From Robinsoniella peoriensis (GTDB lineage Bacteria; Bacillota; Clostridia; Lachnospirales; Lachnospiraceae): a stretch of 64,000 nt of DNA. A program made the position numbers and the translations under genes. Below are positions 1-64,000 of this stretch, piece after piece. The notes under the pieces are model-generated. The model ran no database searches. It was not told the origin of the DNA and worked only from the letters and a program-made list of their open reading frames with translations. The stretch is from contig NZ_JTGN01000008.1 of the NCBI RefSeq assembly GCF_000797495.1, forward strand, positions 186,001 to 250,000. The letters are read 5' to 3'. Numbering within the stretch: position 1 is the stretch's first letter; each line of letters begins with the position of its first letter.

Positions 1-675
1 GGCTGTATTGCGTTAAATGATCAAGGCGATTTGATTGCAGCGGTCAGGAACAAAATCATACGATTGAATCTGAGCACCGGGATGCAAGAGCCTGTTATGC
101 AGATCAGCCTGCCTGCACATATTCGCTTTAATGATGGAAAACTGGATCCATATGGAAATCTGTGGGTCGGGACTATGGCTATTGATCAGAACCATCCAAA
201 AGCGCAAGGGGCGGGATCCTTGTATTGTATAAAGGAAGGCAGGGTTATTTCTAAATACGATGGATTCACTATTTCTAATGGATTAGTCTGGAATCCATCA
301 GGAGATAAATTCTATCACATCGATACCCCAGCCCAAAAGATTGACGTATATGATGTGGTGGAAGAAGGTGTCTTAAGCAATAAAAAAACAGCAGTTTTCA
401 TTGATGAAAAGGAAGGGGCTCCCGATGGAATGTGCATGGATGGCCGCGGTCAACTATGGGTTGCAATGTGGGGCGGAGGAAAGGTTCAATGTTATGACCC
501 CGGTACAGGGGCCAAAATCAAAGAAGTGCAGGTGCCGGATCCAAATGTATCCTGCTGCATAATAGGAGGTGGGAATAAGAATTTATTATTTGTAACCACA
601 GCTCAGGATGAACATAATAATTTAGGAAAGCTGTATATGTTTACCGGGGATCACATGCAGGAAGAGTGGTATTAG
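1..675 (+). CDS. SMP-30/gluconolactonase-like protein, 5'-truncated by the window edge
   Basis: The reading frame is open from the first base, so the true start lies outside the window and about 225 residues are visible. The segment is a six-bladed beta-propeller of the SMP-30/gluconolaconase/LRE family. Recognisable pieces are 'LDPYGNLWVGTMA', 'ISNGLVWNPSGDKFYHIDT' and 'GAPDGMCMDGRGQLWVA', which carry the Asn and Asp residues that bind the divalent metal in this family. Family members hydrolyse sugar lactones such as arabinono- or gluconolactone in the cytoplasm. The gene is followed by a terminator and then by an arabinose-type importer locus, so a role in aldonolactone metabolism fits, but the substrate is inferred only. 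Confidence 0.85.
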   Translation, partial: GCIALNDQGDLIAAVRNKIIRLNLSTGMQEPVMQISLPAHIRFNDGKLDPYGNLWVGTMAIDQNHPKAQGAGSLYCIKEGRVISKYDGFTISNGLVWNPSGDKFYHIDTPAQKIDVYDVVEEGVLSNKKTAVFIDEKEGAPDGMCMDGRGQLWVAMWGGGKVQCYDPGTGAKIKEVQVPDPNVSCCIIGGGNKNLLFVTTAQDEHNNLGKLYMFTGDHMQEEWY

Positions 676-692
676 CTCTATGATGTGATTGG

Positions 693-741
693 AAAAGGGC
701 AAGGAAGAATAGGCAGGATATTTTTCCTTGTCCTTTTTTTG
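693..741 (+). terminator. Rho-independent terminator after the SMP-30-like gene
   Basis: A stem formed by AAGGGCAAGGAA and TTCCTTGTCCTT (one G-T pair) is followed by a run of seven T. It separates the lactonase-like gene from the AraC/importer operon. Confidence 0.8.
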
Positions 742-894
742 TGTGAAAATATTATCAGGTAATTTTGTAAAAAAATAAAAAGCAGACATTAAACACCTGT
801 AATTGTGAAAAAAAGGAAAAACAGAATAATAATTCCGAAATGTACAATGAAATATGTACAACATACCGATAAGTAAAAGACATAGGAGGCAAAT

Positions 895-1029
895 ATGGTT
901 AAAATATACTTCATAAGAGGCGAAAACGATATAAAAGAACACATTATATACAAAATAAAATGGGAAGAATTGCAAATACAAAAAACCATACTTACAGGTG
1001 AAAGTTCCTTATTGTGGAATGAATGGTAG
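895..1029 (+). CDS. Possible small protein or leader peptide (44 aa) upstream of the AraC-type gene
   Basis: An ATG sits five bases after a perfect AGGAGG (884-889) and opens a 44-codon frame ending in TAG at 1027-1029, 13 bases before the regulator's ATG. The peptide begins MVKIYFIRGENDIKEH and is rich in Ile, Lys and Glu, with two Trp near the C-terminus. No family is recognised. The ribosome binding site is better than that of the following gene, so translation and coupling to the regulator are plausible. It could also be a chance frame in AT-rich leader DNA. Confidence 0.4.
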   Translation: MVKIYFIRGENDIKEHIIYKIKWEELQIQKTILTGESSLLWNEW

Positions 1030-1042
1030 AAAGAGAGGGAAC

Positions 1043-1924
1043 ATGGACAATTTGGAACAAAGTATAATGGAGATTTTGGCAAAGGGATCCTGTCAGATAC
1101 AGATTCGAAATTCAGGAATTTTTCGTTTCCCGTCGGCGTACCGATTTAAGGACCATAATCATAAAGAAATTGAAATTAATTGTATTAAATCGGGCCATTG
1201 CATCATGGGAGTGGAGGGACAGTATTTTCCGCTGAAAGAAGGTGACTGCATGGTGGTTTATCCGGGGGTGCCTCATTGCTTTATTGTAGATACTCGGGAA
1301 AAGTGCAGTATTGCTCAATTGGAGTTTTGTGTACAGGCGCCGAAGACTTTGGAAGGGATATTGAGCTTTTTATGTCAGGAACCCAGATACCACAAACTGT
1401 CCAATTGTGAAATGGCATGCTGCCTTCTGGAGAGCTTGTGTAAGATTTACCGGGCGAAGAAAGAGGAAGAACAAAAAAATATTCAGCTGAAGTTGTCTAT
1501 TTTTCAGCTGTTCATAGAGTTATCCGATAAAATTACAGAGAAAATACAGCAGCAGGAAAGTCATAGTAAGGCTGGAAAGATGGCAGATATCATCCGTTAT
1601 ATTAATGAAAATTATGAGATGGATATTAACAAAGAAAAGCTTGCGGAGCAGTTTGGAATCAGTTCCCGGTATATCCGTAAGTGTTTTGCAGAGGAGACGG
1701 GAATCAGCTGTCAGCACTATATTAATACTCTGCGGGTTGAAAAGGCAAAGGAGCTTTTGTGGTTTACATCCAATACGGTGACAGAGATTGCATTGAAAGC
1801 GGGTTTTAACAGTGCACAGTATTTTTGCCGGGTATTTCAGCAATATATGGAGATGTCGCCGTTAGAGTACCGGAATTTATGGCAGGGAAGTAAAGCGGAA
1901 GAGCTTTGCACTATAGAAGCATAG
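1043..1924 (+). CDS. AraC-family transcriptional regulator (cupin sensor plus two HTH)
   Basis: The 293-residue protein has an N-terminal AraC-type cupin sensor (about 20-150, with 'FKDHNHKEIEINCI' and 'LKEGDCMVVYPGVPH') and a C-terminal AraC DNA-binding domain (about 190-290). The C-terminal domain contains 'LAEQFGISSRYIRKCF' and the signature 'VTEIALKAGFNSAQYFCRVF'. An ATG at 1043 preceded by AGAGAGGGA was chosen; a GTG at 998 and an ATG at 1019 in the same frame have no good ribosome binding site. The stop lies 14 bases before the importer ATPase start, so it is probably the local activator of the AraG/H/F-like importer, the URO-D gene and the GH2 gene. The inducer is unknown but is likely a sugar. 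Confidence 0.9.
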   Translation: MDNLEQSIMEILAKGSCQIQIRNSGIFRFPSAYRFKDHNHKEIEINCIKSGHCIMGVEGQYFPLKEGDCMVVYPGVPHCFIVDTREKCSIAQLEFCVQAPKTLEGILSFLCQEPRYHKLSNCEMACCLLESLCKIYRAKKEEEQKNIQLKLSIFQLFIELSDKITEKIQQQESHSKAGKMADIIRYINENYEMDINKEKLAEQFGISSRYIRKCFAEETGISCQHYINTLRVEKAKELLWFTSNTVTEIALKAGFNSAQYFCRVFQQYMEMSPLEYRNLWQGSKAEELCTIEA

Positions 1925-1938
1925 AAGGAGGAAGAATT

Positions 1939-3444
1939 ATGGGAAGTGAATTGGAATTTGCACACATATCCAAATATTTTCCGGGTGTAAAAGCTCTGGA
2001 TGATATTTGCTTTCGGGCATATGGGGGTGAGGTGCTGGCCTTCCTGGGAGAAAATGGTGCCGGTAAATCTACATTGTTGAAGGTTCTCAACGGTGATTAC
2101 CAGCCGAATGCGGGGAAGTACCTTCTGGATGGAGAGGAAAAGCACTTTCGATCCCCTCACGAGGCAATTGAAGAAGGGATCAGTGTTATCTATCAGGAAC
2201 GGCAGATATTAATGGAGCTCTCTGTGGCAGAAAACATCTATCTGGGAAGAATGCCGGTAAATAAATTGGGCGTTATCAATGTGAAGCAGGCAAATGAGAT
2301 GGCACAGAAAATCATTAATGAATTCGGGCTTCCGATCAGGGCAAATGAAAAGGTGAAGGATTTAAGTATTGCTTATCAGCAAATGGTTGAGATTATGAAG
2401 GCTTACAGCCGAAAAAATCTAAAAGTAATCTGCTTTGATGAACCAACTGCCAGTTTGAGTGATTCAGAAATCGACAGCTTATTCAGTATTATTGAAAAGC
2501 TGAAAAAGGAACAGAAAATAGTAATCTATGTATCACACAGAATGAATGAAATACAGCAAATTACCGACAAAGTAGCTATTTTTAAGGACGGGCGGTATGT
2601 TGATACGGTTGTAACCGGAAAAGTATCAGAAAAAGAGATGATACGGATGATGGTAGGCAGGGATTTGGGAAATATTTATGAAAGCCTTGACCGCAATAAA
2701 AAGATTGGTAAGGTACTTCTGGAAGTGAAGAATGTTTCTTCTGATTATGTGAAGCCGGTATCTTTTGTACTTAGAGAAGGAGAAGTGCTGGGATTCTCGG
2801 GTCTGGTAGGAGCCGGGCGGACTGAGGTGATGCGTGCCATTATCGGAGCCGACAAGCTCCAGAGTGGAGAAGTAATCCTGGAGGGAAAGAAAATTACGAA
2901 CCGGTCTCCGAAAGAGGCTATGAAAAACGGAATTGTGCTGGTGCCGGAAGACAGAAAGATGCAGGGAATTTTGTCAAATCTGAGCGTGTCGGGTAATATC
3001 AACGTATCCCTTATGGATAAAAATTCTAATAAATTTGGAATTATCGACAAGCGGAAAGAAGAGGCAGAGGCTAAAAAAGGTATCGAGTCCTTTAAAATTA
3101 AAACACCTTCCCCAGACAAAAAGATCGTTGAACTGTCCGGCGGAAATCAGCAAAAATGTATTGTAGCAAGATGGATTACCACGAACCCCAAGGTTCTTAT
3201 TCTGGACGAGCCTACAAAAGGAATTGACGTAGGGGCAAAGTCAGAATTTTATCAGATGATCTGTGAATTTGCAAAGCAGGGGCTGGGAGTTATCCTGATT
3301 TCATCTGAACTTCCGGAGGTTATCGGACTTTCAGACCGCATTATTGTAATGCGTGGGCTGCATATATCAGGTGAGATTATGAGAGAAGAAGCGACAGAGG
3401 ACAGGCTCTTAAGCTTGGGTATGATAGGAGAGGAAACAGAATGA
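1939..3444 (+). CDS. Sugar ABC transporter, double ATP-binding protein (AraG/RbsA/MglA type)
   Basis: A 501-residue tandem ATPase that energises import of a monosaccharide at the cytoplasmic membrane face. The first nucleotide-binding half has Walker A GENGAGKST (about 37-45) and Walker B 'VICFDEPTASL'. The second half has the degenerate Walker A 'GLVGAGRTE' typical of this CUT2 class, the signature LSGGNQQK, and 'LILDEPTKGIDVGAK'. The first half lacks a canonical LSGG (it reads DLSIAYQQ), which is also usual for the class. The ATG at 1939 follows AAGGAGG. It overlaps the permease by four bases (ATGA), so the two are translationally coupled. Confidence 0.96.
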   Translation: MGSELEFAHISKYFPGVKALDDICFRAYGGEVLAFLGENGAGKSTLLKVLNGDYQPNAGKYLLDGEEKHFRSPHEAIEEGISVIYQERQILMELSVAENIYLGRMPVNKLGVINVKQANEMAQKIINEFGLPIRANEKVKDLSIAYQQMVEIMKAYSRKNLKVICFDEPTASLSDSEIDSLFSIIEKLKKEQKIVIYVSHRMNEIQQITDKVAIFKDGRYVDTVVTGKVSEKEMIRMMVGRDLGNIYESLDRNKKIGKVLLEVKNVSSDYVKPVSFVLREGEVLGFSGLVGAGRTEVMRAIIGADKLQSGEVILEGKKITNRSPKEAMKNGIVLVPEDRKMQGILSNLSVSGNINVSLMDKNSNKFGIIDKRKEEAEAKKGIESFKIKTPSPDKKIVELSGGNQQKCIVARWITTNPKVLILDEPTKGIDVGAKSEFYQMICEFAKQGLGVILISSELPEVIGLSDRIIVMRGLHISGEIMREEATEDRLLSLGMIGEETE

Positions 3445-4469
3445 AAAATACAGAGAATAAGGGAATGAATCAGAATAGCAGCAGTAAAGTTAAAGCAATA
3501 GCAGGATATATAGGAGGCGACAAGCTGGTATTGATTGGAGCAACTATTGTGGTATTTGCATTGTTTACTTCAATTAATAAAAATTTTCTTTCAATTCAGA
3601 ACATGATTAACCTTTTGGTGGCAGCATCACTGGTTGGGATGGTAGCTGTGGGACATACCTACTTAATTATTGCGGGACAAAACGATTTATCCCCGGGATC
3701 CCTGGCAGCATTTTCCGGTGTTATGGTTGCACTTTTAGTGGCAAATGGAACACCCATAGTACTTGCAATTCTTCTGACCCTGGGAGCATCGGTAGTTGTT
3801 GGATTGTTCAATGCATGGATGGTAAATAAAATTAAACTGGAAGCATTTATCGCTACTTTAGTAACACAGTCCATTGTACGTGGATTTGCATTTATTATCT
3901 GTAATGGAAAACCGGTAGGTATTGCAGATGTAGGATTTTTAAAGCTGGGAAAAATTCGTTTCTTAGATATCCCGCTGGCAGTTTGGGTGATGATTATCTG
4001 TATTATTGTATTTGGCTTTATTCTTCAGAAGACAAAGTTTGGACGAAGTATCTATGCAATAGGTGGAAATAAAGAAGCTGCAAGACTTGCGGGACTGAAT
4101 CCTGAAAAAATTGTTACATGCTGCTTTATCATGATGGGCGTGCTCTGTGCTATGGGAGGTATCCTGTTCTCGGCAAGAATGAATGCCGGACAGCCTTCCG
4201 CAAATGTAAACCTGGAGTTTGACGCAATTACCGCAGTTGTATTAGGCGGGGTATCATTCACCGGCGGAGTGGGAAGCATGGGCGGTACCGTACTGGGTGT
4301 TATTTTAATCCAGGCTTTTAACACAGGTCTTATAATGGTCAATGTGCCTACATTCTGGCAGTATGTTGCCCGCGGATCATTGCTTCTGTTTGCACTTGCA
4401 TCCGATTATATCAGGAAAGAAAAGAGAAACAAAGAACTTCTTGCAGCAAGTATGAGAAATGCAGAATAA
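3441..4469 (+). CDS. Sugar ABC transporter permease (CUT2, AraH/RbsC type)
   Basis: This 342-residue, very hydrophobic protein has about eight to ten membrane segments and the RbsC-family features 'AGQNDLSPGSLAAFSGVM' and 'VVLGGVSFTGGVGSMGGT'. One copy presumably dimerises to form the channel energised by the preceding ATPase. It overlaps the ATPase gene by four bases. Downstream, a short ACAC/GTGT hairpin followed by TTTT (about 4481-4498) precedes the binding-protein gene and could allow separate expression levels. Confidence 0.95.
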   Translation: MKNTENKGMNQNSSSKVKAIAGYIGGDKLVLIGATIVVFALFTSINKNFLSIQNMINLLVAASLVGMVAVGHTYLIIAGQNDLSPGSLAAFSGVMVALLVANGTPIVLAILLTLGASVVVGLFNAWMVNKIKLEAFIATLVTQSIVRGFAFIICNGKPVGIADVGFLKLGKIRFLDIPLAVWVMIICIIVFGFILQKTKFGRSIYAIGGNKEAARLAGLNPEKIVTCCFIMMGVLCAMGGILFSARMNAGQPSANVNLEFDAITAVVLGGVSFTGGVGSMGGTVLGVILIQAFNTGLIMVNVPTFWQYVARGSLLLFALASDYIRKEKRNKELLAASMRNAE

Positions 4470-4586
4470 CGGGAACAAATCACACAAAAGTGTGTTTTGG
4501 ATACATATGTAAAAAGTTTTAAGGACCGGGTGCATTAATTCCATGGAGTGGTTCGGGAGCTTTTCATATCAAAAAGGAGGATAATC

Positions 4587-5714
4587 ATGAAAGCAAAAAA
4601 ATTATCAGCATTATTAATGACAGTCGTATTGGGGGCAGCAGCATTAACAGGATGCAGCAGTGAAACAGCGGAGACAGCAAAAGAAACAACGAAAGAGACA
4701 ACAAAAGAAACGACAAAAGAAACAACAAAAGAAGCGGGGGAGACAACAAAGGAAACGTCACAGGAAGAAACTAAAAGCGCAGAGAATACTGCGGGAGAAG
4801 GGCAGGATAAAGATTTATTAGTCTATGGTATCTATAAAGCAGGCGATCAGACTTGGTTTATTGATGAAGGCGAAGCAGCGAAAAAAGCGGTTGAGGCTGC
4901 CGGTGGTGAATTTGTATACGTTGATGCGAAAATGAACCCGGAAGAATATTTAAAGGCAATTGATAATGCGATTGCAAACCAGGCAGACGGTATCGTGACC
5001 TGTATTCCCGATCAGACGATGTCACAGGCAGTTATTGATAAATGTACAGAAGCAAATATTCCGGTTGTAGCGGCTGATGACGCACTGCAGGATGCAAACG
5101 GCGAAAAGCTGGCACCATGGGTAGGCATCAACGCATATGTTATAGGTGAAGCTAATGGTGAGTGGATGGCTAATTACGTAAAAGAAAATAACCTTGCGGC
5201 AGATGAAGAAGTGGGAATGCTGCTGATGACAATGGATACCGTATCCAGCTGTGTGCCTCGTGCAGAAGGTGAATATGACAAATTTACAGAACTGGTTCCG
5301 GAATTTGATACAGCTAAGATCTACCGCGCGGATTATGACGGAACAACAGATAAAGGAAATACAGCGGCAGCAGCGGTAATTACAGCACATCCTGAAATTA
5401 AGAAATGGCTGGTAACAGGAGCAAATGAAGAGGGCGTTATCGGTGCAGCAAGAGCATTAGAGAGTGCAGGACTGGACAAGGATGCCTGTGCAGTAGGTCT
5501 GGGTGCTTATATGGCAAAAGACGAGTTTAAGAAAGAAGGCGGTTCCTGTGTAGTTGCTTCCGCATATTTTTCAGCAGATTCTGTAGGTGCAGGTTCCGTA
5601 GATGTTCTCCTGGGATTGATCGAAGGAAAAGAAGTTCCGCAGGAAACAGCAGTAGATGCTGTAGTAGTGACTGCAGATACTTATGAAGAGGTAATGGGCG
5701 AAGCAGCCAAATAA
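4587..5714 (+). CDS. Sugar-binding lipoprotein of the AraF-like CUT2 importer
   Basis: The 375-residue precursor has a lipoprotein signal with lipobox LTGC (Cys about 23), then a tether made of ETTK repeats, then a type I periplasmic binding domain. Three stretches parallel E. coli AraF as remembered: 'IPVVAADDALQDANG', 'HPEIKKWLVTGANEEGVIGA' and the C-terminal 'AVDAVVVTADTYEE'. L-arabinose or a similar pentose or galactose-like sugar is therefore the best guess, not demonstrated. Start ATG 4587 follows AAGGAGG; the longer in-frame option has no such site. Unusually, it is last of the three importer genes. It lies 27 bases before the URO-D gene. Confidence 0.92.
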   Translation: MKAKKLSALLMTVVLGAAALTGCSSETAETAKETTKETTKETTKETTKEAGETTKETSQEETKSAENTAGEGQDKDLLVYGIYKAGDQTWFIDEGEAAKKAVEAAGGEFVYVDAKMNPEEYLKAIDNAIANQADGIVTCIPDQTMSQAVIDKCTEANIPVVAADDALQDANGEKLAPWVGINAYVIGEANGEWMANYVKENNLAADEEVGMLLMTMDTVSSCVPRAEGEYDKFTELVPEFDTAKIYRADYDGTTDKGNTAAAAVITAHPEIKKWLVTGANEEGVIGAARALESAGLDKDACAVGLGAYMAKDEFKKEGGSCVVASAYFSADSVGAGSVDVLLGLIEGKEVPQETAVDAVVVTADTYEEVMGEAAK

Positions 5715-5741
5715 AGGGCAAGATGAAGGAGCAGGCAGAAG

Positions 5742-6815
5742 ATGACAAACAGAGAGAACTTCCTGTCGCTGATCAGGCGGCAGGGATATGAATGGATTCC
5801 GGTAGAATTTGTACTTTCTCCGCATCAGCAGCAGGTTTGCAAAGAACAGCTTGGTGCAGATGATTATGAGGAATATTTCAAATTTCCATGGCGCAGGGTA
5901 GAAGATCTGCGCCTGCGCAACCATGACACAGAAAAATATCGTGTATATTATCAGACACCGCTTGCAGAGGGTGCGGATATCGACATCTGGGGTGTTGGGC
6001 ATGAGAAATCGCCAAACAGTATGCATATGACCTATATGCGTAATCCACTGGAAAACATGGAAACCCTGGAGGAGATAGAGAATTATCCATATCCGGATTT
6101 TGCGAAGGCAGATGGATCCCACCAGGCGGAGCAGGTTGAAAAAATAAAAGCAAGAGATCTCATTGCGATAGGTGACATGCAGATGACAATATGGGAATGC
6201 GCCTGGTATATGAGAAGTATGGAAGAGCTGTTCTGTGATATGATGGAGGAAAATGAAATAGCTGAATTTCTATTTGATAAGGCGGCAGAGCAGTCCACAA
6301 TAAGGGCTGCTGCCTATGCAAAAGCCGGGGTGGATGTATTGTTTATTGGTGATGATATCGGTATGCAGTATACGCTTATGATGAGTGAAGAGCTTTACTG
6401 CAGATGGATTAAGCCAAGACTGGCGGCACTGATTCGTACAGTAAAAGAAATTAACCCTGAAATCGTAATTTTTTATCACTCATGTGGATTTATCGAGCCC
6501 CTGATACCCCATTTAATAGAAGCAGGGGTAGAAGTTCTGAACCCTATTCAGAGTGAATGCATGGATTTTGAAGAAATCCATAAAAAGTATGGTCAGCAGA
6601 TTTCATTTCACGGTACAATCGGCACACAGACTGTTATGCCTTCCGGCACCCCTCGGGAAGTGAAGGAAGCAGTCTGGAACAATCTGGATATTGCAGGGGA
6701 AAAAGGCGGACTCTTTGTGGCACCGACCCATATGCTGGAACCAGAGGTTCCACTGGAAAATATTCTGGCTTATGTGGAGGCGTGCAGAACTTATAGAAAA
6801 AAAGGCGGGAATTAA
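5742..6815 (+). CDS. URO-D superfamily protein (methyltransferase-like, MtaA/CmuA type), unknown substrate
   Basis: The 357-residue cytoplasmic protein has the uroporphyrinogen-decarboxylase TIM-barrel fold, but its neighbours are sugar genes, not heme genes. His246 and Cys248 in 'FYHSCGFIEPLIPHLIEAG' match the H-x-C zinc-site motif of MtaA/CmuA-like methyltransferases. The end also follows that pattern ('ISFHGTIGTQTVMPSGTP', 'APTHMLEPEVPLENI'). True HemE enzymes have an N-terminal RxxGRxxPExR-type motif, which is not seen here. No corrinoid-binding protein is encoded nearby. It lies between the importer and the GH2 gene, so it may act on an imported (perhaps methylated) sugar or glycoside. 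That role is inference. Start ATG 5742 follows AAGGAG. Confidence 0.85.
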   Translation: MTNRENFLSLIRRQGYEWIPVEFVLSPHQQQVCKEQLGADDYEEYFKFPWRRVEDLRLRNHDTEKYRVYYQTPLAEGADIDIWGVGHEKSPNSMHMTYMRNPLENMETLEEIENYPYPDFAKADGSHQAEQVEKIKARDLIAIGDMQMTIWECAWYMRSMEELFCDMMEENEIAEFLFDKAAEQSTIRAAAYAKAGVDVLFIGDDIGMQYTLMMSEELYCRWIKPRLAALIRTVKEINPEIVIFYHSCGFIEPLIPHLIEAGVEVLNPIQSECMDFEEIHKKYGQQISFHGTIGTQTVMPSGTPREVKEAVWNNLDIAGEKGGLFVAPTHMLEPEVPLENILAYVEACRTYRKKGGN

Positions 6816-6878
6816 GCTGGCGGCGGGGATGAAAAACTCCAACCTTTCAAATACGCTCCGGGGAAGGGAGATTATATA

Positions 6879-9800
6879 ATGAAAAATAGAAAAAGATGGA
6901 TAAGTATGGCTTTGGCGGGGGTCATGATATTTCAGATGAATGGAATCCTCGTTTTTGCGGAAGCTGCATCTTCAGACGTTCAGACGGCTGATGTGCAGGA
7001 AGTGGCAGAAACAGAGATAGGCAGTGATGTTTGGGATACACCGGTGATTCCGGATGCAGCCAGGTATATAAAAGGGATAGAACAGACCGAGGTCAGCCTG
7101 AATGAGAAGACGGGAGACGGAACTTGGAGATATCTGTTTGATATTCCTGATTATACACAGGCAGGGGGAATTGCGGCACCCAATGAAGAGAACCAGGATT
7201 TTGATTTCAGTAAATGGGAAGAAAGAGACTGGAAAAACATAAAAGTGCCTGGAGAGCCGCTTATGCAGGGCTTCGACATCCTGACAAACAACGAGTATTA
7301 TTACCAGCGTGAGATTACGGTACCGGAAGACTTTGCGGGAAACAGGGTATTGGTAAGGTTTGACGGTGTGTACAGCAATTCCCGTGTGTGGATTAATGGA
7401 AAATATATCCGCACTCATGTAGGTGGATTTACCACCTGGGATTGTGATATCACAGAATTTGCAGCACCGGGTGAGACAGTCACCATGACAGTGGGAGTTG
7501 CAGAAATATACAGTACCACAAAGGGAATCTGGAACCCGGAAGGAAAATCAGTCAACAATCCGGCAAATGCTACAGAGTATGCCCATCACAACATGGGCGG
7601 GATTAACAGGGATGTAAGCCTTGTTGCAGTTCCATATGACAGTATTGCACGGACCTATGTAAATACCGACTTTGATGAGACATTTACGAATGCAGATCTG
7701 GAAGTAACTGCCCAGCTGAACATGGTTTCAGGCGAAGGCGCACTGCTTGTGGAATTGCTTGACGGGGAATCAGTAGTTACCTCCGGTACAATAGATTTTG
7801 ATCGGGATACAGAGGCTTTAAAGAATTTACCGGAACTTGTTGAGGAAGCAAGTACTTTATTAAAAGAAAATGAAACGAATCTCTATGAAGGAAATTCCGG
7901 TAAAACAGGACAGTACTCCAAAGCAGCATTTGAAAATATGCGCAAAGAAAGGGACAATGCTTTAAAAGTCCTGGCGGGAACGGGAGAACTCTCAGCTGCA
8001 AAGAAACTTACCCTGCCGGTTACAGAGCCGAAGCAGTGGGATGCCGAACACCCAAATCTGTATACGCTGCGTACCACATTACTGGTGAACGGGGAAGCGG
8101 TACAGATAAATGAGGAGAATGTAGGATTCCGTGAAATACATTACGGAGGCGCAGACGGCACAGATACCAATAAAGTTTATGTGAATGGAAAAGAAGTAAA
8201 ACTGCGCGGTACCTGCCGACATGATGTATCCGATGATCTGGGACGTTCCATGACCAGAGAAGAAAGTTACGCCGAGATTGCAGCGTACAAGAATGCAAAT
8301 ATAAACCATATACGTACATCACATTATCCGGCTTCTGAAGATCTGCTGGATGCCTGTGATGAAATGGGAATTTATGTGGAACAGGAGACAGCTGTCTGCT
8401 TCCAGGGGCCATGGGCAGATGTCAGCAGTAAGTACGAAGATTTTCTTCCTCAGTTTACGGAGATGATTGAACGTGACCGCAACAGGCCGTCCATTCTCAT
8501 CTGGTCTCTGGGAAATGAATCAAATTACAGTAAAGTAGCGTCACAGTCCGGAGGAAATGCATTCCAGGATGAAAGAGAATACTTAAGAGATGTGGACACA
8601 ACCCGTCCATGCGTATTCAGCTTCCCGGATACCGGAGAACCTGCAGGCTTTGCCGATATCTACAGTGCCCACTATGCAAATGTAACAGGCGGCATGGGGA
8701 GAGCTGACAAACCCGTTATACATGATGAATATGCACATATTTCCTGCTATAACCTGGATGAACTTCAGCGGGATGTAAATGTACGTAATTTCTGGGGCGA
8801 AAGTGTAAAAAAAGGTTGGGAAAATATTTTCACCAGTGACGGAGCCCTTGGCGGAGCTTTATGGGGCGGAATCGATGATGTATTCTACATTCCGGAAGGT
8901 ACCACAGAGCGCTGGCAGTCACATTCAGATGGCCAGACAGCCGGATATGGAGAATGGGGAAGCGTATTGGATGCCTACCTGAGAGAGAAGCCGGAGGCAT
9001 ATCTTACTAAGAAAGCCTATTCGCCTGTACGTGTGGAGGAAGAGGCATGTTACATATCTGACGGTACGATGTATATTCCGGTGAAGAACTGGTTCGACCA
9101 TACAGATACAAATGAATTGAAGCTTGAATATACCGTTGACGGTGAGCAGAATGAAATTATGGTTGGGGAAAGTATTGCACCTCACAGTGATGGCGTGATT
9201 ACCATAAACGGGGTATCCCAAGATGCACAAGCTGTAAATCTGAAATTTTATACACCGGATGGAATTATGGTGGATGAGTATAATGTTGCGATTTCATCGA
9301 AACAGTACAACTTCACACCGGCTGGGGATCAGGCACCGGCTATTGAAGAAAATGAACAGGATATTGTTGTAAAAGGCAAAGACTTTTCAGTTTCTTTCAG
9401 CAAGGAAAGCGGTATGATCTTAAGCGGTCAGTTTCAGGATCAGGTTCTTGTGACAGGCGGTCCATACCTTCATGTAACAGGAATGAGCCTTGGAGAGTGG
9501 AACCTGGCGGAAATAGATGGTATTACAGCTGAGACACAGGAGCAGTATGCTGTAGTAACCGTAAATGGTTCTTATGCAAATGGCCAGGGTGTGCGTTTTG
9601 ATATAAAGATATCAGGAAATGGCATAATAACCACAGACTATACGCTGACAACTGCACCGAAAGTGACGAGCGGACTAAAAGAGGTGGGTATCAGTTATGA
9701 TATCGACAAAGATACAGACAGTGTAAGCTGGTTAAGAGATGGTTTATACACAGCTTATCCGGAAGACCACATCGGACGTAATAAAGGAGTGGCTCTCAAG

Positions 9801-12800
9801 GTAAGAGAAGGATCGGATGTGACACCGGATCAGTATGGGGTGGAACCGCAGTGGTCCTGGAAAGATGATATGAAGAATTACTTCGTATATTCTACGGATG
9901 ACCCCAATAATGGACTGGTAACCAATGACTTCAAAACCATGCGTGAGCATGTGTGGTCCTATGATGTAAACTATGGACTGGAAGCAGACGCACCCCGCAT
10001 CAGTGTAGAAGCTCCGGATGCCAACGTGGCAGCCCGCGTTGCAATTACCTTTGATCTGGGCTATGTGGATGACAGGGACGCAGCCATTAAGTATACGGGC
10101 GGATGGGCGACCTATGATTCAAATTCTGATTATGCGGGAACAGAAACATTTAGTTCAAAATTAGGTGATTCCTGCGAATTTAAATTTACAGGAACCGGCA
10201 TACGCTATATCGGATCGAAGCAAAAGAATACGGGCCTTGTAAAAGTGTATGTAGATGGTGAATTCAAAGAAGAAATTGATACCTACAGTAATCTGGGAAA
10301 TGATCTGAAGCAGACGGTGATTTACAGCATAGAGGGACTGGAGAATGGTGAACATACCATTAAACTGGAAACGGCAGGCGGAAAAGCTAATTGCATCGTA
10401 GTAGATGCTTTCGAAGTTTTGAAGCCGGAAGGAAGCAGCGCTACTGAAAAAGCACAGCTCATCATTAATAACCAATGGTATTATCCAAACCTGGGATGGG
10501 GCAACTACACCGGTATTCAGGGAAAACTGGCAAATGGTTCTACAGGATCAGGAACAATCCGTCTGACAAATGAAAATAATCTGACGGAAGAGACGATTAC
10601 ATCACTGGTTAATTTAAAGATATCAGCAGTAAATGAAGAAGAATTGAAGGTTTCCTATCATGTACAGAATGAAAGTGAAGCTACAGAAGTGAAACTGCAA
10701 TGGTACCGGGTAGCAGCAGGCGATCCGGACAGTAAGGCACAGGTAATTGAAGGTGCTGAAAATGACATACTGAACATAAAGGGACTGGAAGCAAACAAGG
10801 TTTACTGTAAGGCTACGCTGTTGATTGACGGAAAAGAGAGACAGACCGTAAAGAGTAATGGAATTGAAATAGGACAGGATTCTTATCGCTACTATGATAT
10901 ATTAGATGACTCGGATGAATTTGTATTTTCAGGAACCAAAGGTACAGATTATAAGACTGATAAAGATAAGTCCTGGACTGCAAATGCTTATGGTAAATCT
11001 GTCACCTACCTTATGGATACAAAAAATGAAGCAGGTGTTTCCTTCAAGTTTGCGGGAAGCGGAATCCGCTGGGTAGGCGCAAAAGAAAACAATCAGGGTA
11101 TAGCAGAGGTAACGGTAGACGGAGGAAGTCCCGTAGAAATTGACTTGTTTGATGCGAACTCCAGCACGGGCAATCAGGTAAATGAAGTGCTTTTTGAGCA
11201 GGTATGGGATGAACCGGGAGAACACGAGATTACAATCAACCGCACAGGAAGAAAGAATCCGTTATCCTTAGGCGCAAATGTCAGCCTGGACGCATTTATT
11301 ATCATCAATGATGTAAGTGAAAATGTCAGAATCAGTGATGTGGCAGTAAATGAAAATGAAGATGGAAGCCTCACGGCGGGTTGTACCATCACAAACGGGG
11401 CTCCAGAAGATTTAGAGTATCAGTGGTATGCAGCAGATGCATATAGTGCACAGGGATACGATAAAGAAACTTATGTAGCAATTGAAGGAGCTGTTAGTCA
11501 GAATTATATGCCGTCAGACACGGATGCAGGGAAACTGCTGCGCTGTGATGTGTGGAGTGCTGATGCCAGTACACCGGTTAGAAGTGCCAATGCCATATTG
11601 GCAAAAGCGCTGATGATTGATGATACGGATGAATCAGTACAGTATCCGGAAGGAAGCATTCAAGATACTGCAGACGCATCATATTTAGCAGGAAATAAAC
11701 CATATAACAATACGATTACTTATTTTAAAGATGGAGAAGTGAAACTTCAGTTTAATGGTACCGGCATCGTCTGGCTGTCCGGTTATGATCAGACACTGCG
11801 CAGTGCAGCCGTAAAAATAGATGACGGCAGCGCAGAATCCGTGGAAATCCGTGCAGCTCAAGGCGGAGGATGGGATTTTAACCAGTATAAAGTATATGGA
11901 GTGACAGGACTGGAGCCTGGAAACCACAGCATTACCATTACGGCTGGTACCCCCGGAGTTTATAATAATGCAGATGCATTTATGGTATTGAATCCTGGAG
12001 AGGAACAGCCGCAGACCGGAAGTATCTCTGAGGATGTTCAGGAACCCAAGATGCAGTCAGGGCTTGAATCAGAATCAGAAGCCAATAATGGTGAAGATCA
12101 GGCAGAAACAGATAATACGGTTATGACCCAGACCGGGACAGCAAGAAAAGCAGAAATAAGAATAAATGGAAATGCCGTTATGACTCAGACCGGAACGGTA
12201 AATAGAACAGATTCGCAAGATAATGGAAATTCTGTCATGACCCAGACCGGGACAATTGACAAATCCGTATCGGAAGATATAGATAATGCAATTGTAAAAT
12301 TAACAAAGGCGATATCAGACTTCAAAGCATCCCGCATTGAGAAAGAACCTGTGGATAAATCAAAGCTGTCAGCACTCATAAATAGTGTTAATGGCAAGTA
12401 TAATGAAAAATTATATACGCCGGAGAGCTGGAAAGTATTTATCCAGGCGCTAAATGCAGCAAAAGGCGTAAACGCAAATGACAATGCGGTTCAGGCGGAT
12501 GTATCAAAGGCAATATCTGCACTGGAGTCTGCAATAAGAGGATTAAAGCCCGCCCAGGCAAAACCGGTGCCCGTTGACAAGACGGCATTGAAGAATCTGT
12601 ATCAATCATGTGCATCCCTTAAAAAAGCGGATTACACGGCATCCACCTGGTCGGTATTAGAAGCAGCTATGAAAAATGCAGCAGCTGTTATCAATAACCC
12701 AAATGCAACAAAAGAAATGACAGACCAGGCGTACAATGCTCTGAACAAGGCTAAGAGCGGGCTTTCAAAAATTCCTGCACTTCCGAAAAAAGGAAGCACC

Positions 12801-13229
12801 TATCAGACAAGGGGACTGCGTTACAAAGTAACGGCTTCTACGAGCAGAACAAAGACAGTAATGCTGGTAAAACCTGCGAAGAAAACATACAGATCCATAA
12901 CGATTCCGTCCACTGTAAAAATTAAAGGATATACCTACAAGGTAACCAGAATTGACGACAATGCATTCCGGAAAAACACAAGACTGTCGAAGATTACAAT
13001 TGGAAGCAATGTGACGAAAATTGGAAAAGAGAGCTTTGCAGGATGTAAGAAACTGAAATCTGTTACGCTGAAATCTAAATCAATTACAAGTATTGGAAAG
13101 TATGCGTTCAAGAATATTTCAACAAAAGCAAAGATCTATGTTCCGAAGAAAAAATATTTATCCTATAAAAAGATGCTGTCAAAAGCAAAACTAAGCAGTA
13201 AAGTAAAAATAATTAAAAAGTCAATGTAA
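6879..13229 (+). CDS. Giant secreted multidomain GH2 glycosidase (LacZ-like)
   Basis: A 2116-residue protein with a signal peptide (about 1-28). It contains a GH2 sugar-binding domain (about 75-210), an Ig-like domain with an inserted helical FIVAR-like stretch (about 308-372), and a GH2 TIM barrel. E547 in 'WSLGNESNY' is the expected acid/base and E617 in 'VIHDEYAH' the expected nucleophile. A LacZ domain-5-like region (about 825-1060) follows; 'PEDHIGRNKG' sits where LacZ has GPxENYxDR. Then come three related beta-sandwich modules (about 1068-1178, 1337-1477, 1580-1704), three 'VMTQTGT' repeats, two FIVAR domains and a Lys-rich BspA-like leucine-rich tail (about 1970-2116). There is no LPxTG. 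It probably releases galactose- or arabinose-type sugars at the cell surface for the adjacent importer. Substrate unproven. Confidence 0.9.
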   Translation: MKNRKRWISMALAGVMIFQMNGILVFAEAASSDVQTADVQEVAETEIGSDVWDTPVIPDAARYIKGIEQTEVSLNEKTGDGTWRYLFDIPDYTQAGGIAAPNEENQDFDFSKWEERDWKNIKVPGEPLMQGFDILTNNEYYYQREITVPEDFAGNRVLVRFDGVYSNSRVWINGKYIRTHVGGFTTWDCDITEFAAPGETVTMTVGVAEIYSTTKGIWNPEGKSVNNPANATEYAHHNMGGINRDVSLVAVPYDSIARTYVNTDFDETFTNADLEVTAQLNMVSGEGALLVELLDGESVVTSGTIDFDRDTEALKNLPELVEEASTLLKENETNLYEGNSGKTGQYSKAAFENMRKERDNALKVLAGTGELSAAKKLTLPVTEPKQWDAEHPNLYTLRTTLLVNGEAVQINEENVGFREIHYGGADGTDTNKVYVNGKEVKLRGTCRHDVSDDLGRSMTREESYAEIAAYKNANINHIRTSHYPASEDLLDACDEMGIYVEQETAVCFQGPWADVSSKYEDFLPQFTEMIERDRNRPSILIWSLGNESNYSKVASQSGGNAFQDEREYLRDVDTTRPCVFSFPDTGEPAGFADIYSAHYANVTGGMGRADKPVIHDEYAHISCYNLDELQRDVNVRNFWGESVKKGWENIFTSDGALGGALWGGIDDVFYIPEGTTERWQSHSDGQTAGYGEWGSVLDAYLREKPEAYLTKKAYSPVRVEEEACYISDGTMYIPVKNWFDHTDTNELKLEYTVDGEQNEIMVGESIAPHSDGVITINGVSQDAQAVNLKFYTPDGIMVDEYNVAISSKQYNFTPAGDQAPAIEENEQDIVVKGKDFSVSFSKESGMILSGQFQDQVLVTGGPYLHVTGMSLGEWNLAEIDGITAETQEQYAVVTVNGSYANGQGVRFDIKISGNGIITTDYTLTTAPKVTSGLKEVGISYDIDKDTDSVSWLRDGLYTAYPEDHIGRNKGVALKVREGSDVTPDQYGVEPQWSWKDDMKNYFVYSTDDPNNGLVTNDFKTMREHVWSYDVNYGLEADAPRISVEAPDANVAARVAITFDLGYVDDRDAAIKYTGGWATYDSNSDYAGTETFSSKLGDSCEFKFTGTGIRYIGSKQKNTGLVKVYVDGEFKEEIDTYSNLGNDLKQTVIYSIEGLENGEHTIKLETAGGKANCIVVDAFEVLKPEGSSATEKAQLIINNQWYYPNLGWGNYTGIQGKLANGSTGSGTIRLTNENNLTEETITSLVNLKISAVNEEELKVSYHVQNESEATEVKLQWYRVAAGDPDSKAQVIEGAENDILNIKGLEANKVYCKATLLIDGKERQTVKSNGIEIGQDSYRYYDILDDSDEFVFSGTKGTDYKTDKDKSWTANAYGKSVTYLMDTKNEAGVSFKFAGSGIRWVGAKENNQGIAEVTVDGGSPVEIDLFDANSSTGNQVNEVLFEQVWDEPGEHEITINRTGRKNPLSLGANVSLDAFIIINDVSENVRISDVAVNENEDGSLTAGCTITNGAPEDLEYQWYAADAYSAQGYDKETYVAIEGAVSQNYMPSDTDAGKLLRCDVWSADASTPVRSANAILAKALMIDDTDESVQYPEGSIQDTADASYLAGNKPYNNTITYFKDGEVKLQFNGTGIVWLSGYDQTLRSAAVKIDDGSAESVEIRAAQGGGWDFNQYKVYGVTGLEPGNHSITITAGTPGVYNNADAFMVLNPGEEQPQTGSISEDVQEPKMQSGLESESEANNGEDQAETDNTVMTQTGTARKAEIRINGNAVMTQTGTVNRTDSQDNGNSVMTQTGTIDKSVSEDIDNAIVKLTKAISDFKASRIEKEPVDKSKLSALINSVNGKYNEKLYTPESWKVFIQALNAAKGVNANDNAVQADVSKAISALESAIRGLKPAQAKPVPVDKTALKNLYQSCASLKKADYTASTWSVLEAAMKNAAAVINNPNATKEMTDQAYNALNKAKSGLSKIPALPKKGSTYQTRGLRYKVTASTSRTKTVMLVKPAKKTYRSITIPSTVKIKGYTYKVTRIDDNAFRKNTRLSKITIGSNVTKIGKESFAGCKKLKSVTLKSKSITSIGKYAFKNISTKAKIYVPKKKYLSYKKMLSKAKLSSKVKIIKKSM

Positions 13230-13352
13230 ATTAAGAATCCGCCGGTAAATGGTATCAATAAGGCATTGGAAGTAAATAGTGATGGAGACGAGAAAGAACC
13301 CATGGCTCCATACGTTTTGCCAGAGGATACTGATTATGAAAATGAAACTTAA
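13230..13352 (+). other. Coding-like in-frame extension after the GH2 stop codon (possible gene remnant)
   Basis: Immediately after the TAA of the GH2 gene the same frame stays open for 40 codons. It encodes an acidic stretch ('ALEVNSDGDEKEPMAPYV' and 'PEDTDYENET') and ends at TAA 13350-13352. Its composition is unlike intergenic DNA and unlike the basic end of the GH2 protein, suggesting the tail of a lost gene. It has no start codon with a ribosome binding site of its own. Confidence 0.3.
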
Positions 13353-13401
13353 AATTATGGATTCTTGATAGAATCACAGGTATAATGTTACGGATAAACA
13401 T

Positions 13402-13468
13402 AAAGACTGTGTACAGTGTTTATGGAGTTGAATACATTCAACTTCATAGCGCTGTACACAGTCTTTTT
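13402..13468. terminator. Long hairpin, bidirectional terminator between convergent genes
   Basis: AAAGACTGTGTACAG pairs with CTGTACACAGTCTTT and the stem continues through TATGGAGTTGAAT/ATTCAACTTCATA, giving an almost fully paired arm of about 30 bp. TTTTT follows on the plus strand. It lies between the plus-strand GH2 gene and the minus-strand Spo0E-like gene. Confidence 0.85.
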
Positions 13469-13493
13469 ACGTTTTCAATTTATTAAAATTAAA

Positions 13494-13691
13494 TCAGGAT
13501 GTTGTTCTTTTTAAATACTCTGTTGTTTTCACAAGACTTATCATATGTCCATCAATTTTTCTGCTGACCGCCAGCAACTCTTTTCCTGTTAACGGTTTTC
13601 CTTCTTCAACCAATCGGTCTAATTTTTTCCCTTCTGCAGCTAATGCACATTTGTACCAGTTCTTTTGAATATTACATAACATTCTTCTCAT
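13494..13691 (-). CDS. Spo0E-like small protein (putative Spo0A-P phosphatase family)
   Basis: This 65-residue protein has the two-helix layout of the Spo0E family: a first helix ending in 'KKLDRLVEEGK', a short turn, then 'LLAVSRKIDGHMISLVK'. The S-R-K-I-D pentad matches the family's S(Q/R)xLD motif. Members dephosphorylate Spo0A-P (or bind related partners) and so delay sporulation. The start is supported by AAAGGAG seven bases upstream of the ATG. Candidate 0A boxes lie in the upstream region. The assignment rests on a short motif, so a different small helical regulator remains possible. Confidence 0.6.
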   Translation of the reverse strand: MRRMLCNIQKNWYKCALAAEGKKLDRLVEEGKPLTGKELLAVSRKIDGHMISLVKTTEYLKRTTS

Positions 13692-13761
13692 ATGTTTTCT
13701 CCTTTATTCGCTCTATTAGTGTGTTAGTGACTCTGTTAGACACAGTATAACACAGTCCGAT

Positions 13762-13848
13762 TGTCGAAGTCAGTCGAAACCCGTAGCAAATATAAGAAAT
13801 TTTCGTTTTTTATGAAAAATTTATCTTTTCGGGAGTAAAACCGTCGAA
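13762..13848. promoter_or_regulatory. Cluster of GTCGAA motifs, candidate Spo0A (0A) boxes
   Basis: TGTCGAA at 13762-13768 is an exact match to the 0A-box consensus TGNCGAA. AGTCGAA (13772-13778) and CGTCGAA (13842-13848) are one-mismatch copies in the same orientation. The cluster lies 70-157 bases upstream of the Spo0E-like gene, which is read from the minus strand. Binding is inferred from the motif only. Confidence 0.4.
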
Positions 13849-13887
13849 AACGTAGGAAAGATAGCGGGTTTTGGGTGTTTGTGATCT

Positions 13888-15642
13888 TTATCCAAGCTGA
13901 TAATAATTTTCCAGGTATTTTTCCAGGACTGGAAATGGGGCAGGCCCAATTGTCAGAATCTGTTCATGGAATTCTTTGAGGTTGAATTTATCACCCAATT
14001 CTTTTTTGAATTTATCCCGAATATCCATAAAGCTAAGGCAGCCCACATAATATTTCAGATAGTTGGCAGGTGCTTCAATGATAATGTCATACATGTTGTT
14101 GGCGATCTCCGGGTCTGAAAATCCAATCTGATTTAAGTAGGCAGCAGTTGCGTTTCGGTCGTAGCCATGGTAGTTGATGGCGATATCCAGCAGAGAAGAT
14201 ATCCCGAGCATTATGGAACGGTTCAGGCGGTAAAGGGCAGCCACGTCTTGATCTACATCTGCGTATTGGTATGACTGGAATTCTACATAAGTTGCCCAGC
14301 CTTCACTGTAACCCCCAAAGTTTAACAGGCTTCTGACCGGATCAGCGTTGGTACTGCCGGAATAAATAGTCTGGTATAAATGTCCCGGATATCCCTCATG
14401 CGCCAGTGTGGTATAGAGCTCAAGCCCCGAGTAGTCAGATGCCTGGTTGATATAGATCACATTGTCAATGAGATTATCTATAGGCGGTGACAGGTAAAAA
14501 GCAGGACTTAAGTATTTTTCCAGGGAGCTGTGGACGTATTTCACATTTACGTTCACCTGTGGAGAGGTGGGAAAATCATCTGCCATTTTCTTCTGAAGAT
14601 CATTTAAGATTGCTTCCGGTGAGGAAGCAGCCATGCCCGATACAGAAGACAGGAGTGTGGGGTTTTTCGCCAGCAAAGTCTGTAGCTCAGTAAAGTCAGT
14701 CTGCACCTGGTCCATCAGACGTTTCTGAATCTGATCAATGGAAGCATTGGAACCGGTTGTATCTTTCACCAGGTACTCATAATATTTCTTTCCATCAGGG
14801 AAATTACATAAACCGGCATTGTTTTTTCCGGTTCCTTTTAATGCGGTCAGTCCTGTAATCAGGTTTTCATATGCCGGAATTACTTTCTTTAAAATAATGT
14901 CCTTATGACGGACTTTGAAGTTGGCACATTCTTCAGGGGTGAGTTCTGGAAAGGAATCCACCTTATCATTAAATATTTCAATTAAAAAGTTATTATCCGG
15001 GTCAGCAATAAAGGATTGGCATTGAGCTATAATTGCATCTGTATTTGCATCACTCATAAACAAACCTGCGGAGGATTTGGCTTTTTCATACTCCAGAAGG
15101 GATGCATAGTATGTATCCAGCTGTGAAAGCAGAGACAAATATTCATCAACGTCTGCTTTTTTGTTAAAAGTGTATTCCGCAAGCAGAACCGGAAGCTGTG
15201 CCTGAGTGCCGATTGTGGGTCCCAGAGGCTCTGCATACAGAGAAAAATCCTTTCCATTATTTTGGTTCTTCAGGTAGTATGCAAGAATGTCATAAGTAAG
15301 CTGATTATTTTTAGACAGTTTCTTATAAGAAATCTGATTCAGTGCTTCCTGATAATTTTCCAGGACAGCGGTAGATGCAGCGAGAGATTCTTCATCAGCG
15401 GCTCCAAGTGTTACCATGTAATCATCAATCCCGAAAGACTTTGGGTCCGACAGGGTATAATGAAGATTCAACGTGTTGGAGGTGACTTCATCCACAAACA
15501 TGTTGTGGGTAAAATCTGTGAATTTGCGGTTTTCCTGATGATGGAAAGAGCTGTTGATGTAAATGCCGATAGAAATCAGCAGTAACAGGGAAGCCGGAAT
15601 CAGCAGGAAGCGAAGAAGAGACGCGGGGTTGATTTTACGCAT
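13888..15642 (-). CDS. DUF885 family protein, membrane-anchored putative zinc metallopeptidase
   Basis: A 584-residue protein with one hydrophobic N-terminal segment (about 9-30) that should act as a membrane anchor or uncleaved signal, leaving the rest outside. Near residue 415 it carries 'LAHEGYPGHLYQT', the HExxPGH-type motif that defines DUF885 and resembles a metal-binding HExxH site. A second conserved part, 'GGYSEGWATYVE', supplies the expected downstream Glu. Catalytic activity of the family is mostly uncharacterised. An ATG at 15642 preceded by AGGTGA was preferred to a GTG three codons upstream. No operon partner is evident. Confidence 0.88.
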   Translation of the reverse strand: MRKINPASLLRFLLIPASLLLLISIGIYINSSFHHQENRKFTDFTHNMFVDEVTSNTLNLHYTLSDPKSFGIDDYMVTLGAADEESLAASTAVLENYQEALNQISYKKLSKNNQLTYDILAYYLKNQNNGKDFSLYAEPLGPTIGTQAQLPVLLAEYTFNKKADVDEYLSLLSQLDTYYASLLEYEKAKSSAGLFMSDANTDAIIAQCQSFIADPDNNFLIEIFNDKVDSFPELTPEECANFKVRHKDIILKKVIPAYENLITGLTALKGTGKNNAGLCNFPDGKKYYEYLVKDTTGSNASIDQIQKRLMDQVQTDFTELQTLLAKNPTLLSSVSGMAASSPEAILNDLQKKMADDFPTSPQVNVNVKYVHSSLEKYLSPAFYLSPPIDNLIDNVIYINQASDYSGLELYTTLAHEGYPGHLYQTIYSGSTNADPVRSLLNFGGYSEGWATYVEFQSYQYADVDQDVAALYRLNRSIMLGISSLLDIAINYHGYDRNATAAYLNQIGFSDPEIANNMYDIIIEAPANYLKYYVGCLSFMDIRDKFKKELGDKFNLKEFHEQILTIGPAPFPVLEKYLENYYQLG

Positions 15643-15801
15643 AGGGTTCACCTGACAATAGGGTCTTTAGTGTAAAGATATGCAGGAAGACATGCAAAAA
15701 TTACCATTAGGGACACGAAAAAAGAAGGAGATGATAAAGGATATACGTATATAACTGGGTAAGCCGAAGAAAGACTGTTCGTACGCAATAAGGAGGTATT
15801 T

Positions 15802-16395
15802 ATGAAAAAATATGGTTACGTAAGAGTATCTACAAAAGAACAAAATGAGGACAGACAGATGATTGCGCTGTCCAGATGGGGAGTCCGGGATGCTGATATC
15901 TATATGGATAAGCTGAGCGGCAAGGACTTCAACCGCCCCCAGTACAGAAAATTATTAAAAAGGATTAAGCCGGGAGATCTGATTGTAATTAAGTCCATAG
16001 ACCGGCTGGGAAGGAATTATCAGGAGATTATTGACCAGTGGCGTGTGATTACAAAAAATAAAGGGGCAGATGTGCTCGTTCTGGACATGCCTCTGCTGGA
16101 TACGCGGAAAGGCAAAGATCTGATGGGAACCTTTATCGCAGATATGGTGCTGCAGCTTTTATCATACGTCGCCCAGACAGAGCGGGAAAATATCAGGCAG
16201 AGACAGGCAGAGGGAATTGAGGCTGCAAAAATCCGCGGTGTACAGTTCGGGCGTCCCTGTAAGGATATTCCCCCGGAGTTTCATCTCATCCGGTCCAGAT
16301 GGGAAGTAGGAGAGATCAGCGGCAGGGAAGCGGCACGTCAGCTTGCAGTCTCACATAACACGTTCTTTAAGTGGATTAACTCGGTACAATCATAA
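15802..16395 (+). CDS. Serine recombinase, resolvase/invertase family
   Basis: A 197-residue small serine recombinase with the catalytic Ser in 'YGYVRVSTKEQN' (Ser10) and the conserved 'DRLGRNYQEII' arginines. A long E helix ('QTERENIRQRQAEGIEAAK') and a C-terminal helix-turn-helix ('SGREAARQLAVSHNTFFKW') follow. Length and order match resolvases and DNA invertases such as TnpR or Hin. Start ATG 15802 follows AAGGAGG. No transposase or cognate inverted repeat was recognised next to it, so it is either a stand-alone invertase or a remnant of a transposon that also left the truncated gene downstream. Confidence 0.93.
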   Translation: MKKYGYVRVSTKEQNEDRQMIALSRWGVRDADIYMDKLSGKDFNRPQYRKLLKRIKPGDLIVIKSIDRLGRNYQEIIDQWRVITKNKGADVLVLDMPLLDTRKGKDLMGTFIADMVLQLLSYVAQTERENIRQRQAEGIEAAKIRGVQFGRPCKDIPPEFHLIRSRWEVGEISGREAARQLAVSHNTFFKWINSVQS

Positions 16396-16599
16396 ATTTG
16401 GCGAATAATGTAGACTTTTTTATCCAGTTCATTCTGAAATATACATAGATAGTAAATTTAGCGGTAATTGCATTTTAGACTACTTTTGGGCCCGAAGAAA
16501 GAAAATTCCATGCCCAGAAAAATTTTACCACGGTTGGTAATAAAAGTCTGATTATTTATCCGGAAATTGGAATAAAGAAAAATAAAGGATGGGTATGAA

Positions 16600-17388
16600 A
16601 TGATGGAAGGTAGAAAAATGCCATATGATGATGTAGTAATGGAAAAAATGGATATTTCAGCGCTTTGTATGGAAACAATTGAAAGATATCGAAGCTTTAT
16701 GAAGGGGAAAACGCCGGAGGCGCCTGTCCTGAAGCTTTTGATGCCGGAATTTCTGATTAAGCTGTCTGTTTTAAAAAGAGGAAGAAAAGATAAGCTTGTT
16801 CCCACTATAGCCGGTCTTCTGATGTTTGGGAAAGAATCCTGCATAAGGGAAGAGTTTCCAAATTACTTTCTGGATTACAGAGAGGAGCTGCAAGGTGTAA
16901 AGCTGGGCTGGAATTATCGTATGACCTCGGATGACGGATCTTTTAATGGAAATATTTTTGAATATTACAATAACGTAATAGGCAGACTCGTTGCTCATGG
17001 AGATCATGAATTTACAGTAAACAAAATGAAAAATGAGGTTGGAAAAGATCTGGTGGTAAGTGCATTGAAAGAAGCGGTAAGCAATGCCGTGATTCATGCT
17101 GATTATTATGGGCGGCAAGGCATTGTTATCAGAAAAAAAGAAAATCTCCTTACCATATCAAATCCGGGCAGGCTTCTGATTCCAAAAGAAGAAATACTTG
17201 CAGGCGGAATCAGCGACCCCAGGAATCCAACAATATTCAAGCTTTTCAACATGATTGGAGTAGGAGACCGGGCAGGAAGCGGCATGGGCAGAATCTACGA
17301 TGCCTGGAAAACCCAGAACTGGCCCAAACCGGTATTTGAAGCAAATGCAGACCCGTATAGAGTTACTTTGAAGCTGGAAGTATATTAG
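16600..17388 (+). CDS. HATPase_c_4 / RecG-like ATP-binding protein, N-terminally truncated
   Basis: The 262 residues match the C-terminal two thirds of the AlbA_2 plus HATPase_c_4 'RNA-binding/transcriptional regulator' family. They include the GHKL-type ATP site 'LKEAVSNAVIHADYYG', 'ISNPGRL' and 'GDRAGSGMGRIYDAW'. The usual N-terminal AlbA_2 DNA-binding domain is missing. The visible frame starts at 'EGRKMPYDD', which normally lies inside these proteins, and a stop codon lies nine codons upstream. It is therefore probably a decayed or 5'-deleted gene beside the recombinase, although the ATPase part is uninterrupted. Confidence 0.7.
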   Translation: MMEGRKMPYDDVVMEKMDISALCMETIERYRSFMKGKTPEAPVLKLLMPEFLIKLSVLKRGRKDKLVPTIAGLLMFGKESCIREEFPNYFLDYREELQGVKLGWNYRMTSDDGSFNGNIFEYYNNVIGRLVAHGDHEFTVNKMKNEVGKDLVVSALKEAVSNAVIHADYYGRQGIVIRKKENLLTISNPGRLLIPKEEILAGGISDPRNPTIFKLFNMIGVGDRAGSGMGRIYDAWKTQNWPKPVFEANADPYRVTLKLEVY

Positions 17389-17437
17389 AAGGGGAAAAAT
17401 ACTTCATATACCTGCCCAGAATATTTTCCTTTCATAC

Positions 17438-17466
17438 TTGACATCCAACATTCATTGTGATAGCCT
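17438..17466 (+). promoter_or_regulatory. Candidate sigma-A promoter for the metG T-box transcript
   Basis: A perfect TTGACA at 17438-17443 is followed after 17 bases by TAGCCT (17461-17466), a weak -10 box. It lies about 20 bases before the start of the T-box leader, as expected for its promoter. Confidence 0.5.
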
Positions 17467-17483
17467 AACTACATATAGACAAA

Positions 17484-17822
17484 CGCAATGACGAAGAGAG
17501 TACATCGGATGCAGGCATTACAGAGAATTCCCGGATGCTGAGAGGGAAGTGTGAGTATAGATGGAAGATGGCTTCTGAGTGGTGCACCGAACATGGAAAA
17601 GGCAAGTGGCTGTGGACATGGCCCAATCTGCCGGTTTTGTGCAAGGCTGCAACGGGAACCGCCTGTTACAGCGGTGTAGTGTACGATTGGAAAATGGTAT
17701 TTTAATATCAGCTCCAGGGATGTGCACTTGCAGAGATTTGTTTCGCGAGAAATGAATGAAGTGAAGTGGTAACACGGGATGATAACACCCGTCTTCTCAA
17801 ATGGGAAGGCGGGTTTTTTGCG
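17484..17822 (+). ncRNA. T-box leader (tRNA-sensing riboswitch) upstream of metG
   Basis: Stem I hallmarks are present: GACGAAGAGAGTA near 17489 and CAGAGAATTCCCGG near 17521. The conserved T-box AAGTGGTAACACGGG lies at about 17764-17778. It is followed by a competing terminator in which CCCGTCTTCTC pairs with GGGAAGGCGGG before TTTTTTG (about 17788-17820). Two ATG triplets at 17561 and 17568 lie on the descending side of stem I, where the specifier is expected, consistent with sensing uncharged tRNA-Met. The exact specifier was not folded computationally. The element should allow metG transcription when methionyl-tRNA is scarce. Confidence 0.88.
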
Positions 17823-17916
17823 CATTTTGCCGGTCAATGCAGATAATGCATTTCGGGCAAGACAGTAATTTCGGACACACTTCAGGCATTCGGAAAGAAT
17901 AAGAAAGGGATTTATC

Positions 17917-19869
17917 ATGGGAAAAGAAAAATATTATATGACTACGGCGATTGCCTATACTTCTGGTAAACCGCATATTGGCAACACCTACGAGGTAGTA
18001 CTGGCAGACAGTATTGCAAGGTTTAAAAGAGCACAGGGATATGATGTGTTCTTTCAGACGGGAACAGATGAGCATGGACAGAAAATTGAGTTAAAAGCGG
18101 AAGAAGCAGGTATCACCTGCAAAGAATTTGTAGATCAGACTGCCGGAGAAATCAGGCAGATCTGGGATATGATGAATACTTCATATGACAAGTTTATTCG
18201 TACTACAGATGAAGACCATGAAAAACAAGTACAGAAAATATTTAAGAAACTGTACGATAAAGGTGACATTTATAAAGGACATTATGAAGGAATGTACTGT
18301 ACTCCCTGTGAGTCATTTTTTACGGAATCCCAGTTGGCAGATGGAAAATGTCCCGATTGCGGAAGAGAAGTGCAGCCTGCAAAGGAAGAGGCATATTTCT
18401 TCAAAATGAGTAAATATGCAGATCGTTTGATTGAACACATCAATACCCATCCGGAATTCATACAGCCGGTATCCAGAAAGAATGAAATGATGAACAATTT
18501 CCTGCTTCCGGGACTTCAGGATCTCTGTGTATCCAGAACTTCTTTTAAATGGGGAATTCCGGTTGATTTTGATCCAAAACATGTTGTTTATGTTTGGCTG
18601 GATGCCCTGACAAACTATATCACCGGTATTGGTTATAACTGTGATGGAGAAAGTACGGATCAGTTTAAAAAGGACTGGCCGGCAGACCTGCATTTAATTG
18701 GGAAAGACATTATCCGTTTCCATACAATTTACTGGCCCATATTCCTTATGGCACTGGATCTTCCCCTTCCTAAGCAGATATTCGGACATCCGTGGCTGCT
18801 GCAGGGAGATGGAAAAATGAGTAAGTCCAAAGGAAATGTTCTCTATGCAGATGAACTGGTTGATTTCTTTGGCGTGGATGCAGTACGATATTTTGTATTA
18901 CACGAAATGCCATTTGAAAACGATGGCGTTATTTCCTGGGAGCTGATGGTGGAAAGAATGAACTCTGATCTGGCAAATACCCTTGGAAATCTGGTAAACA
19001 GAACCATTTCCATGTCAAATAAATATTTTGACGGTGTTGTGGCAGATAAAGGGGCAGCAGAGCCGGTAGACGAAGAATTAAAAGCTATTGCACTGGAAGT
19101 TCCGAAAAAAGCAGCAGAAAAAATGGAAGAACTTCGTGTTGCTGACGCTATTTCAGAAATATTTACTCTGTTTAAACGCTGCAATAAATATATAGATGAA
19201 ACGATGCCATGGGCGCTTGCAAAGGATGAGACAAAACAGGACCGTCTGGCAACCGTACTTTACAATCTGGTAGAAAGTATCAGCATCGGCGCTTCCTTAT
19301 TGGATTCCTTTATGCCTGAAACCTCCGGGAAAATTCTGACACAGTTAAATGCTGAGAAAAGAAGTCTGGCTGAAATGGAGCAGTACGGCATCTATAAATC
19401 CGGCAGCAAAGTAACAGAGAAGCCGGAAATCTTATTTGCACGTCTGGACATGAAAGAAGTATTGGCAAAGGTAGAAGAGATTCATGCTTCAGAGAAAGAA
19501 GCAGAGGTGCCCGCAGAGCCGGTGATTGATATAGAAGCAAAAGAAGAAATCTCTTATGATGATTTTATGAAAATGCAGTTCCAGGTCGGTGAAATTATCG
19601 CTTGTGAAGAGGTTAAGAAATCCAGAAAGCTGCTTTGCTCACAGGTTCGTATCGGGAGCCAGGTAAAACAGATTGTTTCCGGAATCAAAGCCAATTACAG
19701 CGCAGAAGAAATGGTTGGCAAAAAAGTTATGGTGCTTGTAAACTTAAAGCCGGCAAAACTTGCGGGTGTTATGTCTGAAGGAATGATTCTGTGTGCAGAG
19801 GATGAAAACGGTGAACTGGCTCTGATGATCCCGGAAAAGAAAATGCCTTCCGGAGCTGAGATCTGTTAA
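17917..19869 (+). CDS. metG: Methionyl-tRNA synthetase
   Basis: This 650-residue class I enzyme charges tRNA-Met in the cytoplasm. It has the HIGH-type motif 'KPHIGNTYE' near the N-terminus, a four-Cys zinc knuckle (CTPC...CPDC, about 128-148) and the KMSKS loop in 'GKMSKSKG' (about 300). An anticodon-binding helical domain follows, then a C-terminal tRNA-binding OB-fold domain (about 545-650, 'QFQVGEIIACEEVKKSRK'). Length and layout are normal for the dimeric bacterial form. It is monocistronic: a T-box leader precedes it and a terminator follows. Confidence 0.98.
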   Translation: MGKEKYYMTTAIAYTSGKPHIGNTYEVVLADSIARFKRAQGYDVFFQTGTDEHGQKIELKAEEAGITCKEFVDQTAGEIRQIWDMMNTSYDKFIRTTDEDHEKQVQKIFKKLYDKGDIYKGHYEGMYCTPCESFFTESQLADGKCPDCGREVQPAKEEAYFFKMSKYADRLIEHINTHPEFIQPVSRKNEMMNNFLLPGLQDLCVSRTSFKWGIPVDFDPKHVVYVWLDALTNYITGIGYNCDGESTDQFKKDWPADLHLIGKDIIRFHTIYWPIFLMALDLPLPKQIFGHPWLLQGDGKMSKSKGNVLYADELVDFFGVDAVRYFVLHEMPFENDGVISWELMVERMNSDLANTLGNLVNRTISMSNKYFDGVVADKGAAEPVDEELKAIALEVPKKAAEKMEELRVADAISEIFTLFKRCNKYIDETMPWALAKDETKQDRLATVLYNLVESISIGASLLDSFMPETSGKILTQLNAEKRSLAEMEQYGIYKSGSKVTEKPEILFARLDMKEVLAKVEEIHASEKEAEVPAEPVIDIEAKEEISYDDFMKMQFQVGEIIACEEVKKSRKLLCSQVRIGSQVKQIVSGIKANYSAEEMVGKKVMVLVNLKPAKLAGVMSEGMILCAEDENGELALMIPEKKMPSGAEIC

Positions 19870-19966
19870 AAGAGTAAATGGTATATCTATGATTGATTTT
19901 AGGAAAAGAAGAGAAATACAGAATAAAGAAATTAATAATTAGATCAGATATATAGTAAAGTTCATA

Positions 19967-20012
19967 AAAAAGCAGATGAAAGTAAATTACTTGACTTTCA
20001 TCTGCTTTTTCA
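19967..20012. terminator. Bidirectional terminator after metG
   Basis: AAAAAGCAGATGAAAGT pairs with ACTTTCATCTGCTTTTT, with A-runs and T-runs on both sides. It serves metG and the convergent GGDEF-EAL gene. Confidence 0.9.
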
Positions 20013-20081
20013 GTATCCCCGGTCTCTTTATGAAACAGTCTTTCAATTAGTTTCCTGTTATAAATTAACGGTGATAAAAGA

Positions 20082-22805
20082 TTATTTATAGGAATTTTTC
20101 CATTCATATTCCGTCATCGGCATTGGCTTGCTGAACAAAAAGCCCTGCACCGTTTTCACACCGCAATTTTCAAGTACTTCCAGCTGGGATTCGTTTTCAA
20201 CCCCTTCTGCGACTAATTGGATATTCAGTTTTTTACAAACGCTTACGATAGCTTCTACTATCGTCTGTGTGTTTTCGTTGGATATAATATCTTTTACAAA
20301 ACCCCGGTCAATTTTGAGTATATCAAATTTCGCCGTTGCCAAAAGTGCCAGGTTGGAACTTTCGGCGCCAAAATCATCAACGGATATCCGGAATCCTGCA
20401 TTTCGAATCTGGCTGATTTTGTTTCTTAAACTTCTAAAATCGGTAGAACAAGTGCTTTCCGTAATTTCAATTTCCAGATATTCCTTGGCAATACCATAGT
20501 TACTGACAATGGATTCCAGTCTTTTTAAGAAGGCATCATCCATAAACGTACTGCGGGAAAAATTGCTGGAGATTGGAAAAATTGCTTTTTCCTGTTTTTG
20601 CCACTCCTTTAGCTGGGCACAAACCATTTCAAAGACATAAAAGTCTATTTTACTTATTTGGTAGGAACGTTCCAGAATAGTAATAAATTTATCCGGGGAC
20701 TGGACTACACCATCATCATCTATGTATCGGACTAATGCTTCTGCACCTACTACACTGCGGCTCTCCAGTTCAATTTTAGCCTGCAGATAGACCTGGAACT
20801 GTTTGTTTTGTAACTTTGTTTCCAATACGTCCGGATCAGAGAGAAAATCTAATACATCATTGCGGTGTCTGTAACGTCCTGTTTCGCGATGATTATGATA
20901 GAATTCTTTTTTATCGGCATACATATTTTCATCGGCTGTTTTTATGATTGACTGGATATTATGGCAGTCCTCCGCCCATTCATAACCAATGGCGGCTTTA
21001 CAATCATTATGGGCAAAATTATATTTCAGCTTATGAATGTTTTCGCTGAAAATCTCCTGGCTGATATCCGTACAGATAATGATAAATTCATCTCCCCCGA
21101 TTCGATAGTAGGAACCTTGATTAAAGCTGTTTTGCATTAATTCAGCACATTTCTTTAAGAGATTGTCACCACTATCATGTCCATAATGGTCATTGACCTC
21201 TTTCAGTCCGTTTACGTCCAGATAAACAATGCCGATCGGAATATTTTTGTCTTCCAGACTGTTGATATCCTGTATATAACGGTTTCTATTATAAAAATTA
21301 GTCAATGTATCCAGGTAGCTTAAGCGATACAGGGTCTCTTCATCTTCATTCCTGCGAATAGCAAGCATAATAAAATAGCGAAGTGTTTCAAGGAAAGTCA
21401 CGGCATTTTCCTTGATACTGCATGACGGATTATCCAGACCAATGCAGCCATCTAATCTTCCTTCACGTTCTAAAGGCACCATAATTACACTCTTGATACC
21501 CTGCTGGGTCATAAACTCGTATTCAAGTTTCATGGTTGATTTAATATTTTCCAGGTCATCGATCACAATATTTTCCTGATTTCTAAACATATTAAACCAG
21601 ATAGCAAAGTCTGACTGCGGAAGATTCTGAAGATAATCTATCTGCGGTATGACGTCTTCTCTGCACCATTCTGCCACATTTGACAAGTTGTCCCCATGAA
21701 ATAAAAAGACATAACTGCGTTCTGCTAAAAATAACTTTCCTACTTGTTCTAAGACATAGGAAGTAGCTTCTAATGCATCATGATTTCGGTAAAGCTCCCT
21801 TATGCACTCAACTAGAATATTATCCCGCTCCAGTCGGTTTTTCAGTTCTCTTTTTTCATTGGCTGCGTCTGTAATATCAAAGGCGATCTCCATCCGGGCT
21901 GCGTGACCTTCCCACTCCAATAAACGGTCTTTTAGTAAATAGTGCCGTTTGGTAATCGGGTTTGTATGCTCCCAGGTATAATTCTCATCCTTTTTCAGGC
22001 GGGAGTTCGTACAAAATGGACAGGGGGAATCAAATCCCTGCAACACTTTATAACACTTCTGCTGTTCCTCGGCACTGATTTGGAACGTTTTCTTTCCGGC
22101 TTCATTTACAAAGAGCAATTCATAGGTGTTGATATCTGATACATACATTAGCTCGGAGATTTCGTTCATGGGAATAAGCAAATTTTCAAAACGTTTTGAA
22201 AGCTGTTCACTTTTTAAACGATTTTCATTTTCTGCTTCTAATAGTTTATCGCGGCGTTTACTCTGATAATAGGTGAATATGGCACATAAAGCGGTTAGTA
22301 CGATGAATAAGAGATTCATAAAAAATAATGCGTTACGGGAGTGCTGAACAATTTTCTCTGTATAAACTTCGGCAGCAAGCACCGTTTGATCTGCTAAGTC
22401 AAAATAGTTTTCACTCATTTCAAATAAATGATCCCCGGAGGAATCGCCACTCCGGTAAAGATAAATTTCAGACTTTATATCATCCCAATCGTCCTTCATT
22501 TCTTCCAATAGAGCCTGATATTTACTATCATCCAGCCGGATTATATTATATTCATCGCTTCCACCGCACAATCCTGCAAGTACATCGTCTAAATGCGAGA
22601 TTAATTTGTCGTCGGGTACATGATTTAGTTCTTTTTTGATCAGTCTTTGTGTAGCACCGCGGACAATTCCGGCATAGTTAATAACGCGTGCATCTCCCTC
22701 AAGATTCGTAATAGACTGTGCCGACTGAAATCCGGTCACTACCAAAGCAATACATAATATGAGCGGCATTGCACCACTACGTAGTTTAAAAAAAATCGTC
22801 TTCAC
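20082..22805 (-). CDS. Membrane-anchored GGDEF-EAL cyclic-di-GMP signalling protein with GAF domain
   Basis: A 907-residue protein with two membrane helices (about 12-30 and 157-178) enclosing an extracytoplasmic sensor region. A PAS-like segment follows ('LMYVSDINTYELLFVNEAGK', with a CPFC pair) and then a GAF domain (about 320-480). The GGDEF domain has an intact 'YRIGGDEFIII' (about 570). The EAL domain has intact 'GAEALVRY' (about 687), 'VDDFGAESSN' and 'LKIDRGFVKDI'. Both catalytic signatures are present, so it could make and hydrolyse cyclic-di-GMP, with the balance set by its sensor domains. It is transcribed alone. Confidence 0.95.
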   Translation of the reverse strand: MKTIFFKLRSGAMPLILCIALVVTGFQSAQSITNLEGDARVINYAGIVRGATQRLIKKELNHVPDDKLISHLDDVLAGLCGGSDEYNIIRLDDSKYQALLEEMKDDWDDIKSEIYLYRSGDSSGDHLFEMSENYFDLADQTVLAAEVYTEKIVQHSRNALFFMNLLFIVLTALCAIFTYYQSKRRDKLLEAENENRLKSEQLSKRFENLLIPMNEISELMYVSDINTYELLFVNEAGKKTFQISAEEQQKCYKVLQGFDSPCPFCTNSRLKKDENYTWEHTNPITKRHYLLKDRLLEWEGHAARMEIAFDITDAANEKRELKNRLERDNILVECIRELYRNHDALEATSYVLEQVGKLFLAERSYVFLFHGDNLSNVAEWCREDVIPQIDYLQNLPQSDFAIWFNMFRNQENIVIDDLENIKSTMKLEYEFMTQQGIKSVIMVPLEREGRLDGCIGLDNPSCSIKENAVTFLETLRYFIMLAIRRNEDEETLYRLSYLDTLTNFYNRNRYIQDINSLEDKNIPIGIVYLDVNGLKEVNDHYGHDSGDNLLKKCAELMQNSFNQGSYYRIGGDEFIIICTDISQEIFSENIHKLKYNFAHNDCKAAIGYEWAEDCHNIQSIIKTADENMYADKKEFYHNHRETGRYRHRNDVLDFLSDPDVLETKLQNKQFQVYLQAKIELESRSVVGAEALVRYIDDDGVVQSPDKFITILERSYQISKIDFYVFEMVCAQLKEWQKQEKAIFPISSNFSRSTFMDDAFLKRLESIVSNYGIAKEYLEIEITESTCSTDFRSLRNKISQIRNAGFRISVDDFGAESSNLALLATAKFDILKIDRGFVKDIISNENTQTIVEAIVSVCKKLNIQLVAEGVENESQLEVLENCGVKTVQGFLFSKPMPMTEYEWKNSYK

Positions 22806-22941
22806 TTTGAACCCTTTCTCTGTGTCTGATTTTTTATTTTTCTTGTGAGTATCGATTCAATATCTGTTAAAAAAATGCCTGTTTTTAAAATCTGGTAAAA
22901 CACACCTTGATCTTATTATATCATATGTGCAAATAAGATCC

Positions 22942-23036
22942 TAGAGCGTATTTGAAAATTCATTCCATTTATCTGCACGCTCTAATTCGTGTGGAATTTG
23001 CTCCGAAAATAGTCAGGGCAGCCCGCTGTAAATGGA
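22942..23036. repeat. MITE-like interspersed repeat, copy 1 (partial)
   Basis: TAGAGCGT (22942-22949) and ACGCTCTA (22977-22984) are perfect 8-bp inverted ends around a 27-bp core. The first 25 bases match the reverse complement of one end of the repeat at 56338-56494 at 24 positions. Similarity resumes further in at the GCCCGCTG block (about 23018-23025). This is a shortened relative of the other copy, lying between two minus-strand genes. No coding sequence was seen in the 296-bp gap (22806-23101). Confidence 0.7.
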
Positions 23037-23101
23037 TAAGTAATGGCATTTTTTTGTTTCTTATAGAAAAGCCTTTCTTTGGATAAACTGCACGCAGCAA
23101 T

Positions 23102-24331
23102 TCATGACACGCTGGAAAGGGGTATAATCATAACTACTTCAAATGTTTCCCCCAGGTCCTTAAAATCTATTTCACCTTTATATTTTGCCACAATTTCTTT
23201 TACATTAGAGATTCCAAATCCATGTTGTTTCTTATCTGCTTTATCTGTTATAAATTTGCCGTTTTTGGTTGTGGTGGCATTTGTCTTGCTGTTGATCAGA
23301 GCGTAACTGAAATATCCATTTTTAATTCTGGCTTTGATTTCAATCCGGCGGTTGGACTTATCTGGGATTTTTTTACATGCTTCCAGTGCATTATCCAGGG
23401 TATTGGATAAGATGCAGCATAGATCCATATCGCGAAAACTCTCCAGCTTTTCCAGGCTGATTTTAGCGTCCACTGAAATATGATGATCTTCCATTGACTT
23501 TATCTTTTGGTTTAAAACCAGATTAATCACCGGATCCCCGGCATAGTTTTTCAGTACGGAATGATTAAGGGATGAAAAGACAGACTCAATGTAAGCGTGG
23601 GCTTTTTCATATTGGGTTTCATTCAGTAATCCATCTACAACCTGCATATGGTTGTTCATATCGTGGCGTATTTTTCTGGTATTTTGATGTTCCTGATCTA
23701 AAATATCATAATATGTTGCCTGCATTTGGAGCTGCTTCAAGTCGGATTGTGCCTTTAAGGATTTGATAACGGCAATAATCAGAACAAGAACACCGGTATT
23801 AGTAATTATGGTGGTACAGGAACCAAGTATAATTACAGCCACTTCACCTGTCTCCATCTTCAGTACAACCAGAAAGGTCATAAAAAATGCAGCGGTACAA
23901 ATGATATCCATCAACAGCCACATTCGGTCGGTAAGCTGGTTGATGCAGTTTGACAGCCTGTTTTTAAACAAAAGATATACGGTGAGCCAGAATAAAAAGG
24001 TTACCGGGATGGTGAAGCGGGTTTTCATGCCTTCCGTACAGATAATGGAAACCGCAGTCATAATAGGATAAAACAAAACGACAATAGATATCCGGCTTAT
24101 GGCTGAACCTTTAAAGCAGACCATGGTTAACAGAAGAAAAGCCGCCAGCCCATAAGAGATATTTACTAAATCGGAAAGAAAAATGACATTATAACAAATA
24201 TACCCCAGGATCAGCATGGCAGGAATCTGAATAATTAACCGGGTTCTTGGCTGAATAAATAAACTAATCAAATGGAATACAAAATATCCCACAAGCAGTG
24301 ACATGGTGAAAGCAATAAGTGCCGGCAGCAT
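23102..24331 (-). CDS. Sensor histidine kinase of the AgrC/GHKL type
   Basis: The 409-residue protein has about six N-terminal membrane helices (1-190), a linker helix, the phospho-acceptor region 'TRKIRHDMNNHMQVVDGLL' (about 225) and a C-terminal GHKL ATPase domain. That domain has the N-box 'SNTLDNALEACKKI' and the glycine motif 'KKQHGFGISNVKEIV'. This matches peptide- or signal-sensing AgrC-like kinases. The ATG at 24331 follows AGGAGG. Its partner response regulator is encoded 31 bases upstream on the same strand. It is divergent from a BceAB-like transporter, so a role in sensing antimicrobial peptides or cell-envelope signals is plausible but inferred. Confidence 0.92.
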   Translation of the reverse strand: MLPALIAFTMSLLVGYFVFHLISLFIQPRTRLIIQIPAMLILGYICYNVIFLSDLVNISYGLAAFLLLTMVCFKGSAISRISIVVLFYPIMTAVSIICTEGMKTRFTIPVTFLFWLTVYLLFKNRLSNCINQLTDRMWLLMDIICTAAFFMTFLVVLKMETGEVAVIILGSCTTIITNTGVLVLIIAVIKSLKAQSDLKQLQMQATYYDILDQEHQNTRKIRHDMNNHMQVVDGLLNETQYEKAHAYIESVFSSLNHSVLKNYAGDPVINLVLNQKIKSMEDHHISVDAKISLEKLESFRDMDLCCILSNTLDNALEACKKIPDKSNRRIEIKARIKNGYFSYALINSKTNATTTKNGKFITDKADKKQHGFGISNVKEIVAKYKGEIDFKDLGETFEVVMIIPLSSVS

Positions 24332-24362
24332 AAGGACCTCCTAATCCGGTTTTTCAAACAGG

Positions 24363-25058
24363 TTATAGCATTGACTTTGCAAATGTAATCATGACTTCTT
24401 TCGTTCTCTGCCGGCTGATGGGAAGCCTTATATTTTTCAGGAGCAGCTCCTGTCCCTCAATACCCGACGCATGAGTCAGATTCGCCAGATAGCGTTGATG
24501 GATACGCATAAAGGTATGGGGTACCTGTGCCTCCAGATCGTTTAATTTACCATAGAACTCATAGTTTTCCGTTCTGGTAAATGCCGTGACTTTCCGTTTG
24601 TCGCTGGCAAAATACAGAAGACTGTCCCAGGGAATTTTAAAGGTTCCCTGCTCACATTCCAGGAGAAAGAAGGAATCTTCTGTTAAATTCATGCTTTTCA
24701 GGGCAGTATCCAAAACAGCCTTGATTTTTTCTTCTTTAAATGGTTTCATAATGTAATTCAAAGCCTGAACTTCGTATCCGTCAAATACATAATCCGTAAA
24801 ACCGGTAACAAATACCAGGTTAACCAGTTTATTTTCTTTTCTGATTGCCCTTGCGGTTTCCACACCATTTATTTCTTTCATTTCTACATCCAGAAAAATA
24901 AGGTCATAACTGCAGATATCACTTTTCAAAAGGGATTCTCCGCTGCCATATTCGTAGATGTGGTAAGCAATGTTTTTTGATTTCAGTATTTTCTCCACTG
25001 CTAATTGAAGCAGATATCTCTGTTTAATCTCATCGTCACAGATTGCAATATGTATCAT
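24363..25058 (-). CDS. LytTR-family response regulator (AgrA-like)
   Basis: A 231-residue two-domain regulator. The receiver domain has the acidic pocket near the N-terminus ('IAICDDE'), the phospho-Asp in 'LIFLDVEMKEINGVE' (about 59) and the conserved Lys in 'IMKPFKEEKI'. A C-terminal LytTR DNA-binding domain (about 130-231) includes 'RIHQRYLANLTHA' and 'LPISRQR'. LytTR proteins bind pairs of about 9-bp sites spaced by two helical turns. A direct repeat with exactly that spacing lies in the divergent promoter region at 25253-25287. It forms an operon with the downstream kinase. Confidence 0.94.
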   Translation of the reverse strand: MIHIAICDDEIKQRYLLQLAVEKILKSKNIAYHIYEYGSGESLLKSDICSYDLIFLDVEMKEINGVETARAIRKENKLVNLVFVTGFTDYVFDGYEVQALNYIMKPFKEEKIKAVLDTALKSMNLTEDSFFLLECEQGTFKIPWDSLLYFASDKRKVTAFTRTENYEFYGKLNDLEAQVPHTFMRIHQRYLANLTHASGIEGQELLLKNIRLPISRQRTKEVMITFAKSML

Positions 25059-25252
25059 TGTAATACTTCTCCCTCGTAAATGCCAATATTTTATTGCAAA
25101 TCCAATCTATAGTCCTGCCAAATATTGTAAGTTTATGGAAATAAAATAACTACATTGATTTTATCATAAGATTCTGATTTTGGGAATAGGGTGGAATCCG
25201 GGTTTTGCTAACCCTATTTTACAGAAATTCATTGTACAAAATGCACAATAAA

Positions 25253-25287
25253 AACCAAAAGTTACAAATCAGCAACCAAAGATTACA
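25253..25287 (+). promoter_or_regulatory. Direct repeat with 21-bp phasing, candidate LytTR binding site
   Basis: AACCAAAAGTTACA (25253-25266) and AACCAAAGATTACA (25274-25287) are 12/14 identical and start 21 bases apart, the spacing typical of LytTR regulator sites. They sit between the regulator gene (leftward) and the ABC ATPase gene (rightward), about 115-145 bases before the latter. A TTGAAC/GATATT promoter-like pair follows at 25305-25331. The rest of the 341-bp divergent gap holds no gene that I can see. Confidence 0.55.
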
Positions 25288-25399
25288 TTGAAAAAATCTT
25301 CGGATTGAACCCCGTCCGGTTCCGTGATATTGTGTGTCCATGAGGAAAACCAACAAAAATATTTTAAAAAAATAAGGATAGAAGAGAAGGAGAATTACC

Positions 25400-26155
25400 A
25401 TGTTAGAGATTAAAGAATTACACAAATCATACGTAACCGAAAAAACAAAATATCAGGTGTTAAAGGGGGTTGACCTGAAAGTAAATGAAGGTGAATTTGT
25501 TGCAGTCATGGGGCCGTCGGGAAGCGGTAAAACAACATTGCTCAACTGTATTTCCTGTTTTATTCCCTATGACAGCGGAGAAATTTTATTGGATGGGGAA
25601 AAGTTAGCTGCTCTAAAAGAAGAAAAGATGGCAAAGATCCGAAATGAAAAGCTGGGATTTGTATTTCAGGATTTCATGCTGCTGGACGGTCTGACCGTAT
25701 TTGAAAATGTATGTATTCCAAAGGTCATTAAAGATGAACCTTACCGCAGCATGGAAAAGAAAGCCAAGACTCTTTTAAACCTCTTTGGGATTGATGATAT
25801 CGGACATAAGTATCCGGTTGAGATATCCGGAGGTCAGAAGCAGAGAACGGCAGTGGCAAGGGCTTTGATGAATGACCCGCTTATGATCCTGGCGGATGAG
25901 CCTACCGGCAACCTGGACAGCCGGTCCAGTGAAGCTGTAATCCATGCATTTAAACAGGCGCAGAAATCCCTGGGAGCGACAATTTTTATGGTAACCCACG
26001 ACAGCTTTGCAGCAAGTTTTTGTGACCGTGTGGTAGTTATGAAGGATGGCGGCGTATTTACCGAATTAAGAAAAAGCAAAGGCAGAAGAGAATTCCTGGA
26101 TGAACTGTTAGTGGTACTAAAAGAAATGGGCGGTGACGATGATGACAATGAATAA
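25400..26155 (+). CDS. ABC transporter ATP-binding protein (BceA-like, MacB/LolD family)
   Basis: The 251-residue ATPase has Walker A 'GPSGSGKTT' (about 37-45), Q-loop 'FVFQDFMLLDGLTVFENV', signature 'SGGQKQR', Walker B 'LMILADEPTGNLDS' and switch His 'FMVTHD'. These are features of the family that powers BceAB- and MacB-type transporters. ATG 25400 follows AGAAGGAGA. Its C-terminus overlaps the permease start, showing a coupled pair. Such pairs with an adjacent sensor/regulator usually give resistance to peptide antibiotics. That function is inferred from architecture. Confidence 0.95.
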   Translation: MLEIKELHKSYVTEKTKYQVLKGVDLKVNEGEFVAVMGPSGSGKTTLLNCISCFIPYDSGEILLDGEKLAALKEEKMAKIRNEKLGFVFQDFMLLDGLTVFENVCIPKVIKDEPYRSMEKKAKTLLNLFGIDDIGHKYPVEISGGQKQRTAVARALMNDPLMILADEPTGNLDSRSSEAVIHAFKQAQKSLGATIFMVTHDSFAASFCDRVVVMKDGGVFTELRKSKGRREFLDELLVVLKEMGGDDDDNE

Positions 26156-28241
26156 GATATTCAGTAAACTCAGAGATTATAATAAAAAGAATTATGTACA
26201 GATGGTATTCTGTGTGACCCTGTCTGTAATGCTGATTACCTCCTATGGGATCATGATGTCCAGTCCCACAGTTATGCAGGTACTTCCGGAGGGCGGAGAC
26301 TCCAGGAAACAGGCTTATATGATTTTTGCTATCGCTTTGATTGGATGCTTTATATTTACAATTTATGCTGCCGGTTTATTTTTTAAATACAAGAGCAGGG
26401 AAGCGGGCGTATTCCTGGCATTGGGAACTCAAAAGAGTCAGCTTCGGAATGCACTGTTTGCGGAGATCAGCATTATCCTTTCTGGTTGTACGGCGGTCGG
26501 TTTAGCTTTAGGGGCTGTTGTTTCCTACTTTATATGGCAGTTGTTTTGCATTCTTGTTGTAGATAATGCGCAGATGAAGTACCAGGCTGATGTCACAGGA
26601 TTTATCATCGGGTTTGTATTTGCAGCAGTAATGTCTGTCTGTATTATGGGAATGGCAGTGGGATTTATTAAAAGAACAAATCTCATGGATGTTCTGAACG
26701 ACCATAGGAAAAGTGAGCCGTTAAGAGATGTAAGTAAATTATATGGAATACTAGGAATTGTCTTTAGCATTATGGGGTTTGTGCTGGGATATCTGGTTCC
26801 TGGAATCGCTGGAGAAATGGGAGTACTTATGCCTTCTGTATGGAATGCAACCTATCTGCTTTCATTTGCAGGTATTTATATGGTAATTACCTATGCCATT
26901 GTTCATCACGAACGGGGAAAAAGACCCCAGAAATACTACCGGAATATCATTTCCTATAACATGATGAAATTTCAGGGAAAACAAACCGTTCGAAATATGT
27001 GCATTATTTCCCTGTTGGTAGCAGCCAGCCTTTATGCCTGCTTTTATGCTCCGGGTATGTTATCCGGTATCAGTGAGATTGACAATAATCCGGTGGATTT
27101 TTCCATCCCGTCGAAAGTATCTTTTGGAGAGGTACAGAAAGAAGATATTGAGAAGCTGGCGGGAGATTACCAGATCGAAATTACCGGTTACCGGGAAGGG
27201 AACTTTGCGGAACTGCTTGGAAGCGGTGTATTAAGAGACTGGGATGACAATAATAAAATGATAGAAAATTACATGGAAAAGTATGAGTACAGTAAATATA
27301 TGAGCGCCGGAGACTACCGGAAAATGACCGGGGATGATATTCAGGTGGACAGGGGAACTTTCTACCGGATCACATTTCCCCAGGAGCAGAACGGATTCTG
27401 GGATAAGTTTGAGGATATGGATTTAATCACGAATCCTGTAACAAAAGAGCAGATGAAAGTCAGGTTAGCAGGAACTATTGCATATGAAGCGTTAATGATA
27501 AACGGGGTAAACAGTTACATTCTGAATGATGAGGATTACCGGGAAATCACAAAAGAGCTGCCGGATAACAGACTGTATCATCAGATCTTGTTCAACATTC
27601 AAGATTCAGAAGCAGCTTTTGATTTTTCCGAAGCACTGTATGGTGAAATCCTGAAACGTGCGCCAAGAGAGATGCAGGTACAATCCGGATACGATGAATA
27701 TCAGGAACAGCTGGCCATAGAGGCAGGAGAAGAATACGGCGCGGACCAACAAATGGAGATGTCGCCGGACAATTCCGATCTTATGGGATACTGGAAGTTC
27801 TACCCCAATATGAAGGTCATGAAGGAGAAGACATTTTTCCAGACTAATGCAGTATTTTTCATGCTGTTCATCTATGTAGCAATCATCTGCCTGGCAGCGG
27901 TGGGAATCATTGCATATACCAGAAGCGTTACCATAGGAATGAATAACAAACAGCTCTTTGATGACCTGAAAAAACTGGGCGGCAATCATAAATATCTGAA
28001 AAAATGCATTACAAGCCAGCTTATGAAGATTTATGCACTGCCCGTAATTATCGGAAGTATTTTGATCTATATCTTCACCCTGATGACTTATAAAGGCAAT
28101 GATGGTGTGGTATCGTCAACGGAAATCTGGGCATTGGGAGTGGATTTCCTGCTGGTGCTGGGTGTGGGTGTGTATATGTATGTGGTTTACAGGGCATCAC
28201 TGAGGAAGATTGAGGGAATAATTGGGAATAAAACAAGTTGA
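26139..28241 (+). CDS. FtsX-like ABC transporter permease (BceB-like)
   Basis: This protein of about 700 residues has the BceB layout: membrane helices at both ends, an FtsX-type domain in the first 200 residues ('REAGVFLALGTQKSQLRNALF'), and a large extracellular domain (about 300-560). A final helix bundle follows with the second FtsX-type segment ('NKQLFDDLKKLGGNHKYL'). Several ATG or GTG codons between 26133 and 26148 could be the start, all overlapping the ATPase gene; 26139 is taken as a compromise. It should be the sensing/transport partner of the ATPase and of the divergent two-component system. Confidence 0.92.
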   Translation: MMTMNKIFSKLRDYNKKNYVQMVFCVTLSVMLITSYGIMMSSPTVMQVLPEGGDSRKQAYMIFAIALIGCFIFTIYAAGLFFKYKSREAGVFLALGTQKSQLRNALFAEISIILSGCTAVGLALGAVVSYFIWQLFCILVVDNAQMKYQADVTGFIIGFVFAAVMSVCIMGMAVGFIKRTNLMDVLNDHRKSEPLRDVSKLYGILGIVFSIMGFVLGYLVPGIAGEMGVLMPSVWNATYLLSFAGIYMVITYAIVHHERGKRPQKYYRNIISYNMMKFQGKQTVRNMCIISLLVAASLYACFYAPGMLSGISEIDNNPVDFSIPSKVSFGEVQKEDIEKLAGDYQIEITGYREGNFAELLGSGVLRDWDDNNKMIENYMEKYEYSKYMSAGDYRKMTGDDIQVDRGTFYRITFPQEQNGFWDKFEDMDLITNPVTKEQMKVRLAGTIAYEALMINGVNSYILNDEDYREITKELPDNRLYHQILFNIQDSEAAFDFSEALYGEILKRAPREMQVQSGYDEYQEQLAIEAGEEYGADQQMEMSPDNSDLMGYWKFYPNMKVMKEKTFFQTNAVFFMLFIYVAIICLAAVGIIAYTRSVTIGMNNKQLFDDLKKLGGNHKYLKKCITSQLMKIYALPVIIGSILIYIFTLMTYKGNDGVVSSTEIWALGVDFLLVLGVGVYMYVVYRASLRKIEGIIGNKTS

Positions 28242-28253
28242 GAAAATATAGGG

Positions 28254-28277
28254 GATATTGAATATCTGTGTTATAAT
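28254..28277 (+). promoter_or_regulatory. Candidate promoter region of the YesN/YesM genes
   Basis: A perfect inverted repeat GATATTGAATATC (28254-28266) is followed directly by TATAAT (28272-28277), a consensus -10 box, about 150 bases before the response-regulator start. No convincing -35 hexamer was seen, so the inverted repeat may mark an activator site. Confidence 0.35.
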
Positions 28278-28423
28278 ATAAAAAAATATTAGTGTGAGAA
28301 GGAATCTCCTGTTATCCGGGTGCGGACGATGGGAGGACTTCTTTGCGTTATAGTAAACAAAACAGGGTCAGTGCAGGGCTCAGGTATGCGGATGGATCCT
28401 TCATTTTACAAAAGAAAGGGACA

Positions 28424-30049
28424 ATGATGCTGGATGTTGTAATTATTGATGATGATAAAATTGTAAGGCAGGGAATTAAGATGTCTGTCGATTGGAACGG
28501 CATTGGTTGTGAGCTTGTTGGAGAAGCATCAAATGGAAAAGCAGGATTGCAGATCATTAAGGAAAAGCGTCCCCACATAGCGATTGTCGATATTAAAATG
28601 CCGGTACTGGACGGATTAGAATTGGCAAGGATTGTAAGTGAGAACATGAAGGAAACCAGAATTCTGATTTTGACCGGCTACAGTGAATTCGATTATGCCC
28701 GGGAAGCACTGCGGTTGGGTGTAAAGAATTATTTGTTAAAACCGGTGACGTCAAAAGAATTAACTGAGAATATATTGGAGATACAGAGAGAAATTAAGGA
28801 ACAACAGGACGCTTTGAGGCAGATGGAAGAAGAAAAGAAAGTTATGTCAGGTAATTTGGAGATCCTGAGGACGTATTTTCTGTTGCAGCTTTTTAGCAGT
28901 CAGGTTGTTTTTAATAATGAATTCTGGAAAAAAGCAGAAGATCTGAGTATTTCATTTAAAGGACCCGGGTATCAGGTTGTTATTGTGGACATTGATGATT
29001 ATTCTGTGATTGTACCATCTAACAGCAATGATCAGATAAAGAAAATGCATGATACCATCAGACAGGTGTTTAATCAGGTTTTTGCCAGTATCTTTGAAGC
29101 AGATGCGTTTTATACCCATGATAATTTTCTTTGCGCTGTCTTAAATATAAACGAATCAATGGGGGAGCTGCTTTTAGACAGATGTAAAACTATGCAGAAT
29201 AAAACGAAAATTGCCCAGAATACATCTGTTACGATAGCTTTGGGTGATGTACAAAAAAGTGTAGATGGTATTCCGGATTCTTTTACAAAAGCAATGACAG
29301 CATTGAAGACAAAAAGTTATAAAGGAAAGGGATGCATTATAGAATTTTCGCAGATTGATCTGTTAGAAAACAGCGGTACGGTAGATATCAGGGAAGAAGA
29401 GCAGCAGCTCATTGACAGTATAAAGATGCTGGATCTGAAGAAAGCATGCAGTATTATTGAACAGGTATTTGCTAAAATGCGAAGGAGCAACATTAGTTAT
29501 GAGCAGCTGAAAAACTTGTCGGTACGTCAAATAATTGTAGCGCTGATTTCGGTTGAGAACATGGGAGTTGATTTCCAGGACGTATTAGGCAAAAATGCCA
29601 GTATCCTGGATGAATTGAATAACTGCAAAATTATGGATGATATTCAGTTATGGGTAGAGGGGTTTATCAAAAATTTAATTGAATTGCTTCGTGTTATGAA
29701 TACATATTCATACAGCAATGTAGTAACAATAGCCCTCCAGTATGTGGCAGAGCATTATCAGGAGGAAGTAAGGGTAGAAGCAGTGGCGGAGAAAGTCTAT
29801 GTAACGCCAAACTACTTCAGCCGCATATTCTGCCAGGAGATGGGGATTCATTTTGTGGATTATTTAAATCAATACCGAATAGATAAGGCAAAGATTCTGC
29901 TATTAGATAAAAGGTTAAAAACCTATGAGGTGGCACAGCAGTGCGGTTATCCAAATTATAAATATTTCAGTTTTATATTTAAAAAATATGAACGGTGTTC
30001 TCCCCGTCAGTTTCGGGAGAACGCAGGTATTTCACAGCGTCCGGAGTAA
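28424..30049 (+). CDS. AraC-type response regulator (YesN family)
   Basis: The protein of about 541 residues has an N-terminal receiver ('VVIIDDDKIVRQGI', phospho-Asp in 'HIAIVDIKMPVLDGLE', Lys in 'YLLKPVTSKEL'). A long central helical and GGDEF-related region follows, ending in an AraC DNA-binding domain (about 440-540; 'VAEKVYVTPNYFSRIFCQEMG', 'YEVAQQCGYPNYKYFSFIF'). It is 25 bases upstream of its partner kinase, which is interrupted. YesN-type regulators normally activate the neighbouring CUT1 importer and hydrolase genes. ATG 28424 (or the adjacent 28427) follows AAAGAAAGGG; the longer in-frame option has no such site. Confidence 0.93.
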   Translation: MMLDVVIIDDDKIVRQGIKMSVDWNGIGCELVGEASNGKAGLQIIKEKRPHIAIVDIKMPVLDGLELARIVSENMKETRILILTGYSEFDYAREALRLGVKNYLLKPVTSKELTENILEIQREIKEQQDALRQMEEEKKVMSGNLEILRTYFLLQLFSSQVVFNNEFWKKAEDLSISFKGPGYQVVIVDIDDYSVIVPSNSNDQIKKMHDTIRQVFNQVFASIFEADAFYTHDNFLCAVLNINESMGELLLDRCKTMQNKTKIAQNTSVTIALGDVQKSVDGIPDSFTKAMTALKTKSYKGKGCIIEFSQIDLLENSGTVDIREEEQQLIDSIKMLDLKKACSIIEQVFAKMRRSNISYEQLKNLSVRQIIVALISVENMGVDFQDVLGKNASILDELNNCKIMDDIQLWVEGFIKNLIELLRVMNTYSYSNVVTIALQYVAEHYQEEVRVEAVAEKVYVTPNYFSRIFCQEMGIHFVDYLNQYRIDKAKILLLDKRLKTYEVAQQCGYPNYKYFSFIFKKYERCSPRQFRENAGISQRPE

Positions 30050-30073
30050 TGGGAGGTCAAAAGGAGAAAAGCA

Positions 30074-31831
30074 ATGGAAAATGAGAAAAAGAAGTCTTTT
30101 TTTGGTCTGAGTTACAAAGTTTTTATTTCAGCGATTGTGATAGCGATCCTCCCAATGATGATTGTGGGTACAATGTTATATGTTCAGTCTGCCAATATAG
30201 TTAAAAAAAATGAAAGTGCGGCAAAGTTAAATACCCTCGCTCATATCAGCACAAATGTACAGACAATTATGAATTATGTGGATGATCTGTCGGTGTTGCT
30301 GATACAGGATAATATTGTTCGGGAATGGCTTCACAGTGTTGAGGGGGGAAATAATAATACAGATGTTAAAAAAATAGCAGTTCAGCGGAGGCTGTCCTTT
30401 TGAGTGGGGAATAAAGACTATATGTCTGCCATTGGAATAGAAAGCCTGGGGGGTGATATCGCATTTACAGGAACTTACCGTAATAAAACAGCTGACAAAG
30501 CGTTGATTCATGATCTGGATGAGAAAAAAGGTAGATTAACCTGGGTTACGGACAGCGGGCAATGGGAGGATTTAAACCAGGGTGAAAAGACGATCTCTAT
30601 GGTGCGTAATGTGAATGATATTAATACCGGGAAAAAGCTTGCAGTTATGAGAATAGAAATCTTAGTTTCGGAGTTATCTAAGTTATTTACGGATGAAATT
30701 GCAGACGAACACAATCTGACCTATATGATAGACCGGAGCGGTAATATAATTGCGTCGGAGGATATCTCTAAGTTAGGGGAGAAAGCACCTGCTGAGGTGA
30801 TGGATGAAGCCAATGAATCAAGCGCAATGGCTGAAAAATATATTGGGGACGAAAATTGTCTGGTCACTTCGTATCAGATTACCCACAGTGACTGGATCCT
30901 GATTAATGTGGTTCCTACGAAGTATGTATTAAGTGACAGTGTTGTATTACAGCGTATTCTTACGGTAAGCCTTTTGATTAGTTTTATTTTATGTGCCGGA
31001 TGTGCCTTCTTATTTTCTAAAATATGTACAAGGCCCCTTACTGTTTTGGCGAAGAGGCTGAAAGTTATGGATATGAAACATATCGATGTTATTCCCTCTA
31101 ATGACGAGGTAGGGGTACTGGTAGAAACATATAATAATATGTCTGGTTATATCGAAAAGCTGACCGACGAACTGGTGAGAAAGAAAATAGAATTAAGGGA
31201 AGCGGAGTTTGCTTCCCTGCAGGCACAGATTAATCCCCATTCACTGTACAACAATCTAGATACGGCATATTGGCTGAGTCATATTGAAAATGCACCGAAA
31301 ACAGGTGAGATTATAATGGCGCTCTCCAGATTATATAGATTGAGTCTGGATAATGTAAATGAAATTATGACAATCACAGAGGAATTGGATTATCTGAATA
31401 ATTATCTGGTGATTCAAAAAATACGCCTGGAGGATACGATTGATTTTCAATTTGTGATTCAAGAGGAAGCAGAAGGATTGCATACGCTGAGATTTATTTT
31501 ACAGCCCATTGTAGAAAATGCGATTCTTCACGGAATTATTCCCAAAGGAGAAGCGGGAATCATAAAAGTGGAAATAATGATAAAGGGGAACAGCCTGATG
31601 ATTAAAGTTAGTGATGATGGCGTAGGCACCGACTGTGACAGGCTTAACTCAGTTTTAAATATCGACGATACAGAAGTTTCCGACAAATCGTATTTTGCTA
31701 TTAAAAATGTAAATAGCAGGATTAAAATGCGCTTTGGCGAACGATTTGGGCTGCACTATGAAACAGACAGTGAGAATTTTACGGTAGCGGTTATTACTCA
31801 GCCGGTTTTATATGATATTCCGGTTATATAA
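30074..31831 (+). pseudogene. YesM-type sensor histidine kinase interrupted by an in-frame TGA
   Basis: The frame starting at ATG 30074 stops at TGA 30401-30403 after 109 codons and continues in the same frame for 475 more codons. The first part has the N-terminal membrane helix (about 15-37) and the beginning of the extracellular sensor. The second part has the rest of the sensor, the second membrane helix, HAMP, a His-kinase motif 'AQINPHSLYNNLDTAYWL' and the ATPase boxes ('LQPIVENAILHG', 'DDGVGTDC'). A GTG follows the TGA directly and GGAGG lies 12 bases before it, so reinitiation is conceivable. The second part alone would lack the first anchor. The rest is uninterrupted, suggesting a recent mutation. 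Confidence 0.85.
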
Positions 31832-31845
31832 ACAGAAAAATAAAA

Positions 31846-31893
31846 ATACCCAGGATTCTGTAAAAATGTATAGAATTTTGGGTGTTTTTATAG
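31846..31893 (+). terminator. Rho-independent terminator between the YesM gene and the binding-protein gene
   Basis: AAAAATACCCAGGATTCT pairs with AGAATTTTGGGTGTTTTT, flanked by T-runs. A TATAAT at 31925-31930 then offers a -10 box for the importer operon. Confidence 0.8.
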
Positions 31894-31976
31894 TTTTTAA
31901 GGTGTTCGAAAAAATGAAAATCAATATAATAAGAGTTGTAAAGAAAATTAATGAAACAGTATTGGGAGGAAAAGAA

Positions 31977-33425
31977 ATGAAGAGAAGAGCAGTAGCAATG
32001 TTAATGGCAGCTATCATGACAGTATCATTAAGCGCATGCGGTAATTCTTCCGGGATTACGGAAGGTGCATCTAAGGCTGCAGAAGAGGTGAAGACGACTG
32101 ACAATACAACGGAAGCAGAGCCTGGAAGCAAAGAAAATGTTCAAAAAGAAACGGAGGAAGATATTACCGAGACACAGGATAACGGACAGGCTAAGTCGGA
32201 AAAAGGAGAGGATTCGAAACTTTCAGTTATGGTGACCTGGAGTAATGATGGAGATGTGGTAGCCAGAACGGGAAATGAGTTATTAGAAAAACTGCAGGAG
32301 AAATATCCGGATTTGGAACTAAGTGTGGAAGTAGTGGCGCATGACTTGTATGAGGACAAGCTGAAGACTTTGATGGCGACCAATTCTCTTCCGGATATTT
32401 TCCAGTCATTACCCGGGCTGATGCCATCCATGTATGACAATGAACAGATTATGGATCTGGCACCGGAGATTGCAGCGGACAGTGAATGGAGTGGCAGAAT
32501 GGATGAAGGGGCATTTAATGATTATACGTTTGATGATCAGATCTTAGGCGTCCCCCAGTCTATGATTGTAAGCAGTATGATGATTTACAATAAGGCAATC
32601 TTTGAGGAATGTGGAATAAAGGAGTTTCCAAAGACAGTGGAAGATTTTGAAGAAGCAGTAACAGCTATAAAAGATAAGGGGTATATACCTCTGGCTTGTG
32701 GAAATAAAGAAGGCTATATGATATCCAGCCAGATTATGCCAAGCATTTTGTTCCGGTATGCGGATTTAGACTGGTATGATAGCTTAAAAAATGGGCAGGG
32801 TGCAAAGTTTACGGATCCCTGTATGGTTGCTGCAATTACAGAATTAAAGAAATTGACGGATATGGGGCTGTTTAATGAAGATGTAAACAGTCAGGAAGAA
32901 CTTTTAGGAAATTCTTACTATTATGACGGAAAAGCGGCAATGCTTATGGGCGGTTACTGGGTTACCGGAAATGTAGTAAAGAATGCATCGGATGAGGTAT
33001 TGAAGAATTCAGATACGGCAATGTTCCCTCCAACCTCAGAAAAACCTGGTAATGGAAAGTATATGTCAGGAGGACAGGGATGGGGCGTAGCGGTAAACAG
33101 CAGACTGGAAGGCGCAGAGAAAGAGATTGCCATTGACTTTGTAAAAAGTTTGTCCGATCCTGACATACAGGCAAAAATTGCCGGGGAAGGTTCTATACCG
33201 TGTGCTAAAACTTCTGAAATTGACAATTCATCCCAGAGTGATCTTGAAAAGGCAATGTTTAAGATGTTTGAGGGATATGAAGTAGTTCCTAATCCTGAGA
33301 TACAGTTTAATGCAACATATGTATCCACTGCAGAGGATGGATATCAGGAGCTTACAATAGGTTCTCTTACACCGGAACAATTGTCAGAGAAATTGCAGTC
33401 TGCTTATGAAGAAGGACAACAGTAG
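31977..33425 (+). CDS. Extracellular solute-binding lipoprotein, family 1 (CUT1 sugar importer)
   Basis: The 482-residue precursor has a lipoprotein signal with lipobox LSAC before Gly-Asn. An acidic Thr/Glu-rich tether (about 25-85) follows, then a type II sugar-binding fold of the MalE/UgpB class ('DLYEDKLKTLMATNSLPDIF', 'AAMLMGGYWVTGNVV'). It collects an oligosaccharide outside the cell for the two permeases that follow. No ATPase is encoded nearby, so a shared MsmK-type ATPase is expected. ATG 31977 follows GGGAGGA. A hairpin after the gene separates it from the permeases. Confidence 0.94.
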   Translation: MKRRAVAMLMAAIMTVSLSACGNSSGITEGASKAAEEVKTTDNTTEAEPGSKENVQKETEEDITETQDNGQAKSEKGEDSKLSVMVTWSNDGDVVARTGNELLEKLQEKYPDLELSVEVVAHDLYEDKLKTLMATNSLPDIFQSLPGLMPSMYDNEQIMDLAPEIAADSEWSGRMDEGAFNDYTFDDQILGVPQSMIVSSMMIYNKAIFEECGIKEFPKTVEDFEEAVTAIKDKGYIPLACGNKEGYMISSQIMPSILFRYADLDWYDSLKNGQGAKFTDPCMVAAITELKKLTDMGLFNEDVNSQEELLGNSYYYDGKAAMLMGGYWVTGNVVKNASDEVLKNSDTAMFPPTSEKPGNGKYMSGGQGWGVAVNSRLEGAEKEIAIDFVKSLSDPDIQAKIAGEGSIPCAKTSEIDNSSQSDLEKAMFKMFEGYEVVPNPEIQFNATYVSTAEDGYQELTIGSLTPEQLSEKLQSAYEEGQQ

Positions 33426-33505
33426 TAACTGGACATCAACTAGTATAAAGTAAGCAGAAACAGCAGAACAGAAACAGTTGAACAGAAACATAAAATGAAT
33501 GAAAG

Positions 33506-33537
33506 AAGCAGGTAGGTTTGTCTGCCTGCTCCTTTTA
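33506..33537 (+). terminator. Attenuator-like hairpin between binding-protein and permease genes
   Basis: AGCAGGTAGG pairs with CTGCCTGCT around TTTGT and is followed by CCTTTTA. Such hairpins commonly keep binding-protein mRNA more abundant than permease mRNA. Confidence 0.6.
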
Positions 33538-33567
33538 TACCTAAAAATAGAAAAGGGGAAGTGTAAC

Positions 33568-34455
33568 ATGCGTAAAAATCCATTGCAGCCAAAGGGATAT
33601 AAGATTGCGCTGATGCTTTTAGCACCGGTTGGAGTTTATGTCTTCATGGTAATTATCCCAATCTTTTTTGCAGGATATTATAGTTTATTTAAATGGTCCG
33701 GTGGTAAAAATATGACTTTTTTGGGGTTAGAAAATTACATAAATATTTTTCGGGATGAGGCTTTTTGGATATCATTTAAAAACACAATGATTTTCACGGT
33801 ACTCATGGTAATTGGTCAGGTAGGAATTGCTTTTGTATTCACTTTGTTTTTTACAATGAAGTGGATGAAGTTTACAGAATTTCATAGAAGAATCATGTTT
33901 ACAACAAATATCATATCAGCAGTGGTAATCGGACTTTTGTGGCAGATTATTTATAGTAATCAAACAGGTATCTTAAATGAATTTTTGCGGTTGATTGGAA
34001 AAGAGGGCTGGATAAAATTGTGGCTGGATGATCCGAAAATAGTACTGTTCAGTGTGGCAGTCCCTGTAATCTGGCAGTTTGTCGGATATTACCTGGTAAT
34101 TATGACAAGTGCAATAGCATCTGTACCCAGAGACGTATTGGAAATGGCTGAGGTGGACGGGGCAAATGGTTGGAAGAGAAGTATTTATATCACCATTCCT
34201 ATGATATACGATACTTTAAAGGTTTGTATTATGGTTTGTATTGCAGGTTCATTTAAAGCTTTTGACCATATTTCTGTTATGACAGGCGGAGGACCGGGGA
34301 ATTCATCTATGGTGCTTTCTCTGTATAACTATGATGTGAGTTTTTCCATGATGAAGATGGGATATGGATGTGCTCTTGCCGTAACAATATTATTGATTTC
34401 GTTAATTCTGATTCTTGGCAGCCGTCTGTTGTTAGGAGGGAAAAAGTATGCATAA
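33568..34455 (+). CDS. CUT1 sugar ABC transporter permease (MalF/UgpA type)
   Basis: A 295-residue membrane protein with six predicted helices and the EAA loop 'EMAEVDGANGWKRSIYITIPM' that docks the ATPase. 'DHISVMTGGGPGNSSMVLSLY' near the C-terminus is also typical. ATG 33568 follows AAGGGGAAG; in-frame upstream codons lie inside the hairpin region. It overlaps the second permease gene by eight bases, so the two subunits are made together. Confidence 0.94.
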   Translation: MRKNPLQPKGYKIALMLLAPVGVYVFMVIIPIFFAGYYSLFKWSGGKNMTFLGLENYINIFRDEAFWISFKNTMIFTVLMVIGQVGIAFVFTLFFTMKWMKFTEFHRRIMFTTNIISAVVIGLLWQIIYSNQTGILNEFLRLIGKEGWIKLWLDDPKIVLFSVAVPVIWQFVGYYLVIMTSAIASVPRDVLEMAEVDGANGWKRSIYITIPMIYDTLKVCIMVCIAGSFKAFDHISVMTGGGPGNSSMVLSLYNYDVSFSMMKMGYGCALAVTILLISLILILGSRLLLGGKKYA

Positions 34456-35290
34456 TATAAGAAAAACAGGAGGGAAGATATTTCGTTTTTCAGTTAACGC
34501 GGTAATCATGTTGTTTTCGCTAAGCTGTATCCTTCCTATCATTTGGATGATTATATCCTCACTTAGAGAAAACAAAGATTTTATGCAGAATGTTCTTGGA
34601 TTTCCCCAAAATCCGGTTTTCCATAATTATGCTGAAGCTTTACAGACTGGGGATTTATGGCATTGTTTCCTGAATTCCGGTTACCTGAGTATTCTTACGG
34701 TTGTGTTGACTGTAATCTTTTCCTTTACAGTAGGTTTTGTGGTATCCAGGTATAAGTTTCCGGGAGCTCGTCTGATCTATTTGTTATTCATATCGGGGAT
34801 GGTAATTCCGGTATTGTCCCTGATGGTTCCGGTATTTATCGAATTTAAAATGCTGAATCTCCTGGATCACTGGTTTACGCTGCTGCTGCCCTATGTTGCC
34901 TTTGCCATGCCACTGTCTGTATTACTTATGGAAAATTTTATTAAGACCGTACCAAAAGAACTTGATGAGGCAGCTTTTATGGAGGGATGCGGCATATTGC
35001 AGATGATGTGGAAGGTGATCTTTCCTCTTTGTAAGCCGATAATATCGGTTATCGTAATAACTTCTTTTATCAGTGCATGGAATGAATATCCATTTTCTCT
35101 TATCTTGGTTGGAGAGGCAAAATATAGAACGATTTCAATAGGAATAAGGTTTTTCGGACAGGCACATTCCTTTAATTATACTTTGTACTTTGCGGCTTTA
35201 GTGGTAAGTATTGCACCGATTTTAATATTGTATAGTATTTTTAGTAAACACATAATTGAAGGAATGACTATGGGAGCAGTTAAGGGATAA
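34448..35290 (+). CDS. CUT1 sugar ABC transporter permease (MalG/UgpE type)
   Basis: The 280-residue partner permease has six helices and the EAA loop 'ELDEAAFMEGCGILQMMWKVI'. It ends in the family's usual 'GMTMGAVKG'. The ATG lies within the end of the previous gene and follows GGAGGG. The gene ends in TAA at 35288-35290, and the next base is the first base of a group II intron. The glycosidase gene further down was therefore probably the next gene of the operon before intron insertion. Confidence 0.94.
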   Translation: MHNIRKTGGKIFRFSVNAVIMLFSLSCILPIIWMIISSLRENKDFMQNVLGFPQNPVFHNYAEALQTGDLWHCFLNSGYLSILTVVLTVIFSFTVGFVVSRYKFPGARLIYLLFISGMVIPVLSLMVPVFIEFKMLNLLDHWFTLLLPYVAFAMPLSVLLMENFIKTVPKELDEAAFMEGCGILQMMWKVIFPLCKPIISVIVITSFISAWNEYPFSLILVGEAKYRTISIGIRFFGQAHSFNYTLYFAALVVSIAPILILYSIFSKHIIEGMTMGAVKG

Positions 35291-37190
35291 GTGCGCCCAG
35301 GAAAGGGCGGATAGTTTAGCGGGTGGAACACCCGCATGGCAAGGCGTAGCGAGCCACCATTAGCGAGTCTTGGGTTCTGACTGGTAACAGTCAGGGCTAA
35401 GCGTAGACAGTTAGGGAGCAGGGTTGTAATGCTATAGAGCTCCGAAATTTTACAAAGTCCCGAAGGCCGACGCAGTTTATCCATGCGGAAGGCAACATCA
35501 TGGCAGACGTTAAGGATTCAGGAGCGAGTCTGTTGTGGCTTCGGCGGAGTCCGAGGGCCAATCATGTTTCACTATGGCTATCCAGTCAACTGGGGAGAGC
35601 CTGTGGTCTCTTGCGGGCAGACTGCAAGTATGGCGTACAACTATAAAACGGAGGAAACCAAACGGATCACAGGCAGTCGGATATTTCCGTACTACCAGAG
35701 AAACCGCTAATCACGGTGGAGGGAAGGGGAATACATAATAACACTCTTTCTGAGGACACATTTACCGTACTCAGGGGCGGGAGGATAAATGGAAACGAAA
35801 TTAGAAAGAACAGCAGACAAATCGGCTCATGAAAGCCGACCGATATTTACATCACTATATCATCTGTTGAATGAGGAACTACTGTTGCAGTGCCATAAGG
35901 AATTAGACGGAAAGAAAGCAGCAGGAATCGATGAAGTGACGAAAGAAGAATACAGCCGGAACATAGGGGAAAACACTAAAAATCTGGTGGAACGGCTAAA
36001 GAATAAGGCATATAAGCCAAAACCGACATTACGTGTATACATTCCGAAAGCGAACGGTAAGAAGCGCCCATTAGGTATTGCATCCTATGAAGATAAGATA
36101 GTGCAATTAGGCTTGAAGAAGATACTGGAAGCAGTTTACGAACCGAAGTTTGAAGAAAACATGTATGGTTTTCGCCCGAACCGCAGTTGCCACATGGCAA
36201 TAAAAGAAATGTGTGTCAGCATAGTAAGAAAACGTATCAATTACGTAGTTGATGCAGATATCAAGGGGTTCTTTTGCAGCATGAGCCACGAGTGGACTAT
36301 GAAATTTGTAGGATATTACATCAAAGACCCAAATATTCTAAGGCTGATAGAGAAATATCTAAAGGCAGGAGTATTGGAGGATGGAATATATCAAACGAAT
36401 GAAGTGGGATCTGCACAGGGAAATATTATCAGTCCAGTACTAGCAAATATCTATATGCATCATGTACTGGTATTATGGTACAAAGCATATTTCGAGAAAC
36501 GTGGAGCGGGAATGAGTTTTCTGGTGGTATATGCCGATGATTATCTGGCAGGTTTTGAACATAAGCGAGAAGCGGAACGTTACTATAAAGAAATGCAGGA
36601 ACGTTTAGGTAAATATGGGTTGGAAATAGAGACGAGCAAAAGCAGGCTTGTGGAATTCGGGAGATATGCGAAAGAAAGAAGAAAGCGAAGAGGAGAGGGG
36701 AAACCCGAGACCTTTGACTTCTTAGGATTTACATTCTATTGCGGAGAAACTAAGGCAGGAAGATTTTGTGTAAAACCAAAGACAAATGGAAAACGGCTAA
36801 ATACGAAGCTAAAGGAAATGAAGAAGTGGCTGAAATGCAATCGTGCGATGCCATTGAAGGTATTGATGCCAGCACTAAACCGAAAGCTGGTGGGACACTA
36901 CCGATACTACGGTTTAACGTATAACGTACAGTCGTTGGTGAAGTATCATTATTACACTACGCAACTGCTGTTTCAGTGGATGAACCGCAGAAGTCAGAAG
37001 AAAAGCTACAACTGGGAGGGATTCAAGCAGATGTTGGATTATTATCCGATGGTATATCCCAAGAGATATTTTAATCTCTATGCGTAGCTTGCAACTGTAA
37101 ATGTTATTATGAAGAGCCGTATGCGGGAAAGCCGCACGTACGGTTCTGGAGAGGATTTCATATGGTGACATATGATTTTACTAAACGCGG
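35291..37190 (+). mobile_element. Group II intron (retroelement) inserted directly after the permease stop codon
   Basis: The 5' end reads GTGCG immediately after the permease TAA. It is followed by about 500 bases of structured RNA, an open reading frame for a reverse transcriptase/maturase, and a recognisable domain V (37114-37146; GAGCCGT...ACGGTTC with a GGGAAAG-type loop). A domain VI-like stem follows around two CATATG palindromes. The exact 3' boundary is uncertain (about 37180-37215). As it lies between genes, splicing would restore a permease-glycosidase transcript without altering any protein. All parts needed for mobility appear intact. Confidence 0.88.
35789..37087 (+). CDS. ltrA: Group II intron-encoded reverse transcriptase/maturase
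   Basis: A 432-residue intron protein. It contains reverse-transcriptase blocks 'GKKRPLGIASYEDKIVQL', 'ENMYGFRPNRSCHMAI' and 'SAQGNIISPVLANIYMHHVL', the catalytic 'VVYADDYLAGF' (about 247-250), and a maturase (X) domain with 'FDFLGFTFYC' and 'HYRYYGLTYN'. There is no C-terminal HNH endonuclease, so spread would use nicks or replication forks. It is complete, unlike the second intron of the window. ATG 35789 follows GGGCGGGAGG. The host role is splicing of its own RNA and retrohoming. Confidence 0.95.
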   Translation: METKLERTADKSAHESRPIFTSLYHLLNEELLLQCHKELDGKKAAGIDEVTKEEYSRNIGENTKNLVERLKNKAYKPKPTLRVYIPKANGKKRPLGIASYEDKIVQLGLKKILEAVYEPKFEENMYGFRPNRSCHMAIKEMCVSIVRKRINYVVDADIKGFFCSMSHEWTMKFVGYYIKDPNILRLIEKYLKAGVLEDGIYQTNEVGSAQGNIISPVLANIYMHHVLVLWYKAYFEKRGAGMSFLVVYADDYLAGFEHKREAERYYKEMQERLGKYGLEIETSKSRLVEFGRYAKERRKRRGEGKPETFDFLGFTFYCGETKAGRFCVKPKTNGKRLNTKLKEMKKWLKCNRAMPLKVLMPALNRKLVGHYRYYGLTYNVQSLVKYHYYTTQLLFQWMNRRSQKKSYNWEGFKQMLDYYPMVYPKRYFNLYA

Positions 37191-37256
37191 GGAAGGGGGC
37201 GAAACAAAAGGGGCAGTCTTTGATAAAAAATTTTAAACTTAGGAGGAATTGAAGAG

Positions 37257-40200
37257 ATGAAAAAAGTGAAAAGGTATTTCGCTGGTGCAATGGCATTGTG
37301 TATGGCTGTTTCGGGATTATCTGCTGTGCCCGCAAATTATGCCAGGGCAGCGGAGACAGAAGAGGTCTACTCGGCGGAGCCACAGTGGGAGGAGGTTTCA
37401 GCATTGCTGGATTCCCATGTTGGTGTCTATACAAAGCCATCAATTATTGAGCCGAAAACAGGGCATACCCCGGATGGGCCACTGATGGGTAATGGAACCG
37501 TACTGGGATTTTTAAGCGGTACTACGAGAGATGATAAGAAAAACCAAACGGTTTATCTTACAAGGCTGGATAACTTTGAAGAACTGACGAATGGGAATAG
37601 AGATAGCCAGTATGTGGGTTTTGGAGGTTTGGATATTAAGCGCACAGATGATGAGGGAATATACGGGACATATTCTATGACAGAAGATATGAAACTGGCT
37701 GAAGTGTCCGGCTCATCCGAGAGTGGTTATAATACAACAACATGGATTTCTGCAAAAGAAAACCTTATGATTACGGAAATTACAAATCATACAGATAAAA
37801 TCATGGACTTAGATATTTCCGCATGGACAGCGACGCCGCCCTCCAATAACGGCGGTTTTTCCAGTGTGGAGTCAGCCATAGATAAAGAAAAAGGAATTAT
37901 TACGGCAACGAGACATGCAGTGTCCAATACATATAATATAAAAGTACATGCAACACTGGCGGCGAAGATTTTAGGTAAAACACCAACCATAGAAAAAGTC
38001 AGCAATAACACAAGTAAGTTAAGTGTTTCAGTTGAACCAAATGAAACAATTCAGGTGGTATCAGCAGTAGAAGGCGGGAAAGAATCAACTACTTATTATG
38101 AAGATGCAATTAAGAAAGTAGAGCAGTATGATAGTGCAGATAAAATTGCAGATGCGAGAGAACGTCATCATCAGTGGTGGAAAGAATACTGGCTGAAATC
38201 TTATATTAAACTGGACGATAAATCTAATTCACTTGAAAAAGCGTATTTTGGACAGATCTACCAGATTGGTTGTGCATTACAGGCAGTCAGTGAACACCCT
38301 GCAGAAGGAGTTACGACAGGTTTATTCCCGTGGAGCGGAAGTTTAGCCCCAGACTGGACAGGTGACTATACCCTGAATAGTGATGTGCAGAGGCCAATGG
38401 GAACGGCCATTACCGCAAACAGATTGAATCATATTGATAATTACTCAGAAGTAATCGATGCCTATTGGAAAACTGGTGTGGAAAAAGCATCTGATCCCAG
38501 GCATTTGAATTCAGTTATTAATAATTCATCCAGAACTAAATTTACAGAAGGTATTCGTGGTTCTCTTTTCCCAACACATATAGGTCCATGGGGAATCCGT
38601 ACAGAAAGCTTTAATGGTGGGGTGCAGGATTATTGGTGTTCTCCATCCAATGCTACCATGGCACTTCAGCCGATGATAACATATTATAAATCTACGTTAG
38701 ATGAGGATTACCTGAATAATGTGCTTTGGCCTAAGTTGAGTTCCACTGCTGATTTCTGGGTGGACTATGCAGAAAAAGAGGGAGATCAATATAATATTTA
38801 TGGTGCTACTTATGAAAGTACCACAGCACTTAAAAATGCTACATTAGATATAGCAGGGGCAGCTTATATTCTGAAACATGCAATTGAAATCAGTGAGTCA
38901 AAGGGTATAAACGCAGACGATCGGGTACAATGGAATGAAGTGTATACACATCTGGCTCCTTATCCAACCAAAACAATAGACGGAAAAGAGTATTATACAG
39001 TGGATGCTGAGGGAGGAAACCATGAACCTACATTCTCTAGTTTCAATGTATATGGATTTGCATTTTATGATTTAATAGGACCATCTTCATCACAGGAAGA
39101 GAGAGATAAAGTGCTGACATGGCTGGATAAGAAACAGGAGTTTGGGACCAGTGATAAGCAGACAAGAGCAGCAATGACTGCAGCAAGAGTGGGATATGAC
39201 CCTGAAAAATGGTTAAATGCCATGAAGGCGGGTTATGTTGATGTAAAATCAAATGATACAGGGGTTTATGACTGGATGGGAATTCGGCCTAATAATACCA
39301 TTGGAGATATGGGAGGAACGTTATTCTCCGGAGCGATTATGGAATGTCTGATGCAGAGCCATGAAGGATTTATTAATTTCTTCCCAACATGGTATCAGTC
39401 GCAGTCCGCTTCCTTTAAGAATCTTCGCGCATATGGAGCATTTACTGTAAGTGGAGAACAGAATGCATTTGGACAGACTACCCATGCCAGTATTTACAGT
39501 GAAAAAGGAACAGACTGTTCTGTTTTAAATCCATGGCAGGCAGAAGGTCTGGAATTAAAGGTTTTTGCAGATGGAAAAGAAGTAGAAACAATCAAAGAAG
39601 CAAATAGTCTTGGTGACGTTTATTCATTTGCTACAGAAGCAGGGATGCGATATGAGTTAACTTATACAGGAGAACTTCCAAGTGTAATTAATATTGAAGA
39701 AACAAGTGTAGATGTTCCGTTGAATAATAGTGTTAAAATTAATGTCATCAGCAATTCAGACAAAAAAATTATTTGGGAATCTGATAATAATGAAGTGGTT
39801 CCTGTTGATGCATATGGAACAGTGACAGGCAAACAGGAAGGATCAGCGACAATTACGGCGACTCTGGAAGGGACCAACATCAAAGACACCTGTATTGTTA
39901 ATGTTATAAGTGAAAGAAAGATTCCGTCTTCACAGCTGACAGCTGTGGCTGACAGTGAACAAAACAGTGGTGCTGACGGTCCGGCAGGTAATGCAGTAGA
40001 CGGAAATGAATCAACAAGGTGGCACAGTGCATATAATCATGATCCGCGGCCAGATATATCAAATGATATAAATAATAGCTTTACAATTGACCTGGGCGAT
40101 ATTTATGATGTAGGTAAGTTTGAATATGTACCACGTCAGGAGGAAAATGCATTTAATGGACGTATTTTAGGATATGAATTATGGTACAGCACAAATGCAG

Positions 40201-43200
40201 AAGGGGAAGATTTTGTAAAAATACCTGGTGGAAGCGGCACCTGGGAAAATACAATGTACAAAAAAGAAGCTTTGTTTGAAAGTGTTGAGGCAAGGAGAAT
40301 ACGGATTCGAGCAAAAGATACAACAGCAGGTAATCCGAACGAAGTAAACAAATTTATTTGTGCAGCAGAATTCTATGTTTATGAAAAATTTCTGCCGATC
40401 CCAGAGGTGCCCGCAGAAGAAGTAGTAATATCAGCGGAAAAACTTTCCCTGTATGAGAATGCTTCAAACACGCTTACTGCAGCTGTTCTTCCTCAAGATG
40501 CATCTTTCCCGGATGTAAAATGGAAATCTTCTGATAATACAGTTGCAGCAGTGGAAGGTGGAGTTGTTACTGGTGTGAAGACAGGAACAGCAATTATTAC
40601 AGCAGTCAGTTGGGATAAACAGGCGTCTGCAATTTGCGAGATAACTGTATCAGCTGATCCGGAGTTGGTTGAACAGCTTCAAAATCTGTGTAATGAGTAT
40701 GATCAGGTAAAAAAGGGCGTATATACATCAGAAAGCTGGAATGTATTCCAGACGACTTTGGAAAAAGCAAAAGTTACATTGGAAAATCCATCCAGGGTAC
40801 AAAGCGAAATAGATGCTTTGAAGTCCGCTTTTGAGCAACTGAAGGAAATTGATGGTATAGAAATTGACCAGCAGGAAGTAAAGATTGAGGTTGGCTCTGC
40901 AGAACAGTTATCAGTACGTCAGAATGTAGATGGTGAAATTCAGTGGCGCAGCAGTAATAATGAAATTGTTAATGTTAGTAAAGAAGGTAAAGTATTAGCA
41001 CTTGGGTCTGGAACAGCAACCATTACTGCAATGGTGAAAGGGACTGAATATCAGGACAGCTGTATCATCAAAGCAGAGGGCGGTGGATCGGGAAACCTTG
41101 CAGTTATGGCAAACCGGGTTACAGCAGACAGTCAGCACGATAACTTTGCTCCACTCCGTGTAATTGATGGAAAAACCAATGGAACCAAAGACGACGGTGC
41201 GGAATTTGCATGGGTATCCGCCAGCAAGAATATTGCAGAGCCACGATGGGTGCAGTTAGACTTTGATGAAGCAATCATCATTAATAAATGGAAAGTTTCG
41301 CATGTAGCTCTAAGGGGGGATATAAACAGCGTTGCAAAAGACTTTAAACTTCAGGTAAGTGAAAATGGAACAGACAACTGGCAGGATGTGGATTCGGTCA
41401 CCGGTAATAAGGAAAAAGTAACGGAAAGAACATTGAGTGAACCGGTTACGTCCAAATATTTCCGACTTTACATTACCGTAGCAGATAACTATAATGGCCA
41501 GTGGCCAAAGAACAACGCCAGAATTGATGAGTTAGAACTGATAGCTGCCGATGCACCGGAAGTAAAGCTGACAGATGTGAAAGCAGCGGAAGACTTAAAG
41601 CTGTATTTTAGAACCACGGTAGAAGAACTGGAAGAACAGCTGCCAAAGACAGCTGAGGTAACACTGGGAGAGGATTTTGTAACAGAATATCCGGTTACCT
41701 GGAATACAGATGGATATAAACCGGAAGAAGAAGGAACCTATACATTAGAAGGAAACATCGCGGTTCCGGCTGCAGTTAAAAATCCGGAAAATAAAAAAGC
41801 AGGCATAAAGGTAATTGTTGAAAAACATGTAATCCGGTCCGTTGAATATCTGCCGGACATGGAAGCAGAACTGAATACACCAATAGAAGAATTGAATATT
41901 CCGCAAACATTGGTGGCAGTAATGGATGACGATTCCACGCAGGAAGTGAGTATTACCTGGAATAAAGAAATTTATGATGGGGCAGTTGCAGGTACATACG
42001 AATTAGTAGGAACAATTGCAGAAAACAGCACATATAAAAATCCTTATAAAGTAAAGGCAAAGCTTAATATTTTTGTAAATGAGGTACCAAATATCACAGA
42101 AATCGGTCTACAGGCAGAGAAAGAAGTAAGTTTTGGTACATCAGCTGATGATGCAGCTGCGGGTCTTCCAGCCGAAGTATTAGTGAGATTAAATCATGTG
42201 GATGTACGTTACCTTCCTGTAACATGGGCTTGTGAAGGCTATGACGGAACAGTGGCGGGTGTTTATGGTTTTACAGGTACAATTCCGGAAGGTACAGAAT
42301 ATCAGAACAGAAACAACCTGAAGGCACAGGTAAACGTCGTGGTTATGGAAGAGGGTGTACCAACTTCTGAAGAATTAGCAGAATTAAGGCAGAGTATTTT
42401 AGATGCAGAATCTATTGATGCCGGAAAATACAGTGAAGAGAGTTATGCAAAAGTGAAGGAAGCTTTAGCTGCAGCAAAAGCAGTGGCAGAGAACCCGGCA
42501 GCAGATGCAGGGGAAATCAAAGAAGCGGTGGATGCAGTAAAGGAAAGCATCCGAAACTTAGCATGCGGACATTTGGAAACGGAAACGGTAATACTTCATG
42601 AAAGCACCTGTGATCAAGAGGGTGTTCTGATAACAAGATGTAATATATGTAAAGAGATTATAAACCAGGAAATAATCCCGGCAGCAGGGCATGACTTTGG
42701 TGAATGGGAAAGGGTAAAGAATCCAACTATTTATGAAGAAGGAGAAGAGACGCGCAGTTGTAAGGCTTGTGACAAAACAGAGGAATCTCCAATTGCAAAA
42801 TTACCATCCTGCAAAGTAATGTTCTTAAATCATGATAACCGTGTGCTGGGTGAGATGCAGACAATTGAGGTAAACGGGACAGCAAAGGCACCGCAGGTAC
42901 CGGAAAGAAAAGGCTACCGCTTTACAGGCTGGGATAAAGCTTTCACAAATGTAACAGGTGATCTGGTAATAAGTGCAAAGTATGAGCTGTTAACGTATAG
43001 GATTAACTATGCTGGTATGTCAGGAGTAAATAATGCGAATCCAGCCGTTTATACAACAGTGCAGACCATTATACTTGGGACACCGGTCAAAGCTGGCATG
43101 AACTTCGGGGGCTGGTATCTGAACGGAACACGTGTTACAGAGATTCCGGCAGGAAGAACCGGAGAGATTACACTTACTGCAAAGTGGAGTGAGGTTCCGG

Positions 43201-43637
43201 CGAAAAAGGGTGATACCCTGAGCAGCGGAAGACTGAAATATACAATCACAGGCACGGTATCAGGAAAACGTACCGTAAAAGTAACAGTTCCTGTGAAAAA
43301 AACGTATAGCAGTATAACAATTCCAAATACAGTAAGGTTCAAAGGGAACACTTACAAAGTTACGGAAATTGGTTCCAAAGCATTTCAGAAAAACAGAAGG
43401 CTTAAGAGCGTTAAAGTAGGAAAATATGTAAAAACAATAGGCTCTTACGCATTTGACGGTGCAGGTAAGCTGAAGAGCATCCGTATTTATTCAGCTTCTT
43501 TAAAAACTGCAGGAAAGAATGCATTTAAAGGAATCAACAGCAGGGCTGAGATTAAAGTGCCATCAAAGAAATTTACAGAATATAAAAAACTTTTGGCTAA
43601 AAAAGGTCAGAAGAGCAGTGTGAAAATCAAAAAATAA
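37257..43637 (+). CDS. Giant secreted multidomain glycosidase with GH95-like (alpha/alpha)6 catalytic domain
   Basis: A 2126-residue protein with a signal peptide (about 1-31). The catalytic region (about 60-800) resembles GH95 and related (alpha/alpha)6-barrel enzymes: 'LMGNGTVLGFLSG', 'LAPDWTGDYTLNSDVQRPMG', 'DMGGTLFSGAIMECLMQSHEG'. Then come a Big_2 domain (808-881), an F5/8C module (888-1044), Big_2, FIVAR, Big_2, a second F5/8C (1281-1431), three Big_4-like domains (1438-1698) and FIVAR. A Cys-rich segment (1768-1851), InlB-type repeats (1851-1980) and a basic BspA-like tail (1981-2126) complete it. GH95 members are mostly alpha-fucosidases or alpha-galactosidases; the substrate is not determined. 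The ATG follows AGGAGG. Confidence 0.8.
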   Translation: MKKVKRYFAGAMALCMAVSGLSAVPANYARAAETEEVYSAEPQWEEVSALLDSHVGVYTKPSIIEPKTGHTPDGPLMGNGTVLGFLSGTTRDDKKNQTVYLTRLDNFEELTNGNRDSQYVGFGGLDIKRTDDEGIYGTYSMTEDMKLAEVSGSSESGYNTTTWISAKENLMITEITNHTDKIMDLDISAWTATPPSNNGGFSSVESAIDKEKGIITATRHAVSNTYNIKVHATLAAKILGKTPTIEKVSNNTSKLSVSVEPNETIQVVSAVEGGKESTTYYEDAIKKVEQYDSADKIADARERHHQWWKEYWLKSYIKLDDKSNSLEKAYFGQIYQIGCALQAVSEHPAEGVTTGLFPWSGSLAPDWTGDYTLNSDVQRPMGTAITANRLNHIDNYSEVIDAYWKTGVEKASDPRHLNSVINNSSRTKFTEGIRGSLFPTHIGPWGIRTESFNGGVQDYWCSPSNATMALQPMITYYKSTLDEDYLNNVLWPKLSSTADFWVDYAEKEGDQYNIYGATYESTTALKNATLDIAGAAYILKHAIEISESKGINADDRVQWNEVYTHLAPYPTKTIDGKEYYTVDAEGGNHEPTFSSFNVYGFAFYDLIGPSSSQEERDKVLTWLDKKQEFGTSDKQTRAAMTAARVGYDPEKWLNAMKAGYVDVKSNDTGVYDWMGIRPNNTIGDMGGTLFSGAIMECLMQSHEGFINFFPTWYQSQSASFKNLRAYGAFTVSGEQNAFGQTTHASIYSEKGTDCSVLNPWQAEGLELKVFADGKEVETIKEANSLGDVYSFATEAGMRYELTYTGELPSVINIEETSVDVPLNNSVKINVISNSDKKIIWESDNNEVVPVDAYGTVTGKQEGSATITATLEGTNIKDTCIVNVISERKIPSSQLTAVADSEQNSGADGPAGNAVDGNESTRWHSAYNHDPRPDISNDINNSFTIDLGDIYDVGKFEYVPRQEENAFNGRILGYELWYSTNAEGEDFVKIPGGSGTWENTMYKKEALFESVEARRIRIRAKDTTAGNPNEVNKFICAAEFYVYEKFLPIPEVPAEEVVISAEKLSLYENASNTLTAAVLPQDASFPDVKWKSSDNTVAAVEGGVVTGVKTGTAIITAVSWDKQASAICEITVSADPELVEQLQNLCNEYDQVKKGVYTSESWNVFQTTLEKAKVTLENPSRVQSEIDALKSAFEQLKEIDGIEIDQQEVKIEVGSAEQLSVRQNVDGEIQWRSSNNEIVNVSKEGKVLALGSGTATITAMVKGTEYQDSCIIKAEGGGSGNLAVMANRVTADSQHDNFAPLRVIDGKTNGTKDDGAEFAWVSASKNIAEPRWVQLDFDEAIIINKWKVSHVALRGDINSVAKDFKLQVSENGTDNWQDVDSVTGNKEKVTERTLSEPVTSKYFRLYITVADNYNGQWPKNNARIDELELIAADAPEVKLTDVKAAEDLKLYFRTTVEELEEQLPKTAEVTLGEDFVTEYPVTWNTDGYKPEEEGTYTLEGNIAVPAAVKNPENKKAGIKVIVEKHVIRSVEYLPDMEAELNTPIEELNIPQTLVAVMDDDSTQEVSITWNKEIYDGAVAGTYELVGTIAENSTYKNPYKVKAKLNIFVNEVPNITEIGLQAEKEVSFGTSADDAAAGLPAEVLVRLNHVDVRYLPVTWACEGYDGTVAGVYGFTGTIPEGTEYQNRNNLKAQVNVVVMEEGVPTSEELAELRQSILDAESIDAGKYSEESYAKVKEALAAAKAVAENPAADAGEIKEAVDAVKESIRNLACGHLETETVILHESTCDQEGVLITRCNICKEIINQEIIPAAGHDFGEWERVKNPTIYEEGEETRSCKACDKTEESPIAKLPSCKVMFLNHDNRVLGEMQTIEVNGTAKAPQVPERKGYRFTGWDKAFTNVTGDLVISAKYELLTYRINYAGMSGVNNANPAVYTTVQTIILGTPVKAGMNFGGWYLNGTRVTEIPAGRTGEITLTAKWSEVPAKKGDTLSSGRLKYTITGTVSGKRTVKVTVPVKKTYSSITIPNTVRFKGNTYKVTEIGSKAFQKNRRLKSVKVGKYVKTIGSYAFDGAGKLKSIRIYSASLKTAGKNAFKGINSRAEIKVPSKKFTEYKKLLAKKGQKSSVKIKK

Positions 43638-43642
43638 TGAGA

Positions 43643-43683
43643 AGACTCTCGGAAATCTAAATAATTTCCGAGAGGACTTTTTA
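43643..43683 (+). terminator. Rho-independent terminator after the GH95-like gene
   Basis: CTCTCGGAAAT pairs with ATTTCCGAGAG around CTAAATA and is followed by GACTTTTTA. Confidence 0.85.
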
Positions 43684-43708
43684 TATTACTGAAAGGATTG
43701 GATTATAT

Positions 43709-44084
43709 ATGAAAATACGAATGAAAGAAACATTTGAAACAGGGTGGAAATTCCATCTGGGTGATTGGAAAATCATACATCCCGTGAAGAGCGGTATGGC
43801 AGGTGGTATTACAGACTGCGAGGATATTGAGGATTGAGAATGGCTGAAAATCCTGTATCCGGATTTCTGTAACAGACAAATATAAAGGTGCAGCAAAGAT
43901 AATAGGTACAGGAAATGGAGATCCAAGCAGCCATGAACCGGATAAAGCAATGGAAAAAAGTATGTTTTCAGGAAAATGTATGCTGATTATTCAGTCCAAT
44001 GGAGAAGAGGGAGAGATTCTGGTAACTGCTTCTTCGAAAGGATTGAAGGATTGTATTATTACGTTAGCAGGGAAAGCTATATAG
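43709..44084 (+). pseudogene. GH2 beta-galactosidase remnant with its whole middle deleted
   Basis: ATG 43709 with GAAAGGA upstream opens a frame reading 'FETGWKFHLGDWK', 'VKSGMAGGITDC' and, after an in-frame TGA, 'EWLKI'. This is the N-terminus of a cytoplasmic GH2 enzyme. A few bases later a different frame continues with 'IIGTGNGDPSSHEPDKA' and 'GEILVTASSKGLKDC' to TAG 44082-44084. That is the C-terminal DUF4982-type end of the same kind of enzyme. Roughly 800-900 codons that should lie between are missing, with the junction near 43865. The gene is therefore dead through an internal deletion plus a nonsense codon. Confidence 0.85.
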
Positions 44085-44133
44085 TAAATTTAGTATTGAA
44101 AAAATTGAGTTATAAATAGCAAGAGATCCAGAT

Positions 44134-44168
44134 GAAAAGGGATTGTCGCTTTGCGGCAGTCCCTTTCC
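44134..44168 (+). terminator. Rho-independent terminator after the GH2 remnant
   Basis: AAAGGGATTGTCGC pairs with GCGGCAGTCCCTTT around a three-base loop. It probably served the deleted gene. The 270 bases from here to the next gene hold no recognisable gene; they contain a TATGAT -10-like box at 44344-44349. Confidence 0.7.
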
Positions 44169-44439
44169 GTGGTCTCTTAATGAATTTTCACCTGAAAATC
44201 TAAACTATCAAAAGAACTCCATGCTTGATGTCCTCAAATACAATTTGGTTTCCGAAGACCGCTGATGGAGAAGTCCGGTGGACGGGAGCAGCGTAATGTA
44301 AAGGAGTGCGATATGTAAATTATTATGTGATATATACTAAAATTATGATAAAATAAATCTAATCTGAAAGCATAATCGAAAGCAGATAATAAAACTTTAT
44401 ATCTAGCGGGTCGAAATTAGGTGTTGGAGGTATGAGAAT

Positions 44440-46263
44440 TTGGAAAATAAGTTAAAATCCTATTGGGAGAGGCTGGGTATACGGAATAGACTGCTGCTGA
44501 TGTTCAGTGCGCTGGTCATAATTTCCGTAAGTTTGTGCGCGGCGGTTTTATCCATATACTGGTCCAGAGAGCGGATCAGCAGTTTCGACACATACGCTGA
44601 TGAAATTACAAAGCAGGTAAGCAAGTCGGTGGATGCCTGTCTGCAGAATATAGACAGGCTGGCAATCTCAATTGCATACAGCGATAATATACAGCAGGTA
44701 TTAAGCGTGAATTACAGACAGCACTTTGAAATGTATGCTTCCAATGAAAAATTAGCCGGCTGGTATCTGGCTAACGCTCAAAATTCTTATAATGGTATTC
44801 AGTCAATATATGTCTATGATCTTCAGGGACATTTGTTTTCCACACCAATGAATTTTATTAATTCTGACTATAGAATTCAGCAGGAGGAATGGCTTCCGGA
44901 ATATGCGAGGTCTGATGCCCGGACATGTATTATCGGGCCATATGTCAACCAGCAGGAGACTTATCCCAGAGAAGAGGTTATCTCCATAGTCCGTAAAGTG
45001 AAGAATATGATGACGATGAAAGATGCGGGATATGTTCTCATTAATGTCAAAATTGAGGATATCCTGAATAATAATTTACAGAAAATCTGGGAAGCGGATG
45101 GAGGAACGCTGCTTATTGTCACAGATACAAATCATATTGTATTCGATTCAGGAAAGCTTTTCGGGGGAGAAAATGCCATGGATGTAGGATGGTTTGCCAA
45201 ATTAGAGAAGAGTGACAACCATTTTGATTATAAGTATCAGGGCAGTAAGAACCGGGTGATTTTTTCACAATGTGAAAACAGTGGATGGTTTGTATTGCGT
45301 ATTGCAGAGCATCAGCAGTTGTACTCCAGTGTACACAAGATGCTGATTTTTTCAGCTGTAATAGCAGGTTTAATTATAGTTGTTATTTTTTTGCCGATGA
45401 TGGCATTTGCAAATGGTTTTGTATGGCCTATTATCAGGCTCCAGAAAAGTATGCTGCGTCTGACGAATGATAACTTTGATCCTTTTACAGAGCCGGAAGA
45501 TGAAAATGATATTATTCTGCAGTCCGATGGCGGCAATGAAATTGCTCTGCTCACGGAGAGTTTTAACCATATGGCATTAAGGTTATATTCAATGATTCAA
45601 ACAATTTACCAGACAGAGGATGAGAAGCATAAATTGGAAATTGCAGCTTTGTCGGCTCAGATCAATCCCCATTTTACATACAACACGCTCAGTACAATTA
45701 AACAGATGGCACTTTTGCAAAATGCCGGGGGGATCGCTGATCTGACAGACGCAATTACCAGTTTGCTGCGTGCAACTGCAAGATATAGTGATGGAGGCAG
45801 TACTCTGCAAAAGGAACTGGATTTGATCCGCGATTATATTTTCATTATGCAGATGCGGTATTATGAAAACTTTAAATGCAGCATTGCAGCGGAAGATGGG
45901 ACACTGGAACAGCCAATGCCCTGTATGCTGCTTCAGCCGATTGTAGAAAATGCCATATTTCATGGTATCTATGGTATAGACCGCCAGGGCATCATTGATA
46001 TTCATGCGCGCATTGAGGATGGAAAATTTTGCATTGCCGTGGCTGACAATGGGAAGGGCATCAATCCCGAACAGATGAAGGTATTTCTGGAAGGGCCTGG
46101 GAGGTCGGAAAACAAGTATGAAAACGTAGGTGTCTACAATGTACACAGAAGGCTTCAGCTGCATTATGGGAAAGAATATGGGCTGAAATTCGGACAGAAT
46201 CACCCATATGGGACTACTGTAACGATATTGATTCCATTGAAGGAGGAAAAAATACATGTATAA
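44440..46263 (+). CDS. YesM-type sensor histidine kinase
   Basis: The 607-residue kinase has membrane helices at about 18-38 and 300-322 enclosing a Cache-like extracellular sensor, then a HAMP domain. The His-kinase motif 'SAQINPHFTYNTLSTIKQMA' (His about 412) and a HATPase domain follow ('LQPIVENAIFHGIYG', 'VADNGKGINPEQM'). The start is a TTG: GGAGGT lies eight bases before it, and the nearby ATG (44432) is out of frame. It overlaps its regulator gene by eight bases. Unlike the kinase at 30-32 kb it is intact. It is expected to sense an extracellular sugar and control the importer, URO-D and GHL6 genes downstream. Confidence 0.93.
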   Translation: MENKLKSYWERLGIRNRLLLMFSALVIISVSLCAAVLSIYWSRERISSFDTYADEITKQVSKSVDACLQNIDRLAISIAYSDNIQQVLSVNYRQHFEMYASNEKLAGWYLANAQNSYNGIQSIYVYDLQGHLFSTPMNFINSDYRIQQEEWLPEYARSDARTCIIGPYVNQQETYPREEVISIVRKVKNMMTMKDAGYVLINVKIEDILNNNLQKIWEADGGTLLIVTDTNHIVFDSGKLFGGENAMDVGWFAKLEKSDNHFDYKYQGSKNRVIFSQCENSGWFVLRIAEHQQLYSSVHKMLIFSAVIAGLIIVVIFLPMMAFANGFVWPIIRLQKSMLRLTNDNFDPFTEPEDENDIILQSDGGNEIALLTESFNHMALRLYSMIQTIYQTEDEKHKLEIAALSAQINPHFTYNTLSTIKQMALLQNAGGIADLTDAITSLLRATARYSDGGSTLQKELDLIRDYIFIMQMRYYENFKCSIAAEDGTLEQPMPCMLLQPIVENAIFHGIYGIDRQGIIDIHARIEDGKFCIAVADNGKGINPEQMKVFLEGPGRSENKYENVGVYNVHRRLQLHYGKEYGLKFGQNHPYGTTVTILIPLKEEKIHV

Positions 46264-47830
46264 GGTGATCATTGCAGATGATGAACCTCTATTGAGGTTT
46301 GCGGTGCGCAATCTGCTGAGATGGGAAGATTATGGCTTTGTTGTTGAAGGAGAAGCGGGAGATGGGCTTGAAGTATTGAAAATGGTACAGGAAATTAATC
46401 CCGATCTCATTTTTACAGATATCCGTATGCCTAACATGGATGGTCTGGAGATGGTAAAACTGCTGCATGAGGAAAGTGCAGCATCTGTTGTGATTCTGAG
46501 CAATTATGATGATTTTAATTATGCGCAGGCAGCCCTTCGTTTGGGGGTAGATGATTATGTGCTCAAGTCTGCTTTGGATGAGGAGCATTTGGAGCGGATT
46601 TTGGAAAAGGTACGAAGAAAACTTGAGGCATATCAGCAGCAAAATCCACCGCAGGAGAATTTGGAGAGAAAGACAAATAATATGACAACAATACTCAAAG
46701 AGATGATTCAACGAAAAGGGGTGACGGATATTATTGCAGAGGCAGAACCGCAGCTGCTTTCTCTGCTAAATGGGATGTATTATGTGATATTTGTAACGGA
46801 TTCAGAAGCTGACTACCTGCATCGCATCTATGAGTCAGCAGAAAACTCTCCCATTTCTATGTTTAATAATTTCATAGAGAATATAGTGAGAGACAGGCTC
46901 CATAACCGGGGGTGCTATTTCTTTATTAAGGATGCAGGATGTGTTGTCGTGTTATCCCGTCTGGACTTTGATGAATTGGATGGAAAAGGTCTTTTGCATA
47001 GTATAACGAATTTACTTGAGCGATATACGAACCGGATATACCTGGCGGGAATCAGCCGCTTCGGACAGGGTACAGAACAGTTTTATACATTGTATAAAGA
47101 GAGTGTTTTTGCAGCTGACCGCTATTTTTTTGATCAGACCAAACGGGTGATTTCTTATGACGCGGTCAATGCACCGTCATCGGATCATATGCGCACTCTG
47201 TTGGAGCGGATTTTCGAACAGGCAGGCGAAATGTCCTGGGTCTCCGGCATACCGCTGACAATTTTGGAAATGTTGGATGAACTAAAAGATACACAACTCT
47301 TGTCTGCCAACTGCAAAACAATTCTCAGTAACGTTCTGTTGCTCTATGGAATGAAATTGACGGGTGACCATAATGAATTTATGAATTTAAATGAACGCTT
47401 TGCAGAGAAAGTGCAGTATGCCGGTACTTATTCAGTTATGAGGCAGGAAGTAGAATCCCTTCTGGACTGCATGGGAACCTGTGTAAATGAAATGGGTAAG
47501 TATTCTTTGCCAGTTCTCCAGACAATTCAATGGATTAAGGACAATTACAGAGAACGCATTACACTGGTGCTGGCCGCGGAACAGATGGCAGTACATCCCA
47601 ATCATCTGAGCCGTATTTTTTCGCAGCAGACAGGGAATTCCTTCAGCGCATACCTCAATGATTACCGAATGGAGAGAGCAAAAGCACTGCTTTTGGACAG
47701 AGCACTTTCTGTCCAGGAAATAGGTGAAAAGGTGGGAATACCAAACGGAAAATACTTCGGAGATGCATTCAAAAAGTGGTGCGGTATGTCACCAAGGGAG
47801 TACCGCCAGATGGTTTTGAAGCAGAAATAG
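46256..47830 (+). CDS. AraC-type response regulator (YesN family)
   Basis: The 524-residue regulator has an N-terminal receiver ('VIIADDEPLLRFAVR', phospho-Asp in 'DLIFTDIRMPNMDGLE') and a central helical region. The C-terminal AraC-type DNA-binding domain (about 425-520) contains 'LAAEQMAVHPNHLSRIFSQQTG' and 'VQEIGEKVGIPNGKYFGDAF'. The residue at the usual conserved Lys position is within 'DYVLKSALDEEHL', so the receiver looks functional. It overlaps the kinase gene and follows AAGGAGG. The binding-protein gene starts 174 bases downstream, behind a TATAAT at 47948-47953. Confidence 0.94.
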   Translation: MYKVIIADDEPLLRFAVRNLLRWEDYGFVVEGEAGDGLEVLKMVQEINPDLIFTDIRMPNMDGLEMVKLLHEESAASVVILSNYDDFNYAQAALRLGVDDYVLKSALDEEHLERILEKVRRKLEAYQQQNPPQENLERKTNNMTTILKEMIQRKGVTDIIAEAEPQLLSLLNGMYYVIFVTDSEADYLHRIYESAENSPISMFNNFIENIVRDRLHNRGCYFFIKDAGCVVVLSRLDFDELDGKGLLHSITNLLERYTNRIYLAGISRFGQGTEQFYTLYKESVFAADRYFFDQTKRVISYDAVNAPSSDHMRTLLERIFEQAGEMSWVSGIPLTILEMLDELKDTQLLSANCKTILSNVLLLYGMKLTGDHNEFMNLNERFAEKVQYAGTYSVMRQEVESLLDCMGTCVNEMGKYSLPVLQTIQWIKDNYRERITLVLAAEQMAVHPNHLSRIFSQQTGNSFSAYLNDYRMERAKALLLDRALSVQEIGEKVGIPNGKYFGDAFKKWCGMSPREYRQMVLKQK

Positions 47831-48004
47831 TTAAAAAAACAGGAAAAAAAGCTATCATAACAGAAATTAAAAATTACGGCTGAAAAGATGATACAGAATA
47901 GGGAGTATACGTTATCAAAAAAGGTTCCAAGTTACCGAAATATTATGTATAATCCAAACTACAATATACTTCATAAATAAAGAAATGGAAACGGGGGATT
48001 AGGA

Positions 48005-49306
48005 ATGAAAAGGATGAAGAGTATCCTGGCAGTTGGTTTGGCAGTGGTAACGATGGGAGCAACGGCGGCTTGTGGGAATGCAGACAGTGAGAAACCCAAG
48101 GAAAAATCCAGTGTTAAACCCAAAATTGTTTTTTGGGATATGGTTTGGGGCAACGAGGAATCCATTACCATTGCCGAGGAGATGTGTGCCAGATACAGCG
48201 AGGAAAATGATGTTGAAGTAGTTTATCAGAGTGTGCCATGGGATAACTTTTACCAGACGTTTCTCACCGCAATTGCGGCAGGCGAGGCACCGGACTGCAG
48301 CAGTGGTTCCAGTTATATGCCGATGCAGTTCTATGATATGGACGCCATCTATCCGCTGGATGATCTGATTGCTAAAATGTATGAAGACGGCGAGATTGAG
48401 GATTACGCTTTGGAGGATTTGGTGCAGGGATACAAGTACAAGGACCACTATGTTGCTCTGCCATGGGGAATTGACATGCAGGTTGCATACTGCCGTACAG
48501 ATATTCTGGAGGAGCATGGGCTGTCTGTTCCAACCAACTGGGAAGAATTTCGTCACTGTCTGGAAGTTCTGGCAGAGCCCAAGAACAATAAGTATGGTAT
48601 GGTTCTGACCGGAAACGGGAATAACGGAAAGACCATGTTCCAATGGACAATCAATAATGGCGGCGGCCTTTTCAACGAGGCTGGTGAGCCGGATTGTGTC
48701 ACTGACCGCAATATTGAAGCTGTTGATTATCTGTTGGGTCTTATCAATGATGGACTGGTGAACCCTGCCAGTGCAGGTCTGACTTCCGATGATTCAAAGT
48801 CCGCTTTTGCAAAGGGTGAAGCTGCATTCCACTGGGGGAATCCGGGACTGGTATCCCAGCTTCCGGAACTGGCTGATAAAATTGCAGTGCTCCCACCTCT
48901 CGAAGGACCTCATGGGGACAAGGGTGCAGTTTACTGGAATGCGGGACTAATGGCTTATTCTCAAAGCGAGTATCCGGAGGAAACCTGCGACTTTATGCGT
49001 TGGTTTGTTGCAAATATGACGTCCTATTGCGTGGACGGCAAATTCTCCATGTTCCCGGCACGTAACACAGTTTTGTCCGATCCGGCTTATGCCGAGGATC
49101 CGGTGGTTCAGGACATCGTTGACGAATATCTGCCTGTTATGAAGACTATTGCGGCAAATGGCACGGAGATGTTCAGTGAACTGAGCGCAGTTGAGTCTGA
49201 TGGCACACTGGATGCAGTTATTCAGAGTATGTTTACTCCGGGTGCAACGGCGGAACAGATTCTGAAAAAGGAACAGGAAAATCTGGAAATGATTCTTGGT
49301 AAGTAA
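48005..49306 (+). CDS. Extracellular solute-binding lipoprotein, family 1 (second CUT1 importer)
   Basis: A 433-residue precursor with lipobox TAAC before Gly-Asn and a type II binding fold. Recognisable parts are 'IVFWDMVWGNEES', 'FYQTFLTAIAAGEAPD', 'YVALPWGIDMQVAYCRTD' and 'AFAKGEAAFHWGNPG'. It delivers an oligosaccharide or glycoside to the two permeases downstream. The long charged tether of the other two binding proteins in the window is almost absent. ATG 48005 follows GGGGGATTAGGA. A hairpin follows the gene. Confidence 0.93.
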   Translation: MKRMKSILAVGLAVVTMGATAACGNADSEKPKEKSSVKPKIVFWDMVWGNEESITIAEEMCARYSEENDVEVVYQSVPWDNFYQTFLTAIAAGEAPDCSSGSSYMPMQFYDMDAIYPLDDLIAKMYEDGEIEDYALEDLVQGYKYKDHYVALPWGIDMQVAYCRTDILEEHGLSVPTNWEEFRHCLEVLAEPKNNKYGMVLTGNGNNGKTMFQWTINNGGGLFNEAGEPDCVTDRNIEAVDYLLGLINDGLVNPASAGLTSDDSKSAFAKGEAAFHWGNPGLVSQLPELADKIAVLPPLEGPHGDKGAVYWNAGLMAYSQSEYPEETCDFMRWFVANMTSYCVDGKFSMFPARNTVLSDPAYAEDPVVQDIVDEYLPVMKTIAANGTEMFSELSAVESDGTLDAVIQSMFTPGATAEQILKKEQENLEMILGK

Positions 49307-49336
49307 ATCCCGATGACTTATTTTCGATGACTTATA

Positions 49337-49361
49337 TGACGGGAACAATACGTTCCCGTCA
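49337..49361 (+). terminator. Attenuator-like hairpin between binding-protein and permease genes
   Basis: TGACGGGAAC pairs perfectly with GTTCCCGTCA around AATAC. There is no T-run, so RNA stabilisation of the upstream message is more likely than full termination. A 10-base direct repeat GATGACTTAT lies just before it. Confidence 0.55.
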
Positions 49362-49383
49362 CCTCATAGATAGGAGGTTCAAT

Positions 49384-50268
49384 GTGAAAGAGCAACGAAG
49401 CTTGGAGAGAAGAAAAAGAGATTATATGTTGTCCATGGGGTTTTTGTTACCCTCTGTCATACTGATCGGCTTCGTAAATCTCTATCCGGTAATCACCGGT
49501 ATCCTCTACAGTTTGAAAGACGGAAATATTGTAAACACCGGAGACTTTGTCGGACTTCAAAATTATCAGTCAGTGCTTACCAGTTCCAGGTTCTGGAACG
49601 CAATGGGGTTCTCCCTTCTGTTTTCACTTGTTACCATTATAGGAAGTTATGTGATTGGTCTTACCCTTGCACTGATTCTTAACAAAGATGTGCCCGGCCG
49701 TGGATTTTTCCGTGCAGCATTTATTATACCCTGGGTTATACCGACGATCGTTTCTGTTTCAGCGTGGAGATGGCTGATAAATGATCAGGGCAGTCTGATT
49801 AACGTATTGCTCGGTTATCTGAATATTGAGCCGATTATGTTCCTTGCTGATCCGGTATGGGCGCGTGTTACGGTGTGCATAATTAAGATCTGGATCAGTT
49901 ATCCCTTTGTACTCATATCTCTGCTGGCTTCCCTGCAGAGTATTGGTACGGAAATGTATGAATCTGCCCGTCTGGATACTTCCAGCGGAGCAAAGCTGTT
50001 CCGATATATTACCTTGCCGCATTTAAAGCCCACTTCGATCATTCTCGTTATACTATTAACAGTCTGGTCATTTAATGATTTTGGTCTGATTTATCTCCTG
50101 ACGGGAGGCGGACCTGACATGGCAACAGAGAATATGGTATATCTGGCATATCTGTATCCGTTTACTTACAACAAGATAGGACCTGGTTCGGCTATTGCCG
50201 TTATAACGTTAATTTTGCTTATGATTCTGGCATATATAATGATGAAAATGCGCCGGAATGAAGAATAG
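49384..50268 (+). CDS. CUT1 sugar ABC transporter permease (MalF/UgpA type)
   Basis: The 294-residue membrane protein has six helices and the EAA loop 'EMYESARLDTSSGAKLFRYI'. Near the end it has 'DFGLIYLLTGGGPDMATENM'. A GTG at 49384 is taken as start because AGGAGG lies six bases upstream. The ATG overlapping it is out of frame, and the longer in-frame option lies across the hairpin. It is 12 bases upstream of the second permease. Confidence 0.93.
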   Translation: MKEQRSLERRKRDYMLSMGFLLPSVILIGFVNLYPVITGILYSLKDGNIVNTGDFVGLQNYQSVLTSSRFWNAMGFSLLFSLVTIIGSYVIGLTLALILNKDVPGRGFFRAAFIIPWVIPTIVSVSAWRWLINDQGSLINVLLGYLNIEPIMFLADPVWARVTVCIIKIWISYPFVLISLLASLQSIGTEMYESARLDTSSGAKLFRYITLPHLKPTSIILVILLTVWSFNDFGLIYLLTGGGPDMATENMVYLAYLYPFTYNKIGPGSAIAVITLILLMILAYIMMKMRRNEE

Positions 50269-50280
50269 GAGGTAGATAAC

Positions 50281-51108
50281 ATGAGAACAAAAACCCAAAT
50301 CAGGAGATGGGTGCTGTTTGCTGTATTATGTGCTGCATTTGTCGTTGCGTATCTGCCTATATTCACAATCGTTGCCAACAGCTTCCGCAGCGAGGCAGAA
50401 ATCTTGGCAAAAGGTTTTTTGGATTCTGTTTATACGCTTGATACATATAAGAAACTTCTGTCCAATTCTGAGTTTGTGGGATATCTGAAAAACAGTCTGC
50501 TTGTTTCGATGGCTAGTGCACTAGCTAATATTTGTATTTCAACCTTTGCAGGTTATGCAATTTCGCGTTTCAAAAACAGACTGGTTAAAGGCTACTCAAG
50601 CCTGCTGCTGCTTTTACAGATGTTTCCGCTGATTCTGTGTGCAGTGCCACTGTTCATCGTTTTCCGTTCTGTGAATCTGATGAACTCTTATACGAGCATC
50701 ATTATATTATATACGGCAACTTCGCTGCCTTTCACCACATGGATGTTCAGAGGGTATTTTGATGAAATACCTCAAGAGATTGAGCAGGCAGCATGGATCG
50801 ATGGCTGCGGTCGTTTCAAATCTTTTCTGAAAGTAGTACTGCCGCTGTCAGGACCTGGTATGGCATCTGTTTCCATTTATTGTTTCCTGCAGGGCTGGAA
50901 TGAGTTTTTTCTGGCTAACATTTTCCTGATGGACAATGCCAAACGTACGCTTCCGGTAGGTATTTCCATGTTTATTAATCAGTATAGCCGCGATTATGGT
51001 CGTCTTTCCTGTGCGGCAGTACTGGCAATGATTCCTACATTTATATTCTTCCTGGTGGGGCAGAAGTATATTGTCGGCGGCGCAATTTCAGGATCAGTCA
51101 AAGGATGA
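50281..51108 (+). CDS. CUT1 sugar ABC transporter permease (MalG/UgpE type)
   Basis: The 275-residue partner permease has six helices and the EAA loop 'EIEQAAWIDGCGRFKSFLKVV'. The C-terminal 'QKYIVGGAISGSVKG' is typical of the family. The ATG follows AGGAGGT. As with the other CUT1 system in this window, no dedicated ATPase gene is present. Confidence 0.94.
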   Translation: MRTKTQIRRWVLFAVLCAAFVVAYLPIFTIVANSFRSEAEILAKGFLDSVYTLDTYKKLLSNSEFVGYLKNSLLVSMASALANICISTFAGYAISRFKNRLVKGYSSLLLLLQMFPLILCAVPLFIVFRSVNLMNSYTSIIILYTATSLPFTTWMFRGYFDEIPQEIEQAAWIDGCGRFKSFLKVVLPLSGPGMASVSIYCFLQGWNEFFLANIFLMDNAKRTLPVGISMFINQYSRDYGRLSCAAVLAMIPTFIFFLVGQKYIVGGAISGSVKG

Positions 51109-51165
51109 TGTGCGTCAAATCATTCTTGAAAAGATTCAAAAAATTATAATATGGAGGAAAAACAA

Positions 51166-52215
51166 ATGAATTCAAAAGAACGTGTCAGGGCAGCCGTAAA
51201 ATATGGCAATCCCGATAGAATTCCTGCAGCATTCGAGGCAGTACCGCCTGTAACATCCCGCCTATTGAAAGAGTACGGTTTTTCCAGCGTGGATCAGATT
51301 TATGATAAGTTTCAAATTGATATTGCCTGCATCCATTCGCGATATATCGGTCCAACGCTTAAAGAGACCCGGAATGCAAAAGGGGATACAGTGAGGGAAA
51401 CCTACTGGAACTATGAAGAGACAATGTATACCACTAATGTGGATACTTATTTTACCACCACCCGTTACCCGCTGCAGAACTGCAAGACGATTGAAGATGT
51501 AGATAAGATGGGGTGGCCGGATCCGGACTGGTTTGATTATGAGCATATCAGGCGCCGGTGCGAACACTATAAGGATAAAGCTATCATTTTTGGTCACGAG
51601 GGTCCTTTTCAGATTGTCACCTTCCTGCTTAGTATGGAGGATTTTTTCGTACTGATGATCGAGGAGCCGGATGTGGCAAAACACATTTTAAAGCGTATGA
51701 TGGATTTTGAACTGGAGTACTATGAACGTACATTGATTGCCGCAGACGGCCAGATTGATTTTATCCGTCCTCATGACGACTATGGTACGCAGATCAGTCT
51801 GTTGTTCTCTATGGATATGTGGAGAGAATTTTTTAAAATAAATACGAAGAAGCTGGTAAATCTGGCTCATAAGTACGGAGCATTTTATCAGCAGCATTCT
51901 TGCGGAGCTATTGCACCCCTGATCCCGGAATTGATTGACTGCGGCGTTGATGTTCTCGAACCGCTTCAGAAGGTTCCAGGTCTTTATCCGGAAGACCTGC
52001 AATCCCACAGGGGAAAGATCTGTTTCCATGGAGGTATTGACACGCAGAATCTCATGCCCCATGGGACACCCGGACAGGTAGCTGCCGAGGCCCGGTATTA
52101 TATGGAGAATTTAGGAAAGGGCGGTGGATATATTCTCATGTCCAGTCAGGGGCTGGAGCCGGATGTACCAACGGAAAATATAGAGGCCCTTTTTACTGTC
52201 AGCAGAGAGTTTTAA
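51166..52215 (+). CDS. URO-D superfamily protein (methyltransferase-like), second copy
   Basis: A 349-residue cytoplasmic URO-D-fold protein, clearly divergent from the one at 5.7 kb but with the same key parts. His244 and Cys246 lie in 'QQHSCGAIAPLIPELIDCGVD', the H-x-C metal-site motif of MtaA/CmuA-like methyltransferases. 'CFHGGIDTQNLMPHGTPG' and 'SSQGLEPDVPTENI' occupy the positions seen in the first copy. The N-terminal 'NSKERVRAAVKYGNPDRIP' is usual for the MtaA-like branch. ATG 51166 follows GGAGGA. It sits between a sugar importer and a putative glycosidase gene with no heme or corrinoid genes near, so a sugar-linked role is inferred. Confidence 0.87.
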   Translation: MNSKERVRAAVKYGNPDRIPAAFEAVPPVTSRLLKEYGFSSVDQIYDKFQIDIACIHSRYIGPTLKETRNAKGDTVRETYWNYEETMYTTNVDTYFTTTRYPLQNCKTIEDVDKMGWPDPDWFDYEHIRRRCEHYKDKAIIFGHEGPFQIVTFLLSMEDFFVLMIEEPDVAKHILKRMMDFELEYYERTLIAADGQIDFIRPHDDYGTQISLLFSMDMWREFFKINTKKLVNLAHKYGAFYQQHSCGAIAPLIPELIDCGVDVLEPLQKVPGLYPEDLQSHRGKICFHGGIDTQNLMPHGTPGQVAAEARYYMENLGKGGGYILMSSQGLEPDVPTENIEALFTVSREF

Positions 52216-52268
52216 TCCGGCAAGTGGTGTTTTGATAAAAAGAAGATATGGAAGGAGAAATAAAAAGT

Positions 52269-54335
52269 ATGTGGATTAAAGGTAATTACAGGCGCATGTT
52301 TCTGGATATGCATATAGCAGATGATAAGCCCGAATATTTAAGCAGGCTGGATCCTGAAAAACTGGTTGCAATGTTAAATAATGCAGGAGCACAGCAAATC
52401 GTGGTCAAATGTCGTACACACACAGGACTGGCACATTATCCCACCAAGATCGGATTGATGCATAAAGGCCTTCATGGACGGGATTACGTGAAAGAAATGA
52501 TTGAGCTGTGCCACAAAAATGGCATTGCCGTAAAAGCTTATTTTTCTCAGAATTTTGATAATTATGCTTATGATATCCATCCTGAATGGCGTATGGTTAA
52601 CGGCTTGGGGCTGACTTCACGTGAGGAGGAAAAGTATACAGCTGAAAGTATGTTCCGTAAAGGACGTTACGGCATCGTCTGTCCGAACAACGAGGAATAC
52701 CGTCAGTTCGTGCATGACTGCCTTACAGAAATTACCTGGAATTATGAATTTGAGAGTATTTTTCTGGATATGCCATTCTGGCCGGAAGTATGTTTCTGCC
52801 CAAGCTGCCGCAAGAAATATAAAGAGTCATCCGGTAAGGATGACCTGCCGCGTATAGTGGACTGGTCCGATCCGGAGTTCCGTGAATATCAGTATCTGCG
52901 TGAAAAATGGATGGCTGAGTTCTGTGCCCTTAGTACTAAAGCGGTCAAGGATGTGAGGCCTGAGGTTACAATAGAGCACAATATGTGTGTAAATACGTCA
53001 CCCTGGAGGCACGGCACCAGCGATTTGGTAGGAGAGGAGTGCGATTACATTGGAGGTGACCTGTACGGTGGTATCCTTGAAGAAAGCTTTATTTGTAAAT
53101 ATTTTCGTAATCTGACGAAAGAACTGCCTTTTGTATATATCACATCCCGCTGTGATCCGGGTCTGCAGAGCCATACTACAACTAAGACGATGGAGGAGTT
53201 CCTGCTTCATGCCATGACAGCGCTGGTGCATGACGGAGCACTGTCAATTTGTGACGGAGCAAACCCTGATGGGACTCTGTCAGATGAAGTATATGCAGTG
53301 GGTGGTCCGGTCCAAAGAGCCTGGTCAATCTCAAAGAACTATGAAAAATATGTAGGCGGCAGGCTGAATACGAATGCAACGATCTGGTTCCCGACCCACT
53401 CCAAGTATGACTGGTCAGAAAATGGTGATAACGTTTGTGTGGAAGAGGATTATAAAGAGCCTGATAAGAGGTTTATCTATGATAAGCTTGATGTATGCAA
53501 GATCCTGCGCACAGAGAACATCCCCTTTGATGTAATCCCCAGCAGGAGACTTGATGTAATCCCGAACAATCTGCTTATTATTTCGGAAGTGGTGAATATT
53601 CGTGATGAGGAGATGGAAAAGATCGAGAAGTTTGTCAGGGAAGGCGGAAATATTTATCTGTCCGGACACTTTGGACATCCGCGCCTGCCGGAGCTCCTTG
53701 ACATAAAGCACCTCGGTCAGACTGACCATAATGTGACCTATATGAGCTGCACACCTGCCGGCCAAGATCTGTTTCAGGGCTTTACGAAGCAAAGTCCTAT
53801 GGCGGTTCAGGACAGACAGGAACTTATGGAAGTGACAGGCGATGCGCAGGTATTGGCAACCATTACGCTCCCCTACACGATGACAGGAAGACGTGAATTT
53901 TCTTCCATCCATTCTGATCCTCCTGGTGTGAAGACGGATTATCCGGCCATGATCCTCAAGAACGTTGGAAAAGGTAAAATTCTGTACGCAGCCGCACCCA
54001 TTGAGCGCAGCAGGCCGCTTATGAGCAGACGAGCATTTGCACGCATCATACGCAGATTAATGGGAACGCCGGTGTTCACATCTGATGCACCGGGTTTTGT
54101 AGAAGTGATAAACTGGGAGCAGAACAACGGTAAAAGTTACTTTACTGTTCTTAATCAGCAGGAAGAGGCCCCATATATAACGATAAAGGACATCACGGTT
54201 ACAGTCCCTTATCAGATCAAAAGCGCCCATCTGGTTGAGACAAACGAGGCTCTGAAAGTGGAGTGTAACGGCAGCAGTTCGGTTATTTCTCTGCCAAAAC
54301 TTGAAGTATTCCTAATGTTTGAGGTGGAAAAGTAA
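52269..54335 (+). CDS. GHL6-type putative glycoside hydrolase with trimerisation-like domain
   Basis: The 688-residue protein has no signal peptide and should be cytoplasmic. The N-terminal half (about 1-370) resembles the 'hypothetical glycosyl hydrolase 6' TIM barrel: 'RRMFLDMHIADD', 'VKCRTHTGLAHYPTKIG', 'ELCHKNGIAVKAYFSQNFDN', 'SIFLDMPFWPEVCFCPSC'. The second half (about 400-620) looks like the GATase-like trimerisation domain of GH42-type enzymes ('NNLLIISEVVNIRDEEM', 'FVREGGNIYLSGHFG'). An alpha-fucosidase-like or beta-galactosidase-like activity on imported glycosides is possible, but no activity can be read from sequence. ATG 52269 follows AAGGAGA; it is last in the operon. Confidence 0.75.
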   Translation: MWIKGNYRRMFLDMHIADDKPEYLSRLDPEKLVAMLNNAGAQQIVVKCRTHTGLAHYPTKIGLMHKGLHGRDYVKEMIELCHKNGIAVKAYFSQNFDNYAYDIHPEWRMVNGLGLTSREEEKYTAESMFRKGRYGIVCPNNEEYRQFVHDCLTEITWNYEFESIFLDMPFWPEVCFCPSCRKKYKESSGKDDLPRIVDWSDPEFREYQYLREKWMAEFCALSTKAVKDVRPEVTIEHNMCVNTSPWRHGTSDLVGEECDYIGGDLYGGILEESFICKYFRNLTKELPFVYITSRCDPGLQSHTTTKTMEEFLLHAMTALVHDGALSICDGANPDGTLSDEVYAVGGPVQRAWSISKNYEKYVGGRLNTNATIWFPTHSKYDWSENGDNVCVEEDYKEPDKRFIYDKLDVCKILRTENIPFDVIPSRRLDVIPNNLLIISEVVNIRDEEMEKIEKFVREGGNIYLSGHFGHPRLPELLDIKHLGQTDHNVTYMSCTPAGQDLFQGFTKQSPMAVQDRQELMEVTGDAQVLATITLPYTMTGRREFSSIHSDPPGVKTDYPAMILKNVGKGKILYAAAPIERSRPLMSRRAFARIIRRLMGTPVFTSDAPGFVEVINWEQNNGKSYFTVLNQQEEAPYITIKDITVTVPYQIKSAHLVETNEALKVECNGSSSVISLPKLEVFLMFEVEK

Positions 54336-54370
54336 ATCACTGGTTATAGCGGTATAGTACATCAAATGCT

Positions 54371-54404
54371 AGCGGTATAGCATACCCAATACTATATCGC
54401 TTTT
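54371..54404 (+). terminator. Rho-independent terminator after the GHL6 gene
   Basis: AGCGGTATAG pairs with CTATATCGCT (one G-T pair) and is followed by TTTTC. A second AGCGGTATAG occurs 26 bases earlier. The 5' end of the decayed group II intron lies only seven bases further on. Confidence 0.7.
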
Positions 54405-54410
54405 CATAGT

Positions 54411-55440
54411 GTGCCAGGCATGGCATTAATCTAGCTGGTGCAAGTCCGGTCACGGGTATTTACCGCCAAGTGTAGCGAACCACAAGTTGGTATCAGTAAT
54501 GGTATAGATGAAGGAAGTGGTGTAGCAAAGTTCCCCGCCTACGAACAGAAACTTGATCAGGCGATTAGGTGGGTTAGGTTGCTATACAAACCGAAGCCCC
54601 AAAGGTAAACGTAAAACCGAAGTTGTAAATCAAGAGGTTGTGAAACGAAAGATTAGTGTCTTACCCTCGGGAGACCCTACCCACATATCGCAGGATATGG
54701 TCGAAAAAGGTTCAGGGAGGGAGTCAGATGAAGTCATAGTAGGCATAAAGCCGAAGGACTGAAACGATTTATAGTACAAATCGTTATTAAGAGAATGATG
54801 CATAAGCCAGAAATCAGATGGATAGGAAAAATAGGAACGTAACCGAGAAATACTATTTATATCGGGAGGGGCGATGTGTATAAATTTTGTAATAATCAGA
54901 GGAGTAACAACAATGGAATTAATTGACGTGATTGCATCAAAGGAAAATCTGAATAAGTATTATAAGAAAGTAGTGGCAAATAAAGGGGCAGGCGGGATAG
55001 ATGGAATGGAAGTGGAAGAACATGGTGCCTATATCAGGGAAAACAGAGACCTTTAGGCATACCGATAGTCCTGGACAGAGTAATCCAGCAAGCCATAGCC
55101 CAACCAATCATAGAAATTTATGAAGAAATATTCAATGAGTACAGTTATGGATTCAGACCTGGAAGAAGCTGCCACGATGCAATAAAACAGGCAAAACCAG
55201 AAATATAAAAATGGATTTGATGACCATGAGGCAATCTACAAGGTCGCAAACTCAAGGGTCGGCTGGTACAGAAGAAGTGGAATGAATGTAGTGAACTATA
55301 TCATCAGTCCGGAGTTGCTTGAAAATAAAATAAAGGACTGAGCAGGGTTGCTCAATCCTTTATTTTACTATCTAAGAAAAGTTGGAATATAAGTTGTAGA
55401 GCCGTATACGAGAACCGTACGTATGGGTCAACGGGAGGAA
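54411..55440 (+). mobile_element. Degenerate group II intron
   Basis: The 5' end GTGCCAGGCATGGC matches the GUGYG-type intron start, and a domain V-like hairpin (GAGCCGTATACGAG...CGTACGTATGG) lies at about 55399-55428. Between them are about 500 bases of intron RNA and a maturase gene with several lesions. The 3' end is unclear. It differs from the intron at 35.3 kb in both RNA and protein, so it is not a copy of it. It begins just after a terminator, a site preference known for some bacterial introns (class C). Confidence 0.8.
54913..55392 (+). pseudogene. Fragmented group II intron maturase
   Basis: Three coding pieces remain. The N-terminal one reads 'VVANKGAGGIDGMEVEEHGA'. A reverse-transcriptase piece in another frame has 'PLGIPIVLDRVIQQAIAQ' and 'EYSYGFRPGRSCHDA'. 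A C-terminal piece has 'YKVANSRVGWYRRSGMN', interrupted by TGA and then 'LLNPLFYYLRKVGI'. The catalytic YADD part is deleted. The intron can no longer make its own protein. Confidence 0.85.
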
Positions 55441-55463
55441 AATAATGCTTGCCATTATTTCTC
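55441..55463 (-). terminator. Terminator of the alpha/beta hydrolase gene
   Basis: On the minus strand AAATAATG pairs with CATTATTT around GCAAG and is followed by TTCC. The stem overlaps the stop codon of the hydrolase. Confidence 0.55.
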
Positions 55464-56318
55464 TACCCTATTCGCTTGTTCATTATATTTCTTCTGTTCC
55501 GCAAAATAATGTTTCACGGCATACAAATATTGTCTTTCAAATTCCACAATGGCTTTTTTGCTCACTTTTTTGAATGGGAGAAGCATATCGAATGCATGAA
55601 AACAATTCGGGTAGACATCAGTCTTTGCCTTCACACCGGCGTTCTTCAGGTTTTTGATATAAGTAAGCGTTTCACAGTAAAACGGATCATTATCACCTAC
55701 AAAGGTATATGCAGGTGGCAAATCTGAATAATTGGTTTGCCTTGCAGGAGCAGCGTATGCAGGAACATTCCCTTGCCACAAATCACCCAGATATGCTTTC
55801 CAACCTTTATGATTGAGCTTTGTATTCCAAACAGGAGCGTGGTTATCACGAGAAGATTCAGTATCTCTGTCATCAATCATGGGATAAAGAGGCATCTGAT
55901 ATGCAATATTTATTTCACCCTTATCTCTGGCATACATACAGGTTGCAACTGTCAAACCGCCACCGGCGCTTTCACCGCCAATCATAATCTGACTGGTATT
56001 TATGCCTAATTCCTTCGCGTGTTCTTTTAAATATTTTAATGCTGTATAGCAATCTTCCAAGGCGGCAGGATAGGGAGCTGCTTTGGAGAGACGATATTCC
56101 GGAGTCACAACGACAGCACCGTATTTTTTCACAAGTCCTATTGCCCGAGAGATATAGAGCATCTTTGCCATTCCCGTAATATATCCGCCACCATGTATCC
56201 ATAAAATTCCCGGAGTTTTATTCTTTGGCTTCACATTTACAGTAGGTTTCAGAATATATAGATCCATTTCTTTTTCGCCAGACAGAATCTGGATTTTTTT
56301 CATTGTATATTTTTTCAT
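55455..56318 (-). CDS. Alpha/beta hydrolase, HSL-type esterase (acetyl esterase-like)
   Basis: The 287-residue cytoplasmic protein shows the hormone-sensitive-lipase-type oxyanion motif 'GILWIHGGGYITG' and the nucleophile elbow 'IGGESAGGGL' (Ser near 115). The likely acid and base are in 'FVGDNDPFYCE' and 'NCFHAFDM'. Such enzymes cleave short acyl esters, for example acetyl groups on sugars or xenobiotics. AAAGG precedes the ATG. A MITE-like repeat ends about 20 bases upstream of the start and may supply or disturb its promoter. It is transcribed alone. Confidence 0.9.
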   Translation of the reverse strand: MKKYTMKKIQILSGEKEMDLYILKPTVNVKPKNKTPGILWIHGGGYITGMAKMLYISRAIGLVKKYGAVVVTPEYRLSKAAPYPAALEDCYTALKYLKEHAKELGINTSQIMIGGESAGGGLTVATCMYARDKGEINIAYQMPLYPMIDDRDTESSRDNHAPVWNTKLNHKGWKAYLGDLWQGNVPAYAAPARQTNYSDLPPAYTFVGDNDPFYCETLTYIKNLKNAGVKAKTDVYPNCFHAFDMLLPFKKVSKKAIVEFERQYLYAVKHYFAEQKKYNEQANRVEK

Positions 56319-56337
56319 AGTATACCTTTACATTCTA

Positions 56338-56494
56338 GAGAGCGTTTTAAAATTGTTTTCTGGCAGTTGTGCGTCACATTCTGTGGGAGAATTTTCCCGG
56401 ATGAAAGGTGCGCAGCGGGCTATGTAACCTGAATCCGGGGCAAATATGCCGCTGCGCATGCAGATGGCGGGAATGAATTTTCAAACACGCTCTA
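56338..56494. repeat. MITE-like interspersed repeat, copy 2 (157 bp)
   Basis: The element is bounded by TAGAGAGCGTTTTAAAATTG and, at the other end, AATTTTCAAACACGCTCTA. These form imperfect terminal inverted repeats that extend to about 30 bases. Its right end in reverse complement matches the repeat at 22942 (24 of 25 bases). It contains no coding sequence, and its outer arms could fold into a long hairpin. The short size, inverted ends and second copy are typical of a non-autonomous element. Confidence 0.75.
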
Positions 56495-56513
56495 ATATAT
56501 CTTTCAGCATCAT
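56481..56513 (-). pseudogene. Start of a gene cut off by the repeat element
   Basis: On the minus strand TGGAGG is followed eight bases later by ATGATGCTGAAAGATATATT. This encodes MMLKDILERV and then hits TGA inside the repeat. A good ribosome binding site leading straight into the element suggests that its insertion truncated a gene. What the gene was cannot be told. The 200 bases further upstream contain only short fragments. Confidence 0.35.
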
Positions 56514-56714
56514 ATTATATACCTCCACAAATTTCAGTTTAGTGCCACTGATTTCATGTACTTACATAACACATTATAAACTACCATATCGTTCTTGAAA
56601 AGGCTTGATTTTACGATGGTTCTTCTTGCTGAACTGTAATGCTTCCATCCCCACGCATCTGTTACCATTTGGGGCTTACAGAAAGTGGAGGTGTGGAATT
56701 TCCTCCATTACATA

Positions 56715-56741
56715 AAAAAAGCAGTACCGAAGTACCGCCCT
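56715..56741 (-). terminator. Terminator of the small ABM-like gene
   Basis: On the minus strand GCGGTAC pairs with GTACTGC around TTCG and is followed by seven T. Confidence 0.75.
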
Positions 56742-56788
56742 AAGACTATTTTATATTGTATCGTTAATTAAAAATTGAATTCAGCTGT

Positions 56789-57136
56789 TTAAACAATGTT
56801 TTCACCCAATATTATTTTTGGCATTGTGGTTAAACAACGATTCCACCGTTTATAGAATTTCTCTATTCCAAGTTTTGATACTCTTGCATGAGCTTCCTCA
56901 TTTTCCAATACCCAATACAGGACATACGTTACCTTACCCACATTTCTTATAAGACGAACAGGTAATTCACCTTCTTTAACTGCATTAAAATCTTTTTGTC
57001 TATGAGTGCGTTTTATGTAGTGAACATCAATTACGCCCTCTTGCTGCTGATAAAATTCGGCAACTTCCTTCATTAACTGTTCTATTTCATCAATCTTAGT
57101 TAATTTTGCTTCGTATATACATATTTCGTTAAACAT
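56789..57136 (-). CDS. Small ferredoxin-fold protein, ABM/EthD-like, unknown function
   Basis: A 115-residue protein. The opening 'IYEAKLTKIDEIEQLMKEVA' with 'QQQEGVIDVHYIKRTH' resembles the beta-alpha-beta start of antibiotic-biosynthesis-monooxygenase-like dimeric alpha/beta barrels. 'YVLYWVLENEEAHARV' fits the second half. No catalytic residues can be named. The ATG at 57136 follows GGAGGTG; an in-frame start five codons upstream lacks such a site. No operon partner is present. Confidence 0.55.
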   Translation of the reverse strand: MFNEICIYEAKLTKIDEIEQLMKEVAEFYQQQEGVIDVHYIKRTHRQKDFNAVKEGELPVRLIRNVGKVTYVLYWVLENEEAHARVSKLGIEKFYKRWNRCLTTMPKIILGENIV

Positions 57137-57472
57137 AAAGCACCTCCACAAATACTGATTTATTTAATTCTATCATATGGTGAAATATATTGTCTATTAA
57201 TATTACTTTGTATATCGATAATTTCTTGCCAATACTTTTAAAGTAATTTAGCAGAATTACGGTCATTTATAGCAGAGTAGATGATTGTGCTATCACTGTC
57301 AGATTGTTCTAAAACAATCATTTGTTGGCAAAGTGTTTTTGAAAGGAATATACATTTTGGACGAATGTGGAAACCTCACGATCTCCGCCTGAGTGACAGC
57401 TTACATATTGCGGGTGGAAAAGCAAGCTTTAAAATACTTAAAACATATCTTTATTTTTAGAATATCCTGCTA
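57137..57472. other. Intergenic region without recognised gene
   Basis: About 335 AT-rich bases separate the ABM-like gene from the terminator of the truncated gene to the right. No open frame with a ribosome binding site and no RNA motif was recognised. It marks the left border of the GC-richer block. Confidence 0.5.
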
Positions 57473-57473
57473 G

Positions 57474-57500
57474 CAAAAAGCCCCGCTGGAGCGGGGCTGG
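57474..57500 (-). terminator. Terminator reading leftward
   Basis: On the minus strand AGCCCCGCT pairs with AGCGGGGCT around CC and is followed by TTTTTG. It ends the transcript of the truncated gene and probably of the ferredoxin genes upstream of it. Confidence 0.85.
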
Positions 57501-57510
57501 TATCGTTTCT

Positions 57511-57849
57511 TTATGTTAGGGTGAAATTTTGTGCTGTAAGTGCGCCTATCAATTCTTTGTTTTCTTTACCGATAAGGGTTCCGTTTCTGTCAATGATGTA
57601 ATTGCCTACCGCGAAGCCATAGGTCGGGGCTTTCATATATACCAGAGCCATGCCGATAAAATTTCCTACAGCCGCCGCTAATTCCTTTCTGCGCGGGCCG
57701 GTTACATTGTAGTGGATTTCCATGCTGTCGGGTTCTTTTGCTTCGGATTGTTCCGTTGCCTGCTCGGCGGCTTCCTCTGTCATCGGTTCTGTTTCTGGTG
57801 TGGCTTCTCCGGTTGTGGGCGGTGCAATCTTTTTTTGTGTTTTGTATTG
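57511..57849 (-). pseudogene. 5'-truncated mobile-element protein of the 'virulence-related' type
   Basis: The frame is open directly after the stop codon of the neighbouring ferredoxin gene and has no start with a ribosome binding site. A Pro/Thr/Glu-rich linker ('PPTTGEATPETEP') leads into a domain reading 'MEIHYNVTGPRRKELAAAVG', 'KAPTYGFAVGNYIIDRNGTL'. This resembles a domain I recall from conjugative-element proteins of Firmicutes annotated as virulence-related. The N-terminal part is missing and the neighbouring gene abuts it without a gap, so it is probably a remnant left by a recombination event. Confidence 0.5.
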
Positions 57850-57858
57850 GGTGTGGTT

Positions 57859-58611
57859 CTACTCCTTCATGATATCGTAACGCCTCTTCCCCTTGGAAAT
57901 AGACTTATACTCAATGGCCTCGGTGGGGCATCCACAGATGCAGGCCATACAGTGGGTGCAGTTTCCCTTCCATACAGGCCTTCCCTCCGCCATGTCGATG
58001 TTATTTAAAGGGCACCGCTTTGCGCACTTTCCGCAGGAGACGCAGGCATCCGAGACCGTAAAGCCTTTGTCCTTGATATAAAGGCGGTAATAGAGCGGAT
58101 TAAACGGTCCGCTGATGAAGCGGCCTACAAGAGAAACTGGTATCTTGGGGAATGGCTTGCCCTGGCCGATCTGACTGGCTAGCTTGGAAAAGACTGGCTT
58201 CGCCCGGGCGATTATGGATGCGCATTCGCTCTCACTGGGCGCAGCAGATAAGGCAATGTAATTTTCCGGCATTTGCGCGGACGCAAGGCCCCGGTAGATT
58301 AAACCGGTCTCTGCGCATAGCTTTGCGGCGTAGGCCGCCGCGTTCCCCTGTGTGCCGCCGCCGCGGGTCAGGACAAAGTAGGCGTTTTGATTCCCCTCAA
58401 ACCTGGTGGCACAAATCCACTGCGCCACCACTTTGGGTATGCGCCAGGCGTAAATTGGCGCAACAAACACCAGAGGACGTTCCGATCGGAATGTCTTTTT
58501 TTCGCCTTTCTTCAGGCAGTGGTTAATAGAAACCATTTCATCGCTAAGCTCTGCCGCTATCTGCTTTGCCGCGAGCTGACTGTTGCCGGTGCCGCTGAAA
58601 TAAAAGACCAT
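57859..58611 (-). CDS. EFR1-type flavodoxin-ferredoxin fusion protein
   Basis: The 250-residue protein has an N-terminal flavodoxin-like domain with the phosphate-binding loop 'YFSGTGNSQLAAKQIA'. A C-terminal two-cluster ferredoxin domain (about 185-235) has 'CVSCGKCAKRCP' and 'CTHCMACICGCP'. It should carry electrons between FMN and two 4Fe-4S clusters in the cytoplasm. It is the downstream half of a tandem pair with the next gene and the third gene of a TetR-led operon. GGGAGGG precedes the ATG. GC content is clearly higher than in most of the window. Confidence 0.9.
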   Translation of the reverse strand: MVFYFSGTGNSQLAAKQIAAELSDEMVSINHCLKKGEKKTFRSERPLVFVAPIYAWRIPKVVAQWICATRFEGNQNAYFVLTRGGGTQGNAAAYAAKLCAETGLIYRGLASAQMPENYIALSAAPSESECASIIARAKPVFSKLASQIGQGKPFPKIPVSLVGRFISGPFNPLYYRLYIKDKGFTVSDACVSCGKCAKRCPLNNIDMAEGRPVWKGNCTHCMACICGCPTEAIEYKSISKGKRRYDIMKE

Positions 58612-58626
58612 TTAAATCCCTCCCTT

Positions 58627-59376
58627 TCAATCTTCCATGATGTAATATCTACGGTTTCTCCTGGAGGCGGATTTGTACTCAATGGCCTCTGCGGGACACC
58701 CTCCGATACAAGCCATGCAGTGAGTACAATTTCCGTTCCAAACGGGCTTTTTATCCACCAGGCGGATATTGTTCAGGGGACACCGTTTCACACATTTGCC
58801 ACAGGCGGTGCAGGCGTCCGATGCAGCAAAGCCTTTATCGTGGACAAAAAGCGTGTAAAACAGCCCATTGACCGGCCCGCTTACTATCTTATCTTTAAAA
58901 GTGACTGGAATCTCCGGGAACGGTTCTCCCTTTTTAATCAGCGCGGCCAGCGATGCTGTGCGCTCTCCGGCCTTTTTAAGAATCCCCTTATATTCTGTCT
59001 CGTCCGGCGTGTTGGATAAAGCCACATAATTATTGGGCATGATGAGCAACGTCAAACCACAAAAGCACAGTCCCTTTTCCGCGCATAGCTCTTTCGCATA
59101 GGCAGCGGCATTTCCCACGCTTCCGGCGCAGGTCAGGATAAAATAAGCATTTGAATTCCCCTCTAATTTTGTCTCACGAATCCATCCATCCACGACCTTT
59201 GGCATTTTCCAGGAATAGGTAGGTGCCACAAATACCAGTGGATCCTCCGAATGAAACGTATCTTTTTCGCCCTTTTTGAGATACTTATTCATAGAGACAA
59301 TCTCATCTCCAAGAATTTCACTCATTTGTATTGCCGTCCTCTGACTATTGCCGGTGCCGCTGAAATAGAAAATCAT
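58627..59376 (-). CDS. EFR1-type flavodoxin-ferredoxin fusion protein, tandem paralogue
   Basis: A 249-residue paralogue of the neighbouring protein with the same layout: 'MIFYFSGTGNSQRTAIQMS' at the N-terminus, then 'CTACGKCVKRCP' and 'CTHCMACIGGCP' in the ferredoxin part. All eight cluster cysteines are present. The two copies differ at many positions, so the duplication is not recent. The ATG at 59376 is chosen because AGGAGG lies eight bases upstream and it aligns with the start of the other copy. An ATG two codons earlier is too close to that site. Confidence 0.9.
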   Translation of the reverse strand: MIFYFSGTGNSQRTAIQMSEILGDEIVSMNKYLKKGEKDTFHSEDPLVFVAPTYSWKMPKVVDGWIRETKLEGNSNAYFILTCAGSVGNAAAYAKELCAEKGLCFCGLTLLIMPNNYVALSNTPDETEYKGILKKAGERTASLAALIKKGEPFPEIPVTFKDKIVSGPVNGLFYTLFVHDKGFAASDACTACGKCVKRCPLNNIRLVDKKPVWNGNCTHCMACIGGCPAEAIEYKSASRRNRRYYIMED

Positions 59377-59390
59377 ATCCATATCCTCCT

Positions 59391-59969
59391 TTATTTTTGG
59401 TCGATTCCGCTGACCATCTGCGCTAAATATTCTTTAGCCTGTGTCTTGGAACACGCTTCTTTATCCAGGTATTTCCACTCCAGGATTAGCAGGATCACCT
59501 GGCTGTAAAGGTTTGCAGCCATCTTCTGCGGCACCTTGAAGCGGTGGGAATCCGAATTGTCCTGAAAGACCGCAGACATATTGGACAGCAGATAAAACCT
59601 TATTTGATTGATGAGATATAAATTGGGCGGGTTATTCTTTAGGATCGCCTGCACGATTTCTATGTTCTCATCTAAAAAATCAAAGCAGTTCTCCATCAGC
59701 GTATCCATCCGCTGCACACAGGTTCCTCCGTCCTGATAGCCGCTGTCCAGCCGGTCACGGACGGTCATGAAGCAATACTCCAGAAGGTCGTATTTGTCAT
59801 CAAAGTAATTGTAGAAAGTAGCGCGGGGCAGCATTGCCATCTCACACAACTCTCCAACGGCAATCTCCTCAAAAGATTTTTTGCAGAGCAGAGACTGCAT
59901 TGCGTTCTGGAGGGAAAGCAGGGTGCGGCTTGCTCCAATGGTCATCTTTTTTGATAAGTCATATTTCAT
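59391..59969 (-). CDS. TetR-family transcriptional regulator
   Basis: The 192-residue regulator has an N-terminal helix-turn-helix ('SFEEIAVGELCEMAMLPRATFYNYFDDKYDLLE' region, about 33-65) with the typical TFYNYF recognition helix. A helical ligand domain follows, ending in a C-terminal TetR_C-like segment. The ATG at 59969 follows AAGGAG. It leads the operon with the two ferredoxin genes and is divergent from the aldehyde dehydrogenase gene, so it probably controls both directions from the 183-bp gap. The ligand is unknown. Confidence 0.9.
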   Translation of the reverse strand: MKYDLSKKMTIGASRTLLSLQNAMQSLLCKKSFEEIAVGELCEMAMLPRATFYNYFDDKYDLLEYCFMTVRDRLDSGYQDGGTCVQRMDTLMENCFDFLDENIEIVQAILKNNPPNLYLINQIRFYLLSNMSAVFQDNSDSHRFKVPQKMAANLYSQVILLILEWKYLDKEACSKTQAKEYLAQMVSGIDQK

Positions 59970-60032
59970 ATTTTGTCTCTCCTTTGACAATTTTTTACTT
60001 TTGTCTAAATATATACAACCGATTCATTTTGT

Positions 60033-60086
60033 CACTTGTCTTTCTACTAAAGCTATTATAGACTAAAATCAAGATTTAGACAAGTG
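60033..60086. promoter_or_regulatory. Inverted repeat in the divergent gap, candidate TetR operator
   Basis: CACTTGTC (60033-60040) and GACAAGTG (60079-60086) are perfect inverted copies. Related TTGTCTAAAT (60001-60010) and ATTTAGACAAG (60074-60084) extend the symmetry. The gap holds the promoters for both directions. Binding by the adjacent TetR protein is inferred. Confidence 0.45.
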
Positions 60087-60152
60087 CAAAAATAAAGACT
60101 TGTGAAGAATGTTTTATTAGAATGAATTTAGACCTAATAATTGTGAGGTGTT

Positions 60153-61523
60153 ATGATGAGTTACGAGAAATTACTGCACAGGCAGAGAGTCTTTTTTAGA
60201 ACTGGAGAAACGATGGATTATTCATACCGGATGAATGCTCTCACGGCGCTTCGTGAGGCGCTCGTCTATTATAAGGCCGAGATTTATCAGGCGCTTGTGG
60301 ACGACTTGAACAAGTCACCCTATGAGACCTTTATATCAGAATACGGCCTTGTGCTCAGGCAGATCACTTATGTTGAGCGCAGGCTGAAAGGCTGGATGAA
60401 ACCTCGCTCCAAAGCGGTAGGCATTACCGGCCTGCCCGGAAAGGCCTATGAGCTGGTAGAGCCTTACGGGATCGTGCTGATCATATCGCCGTGGAACTAC
60501 CCGCTTTCACTGACTATGCAGCCGCTCATCGGGGCGATAGCGGCCGGGAACTGCTGTATCAACAAACCCTCTGAGCTGTCCCCGCATACATCAGACGTTC
60601 TTGTAAAAATCATATCCCGCGCCTTTCCGGAGAAATATATTGCCACGGTGCTGGGAGGGAGAGAAGAAAGTGAAGCCCTTCTGGAGCAGCGTTTCGATTA
60701 CATTTTCTTTACGGGGAGCACGGCGGTGGGCCGTTCTATCATGGAAAAAGCCGCCCGCCATCTCACTCCGGTGACCCTGGAGCTGGGAGGGAAAAGCCCC
60801 TGCATTGTCACAGCCGATGCCGATGTTCGGGAGGCTGCCAAAAATATTGCATATGGCAAGATTATGAACAGCGGGCAGGTGTGCATTGCTCCGGACTATG
60901 CGTTGGTGGATGAGAAGGTGAAAGATCAGTTTTGCGGGGAGTTTGCGGTGCAGTGTCAGAAGATGGCCGGAGACCCGCTCACAAATCCCAAGTATCCGCG
61001 CATTATCAGCCGACGGCATTTTGAACGTCTGCTGGGGCTTATGGAGGGCGTGACAATCTTAAGCGGCGGGCGTTCCGATCCGGCGGCGCTCAAGATAGAA
61101 CCCACCGTCCTTGTGGATGTGGGATTGGATTCCGCTGTGATGCAGGAGGAGATCTTCGGTCCCCTTCTCCCGGTCATTCCCTATCGGACCTTAAATGAGG
61201 CGGAGGAATTCGTGAGAGCACGGGAAAAACCTCTGGCGCTTTACCTCTTTACCAAGAGCAGTAAAACCGAGAAGCGGGTGCTGAACAAGCTGGCTTTTGG
61301 CGGAGCCTGTGTCAATGATACGATCTCTCACATCTCCAGTGACGGCTTGGCCTTTGGCGGGGTTGGCCAGAGCGGAATGGGAGCCTATCACGGCGTCCAC
61401 AGTTTCGAGACATTCAGCCATCGCAAGGGCATCTATAAAAAATACAGTCTGTTTGAACTGCCCATGCGGTATCAGCCCTATGGGGACAAAATAAACGGCC
61501 TGCTCCGCTTCCTGATGAAATAA
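60153..61523 (+). CDS. Aldehyde dehydrogenase (ALDH3/fatty-aldehyde-type)
   Basis: The 456-residue NAD(P)-dependent enzyme oxidises aldehydes to acids. It has 'ISPWNYPLSLTMQPLIGAIA', the nucleotide-site 'FTGSTAVGRSIMEKAA', the base Glu in 'PVTLELGGKSPCIV' (about 211) and the catalytic Cys in 'NSGQVCIAPDY' (about 247). The ending 'GVGQSGMGAYHGVHSFETFSH' is typical of the ALDH3 branch. GAGGTG precedes the ATG. The flavoenzyme gene follows 91 bases later on the same strand, so the two probably work on one aldehyde- or enone-containing substrate. Confidence 0.94.
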   Translation: MMSYEKLLHRQRVFFRTGETMDYSYRMNALTALREALVYYKAEIYQALVDDLNKSPYETFISEYGLVLRQITYVERRLKGWMKPRSKAVGITGLPGKAYELVEPYGIVLIISPWNYPLSLTMQPLIGAIAAGNCCINKPSELSPHTSDVLVKIISRAFPEKYIATVLGGREESEALLEQRFDYIFFTGSTAVGRSIMEKAARHLTPVTLELGGKSPCIVTADADVREAAKNIAYGKIMNSGQVCIAPDYALVDEKVKDQFCGEFAVQCQKMAGDPLTNPKYPRIISRRHFERLLGLMEGVTILSGGRSDPAALKIEPTVLVDVGLDSAVMQEEIFGPLLPVIPYRTLNEAEEFVRAREKPLALYLFTKSSKTEKRVLNKLAFGGACVNDTISHISSDGLAFGGVGQSGMGAYHGVHSFETFSHRKGIYKKYSLFELPMRYQPYGDKINGLLRFLMK

Positions 61524-61614
61524 AGGCGCATTCCATTCAGGTGAAGCTGTCAGGTTCAGAGACAGACGAGGCGAATCATTCATCCACTAAAAGAATAGAA
61601 ATGAGGTACAGAAT

Positions 61615-63729
61615 ATGGAGTATCCTAAATTGTTTTCCCCTATGAATATTGGCTCAGTGCAAATTAAAAACCGTCTGGTCATGACCGCCATGTGCGTTGG
61701 ACTCGCCAGACATGACGGAGCGGTCAGCGACGCTCTTGCCGCTTATTACGAGGAGCGTGCCACCGGAGGTACGGGGCTCATCATTACAGAATGCAGCCGC
61801 GTGAACGAGACGGACGCCGTTGCCTATCCCAGCATGCTGTCCATGTCCCACGACCGGTATATCGAACCGCTTCGCAAGGCTGTGGAGCGGGTTCACGCCC
61901 ACGGTACCAGGATGTTTGTACAGCTTTATCATCCCGGACGGCAGAATGTGGTCATCTTTCCCACCGTGTGGCAATTTAATGAGCGCATGGCGCGGGTATT
62001 CCCGTCTTATTGGGATTTATATTTCAAGGTGGCCGGAAAGTTTGACGCTTCTGCGATAGACGATCCTAAGACCGCGAAGCGCATGAAGAAGTACATGAAG
62101 CCCCTCCTGGCCCCCAGCGCCGTTCCCTGCGGACTTGCGGACAATCCCATCCGCAATCAGAAAACCGTTCCCATGACCATTTCGCAGATTAAAACGCTGA
62201 TCGGTCAATTCAGAGCGGCAGCGGGACGGGCAAAGAAGGCCGGGGCCGACGGGGTGGAACTTCACGCCGCCCATGGCTATCTGATCCAGCAGTTTTTAAG
62301 CTCTTACACCAACCGCCGCGAGGATGAATACGGCGGCTCTCTGGAAAACAGGATGCGGCTTCTGAAGGAAATCATCGAGGGCGTCCGTGAGGAATGTGGC
62401 TTTGATTTCCCCATCAGCGTGCGTCTTTCTGTGGAGGAGTTCTACGATATGATTGGCTATCCCGGACAGGGAATCCTCTTGGACGAGGGGGTGGAGATGG
62501 CTAAAATGCTGGAGAGCTTCGGCGTTGATGTGCTCAATGTCAGCAGCGGCAGCTATGATACGGCGCAGACCTCCTGCGAACCCATAAGCTTCCCTCCCGG
62601 CTGGAGGAAGTATTTGGCGAAAGCAGTCAAGGAACAGGTCAAAATACCTGTCATTGCAGCCAATTTGATCCGAACGCCGGAGCAGGCGGAGGAGCAGCTG
62701 ACAGAGGGGACGCAGGACTTTATTGCTATGGGCCGTTCCTATCTGTCCGATCCGGAGTGGGCGAAAAAAGCAATGGAGGGGAGGAGTGAGGATATTAACC
62801 GATGTATCTGCTGCCTGCGCTGCATGGAGGCTTTTCAGGAGAACATTATGAATGGCAGGCCGGTGGAGTGCGCGGTCAATCCCCGCGCCTGCCGGGAGAG
62901 CATTTACTCCCATACTTCGCCCAGAGACGGGCGGCAGCGGCCGGTGGTCATCGTGGGCGCCGGGCCGGCTGGGCTGACAGCGGCCAGGGAGCTGGCGGCG
63001 CGGGATTTTAAGGTGACTGTGCTGGAGCGGGGTTCTGCCCCGGGCGGACAGCTTATTCTTGCGAAGGCACCTCCGCTCAAGGAGAAAATCGGCTGGCTGA
63101 TTGAGTATCTGACGCATCAGGCTATCCGGCAAGGCGCGGACATTCAGTACAATATAAATGCTGACAGGGAGATCATTGACAGCTTTCATCCATATGCCGT
63201 GTTCCTCGCCACCGGCGGAGAGGCGGCGGCCCCGAGAATCCCCGGCTCCGAATCGGACGCAGTGATGACGGTGACGCCAATCCTGACAGGGGAAAGGAAG
63301 TTCTCCGGCAGGGAAATTGCCGTGGTAGGCTCCGGTATGACCGGACTTGAAACAGCGGAGCTCCTGGTGGACCAGGGGAATACCGTCACCATAATTGAGA
63401 TGGCGGACAAAATTGCCCCCGGCGCTTATCCAGTCAATTCCTCTGATGTCATTGAACGGCTGAAAAAAGGCGGGGTGCGGTTTCTGCCCGGCAGAAAGCT
63501 AGAGCGTATAGGCAGCGGAATGCTCTATCTGACCCGTAATGACGGTGTGTCGGAGGAGATCCGCACCGATGTGACGGTACTGGCGATAGGCGTGCGTAGC
63601 AACAACGCATTGGAAAAAGACTGCGACGGACATTTTCCGCGGCTCTATCCCATCGGCGATGCGGTGAAGCCCGGACGTATCAGTAATGCCACCGGCAGCG
63701 CTTTTCTATTGGCCCGCGGATTACAGTAA
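61615..63729 (+). CDS. NADH:flavin oxidoreductase / 2-enoate reductase family (FadH/BaiCD-like)
   Basis: A 704-residue three-domain flavoenzyme. The FMN-binding TIM barrel (about 1-370) has 'LFSPMNIGSVQIKNRLVM' and 'ELHAAHGYLIQQFLSSYTN'. A 4Fe-4S site lies at about 395-425 ('CICCLRCMEA', then 'VECAVNPRA'). FAD- and NAD(P)-binding domains follow ('VVIVGAGPAGLTAARELA' and 'EIAVVGSGMTGLETAELL'). This is the layout of dienoyl-CoA reductase, 2-enoate reductase and the gut bile-acid and steroid reductases. It reduces carbon-carbon double bonds next to a carbonyl group; the true substrate here is unknown. GC-rich codon use contrasts with most of the window. Confidence 0.93.
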   Translation: MEYPKLFSPMNIGSVQIKNRLVMTAMCVGLARHDGAVSDALAAYYEERATGGTGLIITECSRVNETDAVAYPSMLSMSHDRYIEPLRKAVERVHAHGTRMFVQLYHPGRQNVVIFPTVWQFNERMARVFPSYWDLYFKVAGKFDASAIDDPKTAKRMKKYMKPLLAPSAVPCGLADNPIRNQKTVPMTISQIKTLIGQFRAAAGRAKKAGADGVELHAAHGYLIQQFLSSYTNRREDEYGGSLENRMRLLKEIIEGVREECGFDFPISVRLSVEEFYDMIGYPGQGILLDEGVEMAKMLESFGVDVLNVSSGSYDTAQTSCEPISFPPGWRKYLAKAVKEQVKIPVIAANLIRTPEQAEEQLTEGTQDFIAMGRSYLSDPEWAKKAMEGRSEDINRCICCLRCMEAFQENIMNGRPVECAVNPRACRESIYSHTSPRDGRQRPVVIVGAGPAGLTAARELAARDFKVTVLERGSAPGGQLILAKAPPLKEKIGWLIEYLTHQAIRQGADIQYNINADREIIDSFHPYAVFLATGGEAAAPRIPGSESDAVMTVTPILTGERKFSGREIAVVGSGMTGLETAELLVDQGNTVTIIEMADKIAPGAYPVNSSDVIERLKKGGVRFLPGRKLERIGSGMLYLTRNDGVSEEIRTDVTVLAIGVRSNNALEKDCDGHFPRLYPIGDAVKPGRISNATGSAFLLARGLQ

Positions 63730-63731
63730 GG

Positions 63732-63763
63732 GATTACAAACTAGTAATCTTACACATGTGTAA
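63732..63763. repeat. Two adjacent palindromes after the flavoenzyme gene
   Basis: GATTACAAACTAGTAATC (63732-63749) folds with a short loop, and TTACACATGTGTAA (63750-63763) is a perfect 14-bp palindrome directly following. There is no T-run, so these are not a normal terminator. A regulator site or recombination junction is possible. Confidence 0.4.
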
Positions 63764-63824
63764 TCTAAGAGTCATAGAATATTCCTTATAAATACAGGGG
63801 TTAGCGCCTTTAGCTGCAATTAAT

Positions 63825-63998
63825 TTACACCACTTTTACACCATTTGAAAAAAGCTTTGGTATGATTGGTATTTGGAGGAGATATCGGGATAAGATATCT
63901 CCTTTTAACACCCCAATTGTTTTCAAATACTCATTTAAATCTTTAGATAATTTTGCACTACTACGTACATCACATACTAACTTTGTTGTATGAGTAAT
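63825..63998 (-). CDS. Possible partial gene running off the right edge
   Basis: A minus-strand frame stays open for 57 codons from the window edge to TAA at 63827-63825 ('KLVCDVRSSAKLSKDLNEYL' region). It overlaps the hairpin at 63877. No family is recognised and no start is visible, so it may be chance. Confidence 0.25.
   Translation of the reverse strand: MTHTTKLVCDVRSSAKLSKDLNEYLKTIGVLKGDILSRYLLQIPIIPKLFSNGVKVV
63877..63906 (+). terminator. Candidate rho-independent terminator
   Basis: GGAGATATC pairs with GATATCTCC around GGGATAA and is followed by TTTTA. It lies 148 bases after the flavoenzyme gene. Confidence 0.6.
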
Positions 63999-64000
63999 AG

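Follow-up and report, generated by a model that had tools for sequence, protein, structure and literature searches.

The closest described counterparts of the locus analyzed here are the O-demethylase systems of the UroD superfamily (MtvB, OdmB, VdmB, MtoB and CdmB, with their corrinoid protein, MT2 and activase), with which our proteins have superfamily and fold in common. Bacterial MtaA relatives outside methanogenesis also make up the type 1 mlp gene clusters described by Kountz and Balskus (PMC10418091); those clusters combine several Mlps with RACE and a corrinoid protein and show a His-Cys-Cys site, and the words "carbohydrate" and "sugar" are both absent from the main text of that paper. 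A full-text literature search, whose coverage excludes most subscription journals, returned no paper on importer-linked URO-Ds or on corrinoid sugar demethylation.

In this study, we analyzed a window of Robinsoniella peoriensis DNA, by which we mean the whole stretch of 64,000 nucleotides, that holds two URO-D-superfamily genes. Like the MtvB/OdmB-type systems, those described here have a His plus Cys/Asp site, a genome that also encodes a corrinoid protein and RACo and, in relatives, a folate methyltransferase alongside. They differ in that the proposed methyltransferase (MT1) genes sit within sugar-importer runs and have no corrinoid protein of their own there, there are many putative MT1s per corrinoid protein, acetyl-CoA synthase is absent from 35 of 40 genomes with URO-Ds of this type, and the substrate is probably non-aromatic.

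The locus of interest is a seven-gene run at positions 44440–54335, all on the forward strand and never more than 175 bases apart; beyond it, the next called gene lies 1120 bases away on the opposite strand (genes throughout are simple ORF calls). The run begins with a YesM-type sensor histidine kinase (44440–46263; dCache_1, His_kinase and HATPase_c) and a YesN-type response regulator with an AraC domain (46256–47830; Response_reg and HTH_18). These are followed by a CUT1 binding protein (48005–49306; SBP_bac_1, 113.9 bits), whose N-terminus is lipoprotein-like by eye, and two CUT1 permeases (49327–50268 and 50281–51108; both BPD_transp_1). Next is the URO-D (51166–52215; PF01208, 76.7 bits against a cut-off of 23.9), whose frame is open from 51151 and whose start we placed at the ATG at 51166 because a GGAGG at 51153–51157, 5' of that codon, supports it. 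The last gene (52248–54335) encodes a GHL6 or alpha-L-fucosidase-like hydrolase that matched PF14871 (GHL6) with 76.8 bits, above the curated cut-off of 35, Alpha_L_fucos with 40.6 bits (cut-off 25.2) and the alpha-L-fucosidase of PDB 6tvk (E 6.7e-13); inspection by eye revealed no signal peptide on it. Gene calls and Pfam thus bear out the arrangement given in the preliminary description, a URO-D between a CUT1 importer and a GHL6 protein under a YesM/YesN pair. A promoter scan of 43600–55500 found no excess (25 sites versus 27.8 in shuffles). Terminator-like sites in the same interval numbered 16, an excess over the 8.1 in shuffles. The locus is not a type 1 mlp cluster, as it has one URO-D and its contig (C13) gave no B12-binding_2 (corrinoid protein) or RACo match.

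Both window URO-Ds share PF01208 and the fold with HemE, although neither reached the curated hemE score: the 51166 protein had no match to TIGR01464 at E 0.001, and the first-locus copy scored 22.4 bits against a cut-off of 302.95. The possibility, raised beforehand, that one copy is an ordinary HemE is therefore not upheld by the curated model. Membership of MtaA/CmuA was rejected as well, both proteins falling far under the TIGR01463 cut-off of 235.4 bits (73.3 for the 51166 protein, 77.6 for the other). The nearest solved relative of the 51166 protein is nevertheless MtaA, the methylcobalamin:coenzyme M methyltransferase (PDB 4ay7), which was its best sequence match; in structure comparison of a predicted model (pLDDT 91.8), MtaA (Z 28.5) and HemE (about 28) tied as best, placing the protein in the URO-D superfamily by family and fold. 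CdmB was not among the best 50 rows in the comparison with MtaA and HemE, and matched A1, our profile for URO-Ds of the window kind, weakly (E 1.7e-5).

The putative metal site of the 51166 protein is HSCG, with Gln in place of MtaA's last zinc-binding Cys. The same pattern runs through the importer-run URO-Ds of this genome, of which there are 28: 26 by a strict same-strand rule and two assigned manually, U3 and U35, each separated from its permeases by an opposite-strand ORF of 104 aa. H-x-[CD] occurs in 27 of the 28 and MtaA's last Cys in none, it being replaced by His, Asn, Gln or another residue while MtaA's zinc-binding His and its first Cys (or an Asp) are kept; the exception is U46 (HQHG), which was counted separately from the list of 27 used for the tree and active-site count. 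According to PMC10418091, loss of the last Cys distinguishes the superfamily's O-methyltransferases from its S-methyltransferases, and on that mark we read the site, from its sequence, as O-type. The role that best suits the 51166 protein is that of an MT1, a corrinoid methyltransferase specific for its substrate.

The first locus of the window, all on the forward strand, is built differently. A single AraC regulator (998–1924; HTH_18 and AraC_binding) precedes a CUT2 importer comprising ATPase, permease and binding protein (1906–5714; two ABC_tran, BPD_transp_2 and Peripla_BP_4), the URO-D U12 (5742–6815; PF01208, 86.2 bits) and a large GH2-family protein (6879–13229; Glyco_hydro_2_C, 109.6 bits). 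Importer, regulator and hydrolase thus all differ from those of the second locus, and HSCG is common to both URO-Ds, as had been stated. The description of the second URO-D as clearly divergent also held, the two being 31% identical over 262 columns and falling in separate supported clades of a tree of the genome's 48 URO-Ds.

These 48 PF01208 matches come from an assembly with a contamination score of 6.44%. A count of URO-Ds close to importers, which the preliminary description had proposed, gave a same-strand importer permease within three genes of 24 of the 48, versus 10 of 157 genes drawn at random (p 9e-11, Fisher test); the control drew on 20 regions with 157 of 344 ORFs usable, and is conservative in that four of the regions themselves contain URO-Ds. 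Same-strand CUT1 binding proteins lay within 6 kb of 23 URO-Ds, against a rotation mean of 9.6 (none of 5000 rotations reached 23), and the CUT1 excess within 4 kb was weak (12 versus 6.5; 163 of 5000 rotations). For CUT2, eight URO-Ds had one within 4 kb (rotation mean 1.5, with none of 5000 reaching eight), and eight likewise at 6 kb (mean 2.2; 24 of 5000). This genome-wide linkage rules out chance placement of URO-Ds beside importers. The other importer-linked URO-Ds have as partner genes sugar kinases and isomerase-like, aldolase, transketolase and Gfo/Idh/MocA genes. On the 48-row tree, which has several long branches and unsure parts and on which the importer-run U46 carried the label "other", the importer link changed several times; a single origin is rejected, as the CUT1 label requires five changes, at least four of them forced by supported branches.

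The particular trio of the window is not a conserved unit. Relatives of the 51166 URO-D (52–66% identical) were found at nine loci in named genomes, all nearer to U17, a stand-alone paralogue in R. peoriensis, than to the 51166 copy. None of the nine had an importer in the same run or a protein clustering with the GHL6 hydrolase, two of them being on contigs shorter than 9 kb where the view of the neighborhood is short; an AraC regulator adjoined the URO-D in seven. Of the general and poorly described module that had been suggested, the association with importers far above chance and the varied partners stand, and the trio as such does not.

The R. peoriensis genome contains six small corrinoid proteins and two RACo, the complement an MT1 would need. 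The window has no corrinoid protein at the URO-D locus, whereas some relatives do, and within 2 kb such a protein accompanies only two of the 48 URO-Ds, both of another type. On contig C18 the corrinoid protein C18:17717 is paired with a RACo and accompanied by a PocR-type regulator (L122). It is 51–63% identical to the hub proteins at 15 of 16 loci in other genomes, compared with at most about 40% for the other five, and on this sequence kinship is likely the hub of its own genome.

Co-occurrence was examined in 196 genomes of the class (completeness of at least 90 asked for; the best 10 candidates per genome were scored in the alignment search), of which 62 had A1 matches and 134 did not. 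A small corrinoid protein was present in 58 of the 62 (all except G001, G117, G172 and G189), a set that weak A1 matches to other corrinoid methyltransferases may inflate, versus 9 of the 134. Lengths for the 97 A1-negative genomes with a PF02607 match came from listed matches (56) and a further search (41), and proteins of 342, 393 and 426 aa in three of them were counted as not small. The contrast persisted within families (31 of 35 versus 4 of 59; family-stratified p 3e-12, with 17 of the 134 set aside as lacking a family label), and among the 40 genomes with the strongest A1 matches 39 had the protein. RACo was found in 34 of 36 strong genomes (all 40 except G055, G079, G101 and G159) versus 8 of 38 others, these being PF02607-matching genomes taken from the 134 in listing order without G013, G036 and G053; since those three have a small corrinoid protein, the contrast is somewhat favorable to our reading. 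G182 has a corrinoid protein and no RACo match, and G172, with five URO-Ds, yielded neither.

Exactly one small corrinoid protein was present in 38 of 56 genomes, a count that sets aside the corrinoid-rich G055, G079, G142, G159, G176 and G193. Sixteen of these 38 carry nine or more URO-Ds and five at least 27, the search having considered the best 27 per genome. URO-D and corrinoid protein numbers did not track one another (rho 0.25, p 0.065), as a hub predicts and as unrelated systems would equally. In other hub genomes, an importer was part of the run for only 15 of 38 URO-Ds, counted in stretches selected for their A1 matches.

Several relatives, at loci picked because their coordinates looked close, join the components physically. 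The URO-D adjoins a hub-family corrinoid protein on the same strand in G159 and G079, is on the same strand with an AraC gene between in G008, and is its neighbor on the opposite strand in G116 and G024. In G159 one strand carries a DeoR regulator, a URO-D (HSCG), the corrinoid protein, a folate methyltransferase and a glycerol-kinase-like FGGY protein; this URO-D aligns with the 51166 protein over its full length (27%, E 3e-36). G191 has hub, RACo, PfkB, URO-D and a CUT2 binding protein within about 15 kb. At L114 (G182) and L173 (G025) the ORF caller missed a corrinoid protein that the search found, and at L173 also the URO-D.

If demethylation here follows a hub-and-spoke plan with the window locus as one of the spokes, that locus would operate as follows. 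The YesM/YesN-type pair would sense a glycoside, the CUT1 importer would take it up and the GHL6 hydrolase would cleave it intracellularly. The 51166 URO-D, as MT1, would take an O-methyl group from the sugar or glycoside brought in and transfer it to Co(I) in a corrinoid protein whose gene lies elsewhere, putatively C18:17717, together with the PocR-type regulator and the RACo that would reactivate it. A folate methyltransferase would then pass the methyl group to tetrahydrofolate, and the freed sugar would enter ordinary catabolism; a U0-type URO-D with CobW is a candidate outlet methyltransferase. We consider it probable that the URO-Ds are MT1s with a shared corrinoid protein, many O-demethylases, often importer-linked, being served by one hub, and are less sure that an imported sugar is the methyl donor. 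A URO-D reaction as the end point for imported glycosides, as first proposed, is not supported in that form: on the best evidence, the URO-D is one methyltransferase within a system for corrinoid demethylation that has its corrinoid protein and RACo elsewhere in the genome.

The same corrinoid chemistry could instead act on an imported plant glycoside's aglycone, a methoxylated aromatic, with importer and hydrolase providing delivery. The known MtvB/OdmB-type demethylases use methoxyaromatics (PMC13222342 and PMC8630106), and adjoining importers and hydrolases suit glycosides too; however, other spokes adjoin the sugar kinase, isomerase-like, aldolase, transketolase and Gfo/Idh/MocA genes noted above, FGGY (G159) or PfkB (G191) kinases lie beside the URO-D, no gene of an aromatic pathway was noticed in passing, and we regard an aromatic donor as quite unlikely.

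Possibly, the URO-D modifies sugars as a Zn-dependent enzyme and uses no corrinoid, and the co-occurrence reflects lifestyle, for instance if the small corrinoid proteins belong to a split methionine synthase. The 46 of 48 URO-Ds without a nearby corrinoid protein accord with this, as do G172, which has neither corrinoid protein nor RACo, a methionine synthase activation domain-like protein in the hub of G031, and corrinoid proteins far fewer than importer-linked URO-Ds. Against it, co-occurrence persists within families, 19 of the strong genomes encode a MetH-size corrinoid protein in addition to a small one, and A1-type URO-Ds adjoin hub-family corrinoid proteins in several genomes, which leaves a corrinoid-free enzyme unlikely. 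It is highly improbable that the 51166 gene encodes an ordinary HemE or came to lie between importer and hydrolase as a stray: its Pfam name and the missing trio in nine relatives would agree with this, but it has no hemE match, importer linkage is genome-wide, and the spacing in the run is just 33–58 bases.

Sugar-operon proteins that go by the name uroporphyrinogen decarboxylase are wrongly labeled and have lacked an explanation. Should they prove to be O-demethylases of sugars that share a hub, a large protein group (48 here, at least 27 in others) would gain a function, and corrinoid methyl chemistry would extend to genomes without acetyl-CoA synthase. We tentatively propose, as a serious possibility, an anaerobic O-methyl-sugar pathway in Clostridia that mostly lack acetyl-CoA synthase, in which dozens of demethylases, many with their own importer, share one corrinoid protein that one RACo keeps active. 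If this is true, one protein would be the gateway to methylated glycans as a whole class, and losing one corrinoid gene would abolish the use of many of them together.

The Robinsoniella peoriensis genome (7.39 Mb in 32 contigs; scored completeness 98.3%, contamination 6.44%) contains 48 matches to URO-D that pass the Pfam cut-off, as well as 141 SBP_bac_1 and 52 BPD_transp_2 matches. The preliminary description had suggested counting how often URO-Ds lie within three genes of carbohydrate importers and comparing this with random expectation. By that count, 24 of the 48 had an importer permease within that distance on the same strand versus 10 of 157 random genes drawn from 20 randomly placed stretches of 20 kb (p 9e-11). 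Widening the distance to five genes gave 32/48 versus 7/103 random genes. When URO-D positions were rotated within contigs, none of 5000 rotations reached the 23 URO-Ds observed with a same-strand CUT1 binding protein within 6 kb (rotation mean 9.6) or the 29 observed with CUT1 and CUT2 pooled (mean 11.5); the 4-kb CUT1 test was weak (163/5000). Strict same-strand runs placed an importer and a URO-D together for 26 of the 48 (18 CUT1, 8 CUT2). The linkage concerns a subset of importers, since a URO-D was found within 6 kb of only 16 of 141 CUT1 and 9 of 52 CUT2 genes. It may also not be confined to ABC importers, as one URO-D (U39; C24:236249-242265, L065) follows genes that by eye are PTS-like and creatininase-like. 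Five tandem URO-D pairs were also observed (L035, L036, L044, L061 and L064: U16/U26, U3/U35, U30/U15, U38/U33, and U37 with a 379-aa neighbour). The total of 48 may be an undercount, because a 356-aa protein behind U4 (L032:7140-8207) has no Pfam match and yet matches the URO-D cluster profile.

In the window, the seven genes at 44440-54335 are closely spaced on one strand, as had been described, in the order sensor kinase, AraC-type response regulator, CUT1 binding protein, two permeases, URO-D-family protein and GHL6 hydrolase. The start at 51166 already proposed for this URO-D is the likelier one, since GGAGG precedes its ATG by 8 bases. The first locus (998-13229) does differ from this one: its regulator is another, its importer is of the CUT2 class and its run includes a large GH2 protein. 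The two URO-Ds of the window are 31% identical over 262 columns. Nine relatives of the window copy were found in named records (from Blautia, Candidatus Limivivens, Lachnospiraceae bacterium CE91-St56, Eisenbergiella tayi, Epulopiscium and unclassified Clostridia), none of which has an importer in the same run or a GHL6 neighbour; an AraC gene adjoins the URO-D in seven. The trio of CUT1 importer, URO-D and GHL6 hydrolase is a young or local assembly, which counts against the mechanism proposed below. All nine relatives are nearer to U17, a stand-alone paralogue in the R. peoriensis genome, than to the window copy, which therefore looks like a duplicate recruited behind an importer.

Curated cut-offs rejected both HemE and MtaA/CmuA as identities for the window URO-D. 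A profile, A1, was built from 29 R. peoriensis URO-Ds with the window copy first, 23 of them from importer runs (including U3 and U35) plus U5, U10, U17, U19, U25 and U37. Its best solved relative was MtaA (4ay7; E 2.3e-17), followed by HemE (E 2.1e-12), and the structure predicted for the window copy (pLDDT 91.8) had the same two as its nearest neighbours, tied at Z 28.5 for MtaA and about 28 for HemE. Alignment with MtaA showed the zinc His and first Cys to be retained and the last Cys replaced. H-x-[CD] occurs in 27 of 28 importer-run URO-Ds and the last Cys in none of them, His taking its place in 15 of the 27 tabulated; among all 48, only U0, U1 and U2 keep that Cys. His-Cys-Cys is stated to mark the S-methyltransferases of the superfamily, the O-methyltransferases having one or both Cys replaced (PMC10418091), and the superfamily also takes in O-demethylases and haloalkane dehalogenases (PMC13222342); the passages considered from these two papers and from PMC8630106 and PMC9888536 make no mention of sugar importers. 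We consider it likely that the A1-type URO-Ds, those matching the profile, are corrinoid methyltransferases.

Known MT1 enzymes, the substrate-specific corrinoid methyltransferases, partner a corrinoid protein. Seven B12-binding_2 proteins are encoded by R. peoriensis, one of MetH size, and only two of the 48 URO-Ds (U21, U45) have one within 2 kb. Among 196 genomes of the class, 62 had an A1 match at E 1e-20 or better, and a PF02607 protein was present in all 62 versus 97 of the 134 others. For small corrinoid proteins (<300 aa) the contrast was 58/62 versus 9/134 (p 6e-35), and within the 21 families holding both kinds of genome it was 31/35 versus 4/59 (Mantel-Haenszel p 3e-12). The weak A1 matches may represent corrinoid methyltransferases of other kinds. 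In the 40 genomes with the strongest matches (E at or below 1e-60), a small corrinoid protein is present in 39; the exception, G172, counts against the corrinoid reading. Among 36 strong genomes searched, 34 encode the corrinoid activase RACo, with no match in G172 and G182, versus 8 of 38 others, a contrast that somewhat favours the corrinoid reading as the latter were taken in listing order, all with a PF02607 match and without G013, G036 and G053, which do have a small corrinoid protein. These co-occurrences indicate that corrinoid machinery comes and goes with A1-type URO-Ds. Acetyl-CoA synthase was matched in only five of the 40 strong genomes, R. peoriensis included (C23:144744). As about 6 kb separates that match from a second RACo (C23:138546-145205), the organism may be an acetogen, though the other 35 strong genomes have no such match.

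With six corrinoid-rich genomes left out, a single small corrinoid protein is encoded in 38 of 56 genomes; of these, 16 have nine or more URO-Ds and five at least 27. Genomes with more URO-Ds did not have more corrinoid proteins (rho 0.25, p 0.065). In 15 of 16 loci from other genomes the putatively shared, or hub, corrinoid protein is 51–63% identical to that of R. peoriensis (C18:17717), the sixteenth (L114) being absent from the ORF calls, and for the other five R. peoriensis corrinoid proteins identity to hub proteins does not exceed about 40%. On sequence identity, the hub proteins form a single family. In R. peoriensis the hub comprises a divergent PocR-AraC gene, the corrinoid protein and RACo, and in G031 a PocR-AraC regulator, a folate methyltransferase (Pterin_bind), the corrinoid protein, a methionine-synthase-activation-domain-like protein and RACo.

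Direct URO-D/corrinoid loci occur in relatives, where the A1-type URO-Ds score 263–380 bits; these loci were picked for close-looking coordinates and are examples that give no rate (one pick, G025 at L173, was missed by the ORF calls). A URO-D and a hub-family corrinoid protein are same-strand neighbours in G159 and G079, share a strand with an AraC gene between them in G008, and are neighbours of opposite orientation in G116 and G024. The G159 run consists of DeoR, a URO-D with HSCG, the corrinoid protein, a folate methyltransferase and a glycerol-kinase-like FGGY protein on one strand (gaps of 299, 22, 85 and 238 bases), and its URO-D aligns end to end with the window copy (27%, E 3e-36). 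Within about 15 kb, G191 has the corrinoid protein, an AraC-type regulator, DUF1638, RACo, PfkB, a URO-D and a CUT2 binding protein, with CobW-, CobT- and LacI-like genes recognized by eye. In 20 stretches chosen from the remaining hub genomes, an importer occurs in the same run as 15 of the 38 URO-Ds. If the URO-Ds are corrinoid methyltransferases, they probably share a hub; the two propositions together we regard as somewhat better than an even bet.

Two further features were observed around hubs. A DUF1638 protein lies near the corrinoid protein and RACo at L171:10095-10841 (Pfam) and, by eye from similar N-termini, at L124, L168 and L169. A distinct URO-D type of 451–482 aa, with F-V-C and PGC motifs and a CobW-like GTPase adjacent or near (L114, L124, L137), is conserved at about 43% in three genomes besides R. 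peoriensis and, in G005 and G182, is located close to the hub; the R. peoriensis copy (C18:41184-42170, L031:7822-9177) stands beside proteins that by eye are lipoate-ligase-like and lipoyl-like. This type is possibly an outlet methyltransferase.

The neighbourhoods of R. peoriensis URO-Ds are mostly sugar-catabolic. A Pfam scan of 40 nearby proteins identified matches to GH36, GH38, GH141-insertion, GH3, GH2, GH52, GH106, raffinose-synthase-like proteins and, marginally, GH127, together with a sulfatase, FGGY, ROK and PfkB kinases, Dak1/Dak2, class II aldolase, transketolase, a fucose/arabinose-isomerase C-terminal domain, Gfo/Idh/MocA and alcohol dehydrogenases, DUF4432, DUF2284, ADP-ribosylglycohydrolase, DUF4185, and a glycyl radical enzyme with its activase; one of the scanned proteins was another URO-D, and three could be assigned to no family. 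Beside U19 (C30:101803-110882, L052) are a glycyl radical enzyme, an activase, a mannosidase of family GH38 and a ROK kinase, and homologues of the first three also lie near the hub of G182 (L114). GH141, GH106 and GH127 take part in the breakdown of rhamnogalacturonan II, which carries 2-O-methyl-fucose and 2-O-methyl-xylose, and a connection to this polysaccharide is a lead only.

Granted the methyltransferase role and the shared hub, the methyl donor is probably a sugar, although for all three propositions jointly the chances fall slightly short of even. The CUT1 operon of the window has no ATPase gene, for which there is precedent in the single MsmX-like ATPase common to many importers. 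In the proposed mechanism, the importer would take the compound in, the GHL6 enzyme would cleave it, and the URO-D would take the methyl from an O-methyl group of that compound and pass it to the Co(I) form of the shared corrinoid protein, which RACo would reactivate. The methyl would then pass to tetrahydrofolate and the sugar to catabolism.
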